Virus record (IMG/VR): IMGVR_UViG_3300018426_000089
Location: 1-33,001 of that record
From: a virus
Direction: 5' to 3' (one strand)
DNA: 33,001 nucleotides
Positions 1-33,001 of the stretch are shown one piece after another. A model generated the notes under the pieces. That model saw only the letters and a list, made by a program, of their open reading frames with translations, was not told the origin of the DNA and did no database searches. How positions within the stretch are numbered: position 1 is the first letter of the stretch; every line of letters starts with the position of its first letter. The position numbers and the translations under genes are program-made.

Positions 1-356
1 CGGAGTTTTGCTCCGTGATCGGACTCGAACCACCGATAGGCACACCGATAGGCAGACGAATTCTTGTCCCCCCAGACTGGGTTGCACCACTCCTCGCGTT
101 CCAGATAGATCCCAATCCGAAGATCGGGAGTCTCACATGTCCACTCGACACCCCGGGTGGCAGTTTCCCTATCCCAGAGGATTTCGGATGCTGGGCCAAA
201 GAGGGGGTGCGACTCCCCGATCGTTTCGTAGAGCCCCCCATTTCCATTCCCTTCGGCCTTGAATTTCTTCCCGGCGTAGGAAACGATCATGTCCGCGCAG
301 TGCTCGTACAGTGCTTCGAACGAGCACGGCAACAAAATGCCTGTCCAGATGCTAAT
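1..356 (-). CDS. Cassette 1: hypothetical protein, partial, with likely ATT start
   Basis: An open frame runs on the minus strand from 356 to the window edge (118 codons seen, no stop), so the C-terminus is missing. Its likely start is ATT, five bases after AAGGAGG, exactly where the other cassettes have ATG or GTG. The nearest usual in-frame starts are two TTG codons and a later ATG, all too far from the Shine-Dalgarno motif. The product starts I/M-S-I-W-T-G, has many Trp, Tyr and Cys residues (for example CNPVWGD), and shows no signal peptide or known domain. It is followed out of frame by the window edge, which carries a CGGAG/CTCCG hairpin at 1-15. Function unknown. Confidence 0.6.
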   Translation of the reverse strand, partial: MSIWTGILLPCSFEALYEHCADMIVSYAGKKFKAEGNGNGGLYETIGESHPLFGPASEILWDRETATRGVEWTCETPDLRIGIYLEREEWCNPVWGDKNSSAYRCAYRWFESDHGAKL

Positions 357-429
357 GATATCCTCCTTGGGGGATTGCCCCTGTTGGGCGGCACTGTGCC
401 GCCGGGTTGTGGTGGTAAAGCCCACCATG

Positions 430-460
430 GAGCCCCCTCCGCCTCCAGGGGAGGGAGCTC
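430..460 (-). terminator. GC-rich hairpin of the short spacer type, 5' of cassette 1
   Basis: The arms GAGCCCCCTCC and GGAGGGAGCTC pair with one mismatch. The same hairpin occurs at 1693-1723 and 2112-2142. It has no T-run on either side, so it may be a processing or attenuation element rather than a true intrinsic terminator. Confidence 0.4.
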
Positions 461-487
461 TAGTTGGACTCTGGTCGATTCTTTCTG

Positions 488-518
488 GAGCCCCCTCCCC
501 GAGAAGAGGAGGGGGCTC
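488..518 (-). terminator. Hairpin just after cassette 2
   Basis: A perfect 11-bp stem (GAGCCCCCTCC/GGAGGGGGCTC) has a different loop from the hairpin at 430-460. It lies 15 bases after the cassette 2 stop codon. On the minus strand it is followed by CAGAAAGAATCG, not a T-run, so termination is uncertain. Confidence 0.45.
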
Positions 519-532
519 AGGATTTAGGCCTG

Positions 533-832
533 TCACTTGACGGGGGTGACAGGCCCGATGAATGCGGCGAAGTCCACTTCGCCGCTGGGGGAAGCTCCTC
601 GAACTTTGGCCGGGAGCGGCTTTACTTCATCCATCGTCTCCAAGCGGAGTTTCTGTTGGATTTCCGCTTTCTGCTTCGGGTTGATGACCTTGGCGATCAT
701 CTCCCGGTCGCCTCGCTTTTCCTTCTCTTCTTTTCGCATATCTGCGAGAGAAGAACGCTGAAGGACATGCACGGTCCGGCCATTGCCCAAGTCTACCCAA
801 TTGGACCTAAAGACCTTCTTTTCCTTAGCCAT
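533..832 (-). CDS. Cassette 2: small charged hypothetical protein
   Basis: This 99-residue protein is lysine- and arginine-rich (MAKEKKVFRSNW..., then a KEEKEKRGDRE stretch near residues 35-45) and probably helical in the middle. The ATG at 832 is chosen because it follows the long Shine-Dalgarno motif AAGAAAGGAGGTGAT with a four-base ACCT spacer. An upstream in-frame GTG at 841 lies inside that motif and is rejected. The first codons (ATGGCTAAGGAAAAG) resemble those of cassette 14 although the rest of the proteins do not match. I recognise no domain; charge and size suit a nucleic-acid or ribosome-binding role, but that is a guess. Confidence 0.7.
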   Translation of the reverse strand: MAKEKKVFRSNWVDLGNGRTVHVLQRSSLADMRKEEKEKRGDREMIAKVINPKQKAEIQQKLRLETMDEVKPLPAKVRGASPSGEVDFAAFIGPVTPVK

Positions 833-1040
833 AGGTATCACCTCCTTTCTTGGTGGTATTACTGCTACGCCGCATTGACCAGCGGGTCTCGGCTACTTCG
901 GTTCGTAGCGGGTTCAAGTCGGCAAGGCGGGATTGCCACGCCGACATTGATTGGGAGTAAATCCGGAATAAGCTCGCTCGCCGCTGTGTTGGTGACGTTT
1001 GAGCCTACTTCGGCTGCCCTCACTCGTACTGAGGTTTAAA
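833..1040 (-). promoter_or_regulatory. Structured leader of cassette 2 (three-hairpin type) with extended Shine-Dalgarno
   Basis: The leader is nearly identical to 6951-7152 before cassette 14. On the minus strand it has three successive short stems (GTCGGC/GCCGAC, GCTAC/GTAGC, CCGC/GCGG) and then AAGAAAGGAGGTGAT, a near-complete match to a 16S 3' end of CCTCCTTTCT type. The far end keeps the CTCA/TGAG hairpin and TTTAAACCTCA common to the array. Confidence 0.6.
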
Positions 1041-1041
1041 A

Positions 1042-1084
1042 AAAGAAAGGGGGGCGACGCCGAAGCGTCGCCCCCCCCTTTCTT
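1042..1084 (-). terminator. Intrinsic terminator after cassette 3 (UUCG loop)
   Basis: On the minus strand GGGGGGCGACGC-TTCG-GCGTCGCCCCCC is followed by TTTCTTTTTTT. The C(UUCG)G loop is extra stable. The A-rich flank pairs with the T-rich flank, so the hairpin may act in both directions. Confidence 0.85.
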
Positions 1085-1096
1085 TGCCTCCTTCCT

Positions 1097-1618
1097 CTAG
1101 CTACGCACCTTGGCGAAGTCGAGGCCCAAGGCAACCGCCTCTCCGGCGGTTGAGGCTCCCGCATTGCTGGCGGGAACCTCAGAGGGCCGGATTGGATCTC
1201 CAGGGTGGAATGTCCACACCTGGAGCCCCCGGCCATCTTCTCTGGGGCCAAGGATCATGGTGGTGTGACCCACCATCGTCCTGTCTCCGACATTCTCGAC
1301 CACAGCCGAGATCTTGCCGGTCCCCTTCGGATCCTCCAGCACCACCGGGTGCTGGGGATCCAGGTCCGAGAGGCGGATGATACCCATACGACCGGGGATC
1401 TCGGCCCGGAAGCCGATCGCTGGGGACTGGATGTCCCCGTGATCGTATGGCCTCCACTCGGCACCCTTCAGGAGATCCGGGATCTCGTCAGAGTGAGCGT
1501 CGAAAACGCTGCCGGCGTTCTCCGAGTGGTGAGCGGACCGCATCTCGCACATGCGATCCATGTACTCAACCGGAGTGTTCCGGATGGCGTCCAGGACCAG
1601 CTTCGTTTTTTCGTTCAC
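1097..1618 (-). CDS. Cassette 3: hypothetical protein, largest of the array
   Basis: A 173-residue protein starting at GTG 1618, seven bases after AAGGAG. The N-terminal third is helical and acidic (MNEKTKLVLDAIRNTPVEYM). The C-terminal half looks like a small beta-rich fold with the motif VGHTTMILGP (about residues 115-124) and VWTFHPGDP (about 133-141), close to what a conserved enzyme or toxin-like core would show, though I cannot name the family. The first codons (GTGAACGAAA) are shared with cassettes 12 and 13, which are otherwise unrelated. The terminator at 1042-1084 follows. The next cassette upstream (4) is separated by a short spacer. Confidence 0.75.
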   Translation of the reverse strand: MNEKTKLVLDAIRNTPVEYMDRMCEMRSAHHSENAGSVFDAHSDEIPDLLKGAEWRPYDHGDIQSPAIGFRAEIPGRMGIIRLSDLDPQHPVVLEDPKGTGKISAVVENVGDRTMVGHTTMILGPREDGRGLQVWTFHPGDPIRPSEVPASNAGASTAGEAVALGLDFAKVRS

Positions 1619-1692
1619 TTTCTACTCCTTGGGGCATTGCCCCGGTTGGGCGGCGTGATTGCCGCCGGGTTGTGGTGGTAGAGCCCACCATG

Positions 1693-1723
1693 GAGCCCCC
1701 TCCGCCTCCAGGGGAGGGGGCTC
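1693..1723 (-). terminator. Hairpin in short spacer between cassettes 4 and 3
   Basis: A perfect 11-bp stem GAGCCCCCTCC/GGAGGGGGCTC follows the cassette 4 stop by 15 bases. No T-run follows; instead comes a GGTGG/CCACC mini-hairpin, then the usual GGCGG and GGGGC hairpins and the cassette 3 Shine-Dalgarno. Cassettes 5, 4 and 3 may therefore be read as one transcript. Confidence 0.4.
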
Positions 1724-1738
1724 TAGCTGGGCGCTAAG

Positions 1739-2038
1739 CTAACAAGCGCAGTAGGCGACCTTGCCCCCTCGCCGGATGGCCGCCTTGGCGACCTCCAGGA
1801 AGGCGCAGTCCACCTGGGCAGCTTGGAGCTGACTTTCGACCCCCAGGATCATCTCTGCGGTCAGCTCGAAGCGGAGCGGGCCCTTGAAATCCCAGGACTG
1901 CTCCTCCCCATTGGGACGCTCACTCTTAACGAGGAATTCGTGAACGAATACCTCGTGGAGTTTGTAGTCCTTGCGCCAGGTGGCAATCTGCTGGCACTCG
2001 CTTCCCTCGACCACTTCGAGGGTTTGATCCATCCCCAT
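1739..2038 (-). CDS. Cassette 4: hypothetical protein, paralog of cassette 10
   Basis: A 99-residue protein starting MGMDQTLEVVEG. Residues 1-32 match cassette 10 closely (for example ATWRKDYKLHEVFV against ATWRKEYHLHAIFV), and both end with an alanine-rich helix (FLEVAKAAIRRGGKVAY against FLEEARSAASRGAKVVY), so the two are duplicates that have diverged in the middle. The start at ATG 2038 lies six bases after AAGGAGG. A second ATG two codons later is also possible. The start codon sits in the loop of a TCCCC/GGGGA hairpin also found at cassettes 9 and 10. Function unknown. Confidence 0.75.
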   Translation of the reverse strand: MGMDQTLEVVEGSECQQIATWRKDYKLHEVFVHEFLVKSERPNGEEQSWDFKGPLRFELTAEMILGVESQLQAAQVDCAFLEVAKAAIRRGGKVAYCAC

Positions 2039-2111
2039 CGGGGACCTCCTTGGGGCATTGCCCCTGTTAGGGCAGCGTGATTGCTGCCGTGTGGTGGTAG
2101 AGCCCACCATG

Positions 2112-2142
2112 GAGCCCCCTCCGCCTCCAGGGGAGGGGGCTC
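2112..2142 (-). terminator. Hairpin in short spacer between cassettes 5 and 4
   Basis: Same perfect GAGCCCCCTCC/GGAGGGGGCTC stem as at 1693-1723, about ten bases after the cassette 5 stop. There is no T-run. Confidence 0.4.
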
Positions 2143-2152
2143 TAGCTGGGCG

Positions 2153-2455
2153 CTAGCTTTTACGGGGCTTGGGGAAGCCGCAATGGGCCACCGCATAACG
2201 CACGGCAGGCCCCGCGAACTTCTCGACCTGGGCGAGCGTCAGCTCCTTCCCCCGCATCTCCGGGGGGATGTCCATGGGGACTTCCGTTACGGTCCGCGCC
2301 AGGACCGCGAGCCGCAGGGGAAGGACCCCGATGACATCCTTCCCCGCGACTTCTTCTGGTTTGGCGTGGGATACAACCTCCACGTCCTTCTGCACCAGGC
2401 CCTGCTGGATGAGGTATTCCACCAGCGCCGGGTGGCGCGTGACTACGATCGTCAC
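2153..2455 (-). CDS. csx16: Cassette 5: Csx16-like (VVA1548 family) CRISPR-associated protein
   Basis: This 100-residue protein has the ordered signature of the Csx16/Cas_VVA1548 family: an N-terminal strand and VTRHPALVEYL (about residues 5-15), a V-x-SHA motif (28-31), DVIGVLPLRLA (40-50), and VPMDIPPEMRGKELT (59-73). Family proteins read V-T-R-H-x-G-A-x-x-W-L, then D-x-V-x-G-x-L-P-x-x-L-A, then L-x-L-x-x-P-x-x-x-R-G-x-E-L. Csx16 occurs as an ancillary protein of type III CRISPR systems and has been linked to degradation of cyclic oligoadenylates (ring nuclease activity). No cas gene or CRISPR array is in the window, so a role in damping type III signalling as an anti-defence protein is inferred. 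The start is GTG 2455, five bases after AAGGAGG. The C-terminus (GFPKPRKS) is basic. Confidence 0.8.
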   Translation of the reverse strand: MTIVVTRHPALVEYLIQQGLVQKDVEVVSHAKPEEVAGKDVIGVLPLRLAVLARTVTEVPMDIPPEMRGKELTLAQVEKFAGPAVRYAVAHCGFPKPRKS

Positions 2456-2592
2456 TGCTTCCTCCTTGGGGCATTGCGCCCCGTCTCGGGCGGCGTGATT
2501 GCCGCCGGGTTAACAGCCGGAATAAGTTCTCAAGCCGCTGTGTTGGCGACGTTTGAGCCTACCCCGGCTGTACTCACTCGTACTGAGGTTTA
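2456..2592 (-). promoter_or_regulatory. Structured leader of cassette 5
   Basis: Standard long leader. The outer stem pairs 2513-2520 with 2564-2571 (ACAGCCGG/CCGGCTGT). GGCGG/CCGCC and GGGGC/GCCCC hairpins stand before AAGGAGG. Confidence 0.55.
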
Positions 2593-2595
2593 AAA

Positions 2596-2638
2596 AAAGA
2601 AAGGGGGGGCGACGCCGAAGCGTCGCCCCCCTTTCTTT
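2596..2638 (-). terminator. Intrinsic terminator after cassette 6 (UUCG loop)
   Basis: GC stem with C(UUCG)G loop, flanked by pairing AAAGAAAG/CTTTCTTT tracts and a T-run on the minus strand. Confidence 0.85.
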
Positions 2639-2640
2639 AT

Positions 2641-3009
2641 TCAGGTCTTGGGGTAGGTCTTTCCGACGTGGACGACGATGCGCGTCCACCCATTCGAGAC
2701 CCACCCGAGTTCGTGGGTATCCCGGATCCTGAGGTCCGGCAACCATTCCAGGTACATTTTCGGTTCCTGGAATCCCCGTCCCGCGTAAGAGCCGAGGAGC
2801 TGCCTGGCCTCAGCGTACCCCTCTTTCCCCTCGGACAGGAAGACCCTTCCCGAGGAGGAGTACTTGAACTGCCTCTCCTTGGCGATTTCATGCACCGTCT
2901 TCGCGAGCCCCTCTTCCGAGGGCTGCGCGAGCCCCTCTTCCGAGGGCTGCGCGAGCTCCTCTTCCGAGGGCTTACCGAGGCCGGGGATCTTCATGATCCA
3001 TTTCCACAT
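2641..3009 (-). CDS. Cassette 6: hypothetical protein, paralog of cassettes 12 and 13, with internal repeats
   Basis: A 122-residue protein starting MWKWIMKIPGLG at ATG 3009, after AAGGAG with a spacer of nine. Residues about 13-37 hold three copies of an eight-residue unit (consensus PSEEELAQ), encoded by 24-bp tandem repeats. The remainder aligns with cassettes 12 and 13: GKEGYAEARQLLGSY here, GDPGYEEAARLLGSH and GDPGYEEADRLLGSH there, each followed by an aromatic motif (YLEWLPD / VRWAD / LRRWAD) and a C-terminal strand pair. This defines a small array-specific family with an acidic N-terminal tail of variable length. The hydrophobic MWKWIMKIPGLG start may be a membrane-associating segment. 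Function unknown. Confidence 0.75.
   Translation of the reverse strand: MWKWIMKIPGLGKPSEEELAQPSEEGLAQPSEEGLAKTVHEIAKERQFKYSSSGRVFLSEGKEGYAEARQLLGSYAGRGFQEPKMYLEWLPDLRIRDTHELGWVSNGWTRIVVHVGKTYPKT
2903..2972 (-). repeat. 24-bp tandem repeat inside cassette 6
   Basis: Nearly three copies of a 24-bp unit (2903-2926, 2927-2950, then a partial copy with one change) keep the reading frame and encode acidic eight-residue repeats. Slippage here would change the tail length in steps of eight residues. Confidence 0.85.
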
Positions 3010-3151
3010 TGACTTTCTCTCCTTGGGGCTTTGCCCCGGTTCGGGCGGCTTGATTGCCGCCGGGTTAACAGCGGGAATAAGCTCGCTCGCCGCTGTGTTG
3101 GCGAAGTTTGGGCCTACCCCCGCTGCACTCACTCGTAGTGAGGGTTTAAAA
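3010..3151 (-). promoter_or_regulatory. Structured leader of cassette 6 with compensated stem
   Basis: The outer stem is CAGCGGG (3069-3075) with CCCGCTG (3119-3125), where most leaders have CAGCCGG/CCGGCTG. Both sides changed together, which supports real base pairing. The leader ends in the usual hairpins and AAGGAG. Confidence 0.6.
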
Positions 3152-3152
3152 A

Positions 3153-3194
3153 AAGAAAGGGGGGGCAACGCCGTAGCGTCGCCCCCCCTTCTTT
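3153..3194 (-). terminator. Intrinsic terminator after cassette 7 (UACG loop)
   Basis: GC stem with a C(UACG)G loop and one G-U pair on the RNA, followed on the minus strand by TTTCTTTTTTT. Confidence 0.8.
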
Positions 3195-3204
3195 CCCGGA
3201 CTCC

Positions 3205-3588
3205 TCAGTTCATCTGAGGAGTCCCGCAACGCTGAGCCAGCGTTGCGTCGAGCTCTGCCACCGGGATCTTAATAAAATTTCGGTAGAGCTCCCCGGGTGC
3301 CGCCTCTGGGAGAATAAGTTCTACCTCCGCCCAGACCAAGGCACTCTCTTCCTCCCTTCGGCGCTCCCAGATCAAGACACTCTCGTCCACCCCGGGGCTC
3401 GCGAGGTAGACGTACAGGTCGCCCTCTCTGGAGGGCTTCTTCCAGAGATTCGTGGAGAACTCGAGGTCCCGGAACCTGGGGTCCCAGTACTCGAAGCCGT
3501 GGTGGAGGAGGATCTCCTCCACCGACTCAGCCTCGGCACGTTGGCCGAGGCGGGCGACCCACCTGAGAACCATGACAATGAACTGCAC
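3205..3588 (-). CDS. Cassette 7: hypothetical protein
   Basis: A 127-residue protein starting at GTG 3588, six bases after AAGGAG. The N-terminus MQFIVMVLRWVARLGQ is hydrophobic and could be an amphipathic helix or weak membrane segment. The rest is mixed, with GDLYVYLASPGVDESVLIWER and ELYRNFIKIPVAELDATLAQR suggesting alternating strands and helices. No catalytic motif is evident and it has no paralog in the array. Downstream of the stop are its own terminator and the leader of cassette 6. Confidence 0.7.
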   Translation of the reverse strand: MQFIVMVLRWVARLGQRAEAESVEEILLHHGFEYWDPRFRDLEFSTNLWKKPSREGDLYVYLASPGVDESVLIWERRREEESALVWAEVELILPEAAPGELYRNFIKIPVAELDATLAQRCGTPQMN

Positions 3589-3722
3589 TTTCGACTCCTT
3601 GGGGCATTGCCCCGGTTGGGCGGCGTGATTGCCGCCGGGTTGATAGCCAGAATAAGCTCTCCCGCCGCTGTGTGCGCGACGTTTGGAGCCTACTCCTGCT
3701 GCACTCACTGGTACTGAGGTTT
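3589..3722 (-). promoter_or_regulatory. Structured leader of cassette 7
   Basis: Standard layout, but the outer stem is weakened: AGCCAGA faces TCCTGCT, with two mismatches. GGCGG and GGGGC hairpins and AAGGAG are intact. Confidence 0.5.
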
Positions 3723-3730
3723 AAAAAAAA

Positions 3731-3768
3731 GAAGGGGGGGGCAACGCCGAAGCGTCGCCCCCCCCTTC
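3731..3768 (-). terminator. Intrinsic terminator downstream of cassette 8 (UUCG loop)
   Basis: Long GC stem with C(UUCG)G loop and a T-run on the minus strand. It lies about 65 bases after the cassette 8 stop because an extra element (3771-3833) intervenes. Confidence 0.8.
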
Positions 3769-3770
3769 CC

Positions 3771-3833
3771 TTGAGTCGTTCTGTTCCCAGGTGACTAACC
3801 CGGCACACCCGGAGTGTGCAGTCGCCGCCCAGA
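3771..3833 (-). repeat. Shared 3' element after cassette 8
   Basis: About 50 bases here match 6619-6670 after cassette 14 with only a few differences (GTTCCCAGGTGACTAACC is identical). A CACAC/GTGTG hairpin lies inside. Only these two of the sixteen cassettes have this 3' extension, and both have the long Shine-Dalgarno leader. Confidence 0.65.
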
Positions 3834-3998
3834 CTAGCAGTCGCCCTTGGCAGGCTCAGCCTTCAGCTCAGCCTTGCGCTTAGCCGAATAGCCAGGCACA
3901 GAAGAGCCTGAATCTGGGGAGTGCTTGAAGCAATACGGCTCATCGTCATATTGGACGATAAAACCGCACCCCTCCATCTCGCACTTATGGGGAAACAT
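3834..3998 (-). CDS. Cassette 8: small zinc-ribbon-like protein
   Basis: A 54-residue protein with four possible metal ligands: C6, C11, C23 and H26 (KCEMEGCGF ... PYCFKHS). This fits a single treble-clef or zinc-ribbon-like site. After it comes SPDSGSSVPGYS, then a basic and acidic tail (KRKAELKAEPAKGDC). The ATG at 3998 follows AAGAAAGGAGGTGAT with spacer ACCT. A longer reading upstream only extends into the leader repeat. It could be a small nucleic-acid-binding or protein-docking protein; no function is shown. Confidence 0.7.
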   Translation of the reverse strand: MFPHKCEMEGCGFIVQYDDEPYCFKHSPDSGSSVPGYSAKRKAELKAEPAKGDC

Positions 3999-4138
3999 AG
4001 GTATCACCTCCTTTCTTGGTGAGATTTTCGAGTCGGCAGGGCGTGATTGCCGCCGGGTTAACAGCCGAGTAAGCTTTACCGCTGCCGCGTGGGCGACATT
4101 TAAGCCTACTCCTGCTGCCCTCACTCGTAGTGAGGTTT
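3999..4138 (-). promoter_or_regulatory. Structured leader of cassette 8 with extended Shine-Dalgarno
   Basis: A hybrid leader: the 3' end matches the extended Shine-Dalgarno type (ACCAAGAAAGGAGGTGAT), while the upstream part is the standard type with CAGC...GAGTA facing TACTC...GCTG. The mixture suggests recombination between leader types. Confidence 0.55.
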
Positions 4139-4144
4139 AAAAAA

Positions 4145-4183
4145 AGAAAAGGGGGCGACGCCGAAGCGTCGCCCCCCTTTCTT
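4145..4183 (-). terminator. Intrinsic terminator after cassette 9 (UUCG loop)
   Basis: GGGGGCGACGC-TTCG-GCGTCGCCCCC stem with T-run on the minus strand, just after the stop codon. Confidence 0.85.
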
Positions 4184-4187
4184 CCCG

Positions 4188-4487
4188 TTAGGCTGGGCGG
4201 ATCGGGAAGGGGAACACAGCGGGGCCGGACAGGACCACCTTCTTGATGATCTCTCCGGCGAATCCGGGGAGATCGTACTCTGTCGGGTCACTCGCCATTT
4301 GTCCGGCCTTCAGCCGGACAAAGGTGAATGTTTCGACCTGGCCCATCAAGGACGGGCGAGTTGGGATGTACCCTCTCAGCTCTTCGATGGACGAACCTTC
4401 CGCCACCGCGAATCGTACATCCGGCACATCGAAGCGTCCACCCGGCACATCCAAGACCAGGACGTACCGATACTGATCAATCCCCAT
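4188..4487 (-). CDS. Cassette 9: hypothetical protein
   Basis: A 99-residue protein starting MGIDQYRYVLVLDVPGG at ATG 4487, six bases after AAGGAGG. Strand-rich start, then a helix (SSIEELRGYI), a second strand (VETFTFVRLKAG) and a C-terminal FPFPIRPA. The nucleotides around the start (TCCCCGATGGGGATTGATCA) match cassettes 4 and 10, but the protein after residue 5 is unrelated to them. No domain recognised. Confidence 0.7.
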   Translation of the reverse strand: MGIDQYRYVLVLDVPGGRFDVPDVRFAVAEGSSIEELRGYIPTRPSLMGQVETFTFVRLKAGQMASDPTEYDLPGFAGEIIKKVVLSGPAVFPFPIRPA

Positions 4488-4622
4488 CGGGGACCTCCTT
4501 GGGGCATTGCGCCCCGGTTCGGGCGGCACTACACCGCCGGGTTAACAGCCGGAATAAGCTCCCACCGCTGCCGCATGGGCGACGTTGAAGCCTACTCCGG
4601 CTGTACTCACTGGTAGTGAGGT
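4488..4622 (-). promoter_or_regulatory. Structured leader of cassette 9
   Basis: Best formed outer stem of the array: nine pairs between 4545-4553 (ACAGCCGGA) and 4596-4604 (TCCGGCTGT). A TCCCC/GGGGA stem places the start codon in a hairpin loop. Confidence 0.6.
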
Positions 4623-4630
4623 TTAAAAAA

Positions 4631-4669
4631 AGAAAAGGGGGCGACGCCGAAGCGTCGCCCCCCCTTCTT
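4631..4669 (-). terminator. Intrinsic terminator after cassette 10 (UUCG loop)
   Basis: GC stem with C(UUCG)G loop and T-run on the minus strand, about 20 bases after the stop. Confidence 0.85.
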
Positions 4670-4688
4670 CCCGTCGGGGTCTACACCG

Positions 4689-5003
4689 CTAGCCAGCGGT
4701 GTAGACCACCTTCGCCCCCCGGGACGCCGCTGACCTGGCCTCCTCGAGGAAGGCCAAGTAGCGCTCGGGGTAGAGCCACCGGAGCATCCGCTCGACCCGA
4801 GCCATCTGGTCGCTGGTCAGCTCGCAGTGAGCTGACCATTGGTTATCGGGCAGCCAGATCGGCTGCCCGGTCGCCACCACGATGGAGCGGCGACCAGAAG
4901 CCACCTGCACGAAGATTGCGTGCAGGTGGTATTCCTTGCGCCAGGTGGCAAGCACCTGGCGCTCGTCTCCCTCGATTACTTCGAGGGACTGTTCCATCCC
5001 CAT
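4689..5003 (-). CDS. Cassette 10: hypothetical protein, paralog of cassette 4
   Basis: A 104-residue protein starting MGMEQSLEVIEGDERQ at ATG 5003, seven bases after AAGGAGG. It shares its first 32 residues and its C-terminal helix with cassette 4. The middle (SGRRSIVVATGQPIWLPDNQW) is different and longer, then MARVERMLRWLYPERYLAFLEEARSAASRGAK is a long helix. The nucleotide sequence holds several local inverted repeats, for example around 4855-4872 (GGGCAGCC/GGCTGCCC). Function unknown. Confidence 0.75.
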   Translation of the reverse strand: MGMEQSLEVIEGDERQVLATWRKEYHLHAIFVQVASGRRSIVVATGQPIWLPDNQWSAHCELTSDQMARVERMLRWLYPERYLAFLEEARSAASRGAKVVYTAG

Positions 5004-5140
5004 TGGGGGACCTCCTTGGGGCATTGCGCCCCGTCTCGGGCGGCGTGATTGCCGCCGGGTTAACAGCTGGAATAAGCTCTACCGCTGCCGCGTTGGCGAC
5101 ATTGAAGCCTACTCCTGCTGCCCTCACTGGGACTGAGGTT
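5004..5140 (-). promoter_or_regulatory. Structured leader of cassette 10
   Basis: The outer stem is CAGC-T-GGA facing TCC-T-GCTG, pairing except for one mismatch. Standard hairpins and AAGGAGG follow. Confidence 0.5.
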
Positions 5141-5148
5141 TAAAAAAA

Positions 5149-5183
5149 GAAGGGGGGGCAACGCCGTAGCGTCGCCCCCCTTC
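5149..5183 (-). terminator. Intrinsic terminator after cassette 11 (UACG loop)
   Basis: GC stem, C(UACG)G loop, and T-run on the minus strand. Confidence 0.8.
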
Positions 5184-5193
5184 CCTTGACATG

Positions 5194-5535
5194 CTAGCTC
5201 GCGAGCCCCGGGGGGATCCGGTGCTGGATCCCCTCCCAATCTCCGTAGTGGAGCTCCTCTTGCAGAGAGAGGAGCTCGGAGGCCACATGGACGGCTTGGT
5301 CTATGACCGCCCCGTCCCGGTAGAGCCGGACCTCGTACCGGGCACCCGGCCCGGTGGGGATTCGCTGCACTGCAAGGTGCAGCGCCCCGTCCCGGTAGCG
5401 CTTAACCATGGTCGGGGGGACCTCATAGGGCTCCCCGTCCCGGTAGATCGCCCAACCTTCGGAAGGTTGGGCGTTGAACGGCTCCCAGCCGATTTGCTTT
5501 AACATATCGAAAACTTCTTGGTCCTCGTAGAACAC
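5194..5535 (-). CDS. Cassette 11: hypothetical protein, paralog of cassette 15
   Basis: A 113-residue protein starting at GTG 5535, six bases after AAGGAG. It aligns over its full length with cassette 15: EVFDMLKQIGWEPF against EVFAMLQEIGWEVL at the start, VPPTMVKRYRDGALHLAVQRIP against FAPAMVLRDLDGEVKLMVQRLP in the middle, and ELLSLQEELHYGDWEGIQH against EMLSLRDPLRWGSWQDIQH at the end. The pattern helix, beta-meander, helix, then W-x-x-I-Q-H is clear, but I know of no named family. The invariant Trp and His residues are candidates for a functional site. Confidence 0.75.
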   Translation of the reverse strand: MFYEDQEVFDMLKQIGWEPFNAQPSEGWAIYRDGEPYEVPPTMVKRYRDGALHLAVQRIPTGPGARYEVRLYRDGAVIDQAVHVASELLSLQEELHYGDWEGIQHRIPPGLAS

Positions 5536-5672
5536 TGTTCACTCCTTGGGGCATTGCGCCCCGGTTCGGGCGGCGTGATTGCCGCCGGGTTGATAGCCGG
5601 AATAAGTTCTCCCGCCGCTGCCGCATGGGCGACGTTGAAGCCTACTCCGGCTGTGCTCACTGGTAGTGAGGT
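5536..5672 (-). promoter_or_regulatory. Structured leader of cassette 11
   Basis: The outer stem pairs 5595-5601 (AGCCGGA) with 5646-5652 (TCCGGCT). Standard hairpins and AAGGAG. Confidence 0.55.
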
Positions 5673-5680
5673 TTAAAAAA

Positions 5681-5720
5681 AGAAAGGGGGGCGACGCCGT
5701 GGCGTCGCCCCCTCTTTCTT
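5681..5720 (-). terminator. Intrinsic terminator after cassette 12 (CACG loop)
   Basis: Same stem as its relatives, but the loop on the minus strand is CACG rather than UUCG or UACG. T-run present. Confidence 0.8.
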
Positions 5721-5731
5721 TAGGGACTATC

Positions 5732-5998
5732 TCAGTAGTACCGACGGACAGTCCCTTCAATTTTGATCTGGGTCCCATCCGCGACCGACCCGTGGGGGGC
5801 GGGCTTGAGGTTCTCGGAGTCAGCCCACCGTACAAGGCGCATCTTCTGCACCCCAAAGGTCCTTGCCGCGTGGGACCCGAGGAGCCTCGCGGCCTCCTCG
5901 TACCCGGGGTCACCCTCGCGCAGGAATCTCCACCCATCCTTCAGGGTGAGGAGGCTGTAGACCGTCTCTATGAGCTCCTCTTCCTTCGTTTCGTTCAC
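5732..5998 (-). CDS. Cassette 12: hypothetical protein, paralog of cassettes 6 and 13
   Basis: An 88-residue protein starting at GTG 5998 (MNETKEEELIETVYSLL). The sequence ATGGAGG stands where other units have AAGGAGG, so the ATG inside it (6010) is more likely part of the Shine-Dalgarno motif than the start. An acidic helix is followed by REGDPGYEEAARLLGSHAARTFG and LVRWADSENLKPAP, the core shared with cassettes 6 and 13. The C-terminus ends in IKIEGTVRRYY. Function unknown. Confidence 0.7.
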   Translation of the reverse strand: MNETKEEELIETVYSLLTLKDGWRFLREGDPGYEEAARLLGSHAARTFGVQKMRLVRWADSENLKPAPHGSVADGTQIKIEGTVRRYY

Positions 5999-6131
5999 TT
6001 CTTCCTCCATGGGGCATTGCCCCGGTTCGGGCGGCGTTGTGCCGCCGGGTTGATAGCCGGGTTCAGCTCTACCGCCGCTGTGTTGGCGACGTTTAAGCCT
6101 ACTTCGGCTGTACTCACTCGTAGTGAGGTTT
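5999..6131 (-). promoter_or_regulatory. Structured leader of cassette 12
   Basis: The outer stem is AGCCG/CGGCT, shortened relative to other leaders. The Shine-Dalgarno is ATGGAGG in place of AAGGAGG. Confidence 0.5.
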
Positions 6132-6136
6132 AAAAA

Positions 6137-6178
6137 AAAGAAAGGGGGGCAACGCCGTAGCGCTGCTCCCCTCCTTCT
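6137..6178 (-). terminator. Degenerate terminator after cassette 13
   Basis: The stem is weakened by changes on one arm (GCGCTGCTCCCCTCC opposite GGGGGGCAACGC), but the UACG loop and flanking T-run remain. Confidence 0.6.
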
Positions 6179-6442
6179 TTAGTCCAGATTGACCGCGATC
6201 TTGGTCCTATCGGAAACCCACCCGCCGGGCGCGACCTTCCGGTCGCTGTAGTCAGCCCACCGGCGAAGGGTCATCTCCTGTCCGGGGAATTCCCTTAACC
6301 AGTGGGACCCGAGGAGCCTGTCGGCCTCCTCGTACCCGGGGTCACCTTTTCTCAGGTGTACAAGACCGTGGACATCCTTCCGGGCGATGTTGTAGACCGT
6401 CGCCATGAGCTCCTCGAGCTCCTCTTCCTTCATTTCGTTCAC
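6179..6442 (-). CDS. Cassette 13: hypothetical protein, paralog of cassettes 6 and 12
   Basis: An 87-residue protein starting at GTG 6442 (MNEMKEEELEELMATVY), chosen because GGAGG lies five bases before it; an ATG at 6454 overlaps that motif. It matches cassette 12 closely, with RKGDPGYEEADRLLGSHWLREFP, LRRWADYSDRKVAP and a C-terminal TKIAVNLD. Cassettes 12 and 13 are neighbours, so this looks like a recent tandem duplication that copied leader and gene together. Confidence 0.7.
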   Translation of the reverse strand: MNEMKEEELEELMATVYNIARKDVHGLVHLRKGDPGYEEADRLLGSHWLREFPGQEMTLRRWADYSDRKVAPGGWVSDRTKIAVNLD

Positions 6443-6572
6443 TTCTTCCTCCATGGGGCTTAGCCCCGGTTCGGGCGGCACTACACCGCCAGGTTAACAG
6501 CCGGGTTTAGCTTACCCGCCACTGTGTGGACGACATTTAAGCCTACTCCGGCTGTACTCACTCGTTGTGAGG
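6443..6572 (-). promoter_or_regulatory. Structured leader of cassette 13
   Basis: The outer stem ACAGCCGG/CCGGCTGT is intact. The hairpin next to TTTAAACCTCA is CTCAC-AACGA-GTGAG. Confidence 0.55.
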
Positions 6573-6582
6573 TTTAAAAAAA

Positions 6583-6618
6583 AGAAGGGGGGCAACGCCG
6601 TAGCGTCGCCCCCCTTCC
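6583..6618 (-). terminator. Intrinsic terminator downstream of cassette 14 (UACG loop)
   Basis: GC stem with UACG loop and T-run. It is separated from the cassette 14 stop by the shared 3' element. Confidence 0.8.
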
Positions 6619-6683
6619 CTTGAGTCATTCTGTTCCCAGGTGACTAACCCGGCACACCCGTAGTGTGCAGACTCGCCGAGCCC
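6619..6683 (-). repeat. Shared 3' element after cassette 14
   Basis: Matches 3771-3833 after cassette 8 (GTTCCCAGGTGACTAACC identical), including the CACAC/GTGTG hairpin, although the two upstream genes are unrelated. Confidence 0.65.
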
Positions 6684-6950
6684 CTAGGAGAACTGGATCG
6701 TAACGATCCAGCCATTCCCCGGGCCGAGGGACTCCTTGCGGATGACGAGCTTGCGACCGCCAGGGATCGCAATCTCACGGGAGTCCTTGCCCGCAAGCAA
6801 AAACATAGCTTCTGCTTGCAGCTTGTCGCCCTCGAGCAAGGCGAGAGAGATCGGATTGCTCGGAGTGGCCAAGCCCTCGAGGAGGGGCGCGAACGTGCAA
6901 TCGAGGTACTCAACGATTGCCTCGATGCACTTCTGCTTGTCCATAGCCAT
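6684..6950 (-). CDS. Cassette 14: hypothetical protein
   Basis: An 88-residue protein starting MAMDKQKCIEAIVEYLDC at ATG 6950, after the extended Shine-Dalgarno AAGAAAGGAGGTGAT with spacer ACCT. Helical N-terminal half (ISLALLEGDKLQAEAMFLLAG), then a strand-turn-strand end (GGRKLVIRKESLGPGNGWIVTIQFS). The ATGGCTATGGACAAG start resembles cassette 2. No domain recognised. Confidence 0.7.
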   Translation of the reverse strand: MAMDKQKCIEAIVEYLDCTFAPLLEGLATPSNPISLALLEGDKLQAEAMFLLAGKDSREIAIPGGRKLVIRKESLGPGNGWIVTIQFS

Positions 6951-7152
6951 AGGTATCACCTCCTTTCTTGGTGATATTGCTGCTACCCGCATTGACCAGC
7001 GGGTTTCGGCTACTTCGGTTCGTAGCGGGTTCGAGTCGGCAGGGCGGGATTGCCACGCCGACGTTGATTGGGAGTAAAGCCAGAGTAAGCTCGCTCGCCG
7101 CTGTGTGGACGACGTTTGAAGCCTACTCCTGCTGCCCTCACTCGTAGTGAGG
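6951..7152 (-). promoter_or_regulatory. Structured leader of cassette 14 (three-hairpin type)
   Basis: Near copy of 833-1040. Perfect stems CCCGC/GCGGG, GCTAC/GTAGC and GTCGGC/GCCGAC stand before AAGAAAGGAGGTGAT. Differences from the cassette 2 leader fall mainly in loops. Confidence 0.6.
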
Positions 7153-7161
7153 TTTAAAAAA

Positions 7162-7202
7162 AAGAAAGGGGGGCGACGCCGAAGCGTCGCCCCCCCCTTC
7201 TT
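7162..7202 (-). terminator. Intrinsic terminator after cassette 15 (UUCG loop)
   Basis: GGGGGGCGACGC-TTCG-GCGTCGCCCCCC type stem with T-run on the minus strand. Confidence 0.85.
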
Positions 7203-7215
7203 AGCTCGCGAGACC

Positions 7216-7551
7216 CTAGTGCTGGATGTCTTGCCAGGACCCCCATCTTAGGGGGTCTCGGAGGCTAAGCATCTCGGCGGGGCAAAAGACCTCTGGCTCC
7301 TCCGAGACCCCGCCGACGTAGCATCTCACCTCGAAGTAATCGAGGACTCGATGCGGGAGCCTCTGGACCATGAGCTTCACTTCCCCGTCCAAGTCCCGAA
7401 GAACCATGGCCGGGGCGAAGTCGACCACCACCCCATCTTGGGTGATGGCGTAGAGGCCCTCGTCTGGGCCGCGCCCCTGCTCCCTATCGAATCGGGTGAG
7501 GACCTCCCACCCGATCTCTTGGAGCATTGCAAAAACCTCATAGTGGTCCAT
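7216..7551 (-). CDS. Cassette 15: hypothetical protein, paralog of cassette 11
   Basis: A 111-residue protein starting MDHYEVFAMLQEIGWEVL at ATG 7551, five bases after AAGGAGG. It is the full-length partner of cassette 11, ending at the conserved W-x-x-I-Q-H, whereas cassette 11 has eight more residues. The middle loop (FDREQGRGPDEGLYAI) is longer here. Function unknown. Confidence 0.75.
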   Translation of the reverse strand: MDHYEVFAMLQEIGWEVLTRFDREQGRGPDEGLYAITQDGVVVDFAPAMVLRDLDGEVKLMVQRLPHRVLDYFEVRCYVGGVSEEPEVFCPAEMLSLRDPLRWGSWQDIQH

Positions 7552-7682
7552 TGTTTCCTCCTTGGGGCATTGCCCCGCTAGGGCAGCGTGATTGCTGCCA
7601 GGTTAAAAAGCCGGAATAAGCTTTACCGCTGCCGCGTTGGCGACATTGAAGCCTACCCCGGCTGTACTCACTCGTAGTGAGG
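7552..7682 (-). promoter_or_regulatory. Structured leader of cassette 15
   Basis: The outer stem is AGCCGG/CCGGCT. The GGCGG-type hairpin is replaced by GGCAGCAATCACGCTGCC (minus strand), a compensated variant with a GGCAGC/GCTGCC stem. Confidence 0.55.
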
Positions 7683-7689
7683 TTTAAAA

Positions 7690-7730
7690 AAAGAAAGGGG
7701 GGCGACGCCGAAGCGTCGCCCCCCTTTCTT
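7690..7730 (-). terminator. Intrinsic terminator overlapping the cassette 16 stop codon
   Basis: GC stem with UUCG loop and T-run. The TAA stop at 7729-7731 is the first part of the stem flank. Confidence 0.85.
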
Positions 7731-7953
7731 AGCAGTGGCGGAGGTCGTGCAGAACGAGCGCCGCCTCCTCGCCGCAGTCGAGGCACAGTGCCCCCTCCTC
7801 GCCGCAAGCGGCGAGGAGGCCCGCCAGGGTCCGATGCGGCTTCCCGCAAGGGACCTTGACGGAGGCCAAGGCCGCCTTGAACTCGGCGGACTTGGCCTCC
7901 TCCTGGGAGTCGATATACTCCCGGTACGCTGCCAACTCTTCCTTATCGAACAT
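7729..7953 (-). CDS. Cassette 16: small Cys-containing hypothetical protein, first of the array
   Basis: A 74-residue protein starting MFDKEELAAYREYIDSQEE at ATG 7953, after AAGGAG. An acidic helix is followed by VPCGKPHRTLAGLLAACGEE and CLDCGEE, then VLHDLRHC. The Cys and His residues (C-G-K-P-H, C-x-x-C, H-x-x-x-H-C) could bind zinc. It has the upstream-most position in the array, and its leader has diverged from the others. Confidence 0.65.
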   Translation of the reverse strand: MFDKEELAAYREYIDSQEEAKSAEFKAALASVKVPCGKPHRTLAGLLAACGEEGALCLDCGEEAALVLHDLRHC

Positions 7954-8268
7954 GGTTCTCTCCTTGGGGCATTGCCCCGGTTGGGCGGCTGGATTGCCGC
8001 CGGGGTTAAGAGGAGGTGCAGCCTGCCCTATGCCGACATCGGACAAAACGCGGCTGCCCCCCCCCTATGTGTACTGTCGGCCTTCGTGTTTATACGAGCA
8101 AGATTTCAATCGGGTGTTTCATTGCTCGAATCAGGCTAGATGGGGTGGGGGTATGGGTATAAATAAGTAAACGGATTAAATTGGGGGTTTGATGGGGAAG
8201 TGAACACAGATATGGTGTATGTGAAACACCGGCTGTATAATTTCACTAAACAGACAAGGAGAAAAGTA
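7954..8268. other. Junction region between the cassette array and the phage genes (no gene)
   Basis: On the left is the cassette 16 leader: AAGGAG, the GGGGC/GCCCC and GGCGG/CCGCC hairpins, then a diverged part that still has a GCAGCC (8018-8023)/GGCTGC (8052-8057) stem. A nine-C run stands at 8057-8065. Base composition changes from GC-rich to AT-richer around 8070-8170. The TTTAAACCTCA element and terminator that normally begin a unit are absent here, so the array ends. The right side carries the promoter-like TATAAT at 8235-8240 and AAGGAG for the next gene. I see no tRNA, integrase or obvious attachment-site duplication. Confidence 0.6.
8235..8240 (+). promoter_or_regulatory. Possible -10 element for the gene at 8269
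   Basis: A perfect TATAAT lies 28 bases before the ATG, leaving room for a short leader with AAGGAG. No convincing -35 hexamer is seen at the right distance. Confidence 0.3.
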
Positions 8269-8778
8269 ATGGCAAGCTCAAGGAATGAGCGGAAGGATTG
8301 GGGATTAGGCTCAGAGGAGAGAATTCTGAATGAGTCAGAAGTAATTAATTTACTTGACTTTTTTTCCATGTACTACAAGTATCCTACACTTGTAGAGAAC
8401 ATGGATTCTCCTGACAGGGTACGGTCTTTGAGGAAAAGCTACCGAGAAATACACTGTCTAGATCTTGGGGCGAGCATGGGCAATAGGCGCTGGATCAACC
8501 TAGATGCACATGGGGAGGAAGATATGAATTGGTTAATGCTACTACTTCATACGAATAGTGAGGGGATAGTATTTTCACTTCAAGACAACAAATATGTTTC
8601 AAAGTTTCTTGAATGTATCAGTTACTTTCCATTTCGTGGAGATGTAGTATTAATTCATGGCATAAGAGATTCATATATAAGGAATGAATATAAATCTAGA
8701 ATGATGCGGACATTGCCGATGTATTTTGTTGAAGATAAGCTTGGAGTAATCAGGGCAAGTCCAAGCAAGGTAATATAG
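8269..8778 (+). CDS. Hypothetical phage protein
   Basis: A 169-residue protein starting MASSRNERKDWGLGSEERI at ATG 8269, seven bases after AAGGAG. An in-frame ATG at 8200 lies before the -10-like box, so it is not preferred. Mixed alpha/beta composition without membrane segments: NLLDFFSMYYKYPTLVEN, REIHCLDLGASMGNRRWINLDAH, VVLIHGIRDSYIRNEYKSRMM, and the end YFVEDKLGVIRASPSKVI. No family recognised. It is the first AT-rich gene after the array and is transcribed away from it. Confidence 0.7.
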   Translation: MASSRNERKDWGLGSEERILNESEVINLLDFFSMYYKYPTLVENMDSPDRVRSLRKSYREIHCLDLGASMGNRRWINLDAHGEEDMNWLMLLLHTNSEGIVFSLQDNKYVSKFLECISYFPFRGDVVLIHGIRDSYIRNEYKSRMMRTLPMYFVEDKLGVIRASPSKVI

Positions 8779-8836
8779 GCTTATGCTTTAGAAGCCTAAA
8801 ATTTTATGCTATAAGATATGACTATCTCTTATTTTT
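8776..8836 (+). terminator. Two terminator-like hairpins after the gene ending at 8778
   Basis: TAGGCTT (8776-8782) pairs with AAGCCTA (8792-8798) and includes the stop codon. A second hairpin, AGATA-TGAC-TATCT (8814-8827), is followed by CTTATTTTT. Together they plausibly end the upstream transcript. Confidence 0.5.
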
Positions 8837-8883
8837 AAGGAATATTGAGATAAAAAATACAGAATTAGAATAGGGGATAGCAT

Positions 8884-9183
8884 ATGTCTGCAACAACTAT
8901 AAGTACAACATTGGCTGGGGCTATTGCATCACTGGCGGTAGCAGGTGTGGTAGCAGCGGCTTCAGGTTTAATTGAGGTTGCGCGAGTAGATGAGAGAGTT
9001 GCGAATCATACGGATAGAATAAACGCAGCTGAAAGTGGCTTAAGTCAAAATACGGTTCGACAAATGCAGATGCAGACAGACCTAGAGGTGGTGAAGGAAA
9101 AGGTTGAGAATATCGATGACAAGCTTAGGACTACAGACAATAAGCTTGATTTAATCTTAGAAAGATTACCTCGATCTCCCTAA
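8884..9183 (+). CDS. Membrane-anchored coiled-coil protein
   Basis: A 99-residue protein with one hydrophobic segment near the N-terminus (about residues 9-33, very Ala/Val-rich) followed by a charged coiled coil to the end (LEVVKEKVENIDDKLRTTDNKLDLILERL). Topology suggests an N-terminal membrane anchor with an extended helical domain on one side. Phage lysis accessory proteins such as XhlA-like or spanin-like peptides have related layouts, but there is no lysis gene beside it to support that. AGGGGA stands about eight bases before the ATG. It converges with the gene at 9180-9410, overlapping by four bases. Confidence 0.65.
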   Translation: MSATTISTTLAGAIASLAVAGVVAAASGLIEVARVDERVANHTDRINAAESGLSQNTVRQMQMQTDLEVVKEKVENIDDKLRTTDNKLDLILERLPRSP

Positions 9184-9410
9184 TGTACTGTACCTTCTGC
9201 CTTTGGCATTTGAGCTAGGATAAACTTTATATACTCAAGTTTACCTAATATTACGCCATGAACTTCATCGGTGTCATTAAGGTGCTCTGCATCTGGGATA
9301 ACTATTTCCCACTGCAATGCCTTACATACATCAACTAATATTGCGATCGCCTCAGTGGTTGTCAATTGTTCTAGTTCCATTGTAAGTTCCGAGTTTTGTG
9401 TAAATCTCAT
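9180..9410 (-). CDS. Small hypothetical protein at the end of the leftward operon
   Basis: A 76-residue, mostly helical acidic protein (MELEQLTTTEAIAILVDVCKALQWEIVIP ... GKLEYIKFILAQMPKAEGTVH). The ATG overlaps the upstream stop in TAATG, a sign of translational coupling to the nuclease gene 9410-9940. No family recognised. Confidence 0.55.
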   Translation of the reverse strand: MRFTQNSELTMELEQLTTTEAIAILVDVCKALQWEIVIPDAEHLNDTDEVHGVILGKLEYIKFILAQMPKAEGTVH

Positions 9411-9940
9411 TAACGCACATCCTCGCCTTTCAATTCATTGTACACCTTATCGTACATTGAATCAAAATCGGTTGTAGATCTCTTACCCCCGAAGTATGCT
9501 ATGCCATAGCCTTGATTTATTAGTAGGGTATTTATATTAACATTATCTGCGAATATAATACCAAGTAGTCTTCCATATTTTTCTTTTTCCTTTTTAGGCT
9601 GGATGCAAATTTCGAGTGAGAAAGAAGACTGGATGAGGTCGTTTAATTTTTGTTTAGCTCGCATACCTAATTTTTTTTCTTTTTTATTTTTGGTTCTGGA
9701 TTCTGGAGCATTATAGCCATACATTCTAAGTTTTTGGTTAACTAATTTAACATCGAATCCTAGATCAATATCGAAGGAGGCAGTATCTCCATCTGTAACC
9801 TTAACAATTTGAGCTGGATATCTTTTGCAATTCTCTTCAAATTCCAGCATTTCTAACCATGGTATACTTTTAATTTTTAAATCTTCTGTAGATACAGTAA
9901 TCAAAGACAAAGCTATTGCCGTAATAATATTAAGATGCAT
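9410..9940 (-). CDS. Staphylococcal-nuclease-like (thermonuclease) protein, probably exported
   Basis: A 176-residue protein with the SNase core: VKVTDGDTASFDIDL (about residues 46-60), LRMYGYNAPESR (71-82), and EKYGRLLGIIF (120-130), then LLINQGYGIAYFGGKR. The family's Arg-Asp-Glu active site is represented by the D in VTDGDT, R/E in YNAPESR and the R of YGRLLG. Residues 1-18 (MHLNIITAIALSLITVST) are hydrophobic and may be a signal peptide or anchor. The start overlaps the upstream gene by 11 bases and is preceded by GGGAG. Exported thermonucleases degrade DNA or RNA; in a phage it might limit competing DNA or supply nucleotides. Confidence 0.8.
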   Translation of the reverse strand: MHLNIITAIALSLITVSTEDLKIKSIPWLEMLEFEENCKRYPAQIVKVTDGDTASFDIDLGFDVKLVNQKLRMYGYNAPESRTKNKKEKKLGMRAKQKLNDLIQSSFSLEICIQPKKEKEKYGRLLGIIFADNVNINTLLINQGYGIAYFGGKRSTTDFDSMYDKVYNELKGEDVR

Positions 9941-10286
9941 TTCTGAGCTCCCTTAAGAAACCTATTTTAATTGCTTCATTGCTATTTCTAATTGCCAATC
10001 TAACCGCATCTGGATCTAGGTTTAGTATTGTGCATGTTGGTATAAATGATAGGACATATGATTGATCATTTGAGTTAATCCATCGAATAGCATCTCTTTT
10101 AATCGATTGATTATCGGAGAAGCAATCTGACATAGCGGTAAGGAAGAATTGTCTAACAAGTTTAAAAGCTGGACTTTTAATTCTTGCTTTATCCTGAAAG
10201 ACAGACGGGTCACCCGTATCACTTTCGAGGATTTCTTTTTCTATTGGACCGTATAAATCCCACGGCGAGTATTTTTTATCATTCAT
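9930..10286 (-). CDS. Small protein with a domain shared by two AP2-type proteins of this phage
   Basis: A 118-residue protein starting MNDKKYSPWDLYGPIEKEIL at ATG 10286, which overlaps the upstream stop (ATGAATGA). The C-terminal half, KRDAIRWINSNDQSYVLSF then LNLDPDAVRLAIRNS, matches the C-terminal halves of 15610-16164 (KNARDWFANK..., LSIDSSYVRKCLKKS) and 21519-22013 (RKDALEWINSD..., LGVDAEQARNAILKS). The pattern of two helices, an aromatic linker and D-x-x-x-x-R suggests a small DNA-binding or assembly domain. This copy has no AP2 part. Confidence 0.65.
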   Translation of the reverse strand: MNDKKYSPWDLYGPIEKEILESDTGDPSVFQDKARIKSPAFKLVRQFFLTAMSDCFSDNQSIKRDAIRWINSNDQSYVLSFIPTCTILNLDPDAVRLAIRNSNEAIKIGFLRELRNAS

Positions 10287-10551
10287 TATTTGCAATTTCC
10301 CTAATTGCATCTATTCTTAATTTTTCTAAGTCAATAAACTCTGCAAGATGCTTGAGTGCTTCTGTTGTTAAGACATATTTAGCGAACAAGGATCTTGGTT
10401 CTGAGAATATTATTCCTAGGCGAGGATCTCTATTGGAGAATACATTTATGAGAGATCCCTTATCTTGACTTGCAATAAGGAATTGATGTCCGGTAATTTT
10501 TTTAAGTTTTTCGCATGCCATCAACACTTTTCTTATTGAGAAATTTTCCAC
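10279..10551 (-). CDS. Hypothetical protein in the leftward operon
   Basis: The frame is open from 10770, but its first part lies inside the nuclease gene and reads as a shadow (Arg/Ser-rich). I take GTG 10551, five bases after GGAGG, giving 90 residues starting MENFSIRKVLMACEKLKKITGHQ; an ATG follows ten codons later. Helical, with SLFAKYVLTTEALKHLAEFIDLEKLRIDAIREI at the end. No family recognised; the start is uncertain. Confidence 0.45.
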   Translation of the reverse strand: MENFSIRKVLMACEKLKKITGHQFLIASQDKGSLINVFSNRDPRLGIIFSEPRSLFAKYVLTTEALKHLAEFIDLEKLRIDAIREIANNE

Positions 10552-10634
10552 CACATCCTCCACCGCGACCTCGTGATTTATGCCAGCGATATATTCTATA
10601 AGGTATCTGGGGAAAGTCCAACTTATGGGAGAAT

Positions 10635-11189
10635 TTAGGAGAAATTTTTTGAGGAGTTCCGCAAGATCTCGATAAAAGGGCGCATTTGGGATGGTGAGAC
10701 GACTGCGCGAGGGCCGTAGCCGTAATCGACTAGAGTGGATTTTTCCATAAATTCTTTTTTTGTAATCCAAGAAAACAGGGAGAGGGTACGTTCCCGTGCA
10801 GAGGGATAAACGAGTACGCCAATATCTTCTTGGAAAGAATTTTTATTTTCTGATTGCAGAGCAAAATCCCAGCCTGCCTTATTTCGATATTTAACAGAGC
10901 AGGTTTTGCCATTGGGCAAAACGATGTCCCCCTTGTTGGAGTCCCCTCCTCTAGCTAATTGCCATTGAGGAATTCCGCCGAGGGCGACCGAAACGGCGTA
11001 TTCGGCTCGCATACCGAGTAAATGGATTTCTAGATCTCCTTTTTGAGGATCGAATCTTTTGGAGGAGACTCGGAAACGCTCTTTGTTTTCCTGGCGTAAT
11101 TTTGCGAATTCGGTAACGATATAGGATTCCGCCGGGGAAAACTCATAGAGAACGGGAGTCGGATTTTTTTCGAGCAAAATAATGGGCAT
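10635..11189 (-). CDS. PD-(D/E)XK-like nuclease
   Basis: A 184-residue protein with the ordered residues of a PD-(D/E)XK fold: E63 in GMRAEYAVSVALGG, D88 in NKGDIVLPNG, and K100 in CSVKYRN. The spacing, with a helix before, a strand at GDIVL and a strand at SVKYR, fits small phage or restriction-type endonucleases. It starts at ATG 11189, ten bases after AAGGA. It is the first gene of a leftward five-gene unit (nuclease, unknown, AP2-associated domain, thermonuclease, unknown), divergent from the XRE regulators. Possible roles are host DNA degradation or exclusion of other phages. Confidence 0.65.
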   Translation of the reverse strand: MPIILLEKNPTPVLYEFSPAESYIVTEFAKLRQENKERFRVSSKRFDPQKGDLEIHLLGMRAEYAVSVALGGIPQWQLARGGDSNKGDIVLPNGKTCSVKYRNKAGWDFALQSENKNSFQEDIGVLVYPSARERTLSLFSWITKKEFMEKSTLVDYGYGPRAVVSPSQMRPFIEILRNSSKNFS

Positions 11190-11252
11190 AGACTGAGGAT
11201 CCTTCTTGTTGAATAATTAAACTTGGCCAAGGAAGAGCCAAAGGAGAATTAA
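11190..11252. promoter_or_regulatory. Divergent control region with near-palindrome
   Basis: The 15-mer GTTGAATAATTAAAC at 11208-11222 is a palindrome with one central base and two mismatched pairs, a plausible binding site for an XRE repressor encoded next to it. It contains TTGAATAAT, also found at 12999-13007 in the second divergent region. AAGGAG for the rightward gene lies at 11240-11245. Confidence 0.45.
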
Positions 11253-11549
11253 ATGGACAATGAAAAGACATTAAATTTCGGCAAGGAAGTACGACAGGAG
11301 CGAGAAAAGAACGGGATAAGCTTAAGGAAGATGGCGAGCTTAGTCGAGATGAGTCCTTCATACTTATCAAAGCTAGAGCGAGGTCTTGTAGCTCCTCCCA
11401 GCGAGAAATTCATTGAAAGCATGTCTTCTATTCTGAACATCGATCGGGATAGATTAATGGCCTTTGCCGGTAAGGTATCGAGCGATATAATTGGTAAGAT
11501 CATTGAGAATCCGGACATAGCAAAAAAAATTCGTAACGAAAGCTGTTGA
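11253..11549 (+). CDS. XRE-family transcriptional regulator 1
   Basis: A 98-residue protein that is almost entirely a helix-turn-helix domain: FGKEVRQEREKNGISLRKMASLVEMSPSYLSKLERGLVAPPSEKFIESMSSIL (about residues 9-63). The turn SPSYLSKLERG is typical of HTH_3. The C-terminal AGKVSSDIIGKIIENPDIAKKIR extension recurs in many phage and bacterial XRE proteins. ATG follows AAGGAG with a six-base spacer. It probably controls the divergent operon and its own operon as a repressor; small size suggests a Cro- or CI-like role without an autocleavage domain. Confidence 0.85.
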   Translation: MDNEKTLNFGKEVRQEREKNGISLRKMASLVEMSPSYLSKLERGLVAPPSEKFIESMSSILNIDRDRLMAFAGKVSSDIIGKIIENPDIAKKIRNESC

Positions 11550-11580
11550 CCTGGGAGAAACGATCATTAATATAGGTTCC

Positions 11581-12072
11581 ATGGAAAAACACAAATCTTA
11601 TCGGCACCCCGGAACTGGAACCAGTAGGCGTAGATTTCGGCAGCTTGAACGTCGAGATTCTCATGTCCAAGATCGGGATCACTTTGGGAAACTCCTACAG
11701 GGCGAAAGATTGGCGCAGGGAATGACGGTTGCGGAACTTTCTTCGATCTGTGGATTAACAAAGGACTATCTGTACAAAATTGAACGAGGGGATGCAGTTC
11801 CCCCTGCAAGCGAGCGAATCGTGCAGATTGCTAAGGCAATGGGCGTAAACAAAGATCGCCTATTAAGTTATGCGAATTTGATATCAGAGGATGTAGAAGA
11901 AGATATTTTCAATAATCCTGAGCTTATTTGCAGTATTATTCGAGAGATGTCAGGACATGGAAAGTCTGGGCTTAAGTATTTTCTCAGTATAATTAAGGAA
12001 GCTTCGTTTAATATTAAAGAGGCTCGTCTTGAGAATCTTCTTGAGAAAGAAGAAGTTCTATCTTCTCTGTGA
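11581..12072 (+). CDS. XRE-family transcriptional regulator 2
   Basis: A 163-residue protein with an XRE helix-turn-helix at about residues 34-90 (FGKLLQGERLAQGMTVAEL, then GLTKDYLYKIERGDAVPP), and a conserved LISEDVEEDIFNNPELICSIIREM that parallels the end of regulator 1. The first 33 residues are Arg/His-rich and unlike the rest. The ATG has only a weak AGG before it. The frame is open from 11521, directly after an eight-A run in regulator 1, so a frameshift fusion of the two is possible. The 3' end overlaps the convergent gene 12014-12742 by 59 bases. Confidence 0.75.
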   Translation: MEKHKSYRHPGTGTSRRRFRQLERRDSHVQDRDHFGKLLQGERLAQGMTVAELSSICGLTKDYLYKIERGDAVPPASERIVQIAKAMGVNKDRLLSYANLISEDVEEDIFNNPELICSIIREMSGHGKSGLKYFLSIIKEASFNIKEARLENLLEKEEVLSSL

Positions 12073-12742
12073 TCAGAGACACCTTTTTAACAACGGATTT
12101 CCATCCTTTAGGATTTGCTAAATTGCCGATGAATGCATCGAGTACATCTTCCTGCACTTCTGATACTTCGAATAGCTTATTGGCAAATTCTCCGGCCAGA
12201 GTGTTGACCCCCTTGCTAAAAACATCTGGTCCTTCTTCTTTTATTTCATCTCTGAATTTTCTCACAGAATACTTAGAATTCAATATTTTTTGCTCTTCGG
12301 CATATTCTAAGAGATCAATTGCTCTTTTCCCTGTTCGCGTTGCCGCGTCAGCCGCAGCTTCATAATATGAGATTTCCTTAATGAAGAACTCTGCGTCACT
12401 TCCTCTTTCTTCAAATCTTGGCAGCAGAATCTCTCTGTATATTTTCCCGAGTCTTGAGATTCTACTTTTATGCATTTCAAATACTTTAGATAGTTCGTCT
12501 GAAACCTTTTCACCAACGCCAGCTTTCTCTTGTGCGAGTCCTACGCATACTGCCATTGACATCCAGGATCCTTGAAATACAACACGAACCTGTTTAAATG
12601 CATCTGATATTGTTTCAACAGAGGCGCTACTAAGAGCCTCTTTAACCTGTATGGGATTAATTATTTTCTCGAAAAAAGCTAATCTTTCAGCCAGCTCCGC
12701 TCTGTTGATATGTTCAAGGGAACGATCAGTGGCTTGACTCAT
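12014..12742 (-). CDS. Hypothetical protein, 242 residues
   Basis: A mostly helical, charged protein (MSQATDRSLEHINRAELAERL ... QVRVVFQGSWMSMAVCVGLAQEK ... SVRKFRDEIKEEGPDVFSKGV ... WKSVVKKVSLITEKIELLLSQE). The RKFRDEIKE and Y-S-x-R-K-F patterns resemble DNA-binding phage or plasmid proteins of the ParB/DUF3102 kind, but no domain can be named. ATG follows AAAGGAGG by five bases. It overlaps the upstream membrane-peptide gene by 17 bases, so the two are translated together. Divergent from the Cas4-like gene at 13041. Confidence 0.7.
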   Translation of the reverse strand: MSQATDRSLEHINRAELAERLAFFEKIINPIQVKEALSSASVETISDAFKQVRVVFQGSWMSMAVCVGLAQEKAGVGEKVSDELSKVFEMHKSRISRLGKIYREILLPRFEERGSDAEFFIKEISYYEAAADAATRTGKRAIDLLEYAEEQKILNSKYSVRKFRDEIKEEGPDVFSKGVNTLAGEFANKLFEVSEVQEDVLDAFIGNLANPKGWKSVVKKVSLITEKIELLLSQEDSQDEPL

Positions 12743-12965
12743 CGGGGCCTCCTTTGATGCTCATTAGTTCATCCATTCTTTGGGATCTAATAGCAGTTTC
12801 GATACCCTGCTTGATAGAATTTGAAAACAACTTAGCCGATTCCTGCTGGATCTTTTGATTTTGTGCAAGAACGCGACGAGCAGAAACTCCCATGAAGATC
12901 AGGATAGAAATAATAGATGACGTTACTCCGATAGATAGCCCTAATGCGAAAGAGATTAAATCCAT
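12726..12965 (-). CDS. Small single-span membrane protein
   Basis: A 79-residue protein starting MDLISFALGLSIGVTSSIISILIFMGV at ATG 12965, six bases after AAGGAG. One transmembrane segment (about residues 3-27), then ARRVLAQNQKIQQESAKLF and a helical cytoplasmic tail. A longer reading upstream would run into the promoter region. Coupled to the 242-residue gene that follows it. Confidence 0.65.
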   Translation of the reverse strand: MDLISFALGLSIGVTSSIISILIFMGVSARRVLAQNQKIQQESAKLFSNSIKQGIETAIRSQRMDELMSIKGGPDESSH

Positions 12966-12988
12966 TTTACGCTCCTTGGTAAATGATG

Positions 12989-13017
12989 TTGACCACGATT
13001 GAATAATCGTATACGAA
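12989..13017 (+). promoter_or_regulatory. Promoter with overlapping palindromic operator for the replication operon
   Basis: TTGACC (12989-12994), a 17-base spacer and TACGAA (13012-13017) form a moderate sigma70-type promoter. The spacer holds the perfect inverted repeat ACGATT-GAAT-AATCGT (12995-13010), followed by the overlapping palindrome CGTATACG (13008-13015). An operator placed between -35 and -10 would repress directly. The neighbouring XRE proteins are the natural candidates to bind it. Confidence 0.5.
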
Positions 13018-13040
13018 AAAAGAGAGAGGTTCAATAGTCA

Positions 13041-14159
13041 ATGAAAAACGAAAATCGAGATTTGCCCCGATTGGATCGGATTATCCCTGAAATTGCTAAG
13101 GCTACGAAGATGGCCGAGCAAGAAGAATCCTCCTACTACCCCAGGGTTTCAAACTCCGGATCCTGTCTGAGATCTTTAGTATATCAGGCAAACGGAGAGA
13201 AGCCCCGCCCGCACTCGGGAAGAATGGCACTAATATTCGAAGATGGTAATGTGCATGAGGATGTAACGATAAAGTGGCTCGAAGAGAGCTCTTACCCAAT
13301 TCGGCACTCTCAATTGGGAGTGGTGGTAGCAGAGATAGAAGGTGCCCCAGAGGGACACAGAATAGACAAAACTAGCGGAGAAAAGATTCCGCTTTCCACT
13401 TTGTATGGTCATATTGATGGATTAATTCTAACAGACGACACATCGGCTCTCTTCGAGCATAAAGCATTGGGTTCGTTTGCCTTTGATAATCTAAACAAAG
13501 AACCCCCTCTCGGCTACATCGCACAGTGTTGTTGTTATATCAGGGGACTACAGGATCAAGGTTTCGATTTAGACGAAGCTGTTCTTGTTTGTAAGTCAAA
13601 GAATACATCGGAGTATAAGCAAATAAATATTGTATACTCCAGAGATCAAGATTCCGCGAATGTCAACTACCTGTGGAATGGAAACCATAGCTACCATGAG
13701 AATATAGTTAGTGAAGTAATTGAATTGCACAATCAAGTAGAAGAGCACAGGAATAACGGAACTATTCCGGACAGGCCCTATCCATACGACGATTGGCATT
13801 GTAGATTCTGTGGCTTCCAGGATAAATGCTGGGAGAATATATCTGACGAAATATTGTCTTACTCAAAGGTTGAGGATATTGACCCATCCGATGACATATA
13901 TGAATTAATTGCAATGCTGGCCGATGGAAGGGAGGAAGAGCGATCTCTCAAGTCTAGAATGCGCGATATTAGATCTGATTTAATGAAGGTCTTGACTTCT
14001 AGGCATATAAAGTCTGGAAGATGCGGGTCCTTGGAGTTTACCCTTAAAGCCTTCACTAAAAAATCTCTTGATTCATCCTTGATTCCGGAAGAGATTCGGG
14101 ATATGGCAACCAAAGAAGTTGTAATCCAAACTATTTCCACAAAAATGATAAAGGACTGA
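13041..14159 (+). CDS. Cas4/RecB-like PD-(D/E)XK exonuclease with Fe-S cysteines
   Basis: A 372-residue protein with the RecB-type nuclease motifs: GHIDGLI (D126), FEHKALG (E139-K141) and QCCCYIRGL (Q162). Four cysteines fit an iron-sulphur site as in Cas4 and AddB: C42 in SGSCLRSLVY, and C254, C257 and C263 in CRFCGFQDKC. The C-terminal 90 residues are a charged helical extension (REEERSLKSRMRDIRSDLMKVL). Located directly before the Sak4-like ATPase and SSB, it probably trims DNA ends for single-strand annealing recombination. Start ATG follows a weak GAGAGG. Confidence 0.85.
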   Translation: MKNENRDLPRLDRIIPEIAKATKMAEQEESSYYPRVSNSGSCLRSLVYQANGEKPRPHSGRMALIFEDGNVHEDVTIKWLEESSYPIRHSQLGVVVAEIEGAPEGHRIDKTSGEKIPLSTLYGHIDGLILTDDTSALFEHKALGSFAFDNLNKEPPLGYIAQCCCYIRGLQDQGFDLDEAVLVCKSKNTSEYKQINIVYSRDQDSANVNYLWNGNHSYHENIVSEVIELHNQVEEHRNNGTIPDRPYPYDDWHCRFCGFQDKCWENISDEILSYSKVEDIDPSDDIYELIAMLADGREEERSLKSRMRDIRSDLMKVLTSRHIKSGRCGSLEFTLKAFTKKSLDSSLIPEEIRDMATKEVVIQTISTKMIKD

Positions 14160-14164
14160 AAGCA

Positions 14165-15163
14165 ATGGAATTTAGAAAAGCAGAACGGAAAAAGGCTCGT
14201 GCAAGATGCGCCATCTGTGGCCCTGCGGGGGCTGGCAAAACGCATGGGGCGCTTCTTCTTGCGGCTGGACTGGGGAAGAAGATTCTCCTGATCGATACGG
14301 AGAACGGATCTGGAGATCTAGAGGCGGGCAAGCCGGGTATTCCAGATTATTATGTGGCTACGATGAAGCCGCCATTTGATCCTTCAAAGTACATTGAGAT
14401 CATAAAGGAAGCTGAATCTCAGATGGATGTTATCATCATTGATTCCTTGTCTCATGCTTGGGCTGGATCTGGTGGCTTGCTTGATCAGCAGGGGAAAATA
14501 TCGGATAGGGGGACTAACTCCTTCGCAGCTTGGCGACAGATCACTCCTAAGCACAATGCTCTTGTAGATTGCATGCTACAGAGTTCTGCACATATAATTG
14601 CAACAATGAGAAGTAAGCAGGAGTATGTTCTAGAAGAAGATTCAAGAGGGAAGAAATCTCCTCGAAAAGTAGGCATGGCCCCAGTTCAGAGAGAAGGGCT
14701 TGAATATGAGTTTACAATTGTATTCGATGTCGATCAGAAAACTCACACCGCCATGGCGACGAAAGATCGGTCTTCTCTTTTTCCTCCTGATGAGATGTTT
14801 AAGATCTCGCGGTCTACTGGGGAACAGATTAATCAGTGGCTTGATTCCGGGACAACAATCCTAGCCGGTGAGGATTCTACGAGCCAAGAATCCTCACCGG
14901 CTAGCGCGAGCGAAGAGACGCGAGCACCTGAAGTACCAAGGGCATCCGAGAATAAGGTGAAGGAGATAGAGCCAAAGGGTAAAACATCCGATAGAGAAAT
15001 GAATAAGAACGAGAAGAACAAGCTATTGATGATAGCCAAGGAAGCGGGATACGAATCGATGGCTGAGGCTATCGAGCTTCTTGGTGGTGAAATCGATGAA
15101 GTAAGAACTTTGTCTCAAGGAAGGGCCTTGGCGACAAAGATAAAGTCTAACCCCAAATCCTAA
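14165..15163 (+). CDS. Sak4-like RecA-fold ATPase (AAA_24)
   Basis: A 332-residue protein with Walker A GPAGAGKT (residues 19-26), IDTENGSG after strand 2, and Walker B DVIIIDSLSH (88-97). The layout, with a short N-terminus and the core alone, is that of phage Sak4 single-strand annealing ATPases. Residues about 225-285 form a Ser/Glu/Pro-rich linker, and the last 50 residues are a small helical domain (NKLLMIAKEAGYESMAEAIELLGG) resembling those that contact SSB or DNA in related proteins. Five bases after the Cas4-like stop, and followed by ssb. Confidence 0.8.
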   Translation: MEFRKAERKKARARCAICGPAGAGKTHGALLLAAGLGKKILLIDTENGSGDLEAGKPGIPDYYVATMKPPFDPSKYIEIIKEAESQMDVIIIDSLSHAWAGSGGLLDQQGKISDRGTNSFAAWRQITPKHNALVDCMLQSSAHIIATMRSKQEYVLEEDSRGKKSPRKVGMAPVQREGLEYEFTIVFDVDQKTHTAMATKDRSSLFPPDEMFKISRSTGEQINQWLDSGTTILAGEDSTSQESSPASASEETRAPEVPRASENKVKEIEPKGKTSDREMNKNEKNKLLMIAKEAGYESMAEAIELLGGEIDEVRTLSQGRALATKIKSNPKS

Positions 15164-15175
15164 GGAGGGATTATT

Positions 15176-15538
15176 GTGATTAATAAGATTATTCTAGTTG
15201 GAAGACTTGGTCAGGATCCTGAAGTTCAGTCTCTTGGTCAATCCGGTGACAATGTAACTCGCTTCTCTCTTGCTACATCTCGCAAGTTCAATACTAGGGA
15301 TGGAGAAAAGAAGGAAACGACTCAATGGCACAAGATTCAATGCTTTGGCATTCAAGGCGAGAATTGTGCCAAATATCTCAGGAAGGGTAGTTTAGTTTTT
15401 ATTGAAGGCGAAGTTCGATATAGGAAGTACGAAAAGGATGGGGTGGAGAGATACGCCACAGACATTTATGCACAAAATGTACAGTTTCTAGACAGCAGGA
15501 AGTCTGAAGATAGCGAAGATGGTGATATCCCGTTTTAA
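15176..15538 (+). CDS. ssb: Single-stranded DNA-binding protein
   Basis: A 120-residue OB-fold SSB: MINKIILVGRLGQDPEVQ at the start, TRFSLATSRKF, TQWHKIQCFG, YLRKGSLVFIEGEVRYRKY, and the acidic tip DGDIPF, the family's partner-docking tail. The linker is very short, as in many phage SSBs. GTG start at 15176, seven bases after AAGGAGG. A strong hairpin ends the transcript just downstream. Confidence 0.95.
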   Translation: MINKIILVGRLGQDPEVQSLGQSGDNVTRFSLATSRKFNTRDGEKKETTQWHKIQCFGIQGENCAKYLRKGSLVFIEGEVRYRKYEKDGVERYATDIYAQNVQFLDSRKSEDSEDGDIPF

Positions 15539-15566
15539 CATTTGAGTTAATAGGAAAATAGATATA

Positions 15567-15609
15567 AAATAAATAGGCACACTGATAACTTCGGTGTGCC
15601 TATTTATTT
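15567..15609. terminator. Strong bidirectional hairpin touching the next start codon
   Basis: A perfect 16-bp stem (AAATAAATAGGCACAC/GTGTGCCTATTTATTT) with an 11-base loop ends one base before ATG 15610. It can terminate transcription in both directions, with T/A-rich flanks. It also leaves no room for a Shine-Dalgarno before the AP2 gene. Confidence 0.8.
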
Positions 15610-16164
15610 ATGTCATCATTAAAAGGTATAGACTACGACTCCAGGTGCCAAAAGTATCGGGCCAGATTAACAAGGAACGGGTGCGTCTATCACCTTGGTT
15701 ACTTTGTCAATAAAGATGACGCAATTAAGGCTCGAAAGAAAGCAGAGGAAGAATTTGAGAAGGGGAATAAGATTGATTTCCTGCATTCTTATTCTACTTC
15801 ATCCGTTCCGCCTGAAATAGAAGACGATCCATATCTTTTCTTCTTGTCGATTGGCGACTCAAGCAATGAATCATCCCCAGAAAAAAACATCCGACTTTCT
15901 GTGTTAGTTCAGGCGGTGAAAGATTTTCTTACAGACAAAGATAAGGAGTCGCAGAAGAATGCCCGGGATTGGTTTGCGAACAAAACCCAGAGCGCCGAGA
16001 CATATACATTTGAAGATGTTTGCGAAATACTATCAATAGATAGCAGCTATGTACGCAAGTGCCTTAAGAAGTCAGCGAGAAATAAGAAGAAGGTTTTAAG
16101 TAGAATAGGAAGAAGATTAGTACGGAGTTACTCTCCCTCAGGTAGCAACCCTAACAATCAATAA
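15610..16164 (+). CDS. AP2-domain protein with phage-specific C-terminal domain
   Basis: A 184-residue protein. Residues about 4-50 form an AP2-like DNA-binding domain (SLKGIDYDSRCQKYRARLTR, HLGYFVNKDDAIKARKKAEEEF), the kind often joined to HNH endonucleases. No HNH motif follows; instead residues about 105-155 (QKNARDWFANKT, YTFEDVCEILSIDSSYVRKCLKKS) match the domain in 9930-10286 and 21519-22013. The end is basic (RNKKKVLSRIGRRLVR). Its start codon lies right after the hairpin, so it may use a different start signal or weak re-initiation. Confidence 0.75.
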   Translation: MSSLKGIDYDSRCQKYRARLTRNGCVYHLGYFVNKDDAIKARKKAEEEFEKGNKIDFLHSYSTSSVPPEIEDDPYLFFLSIGDSSNESSPEKNIRLSVLVQAVKDFLTDKDKESQKNARDWFANKTQSAETYTFEDVCEILSIDSSYVRKCLKKSARNKKKVLSRIGRRLVRSYSPSGSNPNNQ

Positions 16165-16173
16165 AAGGTAAAA

Positions 16174-17820
16174 ATGCCGATAATAGGATTTACCGCTTCG
16201 GAGTATGGTCCAAGCTGCAAGCCGGCAGAATGGGTGGATTCAGAGTCTTTCAAGAAGTATGCCGAGGAATGCAAAGCAGTTGGTTCGAAATATAATGCTG
16301 ATAGTAAGTCATTTATTGTTCCATTAAAAAAAGTAATGGAGCTATCCAGAAAGCTCAAGGGCTGTGGATTTGGCGTAAGGATTTCACCTACTCTGTTAGG
16401 TTTTATAAACAAAATAGAAGGCGAAAAATCGGAGTCTGATTTTCTAAGTAATGTTAAGAAGCGACTATCTGATAAGGGCTTGAAGCTATATCCTCATCAG
16501 GAACATGGGATAGAGTTTTTATCGAGCAGGAGCAACGCTGCTTTATTCGACTCCATGGGAGTTGGCAAAACTTGCCAGTCCATATGTTCAATACCTCTAA
16601 ACTCTCCGGTTATCGTAATATGTCCTGCTGTTGTTAAGCAGTCTTGGGTAAATGAATTTGAACTATGGGGCGATTCATTCAGGTGTTCAATTTTGTCGGG
16701 GCGCGGCAATTTCAGGTGGCCGTTACCTGGCGAAGTTGTCATATTAAACTATGAAATATTGCCATCGGCATTCAGGAAGGGAAAGCTTGGATACTGCATT
16801 GATGAGAAATATGGCAAGCCTGAAATAGGTACAATTGTAATATGCGACGAAGCCCATAAGGCGAAGAATCCCAATGCTCGCAGGACCAAGTCTACAAAGG
16901 CCATTGCAAGGGCAGCAACTAACAAGAAGGGAAAAATATGGTTACTCACTGGTACCCCTCTAATGAATAAGCCTCCTGAGCTTTGGAATATCCTCGGCAT
17001 AGCTGATCTTCAGGAAAAATCATTTGGTACATGGAAAAGTTTTGTTTATAAGTTTAATGGAAAGCCTACTGGATATAATAGGACGCTTGAGTGGGGCAGT
17101 CCTCGTCCTGAAGTGATTAGCTCGATAAGAAAGGTTTCTTTGCGAAGGAGTCTTTCTGCCGTCGTAAAAGACATGCCCCCTAAGACTCGCCAAGATATTG
17201 TGGTAGAAATCGATCAGCAAACACAGGATCAGTGTGAAACGGCAATGCGAGAGTTGGACAAGCTAGGGATTCGACTCGAAGACGCGATGAACTCCAGCTT
17301 GCAAACAAAGAGAGAAGAGCCAGCATTTCAAGAGCTATCCAAAGCTAGATCAATGCTTGCTATATCCAAGGTTCCTGCCGCTCTTGCTATAATTGAAGAA
17401 TTCGAAGAGGAAGTAGAGCCTCTGGTTGTATTTTCTTCAATGCGAGCCCCGATTGACAGCCTAATTGGCAGAAACGGATGGGAGGTTATAACTGGTAGCA
17501 TCAGTCATACCTCTAGGTCTGCAACTGTTAAAAAATTTCAAGAGGGTAAGCTAAGGGGAATTGGTTTAACAATTGGAGCCGGGGGTGTTGGGATAACATT
17601 AACGAATGGCGCCTATGCCCTTTTCGTTGACTTAGACTGGAATCCGGCTAATATAAATCAGGCAGAAGATAGAATACATAGGATAGGTCAATCTAGGCCT
17701 CAAATAATTAAGAGGATAATAGCCAATCACTCTCTGGACAAGAAGATATGTTCAATCTTAACTAAGAAGCAAAAAATAATAGACGCGAGCATATCGGCGT
17801 CAGAAGACGGGAGATTATAA
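16174..17820 (+). CDS. SNF2-family helicase (DEAH)
   Basis: A 548-residue protein. An N-terminal 80-residue HARP-like region (MPIIGFTASEYGPSC..., SFIVPLKKVMELSRKL) comes before the helicase core: LYPHQEHGIEFL, Walker A DSMGVGKT (126-133), VICPAVVKQSW, DEAH box (225-228), LLTGTP (257-262), then in lobe 2 LVVFSSM, GVGITLTNGAY and QAEDRIHRIGQ (about 495-505). This matches SMARCAL1/HARP-like phage SNF2 proteins that act on forked or annealed DNA. It fits with the neighbouring recombination genes. Confidence 0.92.
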   Translation: MPIIGFTASEYGPSCKPAEWVDSESFKKYAEECKAVGSKYNADSKSFIVPLKKVMELSRKLKGCGFGVRISPTLLGFINKIEGEKSESDFLSNVKKRLSDKGLKLYPHQEHGIEFLSSRSNAALFDSMGVGKTCQSICSIPLNSPVIVICPAVVKQSWVNEFELWGDSFRCSILSGRGNFRWPLPGEVVILNYEILPSAFRKGKLGYCIDEKYGKPEIGTIVICDEAHKAKNPNARRTKSTKAIARAATNKKGKIWLLTGTPLMNKPPELWNILGIADLQEKSFGTWKSFVYKFNGKPTGYNRTLEWGSPRPEVISSIRKVSLRRSLSAVVKDMPPKTRQDIVVEIDQQTQDQCETAMRELDKLGIRLEDAMNSSLQTKREEPAFQELSKARSMLAISKVPAALAIIEEFEEEVEPLVVFSSMRAPIDSLIGRNGWEVITGSISHTSRSATVKKFQEGKLRGIGLTIGAGGVGITLTNGAYALFVDLDWNPANINQAEDRIHRIGQSRPQIIKRIIANHSLDKKICSILTKKQKIIDASISASEDGRL

Positions 17821-17821
17821 A

Positions 17822-17950
17822 ATGGAAAATATAAACACTAAGCTGATTGTTGAGTACGAAAAGGAAATAGCATTCCTCAAGAATCAAAATAAATTGCTTC
17901 TTGAGAGAATTAAAAATCTGGAAGGGGAACTAGAAGGGCGTGAGGAGTGA
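17822..17950 (+). CDS. Small coiled-coil protein, 42 residues
   Basis: A short frame between the helicase and the resolvase, starting MENINTKLIVEYEKEIAFL and continuing KNQNKLLLERIKNLEGELEG. The regular Leu/Ile spacing indicates one coiled-coil helix. It begins one base after the helicase stop and overlaps the next gene's GTG by 11 bases, so coupling makes it plausible. It could dimerise or link a partner; function unknown. Confidence 0.55.
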   Translation: MENINTKLIVEYEKEIAFLKNQNKLLLERIKNLEGELEGREE

Positions 17951-18464
17951 TGAGGAAATAAGAATTCTTTTCGCGAAGTTTAGATCCGGCAATACTAATT
18001 TATCGCAGTTTTGCAAGAAGAATAATATATCCACATCTGGATTCCGAAAAAGGTGCTCGGTCCTTTTCCCTGATGAGTGGAGTTCTTGCATTGAATATAA
18101 GAAACCAAAGCAAACGCAATATCAACTGGGCAGGAGCTTTGAATATCGAACAAGAAAGATACTAGAAGACAATGGATATTATGTAGTCAGGTCCGCTCAG
18201 TCTAAGGGTTTAATAGATCTTGTTGCCTTGAAGAAGGGGGAAGTTTTGATTGTTCAATGTAAGAGAGGCGGAATATTGGACAAGGAAGAATGGGACAGCT
18301 TACTTGAGCTTTCGGTTGCGATTGGGGCAACTCCTGTTTTCTCTGAAAGGTCGGATGGTTTGCAGACAAATTTCTGGAGAATAAACCGATCAAAGCCGAA
18401 ACGGAAGGCCGAGGACGCACTTTCTTTGATGGCGATTTTCGCAAAGAAAAAGGCTTCTGCTTGA
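17940..18464 (+). CDS. Holliday-junction-resolvase-like PD-(D/E)XK protein with N-terminal helix-turn-helix
   Basis: A 174-residue protein. Residues about 20-45 (LSQFCKKNNISTSGFRKRC) look like a small DNA-binding helix-turn-helix. Residues 60-150 match Hjc/Hje-type resolvases or VRR-NUC-like enzymes: GRSFEYRTRKILEDNGYYVV (E68), KGLIDLVAL (D93), VLIVQCKRGG (Q106-x-K108). Such enzymes cut branched DNA before packaging. GTG start at 17940 overlapping the coiled-coil gene. The last 25 residues are basic. Confidence 0.8.
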   Translation: MRSDEEIRILFAKFRSGNTNLSQFCKKNNISTSGFRKRCSVLFPDEWSSCIEYKKPKQTQYQLGRSFEYRTRKILEDNGYYVVRSAQSKGLIDLVALKKGEVLIVQCKRGGILDKEEWDSLLELSVAIGATPVFSERSDGLQTNFWRINRSKPKRKAEDALSLMAIFAKKKASA

Positions 18465-18509
18465 TCCCTCCTTACGAAAATGCAAAGTTGGGGATAGGGA
18501 GGCGGCAAA

Positions 18510-19283
18510 TTGGCCAGGATTATCCGAAGGCTAGATCTCTACGAAAATCCAAAATTCTGTAATCTTCCGCAGAGTTGCAGGAATGCTCTGGTCATTTTCC
18601 ACTTCGCAACGCCGAGACATACCCCATACGGAATTATTGATTTCAGAGACAATAAGACATTAAAAATAATAAATGACAACATACCTAACATAAGATCCTG
18701 CATATCGACTCTGGGCAGCGATGGGATGATAACTGCAGACAGAAAATTTAAGATAATATTCTTACACGACACATTCAAGTCTCACATCTTTCAGTCGCCT
18801 TCGCCAAGGGAGATATCCTACTGGAAAAAGTTCATATCGGGCAATATATCGCATTCAAATGCTATACAGATGTGGAAGAAGGAACTAAGAGTCGATCTAA
18901 AGAATTTCCCTACAAGATCAAGAAAAGCTGTAATTGATGCAATCTTCCCTGATGAGTCCTCTGCCAAAACTGGGGGCTCAAGGGAATCTAGGGAAGTTAT
19001 AGAATACTTCACGTCTAGATTTAGCGAGCTTGGATATGGTAGCTACGTTCCCAAATGGGGCAGAGAGTCTGTCGCGGTTTCTGATGTTTTAGATTCAATT
19101 GATATAGAGGAGATGAAAGCTAGAATAGATAGATACTTATCCAATGATTGGTATATGAAAAATCAAGGGGCTGACATAATAAGGTTTTGCTCCCTTATAA
19201 ATAGATTTGCTCAAAGAGAAGAGATATCGAATGAGAAGTCTCCAGGCTCTGACTACTGGGATATAGTCAAAAAGAGAAAGTGA
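18510..19283 (+). CDS. Replication initiator or helicase-loader-like protein
   Basis: A 257-residue protein starting at TTG 18510, seven bases after GGGAGG. The N-terminal half (NLPQSCRNALVIFHFATPR, YGIIDFRDNKTLKII, IRSCISTLGSDGMI) reads as a winged-helix fold like phage replisome organisers. The C-terminal part (FTSRFSELGYGSY, EEMKARIDRYLSNDWYMKNQGADIIRFCSLINRFA) resembles the C-terminal helices of phage O/DnaD-type loaders, with the W-x-K/x-P-x-x-I-x-x-F/I-x-x-F-like end. Overlaps the primase-helicase start by four bases (GTGA), supporting joint function at the origin. Confidence 0.6.
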   Translation: MARIIRRLDLYENPKFCNLPQSCRNALVIFHFATPRHTPYGIIDFRDNKTLKIINDNIPNIRSCISTLGSDGMITADRKFKIIFLHDTFKSHIFQSPSPREISYWKKFISGNISHSNAIQMWKKELRVDLKNFPTRSRKAVIDAIFPDESSAKTGGSRESREVIEYFTSRFSELGYGSYVPKWGRESVAVSDVLDSIDIEEMKARIDRYLSNDWYMKNQGADIIRFCSLINRFAQREEISNEKSPGSDYWDIVKKRK

Positions 19284-21121
19284 ATTGGATGCAAAGAGAA
19301 ATTGAATCTTATCTGAAGCAAAAGGGATGGAGATATAGGGTTGAGTCTGGCGAGGTAAGGCTTGATAGATGTCCTTTTTGCGACGGAACATCTCGTCGCC
19401 CATTTACAATAAATCCCGAAACCGGGAATGCCATATGTCATAAGTGTGACTGGAGAGGTGGGCTTACTCTACTAAAGAGGTCACAGGGTGATGTGGTAAC
19501 TAAGATGTCAGATTCATTTTCAGCCGGGAAACCGGAGCTAGTTAAGCCCCCCAGAGGTCTGGCTGACAAATACGCGAGATTTCTTCAGGAAAATAAGCAG
19601 TACATGGAAATGTTCTGCGAGTGGAGAAATCTCAAGGAATCGACAGTGAGGAAATTTAGGATAGGTTACTGCTCGGAAAAGAAAGCGTTCTCATATCCTT
19701 TTTATAGGTCGGGGGATCTTATTGCTATTAAGTACAAGAGACTTGGGGTAGATGGTGAGAAGCAGATTTCCCGCTGGAAGTCGGACCGGAAAAACACCAA
19801 GACAGAATCGAGTCTTTTCGGAGCTGAGTTTCTTTCCGGCAATGAAAGGGTTGTAGTAACAGAAGGCGAAGATGACTGCATGGTTCTCTCTGAGGCTGGC
19901 ATGTCTAACGTAGTCAGCTTACCGAATGGGTGCTCTCATATATCAGGTAAGTTCCTAGACACACTGGAGCCATTTAGGAATATAGTCATATGCATGGACA
20001 ACGACGATTCCGGAATGCGCGGGGCTGAAAACTTAAGAGAACTACTAGGGGAAGATCGCAGTAGGATTATAGAATACCCAACTGGGGTTCAAGTCTCTGA
20101 AGGCCGATATTGGAATTCGGGAGAGGCAAAGGACGCAACGGATTTTTCCAGGGCGAATAGCCTTAATCAGCTCGTAGAAGCGATTGATAGGGTGTCCGCT
20201 GCGGATAACGATAGAGTCGTTCATATTCGAGATTTCATTGAAGAGCTTAGGGAAGACTTTATAAATGGGGATAGGTCCCGGGGGAGAACTACCGGGTTCC
20301 CAAGTTTGGACAATCTAATTGGCGGCAGAAGACCGGGAGAATTGACTGTAATATCTGGGAATACCGGGAGTGGTAAGTCAACCTTCACTCTTAATCTTGC
20401 TCTTAATATAGCTTCGAGCGGGGAAGGCGTATTGCTTGGCAGCTTTGAGCAAACTGTAATCGCTGTTCTTAGAAAGATTTCGCAATCTATTTCCGGAAAA
20501 TGGTTTCATCTCAGAGAAGACGAGACTGGATCATCTATGCAGATAGATGATCTAGATGATGTTTGTCGTGTCCTAGAAGAGTTGCCCCTTTATGCGATTA
20601 ATGTTTTCGGCAGGATGTCTACTGAAGAGTTCGTTGATTGCGCTGCTTACGCGAAGAGAAGACTTCGCGTTCCGACCGTAATATTGGATCACATACATTT
20701 TATGCTTCGGCACTCTCGGAGTGATACTGAGCGAATTGAGATTGATCACACAATGCTGGCCCTAAAGCAGTGTACGATCGAGAATGAACTTTATTCATAT
20801 ATAGTAGCGCACCCTAAGAAGAAAAACGATGAGAACTCCATAATTGGTGTGGAGGACTTCAGGGGGTCGAGCTTCATAAGCCAAGTTGCCGATAACATTC
20901 TCGTTGTATGGAGAGATCGAAATGTTGCCCAGCTTGACCCCTCTTTAGGTCGAGCTGAGATTCATAGTTTAAAATGCCGATCGGAGTGTGGATCGGAAGG
21001 CAAGATTGAGTTGGGGTTTTCTTATTCAGGGCAAAAGTTTGTAGATAAGCTCGGAAAGGAAATAGCCCCGATGGATTCAATCGAAGAAGGATTTATCGAG
21101 GATTTTGAGGATGAATTCTGA
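19280..21121 (+). CDS. Bifunctional TOPRIM primase and DnaB-type helicase
   Basis: A 613-residue protein like T7 gp4 and Twinkle. Zinc ribbon CPFC (C31, C34) and CHKC (C53, C56); TOPRIM domain with VVVTEGEDDCMVL (about 191-203) and the DxD-type ICMDNDDSG (237-245); RecA-like helicase with FPSLDNLIGGRRPGEL, Walker A GNTGSGKST (359-367), ILDHIHFML (Walker B) and a late FRGSSFISQVADNILVV. Makes primers and unwinds the phage fork. GTG start, coupled to the upstream initiator-like gene. Confidence 0.95.
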   Translation: MNWMQREIESYLKQKGWRYRVESGEVRLDRCPFCDGTSRRPFTINPETGNAICHKCDWRGGLTLLKRSQGDVVTKMSDSFSAGKPELVKPPRGLADKYARFLQENKQYMEMFCEWRNLKESTVRKFRIGYCSEKKAFSYPFYRSGDLIAIKYKRLGVDGEKQISRWKSDRKNTKTESSLFGAEFLSGNERVVVTEGEDDCMVLSEAGMSNVVSLPNGCSHISGKFLDTLEPFRNIVICMDNDDSGMRGAENLRELLGEDRSRIIEYPTGVQVSEGRYWNSGEAKDATDFSRANSLNQLVEAIDRVSAADNDRVVHIRDFIEELREDFINGDRSRGRTTGFPSLDNLIGGRRPGELTVISGNTGSGKSTFTLNLALNIASSGEGVLLGSFEQTVIAVLRKISQSISGKWFHLREDETGSSMQIDDLDDVCRVLEELPLYAINVFGRMSTEEFVDCAAYAKRRLRVPTVILDHIHFMLRHSRSDTERIEIDHTMLALKQCTIENELYSYIVAHPKKKNDENSIIGVEDFRGSSFISQVADNILVVWRDRNVAQLDPSLGRAEIHSLKCRSECGSEGKIELGFSYSGQKFVDKLGKEIAPMDSIEEGFIEDFEDEF

Positions 21122-21419
21122 AGAAAATCCACCGTGGAGCGCCCTGCGACTTAGCTCCCCCGCAGGAACGTGGTATATAGCAAGGAGCCCTTCGGTAAAG
21201 AGGGCGCTTGAGGCGAAGTCGGATTCTGCCCCCAGGGCGGTTTTTTCCAGGGGAGAACTGCATGCCGCTCTTCCAGCGATCAGGAGCATGAACGAAGAAG
21301 AGCGGCATCAGTGGCTAAGGCAGATGATTCAGATCAAGAAATGTATTTCTGACTCAAGAATAGAACTTGTGAAGTTCAATAATGCTACATCTATCCTGAA
21401 TCGAAAAGTGAGACGTTGA
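21111..21419 (+). CDS. Hypothetical protein
   Basis: A 102-residue protein starting MNSEENPPWSALRLSSPAGTWYIARSP at ATG 21111, right after GAGG. A TTG two codons earlier is possible. It overlaps the primase-helicase end by 11 bases. The N-terminus is strand-like (RLSSPAGTWYIARS), then helices (HAALPAIRSMNEEERHQWLRQMIQIKK). No family recognised. An intergenic gap follows, so this ends the operon. Confidence 0.6.
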   Translation: MNSEENPPWSALRLSSPAGTWYIARSPSVKRALEAKSDSAPRAVFSRGELHAALPAIRSMNEEERHQWLRQMIQIKKCISDSRIELVKFNNATSILNRKVRR

Positions 21420-21465
21420 CATTTTTAAGTGAGTAAAGATTAATTGTTTCCATATATGTCCTCCT

Positions 21466-21485
21466 CAGTTGTAATCTGGCAACTG
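21466..21485. promoter_or_regulatory. Inverted repeat in the 21420-21518 gap
   Basis: CAGTTG-TAATCTGG-CAACTG is a perfect six-base inverted repeat with an eight-base spacer, about 30 bases before the AP2-like gene. It could be an operator or an RNA hairpin. No clear promoter accompanies it. Confidence 0.35.
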
Positions 21486-21518
21486 TAATTACTTTGTCAA
21501 TATAGGGTTATAAAAAAA

Positions 21519-22013
21519 ATGCACCAGCAAAAAGGTTTTAAGGCTTTTTTCTACCATAATGGTTTGAAGGTTTATGTTGGTCGATGCGCAACAAGGGAAG
21601 ATGCCAAGATTCTAGCAAAGAAAAAGAAGGAAGAATTCCTGAATGATCCTTCTGGATGGCCGTTGCACATCAGAAACAAAGTAAAGTTTTGGCAATATTT
21701 TGCATGCTCAGACGAACTTGCTGACATGAGACAGGTAAAGCTTTCCGATATTGCTGGACCTGAAGTTGCAGTAAGGCTTGCCGTATTAGAACAGGCAATA
21801 TTTGATATGAAATATGTAGGCAATTGGGTGAGAGACAATTACGACATAAGAAAAGATGCGCTCGAATGGATAAATAGTGATGAGATGGGCGAACCATCAT
21901 TTACCTTTAAGTCAATCGTCGAGGACATCCTTGGAGTTGACGCGGAGCAAGCTAGAAATGCAATATTGAAAAGCTATAAAGAATATATGAACAGGAATGG
22001 CATTGATGTCTGA
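21519..22013 (+). CDS. Second AP2-like protein with the same C-terminal domain
   Basis: A 164-residue protein. The N-terminus (GFKAFFYHNGLKVYVGRCATREDAKILAKKKKEEF, in pieces FKAFFYHNGLKVYVGRC and TREDAKILAKKKKEEF) is a slightly shortened AP2 domain. A middle helical part follows, then RKDALEWINSDEMGEPSFTF and ILGVDAEQARNAILKSYK, shared with 9930-10286 and 15610-16164. No nuclease motif. ATG 21519 has only AGGG 12 bases before it. It overlaps the next gene by a few bases. Confidence 0.7.
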   Translation: MHQQKGFKAFFYHNGLKVYVGRCATREDAKILAKKKKEEFLNDPSGWPLHIRNKVKFWQYFACSDELADMRQVKLSDIAGPEVAVRLAVLEQAIFDMKYVGNWVRDNYDIRKDALEWINSDEMGEPSFTFKSIVEDILGVDAEQARNAILKSYKEYMNRNGIDV

Positions 22014-22341
22014 TAGAACGAGAAGCGAAATAGATCTAAAGTGCGAAGAGTTAAAAAAGCTACTAATATCTAAGAATAGGAAATATGGAGACAGTGCTCT
22101 TTCTCCTATAAGGATTTTCTCAAAGGCATCCAGCATAGAGCAGCTATTAGTCAGGTGCGATGACAAGATAAATAGGGTTGCTTCTACTGGAATAGAAACA
22201 AGCGGGGAGGATCAGTTAATAGATTTAGTTGGCTACCTTATTCTTCTTCTTATCGCTCTGGACCGAATGAAGGAGGAATCAACGAAACAGGAAGAATCAA
22301 CATTGACTAATAGTGGCTTAGGGTATACTTCTGTAAGCTAA
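22006..22341 (+). CDS. Nucleotide-modification-associated domain 1 (DUF1599-like) protein
   Basis: A 111-residue protein starting MSDRTRSEIDLKCEELKKLL at ATG 22006. The signature KNRKYGDSALSPIRIFSKA, then EQLLVRCDDKINRV and EDQLIDLVGYLILLLIAL, is that of DUF1599/Nmad1, helical proteins common in phages and thought to act on nucleotides in a way related to MazG pyrophosphohydrolases. It sits directly before the ribonucleotide reductase, which fits a nucleotide-pool role. The last 20 residues look disordered. Confidence 0.8.
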   Translation: MSDRTRSEIDLKCEELKKLLISKNRKYGDSALSPIRIFSKASSIEQLLVRCDDKINRVASTGIETSGEDQLIDLVGYLILLLIALDRMKEESTKQEESTLTNSGLGYTSVS

Positions 22342-22363
22342 TTTTTATACGAGGAACTATCAG

Positions 22364-24307
22364 ATGGAAGATATTCTAAGCATTGATTTTTTAAGTAAAT
22401 ACAAGACAATTGAGCCGCCATTTGGGGGTAACGGCCTCGGCTACATTGTTTATAAAAGAACTTATTCCAGGGAGATACCTGGGCTTAATCGCTCTGAAGA
22501 ATGGTGGGAAACAGTAGCGAGGTGCGTAAACGGGGCTCAAAAGATTGGGGCCGATTATACAAAGGCAGAAGCTGAAAGAATATATGATTATATATTTAAC
22601 TTAAAATGCAGCTTCGCGGGGAGAGCCCTTTGGCAGCTTGGGACCGATATGATTGACCAGTTTGGCGGCCCAAGTCTCCTCAATTGCTGGGTAACCTCCA
22701 TTGAGAAAATAGAAGACTTTGAATACCTCATGGACAACTTAATGCTCGGAGGAGGCGTTGGGTTCAGCATCGAGAGAGCCAATGTCCATTCTTTCCCGAA
22801 AGTTAAGTCTGGGGTTTCAATAACTCACATCCCATCCAACGATGCTGACTTCATTGTGCCAGATTCAAGAAGTGGCTGGAGTGCGCTCCTTAGGAGGGTT
22901 CTGAAGTCTTATCTATATAATGGCAAATCTTTTACCTACTCCACTATTTTAGTTCGAGGCAAAGGCGCTCCTCTAAGGACCTTCGGGGGAACGGCAAGTG
23001 GCCCGGAGGTTCTGGTTGAGGGCATAGGGGAAATCTGTGAGATACTTAGAAACAGAGAAGGAAAGAAGATAAGGTCGATAGACGCTTTAGACATAGCAAA
23101 CATAATCGGGAAGATTGTTGTAGCTGGCTCTGCCAGGAGGTCTGCACAGCTAGCCGCAGGAGACCCCGACGACTATCTTTTTCTTCGAGCGAAAAGGTGG
23201 GACAAGGGAAATATTCCGCCATACCGAGGCAACAGCAATAACTCAATTCTGGCGGATGATTACGAAGAGATAATCGATGAAGTATGGAACGGCTATATGG
23301 GAAATGGCGAGCCGTATGGATTCCTAAACCGCAAGCTAGCCAGAACTATGGGGCGTCTTGGGGAGAAAGCTAATGACAGCAAGGTGATCGGAACCAATCC
23401 CTGTAGCGAGATTTGGCTAGAAGATGGCGAATGTTGTAACTTGGCAGAAATATTCCTACCAAAGATAGATAGTTATAAAGAGCTTTGTGATATTAGTAAA
23501 CTTCTTTATAAGACACAGAAGGCTATAACTGGTCTTTGGTTTCCATATGAGAAGACTAGAAATGTGGTTAAAAGAAATAGAAGGCTTGGTCAGGGAATAA
23601 CGGGATGGTTACAAGCGTCTGAAAAGCAGATATCATGGATTAGCAAATGCTACGATGAGCTGAAGCAGTTTGACGAAGAATGGTCTGCTAAGAAAGGAAT
23701 AAATAAGTCCATCAAGTTAACGACAGTTAAGCCATCAGGAACTCTGAGCCTTTTGCCTTTCGTTACCCCAGGGATTCATCCGGGGTATTCGAGATACTTT
23801 ATACGCAGAGTTAGAATAGGTAGTCACGACCCACTTGTTCAACTCTGTAGAAATCATGGGTACAAGGTTAGTTACGACATAGGCGTAGACGGCAGAGAGA
23901 ACCATCTTTTCTCTGTGGTGGAATTCCCCTGCGAATATCCAGAAAGTACAATTATAGCCGAAAACCTAACGGCCATTGATCAGCTTGAGTGGGTTGTAAA
24001 GGCGCAGGAGCTTTGGTCCGATAATTCCATAAGTGTCACTGTGTATTACAAGAAGGAAGAAATGGAGGATATTAAGGATTGGCTCAAGAAGAACTACAAG
24101 AATAAGATTAAATCGGTATCCTTCCTTCTACATGCAGACCATGGATTCAAGATGGCACCTTACGAGCCAATATCCCAAGCTGATTATGAGAAAACTTTGG
24201 CGAAGATTAAGGAGATAAAATCATCCGATTTCGAATCGGCAAATTCAGCTTCAGCTTCAGATGATTTAGATTTAGAATGTGACGGTGGTGCTTGTCCAAT
24301 AAAGTAG
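22364..24307 (+). CDS. nrdJ: Adenosylcobalamin-dependent ribonucleoside-triphosphate reductase (class II)
   Basis: A 647-residue enzyme of the monomeric Lactobacillus leichmannii type. Active-site parts: N-C-W at C108 (first redox cysteine), NPCSEI at 345-350 (C347 radical cysteine), GECCNLAE (partner cysteine region), TVKPSGTLSLLPFVTPGIHPGY, and the C-terminal shuttle pair C639 and C644 (ECDGGACPIK), the same five-residue spacing as C731/C736 in the model enzyme. It is about 90 residues shorter than that enzyme. It makes dNTPs without oxygen or a second subunit but needs host B12. AGGA precedes the ATG. Confidence 0.95.
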   Translation: MEDILSIDFLSKYKTIEPPFGGNGLGYIVYKRTYSREIPGLNRSEEWWETVARCVNGAQKIGADYTKAEAERIYDYIFNLKCSFAGRALWQLGTDMIDQFGGPSLLNCWVTSIEKIEDFEYLMDNLMLGGGVGFSIERANVHSFPKVKSGVSITHIPSNDADFIVPDSRSGWSALLRRVLKSYLYNGKSFTYSTILVRGKGAPLRTFGGTASGPEVLVEGIGEICEILRNREGKKIRSIDALDIANIIGKIVVAGSARRSAQLAAGDPDDYLFLRAKRWDKGNIPPYRGNSNNSILADDYEEIIDEVWNGYMGNGEPYGFLNRKLARTMGRLGEKANDSKVIGTNPCSEIWLEDGECCNLAEIFLPKIDSYKELCDISKLLYKTQKAITGLWFPYEKTRNVVKRNRRLGQGITGWLQASEKQISWISKCYDELKQFDEEWSAKKGINKSIKLTTVKPSGTLSLLPFVTPGIHPGYSRYFIRRVRIGSHDPLVQLCRNHGYKVSYDIGVDGRENHLFSVVEFPCEYPESTIIAENLTAIDQLEWVVKAQELWSDNSISVTVYYKKEEMEDIKDWLKKNYKNKIKSVSFLLHADHGFKMAPYEPISQADYEKTLAKIKEIKSSDFESANSASASDDLDLECDGGACPIK

Positions 24308-25794
24308 CAGAAGACCCAGAAATAATAAAAAAGATAAGCAGAGCTATCTCTATAACAGACACAGTTCTTGAGATAAACGAAGATAATACTGCTAAAATAG
24401 GATGCTCGATAGATAGGGCTGTTGAGAGGAATATATCATTTGCAGTAAGGCCTAAGCCTTTAATGTTCATACTAGATCTCGACGAGATAGACCTGATTGG
24501 AAACTTCAATTTATTCTGTGAAGAGATAAAAGGGATGGGATGTGACCCTGTAGTATCAGAGTCGGGCACTCCCGGCCACATGCATTTGATATGTAAAACA
24601 GACAGCAATTCTCAATATGAATTACTGTCTGATATTTCGAAACGATTTAATTTAGACAAATCCATAAGAAGGAATTTCATAAGGCCACCTGGATCTCCTC
24701 ACCGCAAGAAACTTCCAATAAGAATTGTATCTCACAACAACGCGCTGCAAATCCTCGAAGCGCTTGGCAGCTACTCTGGCGAAATAGATATCCCCTATAC
24801 TCTAAGTAGAAAAATAAAATACGCTGATGGCTTGGGGGTAAGATACAAGAGTGGATCTGAGCTTACTCAAGCAATAGTCAATCAGTCATATAATAATGGG
24901 ATTGGAGTACTTCAGCTTTATGATATTCTTAGAAATCCTATCAACAAGGGCGGCGAGGCATTAAGATCTAGAATAAAATCTAAGGGTAGCAAGTCTGCAA
25001 TAAGATGGCTCGAACTAAGCTATAATAAGGCTGCTCAATATAAATCTAGTTCCGAAGATATAATTTACAAATTAAAGGTATTGGAATCAGTTTTAATAAA
25101 TGACTTGAAATGGACGGGCAAGTCTGGGCTAACAGATAGAGATTTGATGTTGGCTCATATATTGGTGGCAAGAAAATCAATGTCTCTTAAATACAAGGCT
25201 AGCCTTCGGATGCTGGCGAGCATCGCAAACATAGGCTCCCTGATTACGGTAAGAAAATCGAATGAGCGACTTCAAGAGATGGGATTCTTAAAAAAGCTAA
25301 AGAAATCCAAGGGAAATCTTTCGAACTCCTGGGAAATCGTATGTAACGAATCTAACACAATAAACACTATGGGGGGGTGTGATTATAATGTGTCATTTGC
25401 GCGACACTTGCATTCTGAGGCTTTTGCCTGGGCTCTGGGAGGCGTTCGTGGCTTGGGCAAGGCAGGGGTACCCGTCATGGATGTTCTCGCGTTAGAGGGG
25501 CAATTGCGGGCCTCTGAGGTGGCATCTAGAACTGGGCTCTCCCGCCAGACGGTGTACCGGGTACTTCGAAGGCTTCTGGATGTAGGGTTCCTGCTATCGA
25601 AGGATCGAATATGGGAAATAAACTGGGATAAGATTAGCTTGCAGTTGAAGAATTACTGCGCGGAAACAGGAATAACTACCGCTAAGGAAAACCTAATAAG
25701 AATTAGAAGGGAGGAGTCTAGGATTAATAGGAATAAAGTTTTAAGTTACCATGGATGCAAAAAGATAAAAATAGAATATGCACAACACGAATGA
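24292..25794 (+). CDS. Archaeo-eukaryotic-primase-like protein with C-terminal winged helix
   Basis: A 500-residue protein starting at TTG 24292, overlapping the reductase by 16 bases. Residues 57-140 carry AEP-type motifs: FILDLDEIDL (D62, D64), VVSESGTPGHMHLI (H96, H98), and RPPGSPHRKKLP (131-142). This matches the hhhDhD, S-G-x-x-G-x-H and late basic motif order of AEP primase/polymerases. The middle is helical and the end (RASEVASRTGLSRQTVYRVL, about 407-426) is a MarR/IclR-like winged helix. It may prime or regulate replication alongside the TOPRIM primase. A third catalytic acidic residue was not identified, so activity is uncertain. Confidence 0.6.
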   Translation: MSNKVAEDPEIIKKISRAISITDTVLEINEDNTAKIGCSIDRAVERNISFAVRPKPLMFILDLDEIDLIGNFNLFCEEIKGMGCDPVVSESGTPGHMHLICKTDSNSQYELLSDISKRFNLDKSIRRNFIRPPGSPHRKKLPIRIVSHNNALQILEALGSYSGEIDIPYTLSRKIKYADGLGVRYKSGSELTQAIVNQSYNNGIGVLQLYDILRNPINKGGEALRSRIKSKGSKSAIRWLELSYNKAAQYKSSSEDIIYKLKVLESVLINDLKWTGKSGLTDRDLMLAHILVARKSMSLKYKASLRMLASIANIGSLITVRKSNERLQEMGFLKKLKKSKGNLSNSWEIVCNESNTINTMGGCDYNVSFARHLHSEAFAWALGGVRGLGKAGVPVMDVLALEGQLRASEVASRTGLSRQTVYRVLRRLLDVGFLLSKDRIWEINWDKISLQLKNYCAETGITTAKENLIRIRREESRINRNKVLSYHGCKKIKIEYAQHE

Positions 25795-25847
25795 AGTGTC
25801 ATGTTTGATACCCCAGATTAAGGTTGATAGATTTACGGAATTGGAAA

Positions 25848-26339
25848 ATGAAAGCCCAGGAAGAAATACTAATCAGAGAATTGCAGGATAGGATTCTTAG
25901 TGGAAGCAATTATTCTAATGAAATAGAGTCGCATAGGAATAACTTGCTTGAGTTTGCGCGGGAGGAAGTAGAAAGACACCCATTCTTTTTCAATTGGGGA
26001 AAGGGAGTGGGGGCTCCTTACAGCGAGGTTCTGAAGCTCTTCATATTCGAGCAATCTCTAGATATATCAAAAATAATTCCTCATGTAAGAAACATGAGCC
26101 CCAGAGAGGTAAGGGTATGCATAGAGAACATGGAGGAATACGGAATCCTAAAAAAAATCAATGAGTCCTCTTATAAGATGGCAGAATGCATATCATCAAG
26201 ATTAGATAATCTTTCCAAGGACGCTGGGATATGCGAGATTGTTCTAATTGAATACCATAAGAGGTATGAGCAGATGAAGGATAAGTACTTACTAGATAAC
26301 GCAGATAGCATAATAGAAGCAACGGAGCCTGTTACTTAA
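25848..26339 (+). CDS. Hypothetical winged-helix-like protein
   Basis: A 163-residue protein starting MKAQEEILIRELQDRILSG at ATG 25848; a TTG at 25824 is less likely. Helical, charged; SPREVRVCIENMEEYGILKKINESSYKMAE (about 91-120) has the helix, recognition helix and wing order of a winged-helix domain. It converges with the HNH gene, overlapping by eight bases. Position at the end of the replication operon suggests a late or regulatory role, but none is shown. Confidence 0.6.
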   Translation: MKAQEEILIRELQDRILSGSNYSNEIESHRNNLLEFAREEVERHPFFFNWGKGVGAPYSEVLKLFIFEQSLDISKIIPHVRNMSPREVRVCIENMEEYGILKKINESSYKMAECISSRLDNLSKDAGICEIVLIEYHKRYEQMKDKYLLDNADSIIEATEPVT

Positions 26340-26877
26340 ATTCACTTTCATATATTAAGACGAGCCTTGCTACGGCATTTGCCATTGCATTTCCTGAAGT
26401 ATGACCTGCCTTATCTAGGCTACCCATTTTTAGTTCATTTTTAAATCTACTAAGCATTCCTTTGGTTCCATGCTTGTCTATCAGGATATTGCAGAATTCA
26501 TCTATTGATATACCTGACATTATTTTGAATTCAGTTGCAAATGGATTTGTATCGAACTTATTTTCCAATAGTCTAAAGTGAGTTCGAGATTTTATCCATC
26601 TTATTTGGTAATCTTTGTCCGCTGCGTCTGGTTGGGATTTGTGACATTCGTGGCATAGCAGGAAAAAGTTTGAGGGGTTATCTGAGCCTCCCCTGCTAAA
26701 AGGCTCGATGTGAGCTTTTTCTGGGCGCGAAGACTTGAACTCAAGCCTGCAAGCCCAGCATGTATATTCCGCAAACTGAATTGGGATATCAAGCTCCTGC
26801 AAGAGTCTTAAGTTTGCAGTTGATATCATGGCGTGCGACGGAGGCTTCCTTCTTTTTCTGAGTTTATTTGGGTTCAT
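26332..26877 (-). CDS. HNH endonuclease
   Basis: A 181-residue protein with a CxxC-flanked HNH motif: CWAC (C40, C43), KAHIEPFSRGGSDNPSNFFLLCHECHK (in parts KAHIEPFSRGG and NPSNFFLLCHECHK; H56, N70, C75, C78). The N-terminus is basic (NKLRKRRKPPSH). It lies on the minus strand between two rightward operons, just upstream of terminase, which is where phage HNH proteins that help packaging or act as homing enzymes are found. No Shine-Dalgarno precedes the ATG. Confidence 0.88.
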   Translation of the reverse strand: MNPNKLRKRRKPPSHAMISTANLRLLQELDIPIQFAEYTCWACRLEFKSSRPEKAHIEPFSRGGSDNPSNFFLLCHECHKSQPDAADKDYQIRWIKSRTHFRLLENKFDTNPFATEFKIMSGISIDEFCNILIDKHGTKGMLSRFKNELKMGSLDKAGHTSGNAMANAVARLVLIYESEFK

Positions 26878-26894
26878 TTGGTATTGTTGTAAAT

Positions 26895-26923
26895 TTGACG
26901 AGCCTAGTAAAATACTGCATTAT
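26895..26923 (+). promoter_or_regulatory. Promoter for the RRM and packaging operon
   Basis: TTGACG (26895-26900), a 17-base spacer and CATTAT (26918-26923) form a good sigma70-type promoter. A second box, TATAAT at 26936-26941, lacks a fitting -35. The predicted RNA start, near 26930, falls at or beside the GTG at 26931. Confidence 0.5.
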
Positions 26924-26930
26924 TATCGCA

Positions 26931-27209
26931 GTGGCTATAATACGTTTATTTGTAACAAATTTATCATACGAGGCAACCGAATCTGATCTAAGAGAGCTTT
27001 TTAGTTCCGTGGGTAAGCCTACTGTGATAAACATAATGAAGGATCATGAAACCAATGCTCCCAGGGGATTTGGATTCGTTACCCTTGACACTATGGGTGC
27101 GTCCCCAGATTGCTGGAGAGAAGAGCTACAAGGGCATATTTTAAAGGGAAGACCCCTTCACATTGATATTGCTATACCCAAAGAAAAAATGAAGAAAGAG
27201 AAAAATTAA
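26931..27209 (+). CDS. RRM-domain RNA-binding protein
   Basis: A 92-residue protein that is one RNA recognition motif: RNP2 LFVTNL (residues 6-11) and RNP1 RGFGFVTL (45-52), with SDLRELFSSVGKPTVINIMKDHETN between, then GHILKGRPLHIDIA and a basic KEKMKKEKN end. It resembles the small single-RRM proteins of cyanobacteria and other bacteria. Its place, directly before terminase, is unusual for such a gene. Start is uncertain: GTG 26931 is in frame, has no Shine-Dalgarno, and lies at the predicted RNA start, so leaderless translation is possible. A longer in-frame reading begins at 26868 inside the HNH gene's start region. Confidence 0.85.
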   Translation: MAIIRLFVTNLSYEATESDLRELFSSVGKPTVINIMKDHETNAPRGFGFVTLDTMGASPDCWREELQGHILKGRPLHIDIAIPKEKMKKEKN

Positions 27210-27210
27210 A

Positions 27211-27561
27211 TTGGCGGATAAAAAATCAGACAGAGATGTTGCGACGGGGCAATTCAAGCCCGGCAACAAGGCTGCTGCGGGGAGCAGGAGGGGAGGCAGG
27301 AGGCCCAAGGAAGTATCTGAAGCTTTGGATAATTATACAGTTGAAGGCTTAAGTTTACTCTGGAAGATTGCGACGGATGAAAATCACGAATGGCATAAGA
27401 GATTTGGCTTTGATGCCCTTAAGGCCATTGTTTCGCATGCAACACCTAAGCGCAAGGAAGTAACCGGAAACGAGGGTGGGCCTCTGGATATATCACTCCC
27501 TGGTTTATTTCATGGAAACAGCCTTCCTGAAGAAGAAGAAGGAGAAGGAGAAGAGGAGTAG
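27211..27561 (+). CDS. Terminase small subunit candidate
   Basis: A 116-residue protein starting at TTG 27211. Residues 1-35 are basic and Gly-rich (GQFKPGNKAAAGSRRGGRRPKE), the start seen in DUF5681-type phage proteins. A helical part (WHKRFGFDALKAIVSHATP) and a very acidic end (EEEEGEGEEE) follow. It lies directly before the large terminase, the usual position of the small subunit that selects phage DNA for packaging. No recognised winged helix, so the role rests on position and composition. Confidence 0.6.
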   Translation: MADKKSDRDVATGQFKPGNKAAAGSRRGGRRPKEVSEALDNYTVEGLSLLWKIATDENHEWHKRFGFDALKAIVSHATPKRKEVTGNEGGPLDISLPGLFHGNSLPEEEEGEGEEE

Positions 27562-27562
27562 G

Positions 27563-29005
27563 GTGAATCACCTTGAGTTCGGAGAGCTCTCTCAAAGGCT
27601 CAGAAGATACAAAGATTATCCCGTTGAATTTTGTCTCGATGTTTTCGGGGTTAACCTGGACACATGGCAAAAAACAGCAATGAAAGCGATGGCAAGCAAC
27701 CAGAAAGTCGCGATTGCGGGATGCACTGGTGTCGGCAAGGACTTTTTGGCAGCTAATCTAATCTGGTGGTTTTTAGCTACGCACAGCTACCCTAAGGTAA
27801 TATGCACGGCAGTTAAAGAAGAGACCTTGCGAGATAACCTATGGGCAGAACTCTCCATGCTCCAGAGAAAGTCCCCATTGATTCAAAAGCTATTTACTTT
27901 TGGACTAAAAAAAATAGCAGCCACCGGAGCTGAAGAAGAATGGTTTGCTGTAGCAAGAACTACCTCAAAGAGATACTCCAGCGGAGGTGGCAACGCCCAG
28001 GCGGAAGGCTTGGCTGGAAAATATGCGGAGGATACGCTGGCGGTTGTAGATGAGGCTTCAGGGGTGGACGACACAAATTTCGATGCACTTGAGGGAAGTG
28101 CCAATACCCCTAGGCGAAAAATGCTAATTATAGGAAACCCTCTCCGCAGAACTGGCAGATTCGCTCAGATTTTCTTGGATCCTAGGTTTGGGGGCGATTG
28201 GTATACACAAAATGTTTCATACCTAGACTCGGTAAGAACTTCTGGAACACCTGAAGTTAGAGCAATCAGAGAGAAGTGGATTGAGATGTATGGTAAAAAC
28301 TCAGCCTATGTTCAGGCTAGGGTTTTCGGTCAATTTCCTTCGACATCTACAGACGATACGATATTTACGAGGGAAGAAATACAGGTTGCTTCAGAAAGGG
28401 AAGTGGATCAAGATTTGGATGCCCCAATATGTATAGGCATAGATGTGGCTAGATTTGGCATTGATGAGACAGTTTATGTGGCAAGGCGTGGCATGAAGAT
28501 GCTCGAAATGATATGCGAATCTAGAACCGATGGGCCTCAGGTTGTTGGTCAAGCTATATCGATTGCGACGAAGCTTTGTCAGAAAGGGGAGGATCCGAGG
28601 AAAGTAGTTGAGTTTAGAATTGATGAAACCGGGCTTGGCGGATCTGGGGTTGTAGACCCATTAAGGGAGCAAGGTTGGCAAGTTGCGGGGGTTCATAACG
28701 GATCAAGATCTACCATGCCGGATGACTATTCGAACTTGGGGGCCGAGCTTTGGATGGAAGATGCTAAGAGCGCAATACTTTCTTGTGAGATGATAAAAGA
28801 TGAAATTCTTGCGAATCAATTAGAAACAAGGCAGTATAAGTTCACGGGAAAATCCCGACAAAGGAGATTGTACACAAAAGATGAAATGAGACGAAGCGGA
28901 ATGGGATCGCCAGATAGGGCAGATGCATTTGTTTTAGCTTTTGCAGATTCTGCGAAAATTGGAATCGGAGAAGCTGAGCTTCGTAATACCATTACATTTA
29001 TGTAG
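27563..29005 (+). CDS. terL: Terminase large subunit
   Basis: A 480-residue motor-nuclease starting at GTG 27563, a few bases after GAGGAG; longer readings upstream run through the small-subunit gene. ATPase: Walker A GCTGVGKD (53-60, with an Asp in the last place), Walker B LAVVDEASG (about 159-167), coupling motif IIGNPLRR. Nuclease: GIDVARFG (about 292-299), RIDETGLGGSGVVD (about 352), and DRADAFVLAFA (about 451). It pumps phage DNA into the prohead and cuts it. Confidence 0.93.
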   Translation: MNHLEFGELSQRLRRYKDYPVEFCLDVFGVNLDTWQKTAMKAMASNQKVAIAGCTGVGKDFLAANLIWWFLATHSYPKVICTAVKEETLRDNLWAELSMLQRKSPLIQKLFTFGLKKIAATGAEEEWFAVARTTSKRYSSGGGNAQAEGLAGKYAEDTLAVVDEASGVDDTNFDALEGSANTPRRKMLIIGNPLRRTGRFAQIFLDPRFGGDWYTQNVSYLDSVRTSGTPEVRAIREKWIEMYGKNSAYVQARVFGQFPSTSTDDTIFTREEIQVASEREVDQDLDAPICIGIDVARFGIDETVYVARRGMKMLEMICESRTDGPQVVGQAISIATKLCQKGEDPRKVVEFRIDETGLGGSGVVDPLREQGWQVAGVHNGSRSTMPDDYSNLGAELWMEDAKSAILSCEMIKDEILANQLETRQYKFTGKSRQRRLYTKDEMRRSGMGSPDRADAFVLAFADSAKIGIGEAELRNTITFM

Positions 29006-29007
29006 CT

Positions 29008-30981
29008 ATGTTTGAAAGAGTAAAAAGAGTACTGGGGATAAACCAAAGGGAATCCAGGAATGGCTTTGACTTTGAGTCGAGAGGCACAAATGCGGCCATA
29101 GTCCAGGCATTTCTTAGGGGGGAAGATATTCCAGATGCGACTCACTTTGGGTTAAGAATGAATGACCCCTATTGTCAGAGCGTATCTGTGTTTAGGTGTG
29201 TTAATGTTATATCTTCAACCCTAAGTCAGGTTCCTGTCTCATTAAAAAGAAATGGCAAAGATATTTCAGGTCCATACCGAGACTTATTTTATAAGCCAAA
29301 TAAGCTGATGAACTTAGAGGAAATGATTGAGGCAATAATTGTTCAGATGCTAACTCATGGTAACGCCTTCCTTTTTATCGACGACCCTGATTCTAGGGGG
29401 ATCCCAAGAGCCCTTTTCCCACTCCCGCCTCATTGTATATCCCCGAAGAGAGGTAAGAAGAGCTATCACCTAGATAGTTGGCTAATGGAGTCTGGTCCTA
29501 AGGAAGCGATTGAAATTCCAACAGACAGGATAGTACATTTTAAATATGCGAGCCACCCCAATGACCCAATAGTTGGCGTTGGTCCTCTCGTTTCAGGGAT
29601 GTTGGCTATCGAGACGGACAATCTAGCTGCCGTTTACAATAGGTCAATGCTTAGAAACGGAGGCATGCCTTCTGGAATATTGAGCTACAAGGGCGTGGGA
29701 AGATTGACGGAAGAGATGAAAGAAGAGATTCGCCATAATTGGTACAAGACTTATGGCGGTCCAAGAAATGCGTCCAGGCTTGCTGTCACTAATGCGGATT
29801 GGAGCTGGCAGCAAACTGGTGCGAGCCAGAAGGATATGGATTTCATCGAGGCTCGCAGGTGGAATATGTCCGATATATCAAGAGCATTTAACGTACCGCT
29901 ATTATATCTAAATGAAGAGTCGAACTTTGGAGCGCAAGCAGTTCGCGTTCAAAGAAAAGTTTTCTACGAAGACAATCTTATTCCTCTTGCGAGAAAGCTT
30001 GGCAATAAATTTACGGAGGGCGTGCTTGGTGGTGAGAATAAAAATGGAACTTTCTCTTTTGACTTTTCAGATGTTGCAATCCTTAGAGACGATTATGATG
30101 CTAGGGTGGACGCTGGGGTTAAACTTGCAAAGATGGGATTTAGTATAAATCAAATAAATGAAAATTTGGGATTGGGGATGAAGGCCGAGCCATGGGGCGA
30201 CGATCACATGGTTCCGATCAACATGGTTCCAGTTCAGGATGTAGTAGATCACGAGGTAATTGTTCCAAGCGGGGGCTATGGTTCACAGTCTTTGGAGGAA
30301 AAAGATCCAGCAACTAAAGAAGATGAGGGAACATCTCTCGAAATAGAAGAAAAAGAAGCAGCCCAACATATTCCTCAGAAACTTAGAAATGGATTTTATA
30401 GATCGTTTCAATCACCATCAGGTCTTTCTGAGAGATGCAACAACAGACTAAGAAGAAAACTATTAGGACTGAGATCTAGGGTTTTATCAGCCATTAACCC
30501 AGAAGGCATAGACTTCGATGGCATAGATGAGGCAGTTTCAGAGTTAGATATAGCAGAAGAAATAATGCCATTTCTATTAGGTGCATATGTCGAAGGTGCA
30601 AAGTTTGGCATTGTAGAGAAAGGGGAAGAGGAAAATTCCGCAAGCCTCAATGGAGAAAGAGAATCGAACTACATAATAGAAAGCGCCGCATTATATTGCG
30701 AAGGAAGACATGATGATTTATCTGTTATATCTAACGATATAGGAATGTTAGTATCTCAGGATTTGCTTGATGGATTAAATTGCGGAGAAAAAACCTCAGA
30801 TCTGAAGTGCAGGGTTAGAAACATATTTAATGTTGCAATAAGAAGTGCATATGAGCTTTCAGGAGAAGAAGTTTTCAACAGCTTTGAGACTGCGAGGTCC
30901 TCTCTTTTGGATACAAATCGGGCTTCTAAATGCGCAACGACCGAGCATTCTAGTGGGTTGATTTGCGAAAATAAAGAATGA
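29008..30981 (+). CDS. Phage portal protein (HK97 type) with long C-terminal extension
   Basis: A 657-residue protein. Residues about 40-400 match HK97-type portals: SVSVFRCVNVISSTLSQVPVSL, LYNRSMLRNGG-like AVYNRSMLRNGGMPSGIL, DMDFIEARRWNMSDISRAFNVPLLYL, and a final VPINMVPV. Beyond residue 430 comes an acidic linker and a helical region with ERCNNRLRRKLLGLRSRVL and FNVAIRSAYELSGEEVFNSFE, which makes it 200 residues longer than usual and may be a fused head-morphogenesis-like domain. Two bases after terL. Confidence 0.9.
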   Translation: MFERVKRVLGINQRESRNGFDFESRGTNAAIVQAFLRGEDIPDATHFGLRMNDPYCQSVSVFRCVNVISSTLSQVPVSLKRNGKDISGPYRDLFYKPNKLMNLEEMIEAIIVQMLTHGNAFLFIDDPDSRGIPRALFPLPPHCISPKRGKKSYHLDSWLMESGPKEAIEIPTDRIVHFKYASHPNDPIVGVGPLVSGMLAIETDNLAAVYNRSMLRNGGMPSGILSYKGVGRLTEEMKEEIRHNWYKTYGGPRNASRLAVTNADWSWQQTGASQKDMDFIEARRWNMSDISRAFNVPLLYLNEESNFGAQAVRVQRKVFYEDNLIPLARKLGNKFTEGVLGGENKNGTFSFDFSDVAILRDDYDARVDAGVKLAKMGFSINQINENLGLGMKAEPWGDDHMVPINMVPVQDVVDHEVIVPSGGYGSQSLEEKDPATKEDEGTSLEIEEKEAAQHIPQKLRNGFYRSFQSPSGLSERCNNRLRRKLLGLRSRVLSAINPEGIDFDGIDEAVSELDIAEEIMPFLLGAYVEGAKFGIVEKGEEENSASLNGERESNYIIESAALYCEGRHDDLSVISNDIGMLVSQDLLDGLNCGEKTSDLKCRVRNIFNVAIRSAYELSGEEVFNSFETARSSLLDTNRASKCATTEHSSGLICENKE

Positions 30982-31025
30982 CATTTCCATGTATAGGGAT
31001 GCAAATAAATGATTCATGTCCTTAC

Positions 31026-31046
31026 GCTTGTTTCATCAAGTTTTTT
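31026..31046 (+). terminator. Weak terminator-like hairpin between portal and protease
   Basis: GCTTG-TTTCAT-CAAGT pairs with one G-T and is followed by TTTTTT. The stem is short, so partial termination at most is expected. Confidence 0.3.
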
Positions 31047-31090
31047 CAATAATAATAAACATTAAATTTCCTTTTGGGAGCGTGACAACT

Positions 31091-32929
31091 ATGAAGAAAA
31101 CAGAACTTAATTCTAAAATAACAACTAGCGGAGAAGGCACCGAGCCGGGTGAATTGGAGAAGAGAAGGTGGGATACCCTTTCTCGATTTGGTCTGGATCG
31201 TCCTTCGGGATCTCTTGGGAGAGACTTAGAAGAAGACAAGAAAATTCTTCTTCAAAGAGGAGTTAGGATAAGGGAGACGGTAGTCGAGAAGGATATGGGC
31301 GAGGGTGTTATTCAGTTTATCGCCTGTACAGACGGCGTTAAAAGGGATGGGAATAGAGTTCGGAATGACGGATGGTCATTTACTAACTTTGAGAAAAACC
31401 CTCAGTTTCTCTGGTGTCACGATTACCATTCTCTTCCAATTGGAAAGCATATTAAGTGGGAAATTGCCAAGGATGGCGATGAGTCGGTTCTTCGTTTGTG
31501 GAGTCAATTTTGTAGTGCCGATCTTTATCCTTTCGCGGATAAGGTTAGGCAGATGTATCAGGGCGGATTCCTTCGTGCAGGGTCTGTGGGTTGGATTCCT
31601 CTGGAGTGGGAACCTTTAAAGGACGAAGAAGGGCGAACTGTTGGATTTGATTTTACCAGGAATGAGCTTCTCGAGTTTTCGGCGGTTCCTGTTCCTAGCG
31701 ACCCTGATGCGATTGTTGAGGCTGTTCAAAGAGGAGTGGTTAACTCGGAAGATGTTGAGAGTTTTATGAGGTCTGGCCTTATGGAACCACAGCAGGGTGG
31801 GTTGTTTTACACCCTGTCCTATCGAGATGCAGATTCTGATATTTGCGCCCAGGAGAGTCTTGAGGTTGAGACCACGGAGAGTGAAGGAACCGAAGAGGTC
31901 GATGAACTGCTAGACGGATTAACAGGTTTCTCGGAAGAGGAAATTAACTGCCCGGGAGAGGCGGATCAGGGTGAAGTTTCAATCGAAGAAGAGACTCGGG
32001 AGATTGAGACGGATCATAGTGAAGTTTCAATCGAAGAAGAGGTTCGAGAGATTGAGGAGGACCAGGGACTATCAAGTGAGTTAAATATAGAAACTGGTAT
32101 TGAGGATGAATCCGATGTTGAATCTGAAGAAGATTTAGAACTAGAATATCGGGCAGAGGGCGATGAGATGGAAGAAGCATATGCAAATGCGCAAAAGCTT
32201 GTTACGACGATCCAGGAGGCGAGCAGTCAATTTGCTGATTCTATTATTGCAGCTGTAATGGCGGCCCTTGGCGAAAGTGGCGATAGGGCAAATGAGTCAG
32301 AATCCAGAGAGTCCGAAGAAATTGACAACATCGAAACTCCAGTGTCGGTTGATATTGATCCCGAAGTCATTGATCCTGACCTCGTTGAGGAGATAATCAC
32401 TCAGTCCTTACAGGATGGAATTGCTATGTCCCGCGTGGGGGCTAAGGTTTCGAAGCGAATGAAGGATCGGCTTTGTCGCTGCCGAGATATGTTGATTGAG
32501 GTTACCGACTCCATCAATGAAATAATGGATGAAGAAAAATCAGATGACAAAGACGACGACAATATGTCGAAAGATCTTGAAGTCGCCAATGTTGAATCGT
32601 CTGAATCGGCATCTCATGAAGTCGAGGAAAGCGAAGAGGAGAATGCTGAAGCAAAGAATGAAGGCATTGACATATTATCCTCGTTGCGATCCATTCAAGA
32701 TGCGCTCGGGTTGTTAACAGATGAACACAGACAATGCGAGGATGACAATAATTCGGATTCGGATTCGGATTCGACTGACGAATCTATGAGTAAAATATTG
32801 CAGAGAATTAAATCCTTGAGGGATGAAATTGGCAATATGGAAAATGACAATTCAGCTCCAGAATCAGGAATGGAGCCCAAGTCTGATTATGTTCGTGGTA
32901 TTTTAGAAAAGATACGAGGTAAAGATTAG
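31091..32929 (+). CDS. Prohead protease with fused acidic scaffold-like domain
   Basis: A 612-residue protein starting MKKTELNSKITTSGEG at ATG 31091, ten bases after GGGAG; GTG 31082 is an alternative. The protease is HK97 S78-like (about residues 60-215): GDGWSFTNFEKNPQFLWCHDYHS-type block with H110, GFLRAGSVGW with S165, and NELLEFSAVPVPSDPDAI. The remaining 400 residues are strongly acidic with repeats (GEVSIEEETREIE), a coiled-coil-like middle (EAYANAQKLVTTIQEASSQFADSIIA) and a Ser/Asp run. Such tails act as scaffolds and are cut away during head maturation. The capsid gene would be expected just downstream. Confidence 0.85.
   Translation: MKKTELNSKITTSGEGTEPGELEKRRWDTLSRFGLDRPSGSLGRDLEEDKKILLQRGVRIRETVVEKDMGEGVIQFIACTDGVKRDGNRVRNDGWSFTNFEKNPQFLWCHDYHSLPIGKHIKWEIAKDGDESVLRLWSQFCSADLYPFADKVRQMYQGGFLRAGSVGWIPLEWEPLKDEEGRTVGFDFTRNELLEFSAVPVPSDPDAIVEAVQRGVVNSEDVESFMRSGLMEPQQGGLFYTLSYRDADSDICAQESLEVETTESEGTEEVDELLDGLTGFSEEEINCPGEADQGEVSIEEETREIETDHSEVSIEEEVREIEEDQGLSSELNIETGIEDESDVESEEDLELEYRAEGDEMEEAYANAQKLVTTIQEASSQFADSIIAAVMAALGESGDRANESESRESEEIDNIETPVSVDIDPEVIDPDLVEEIITQSLQDGIAMSRVGAKVSKRMKDRLCRCRDMLIEVTDSINEIMDEEKSDDKDDDNMSKDLEVANVESSESASHEVEESEEENAEAKNEGIDILSSLRSIQDALGLLTDEHRQCEDDNNSDSDSDSTDESMSKILQRIKSLRDEIGNMENDNSAPESGMEPKSDYVRGILEKIRGKD
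31961..32056 (+). repeat. 48-bp tandem repeat in the scaffold region
   Basis: Two in-frame copies (31961-32008 and 32009-32056) share GTGAAGTTTCAATCGAAGAA exactly and encode an acidic 16-residue unit. A third degenerate copy begins after 32056. Confidence 0.8.
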
Positions 32930-33001
32930 CTTTACAAATGTTTCAATAGATGATAAATATTTGATAAGCGTTGCGCAGTGGCCTATTGGCATCATTGCAT
33001 A

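Follow-up and report, generated by a model that had tools for sequence, protein, structure and literature searches.

The stretch of DNA analysed here (the window) is a single linear virus record of 33,001 bp from IMG/VR, which is a contig fragment and carries the following features:

1..7953, minus strand: small-gene array of ~16 leftward genes, the leftmost cut by the contig end; GC ~0.60, GC3 0.65-0.87
2106..2145, minus strand: GC-rich hairpin downstream of the csx16-type gene, read from the sequence and absent from the terminator-scan list
2153..2455, minus strand: Csx16-superfamily gene of the virus/plasmid clade, 100 aa, GTG start
2456..2640, minus strand: regulatory module in front of the csx16-type gene, ending with an AAGGAGG ribosome-binding site
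~2514-2570, within that module: imperfect hairpin of ~57 nt, accompanied by two short hairpins
2604-2634, within that module: bidirectional terminator hairpin
8884..12742, no strand assigned: phage flank, conserved in relatives, including other small genes
9410-9940, minus strand: SNase-like protein of the phage flank
11253-11549 and 11581-12072, plus strand: two HTH regulators of the phage flank
13041..30981, plus strand: phage core with replication, terminase and portal genes, among them a Cas4-like exonuclease, Sak4-like protein, SSB, HNH, SNF2 helicase, Hjc-like nuclease, primase-helicase, class II ribonucleotide reductase and RRM protein
27476-29005, plus strand: terminase large subunit of the phage core
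29008-30981, plus strand: portal of the phage core

The reading frame at window:2153-2455 runs on the minus strand from a GTG start at 2455, with the AAGGAGG site 5 bases upstream, to a TAG stop at 2155-2153, and its 100-aa product is referred to below as P0002. The protein matched PF09652 (Cas_VVA1548/Csx16) at 68.6 bits (E 5.4e-19; gathering score 25), which was its sole Pfam match listed up to E 10; no match to DUF1874, the sequence family of AcrIII-1, was found in the same listing. The PADLOC Csx16 model (PDLC01635) was matched at E 1e-17, a profile-profile comparison with cas-linked Csx16 gave 99.5% probability (E 1.9e-22), and the score against NCBIfam TIGR02620 (Csx16) was 27.3 bits, under the equivalog cut-off of 46.35. 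The kinship with Csx16 that a first-pass annotation had proposed from four conserved blocks is thus borne out by the Pfam and PADLOC scores, as well as by the profile comparison which it had put forward as a check; the blocks themselves are present, and VTRH, the SHA histidine, GxLP and RGKEL are kept in relatives. The domain match is not a chance one, because another 23 distinct viral proteins have this domain and because dN/dS was 0.05-0.18 in the measurable pairs of closely related viral clade members, a set to which P0002, having no relative near enough, does not contribute; the gene is therefore under selection to keep its protein. Window:2153-2455, the single copy in the 33,001 bp, encodes a Csx16-superfamily protein.

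The same annotation had described a phage lying next door to this gene, which needs correcting, since the whole window is itself one phage record, from a bacterial virus known through metagenomes alone, and the gene is, given the terminase and portal on it, encoded by a virus. Its remark that cas genes are missing here holds for the type III RAMP genes: no RAMP-family match was found anywhere on the record, so that within this contig fragment the gene lies neither inside nor next to a type III CRISPR locus. That part of a host type III locus had been taken for virus by mis-binning was rejected on the presence of terminase and portal and the absence of RAMPs, and an assembly chimera of GC-rich array and phage was rejected on the recurrence of the same junction on two other contigs. 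These two shorter records share both the array and the array-phage junction, and the array is thus genuinely part of this phage. The terminase relatives in named phages reached at most ~35% identity among the matches listed and were spread over many hosts; as a means of naming the host, the terminase large subunit and primase led just to remote relatives in phages already known. A short way upstream of the terminase, at window:26868-27209 (plus strand), lies a protein with an RRM_1 domain (PF00076, E 1.3e-15), which is unexpected in a bacterial phage.

The array spans ~8 kb and differs from its surroundings in codon usage, GC3 being 0.65-0.87 in its genes as opposed to 0.37-0.45 in the sampled phage core genes. 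Several genes are paralogous (7216/5194, 6179/5732/2641 and 4689/1739), and so the array probably grew partly by duplication of genes together with the regulatory module. This module, of ~180 bp, occurs in nine array genes, csx16 included, with ~80% mean column identity, and a further three cassettes share just its first half, making twelve nearly identical copies of the leader with terminator and 57-nt hairpin in window:1-8100 (minus strand), which stand between small genes unrelated to one another. For the csx16 copy, folding is much stronger than for shuffled sequence (z -6.9), and both-side changes were found at 7 of the 56 pairs of the module. Downstream of the csx16-type gene, the hairpin at 2106..2145 stands in place of the usual poly-T terminator. 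A search of the window against Rfam gave no match and hence no known RNA family for the leader, and a search for sigma-70 promoters before each cassette gave none beyond chance. Integron attC sites were rejected on reading the aligned leader copies, as the RYYYAAC/GTTRRRY ends are missing from the hairpin.

In related phages (~80% identity in terminase) conservation extends to the flanking genes, and a different sequence occupies the position of the array; no Csx16 was found on these partial records. Record L070 (~10,000-12,085) has GC-rich sequence with tandem repeats at the array position, and the far end of L069 also differs. The array is thus an accessory island, conserved in position and variable in content, a character which fits an anti-defence locus without proving one. 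The proposal that the other fifteen small proteins are anti-defence or defence cargo found no support, for the array proteins tested gave no functional match in Pfam or PADLOC besides Csx16, and the two which were searched in viruses had no relatives except in the same phage; anti-defence roles for the remaining genes are speculation.

The distribution of P0002 relatives was determined by scans of the viral collection seeded with P0002 and then with an alignment of cas-linked Csx16, which together gave 29 other records and ~23 distinct Csx16 proteins. The cas-linked-seeded scan served as a control: although started from the cas-linked form, it gave only distant matches, of at most 41% identity, and all nine new proteins were placed in the virus clade. 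In trees of 31, 39 and 41 rows, from which one viral protein cut short (L021) was left out, the branch with the virus, plasmid and MAG sequences on one side had support of 100/99, 99/94 and 99/95 and was recovered in 99, 100 and 100% of bootstrap trees, respectively, the ~90 residues giving limited resolution inside the clade. The clade of P0002 holds 22 of the 23 other viral proteins, two phage-like MAG contigs and two plasmids, and consists of viral, plasmid and short phage-like MAG sequences only. The viral copies of Drs3 and PhiF3 and an archaeal plasmid copy form long branches of uncertain placement. The bacterial rows come from a genome scan with one peptide pattern, and their label as cas-linked is confirmed by RAMP proximity for some of them. 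Viral proteins of the P0002-seeded scan scored 38-72 bits against PF09652, as compared with 95-132 for the cas-linked proteins of bacterial genomes.

Terminase is present on 13 of 29 Csx16 records, the window included, and no RAMP genes were found on the window, its two near-copies or the 28 other Csx16-bearing viral records. RAMP genes are also present in most genomes with cas-linked copies, in several cases nearby. The plasmid members of the clade are on Deinococcus pDEIPR02 and Meiothermus pMESIL02, where no annotated cas neighbours were found within stretches of up to 6 kb to either side (that of Meiothermus stops at the record start); in Allochromatium, by contrast, a plasmid copy of the cas-linked kind adjoins csm6, cas1 and cas2. 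These results bear directly on the idea that the gene was picked up from a host type III locus and has been retained by chance or as defence cargo. Type III loci are where the family is best known, which speaks for such an origin; however, P0002 groups with viral genes and not with cas-linked ones, the 28 other viral records lack RAMP genes and the clade is under purifying selection, so that the tree already largely refutes this explanation and we regard it as extremely improbable. That the clade is confined so far to viruses, plasmids and small phage-like contigs suggests that mobile elements may use a Csx16-type protein to silence a host alarm.

Within the alignment, both clades, P0002 included, retain R7, H8, H30, G43, L45, P46, R68, G69, E71 and L72. 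The virus/plasmid clade has a 4-residue deletion relative to cas-linked Csx16, within the VCxRGxRY stretch, and differs from it at many flanking residues, changes by which its specificity may have shifted. The clade might then have kept a ring-nuclease or ring-binding fold and act on another signal (that of CBASS, Thoeris or another cyclic nucleotide), or act as a sponge, being anti-defence and not anti-type III. This would accord with the clade-specific deletion and altered residues, with the presence of members in diverse phages without CRISPR linkage, and with the behaviour of the related Csx15, which binds cyclic tetra-adenylate (cA4) well and cleaves it slowly (PMC13148439). We nevertheless consider it unlikely, as the clade preserves, with hardly an exception, the residues that it has in common with the cA4-cleaving family.

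The structure of P0002 was modelled with a pLDDT of 90.9 and a pTM of 0.75. Judged from the predicted secondary-structure string and not from coordinates, the conserved residues shared by the two clades would fall at the C-terminal ends of successive beta-strands, and it is at the C-terminal strand ends that Rossmann-like folds bind nucleotides. On the same mapping, H8 would lie in the loop that follows strand 1, where Csx15 has its catalytic histidine (PMC13148439). The best-ranked solved structures for the model were mostly CARF domains bound to cyclic oligoadenylate (Cam1, Cad1), with the Crn1-type ring nuclease Sis0455 lower and viral AcrIII-2 further down, all of them weak matches within Z 3.1-4.5, a range which alone may signify merely a common arrangement. 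With Foldseek, neither the PDB nor viral models yielded a match below E 1e-3, and no solved Csx16 structure was found by sequence search. The control model of cas-linked Csx16 matched Sis0455 at Z 5.0 and 2J6B at Z 4.6, among generic folds such as serine recombinases; the published DALI value for Csx16 against 2J6B is 4.8 (PMC12409355).

Generic Rossmann folds were also among the weak matches of the P0002 model, and in other phages clade members lie next to genes for replication and regulation, both of which could be expected of a phage or plasmid regulator, or of a housekeeping nucleotide-binding protein, sharing with Csx16 its ancestry only. The RH, H, GxLP and RGxEL set is, however, the same as in cas-linked Csx16, and the lack of such a gene on the (partial) records of close phage relatives fits an accessory gene more than a housekeeping one; a regulatory or housekeeping role therefore appears to us very unlikely.

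The best reading, which we hold to be likely, is that P0002 belongs to a virus/plasmid branch of Csx16 that would degrade the cyclic-oligoadenylate signal of CRISPR and thus act as a type III anti-CRISPR. This anti-type III reading is the best supported one in view of the virus/plasmid clade and of the published activity of cas-linked Csx16, a ring nuclease specific for cA4 and not cA6 (PMC12409355). According to this scheme, P0002 would be a ring nuclease from the Csx16 superfamily, Rossmann/CARF-like in fold and encoded by a tailed phage. On sensing phage RNA, a type III CRISPR system of the host would make cA4, which P0002, probably as a dimer, would bind over the C-terminal edge of its beta-sheet. 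Putative contacts with the ring are T6-R7-H8 after strand 1, H30 after strand 2, G43-x-L45-P46 after strand 3 and R68-G69-x-E71 after strand 4. The cA4 would be opened to linear products and the cA4-dependent effectors would stay inactive, the outcome in infection being type III anti-CRISPR action. A more far-reaching version, tentative and in our judgement rather doubtful, would see in the clade an unrecognised and widespread anti-defence ring nuclease of bacterial phages, not described before, whose substrates differ in range from those of its cas-linked cousins and which is here one interchangeable cargo of a phage island where most genes come with a terminator and a structured leader of their own.

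Among the means by which phages counter type III CRISPR signalling, viral ring nucleases are the best known. Precedents are AcrIII-1, AcrIII-2 and the phage-borne Crn4b (PMC12751052, PMC12830947). AcrIII-1 (viral Crn2, DUF1874) and AcrIII-2 (viral SAVED) are likewise virus-encoded and remove cA4, and their sequence families differ from that of P0002. Crn4b is a ring nuclease family which also has phage and plasmid members; these lack a segment of ~10 residues and have been proposed as anti-CRISPRs, but the Crn4b fold is unrelated to Csx16 and its specificity broad (PMC12830947). The cas-linked Csx16 proteins (PF09652, TIGR02620; PMC12409355) share with P0002 the Pfam family, the RH, H, GxLP and P-E-x-R-G-x-E-L residues and a largely similar succession of predicted secondary-structure elements; P0002 differs in its separate virus/plasmid clade, its 4-residue deletion, GVLP for GTLP, its lack of nearby RAMP genes and its score under the TIGR02620 cut-off. 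The Csx16 genes of the archaeal viruses Drs3 and PhiF3 are virus-borne PF09652 genes like that of P0002, but they are divergent, lie outside its clade, keep the longer loop and come from viruses of methanogen hosts.

Csx16 has been counted in 2 of 28,114 phage genomes (PMC12409355), which are probably Drs3 and PhiF3. Searched against 50,697 phage records, P0002 had no match; a cas-linked query and two further members of the clade matched only these methanogen viruses there. A coherent Csx16 clade in more than 20 distinct uncultivated viruses thus stands against two phage genomes in the published survey. No description of the virus/plasmid clade was found in the literature searched, and judged by P0002 its members can fall below the NCBI Csx16 cut-off, while searches from three members did not find the clade in the 50,697 phage records. 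Its members can serve directly as a set of candidate anti-CRISPRs, and host and virus enzymes from a single family can naturally be compared. Other arrangements were also seen: on pMESIL02 (L037:5998-8013) a 671-aa protein combines an intact Csx16-like domain with a degenerate one, a contig of 5 kb assigned to a Bacteroidia MAG (L026:481-1017, 3695-4036) bears two different Csx16-like genes, both virus-type by score, and in a betaproteobacterial MAG (L030:4757-6286) a cas-type Csx16 domain forms the N-terminus of a ~500-aa protein in a single open frame.
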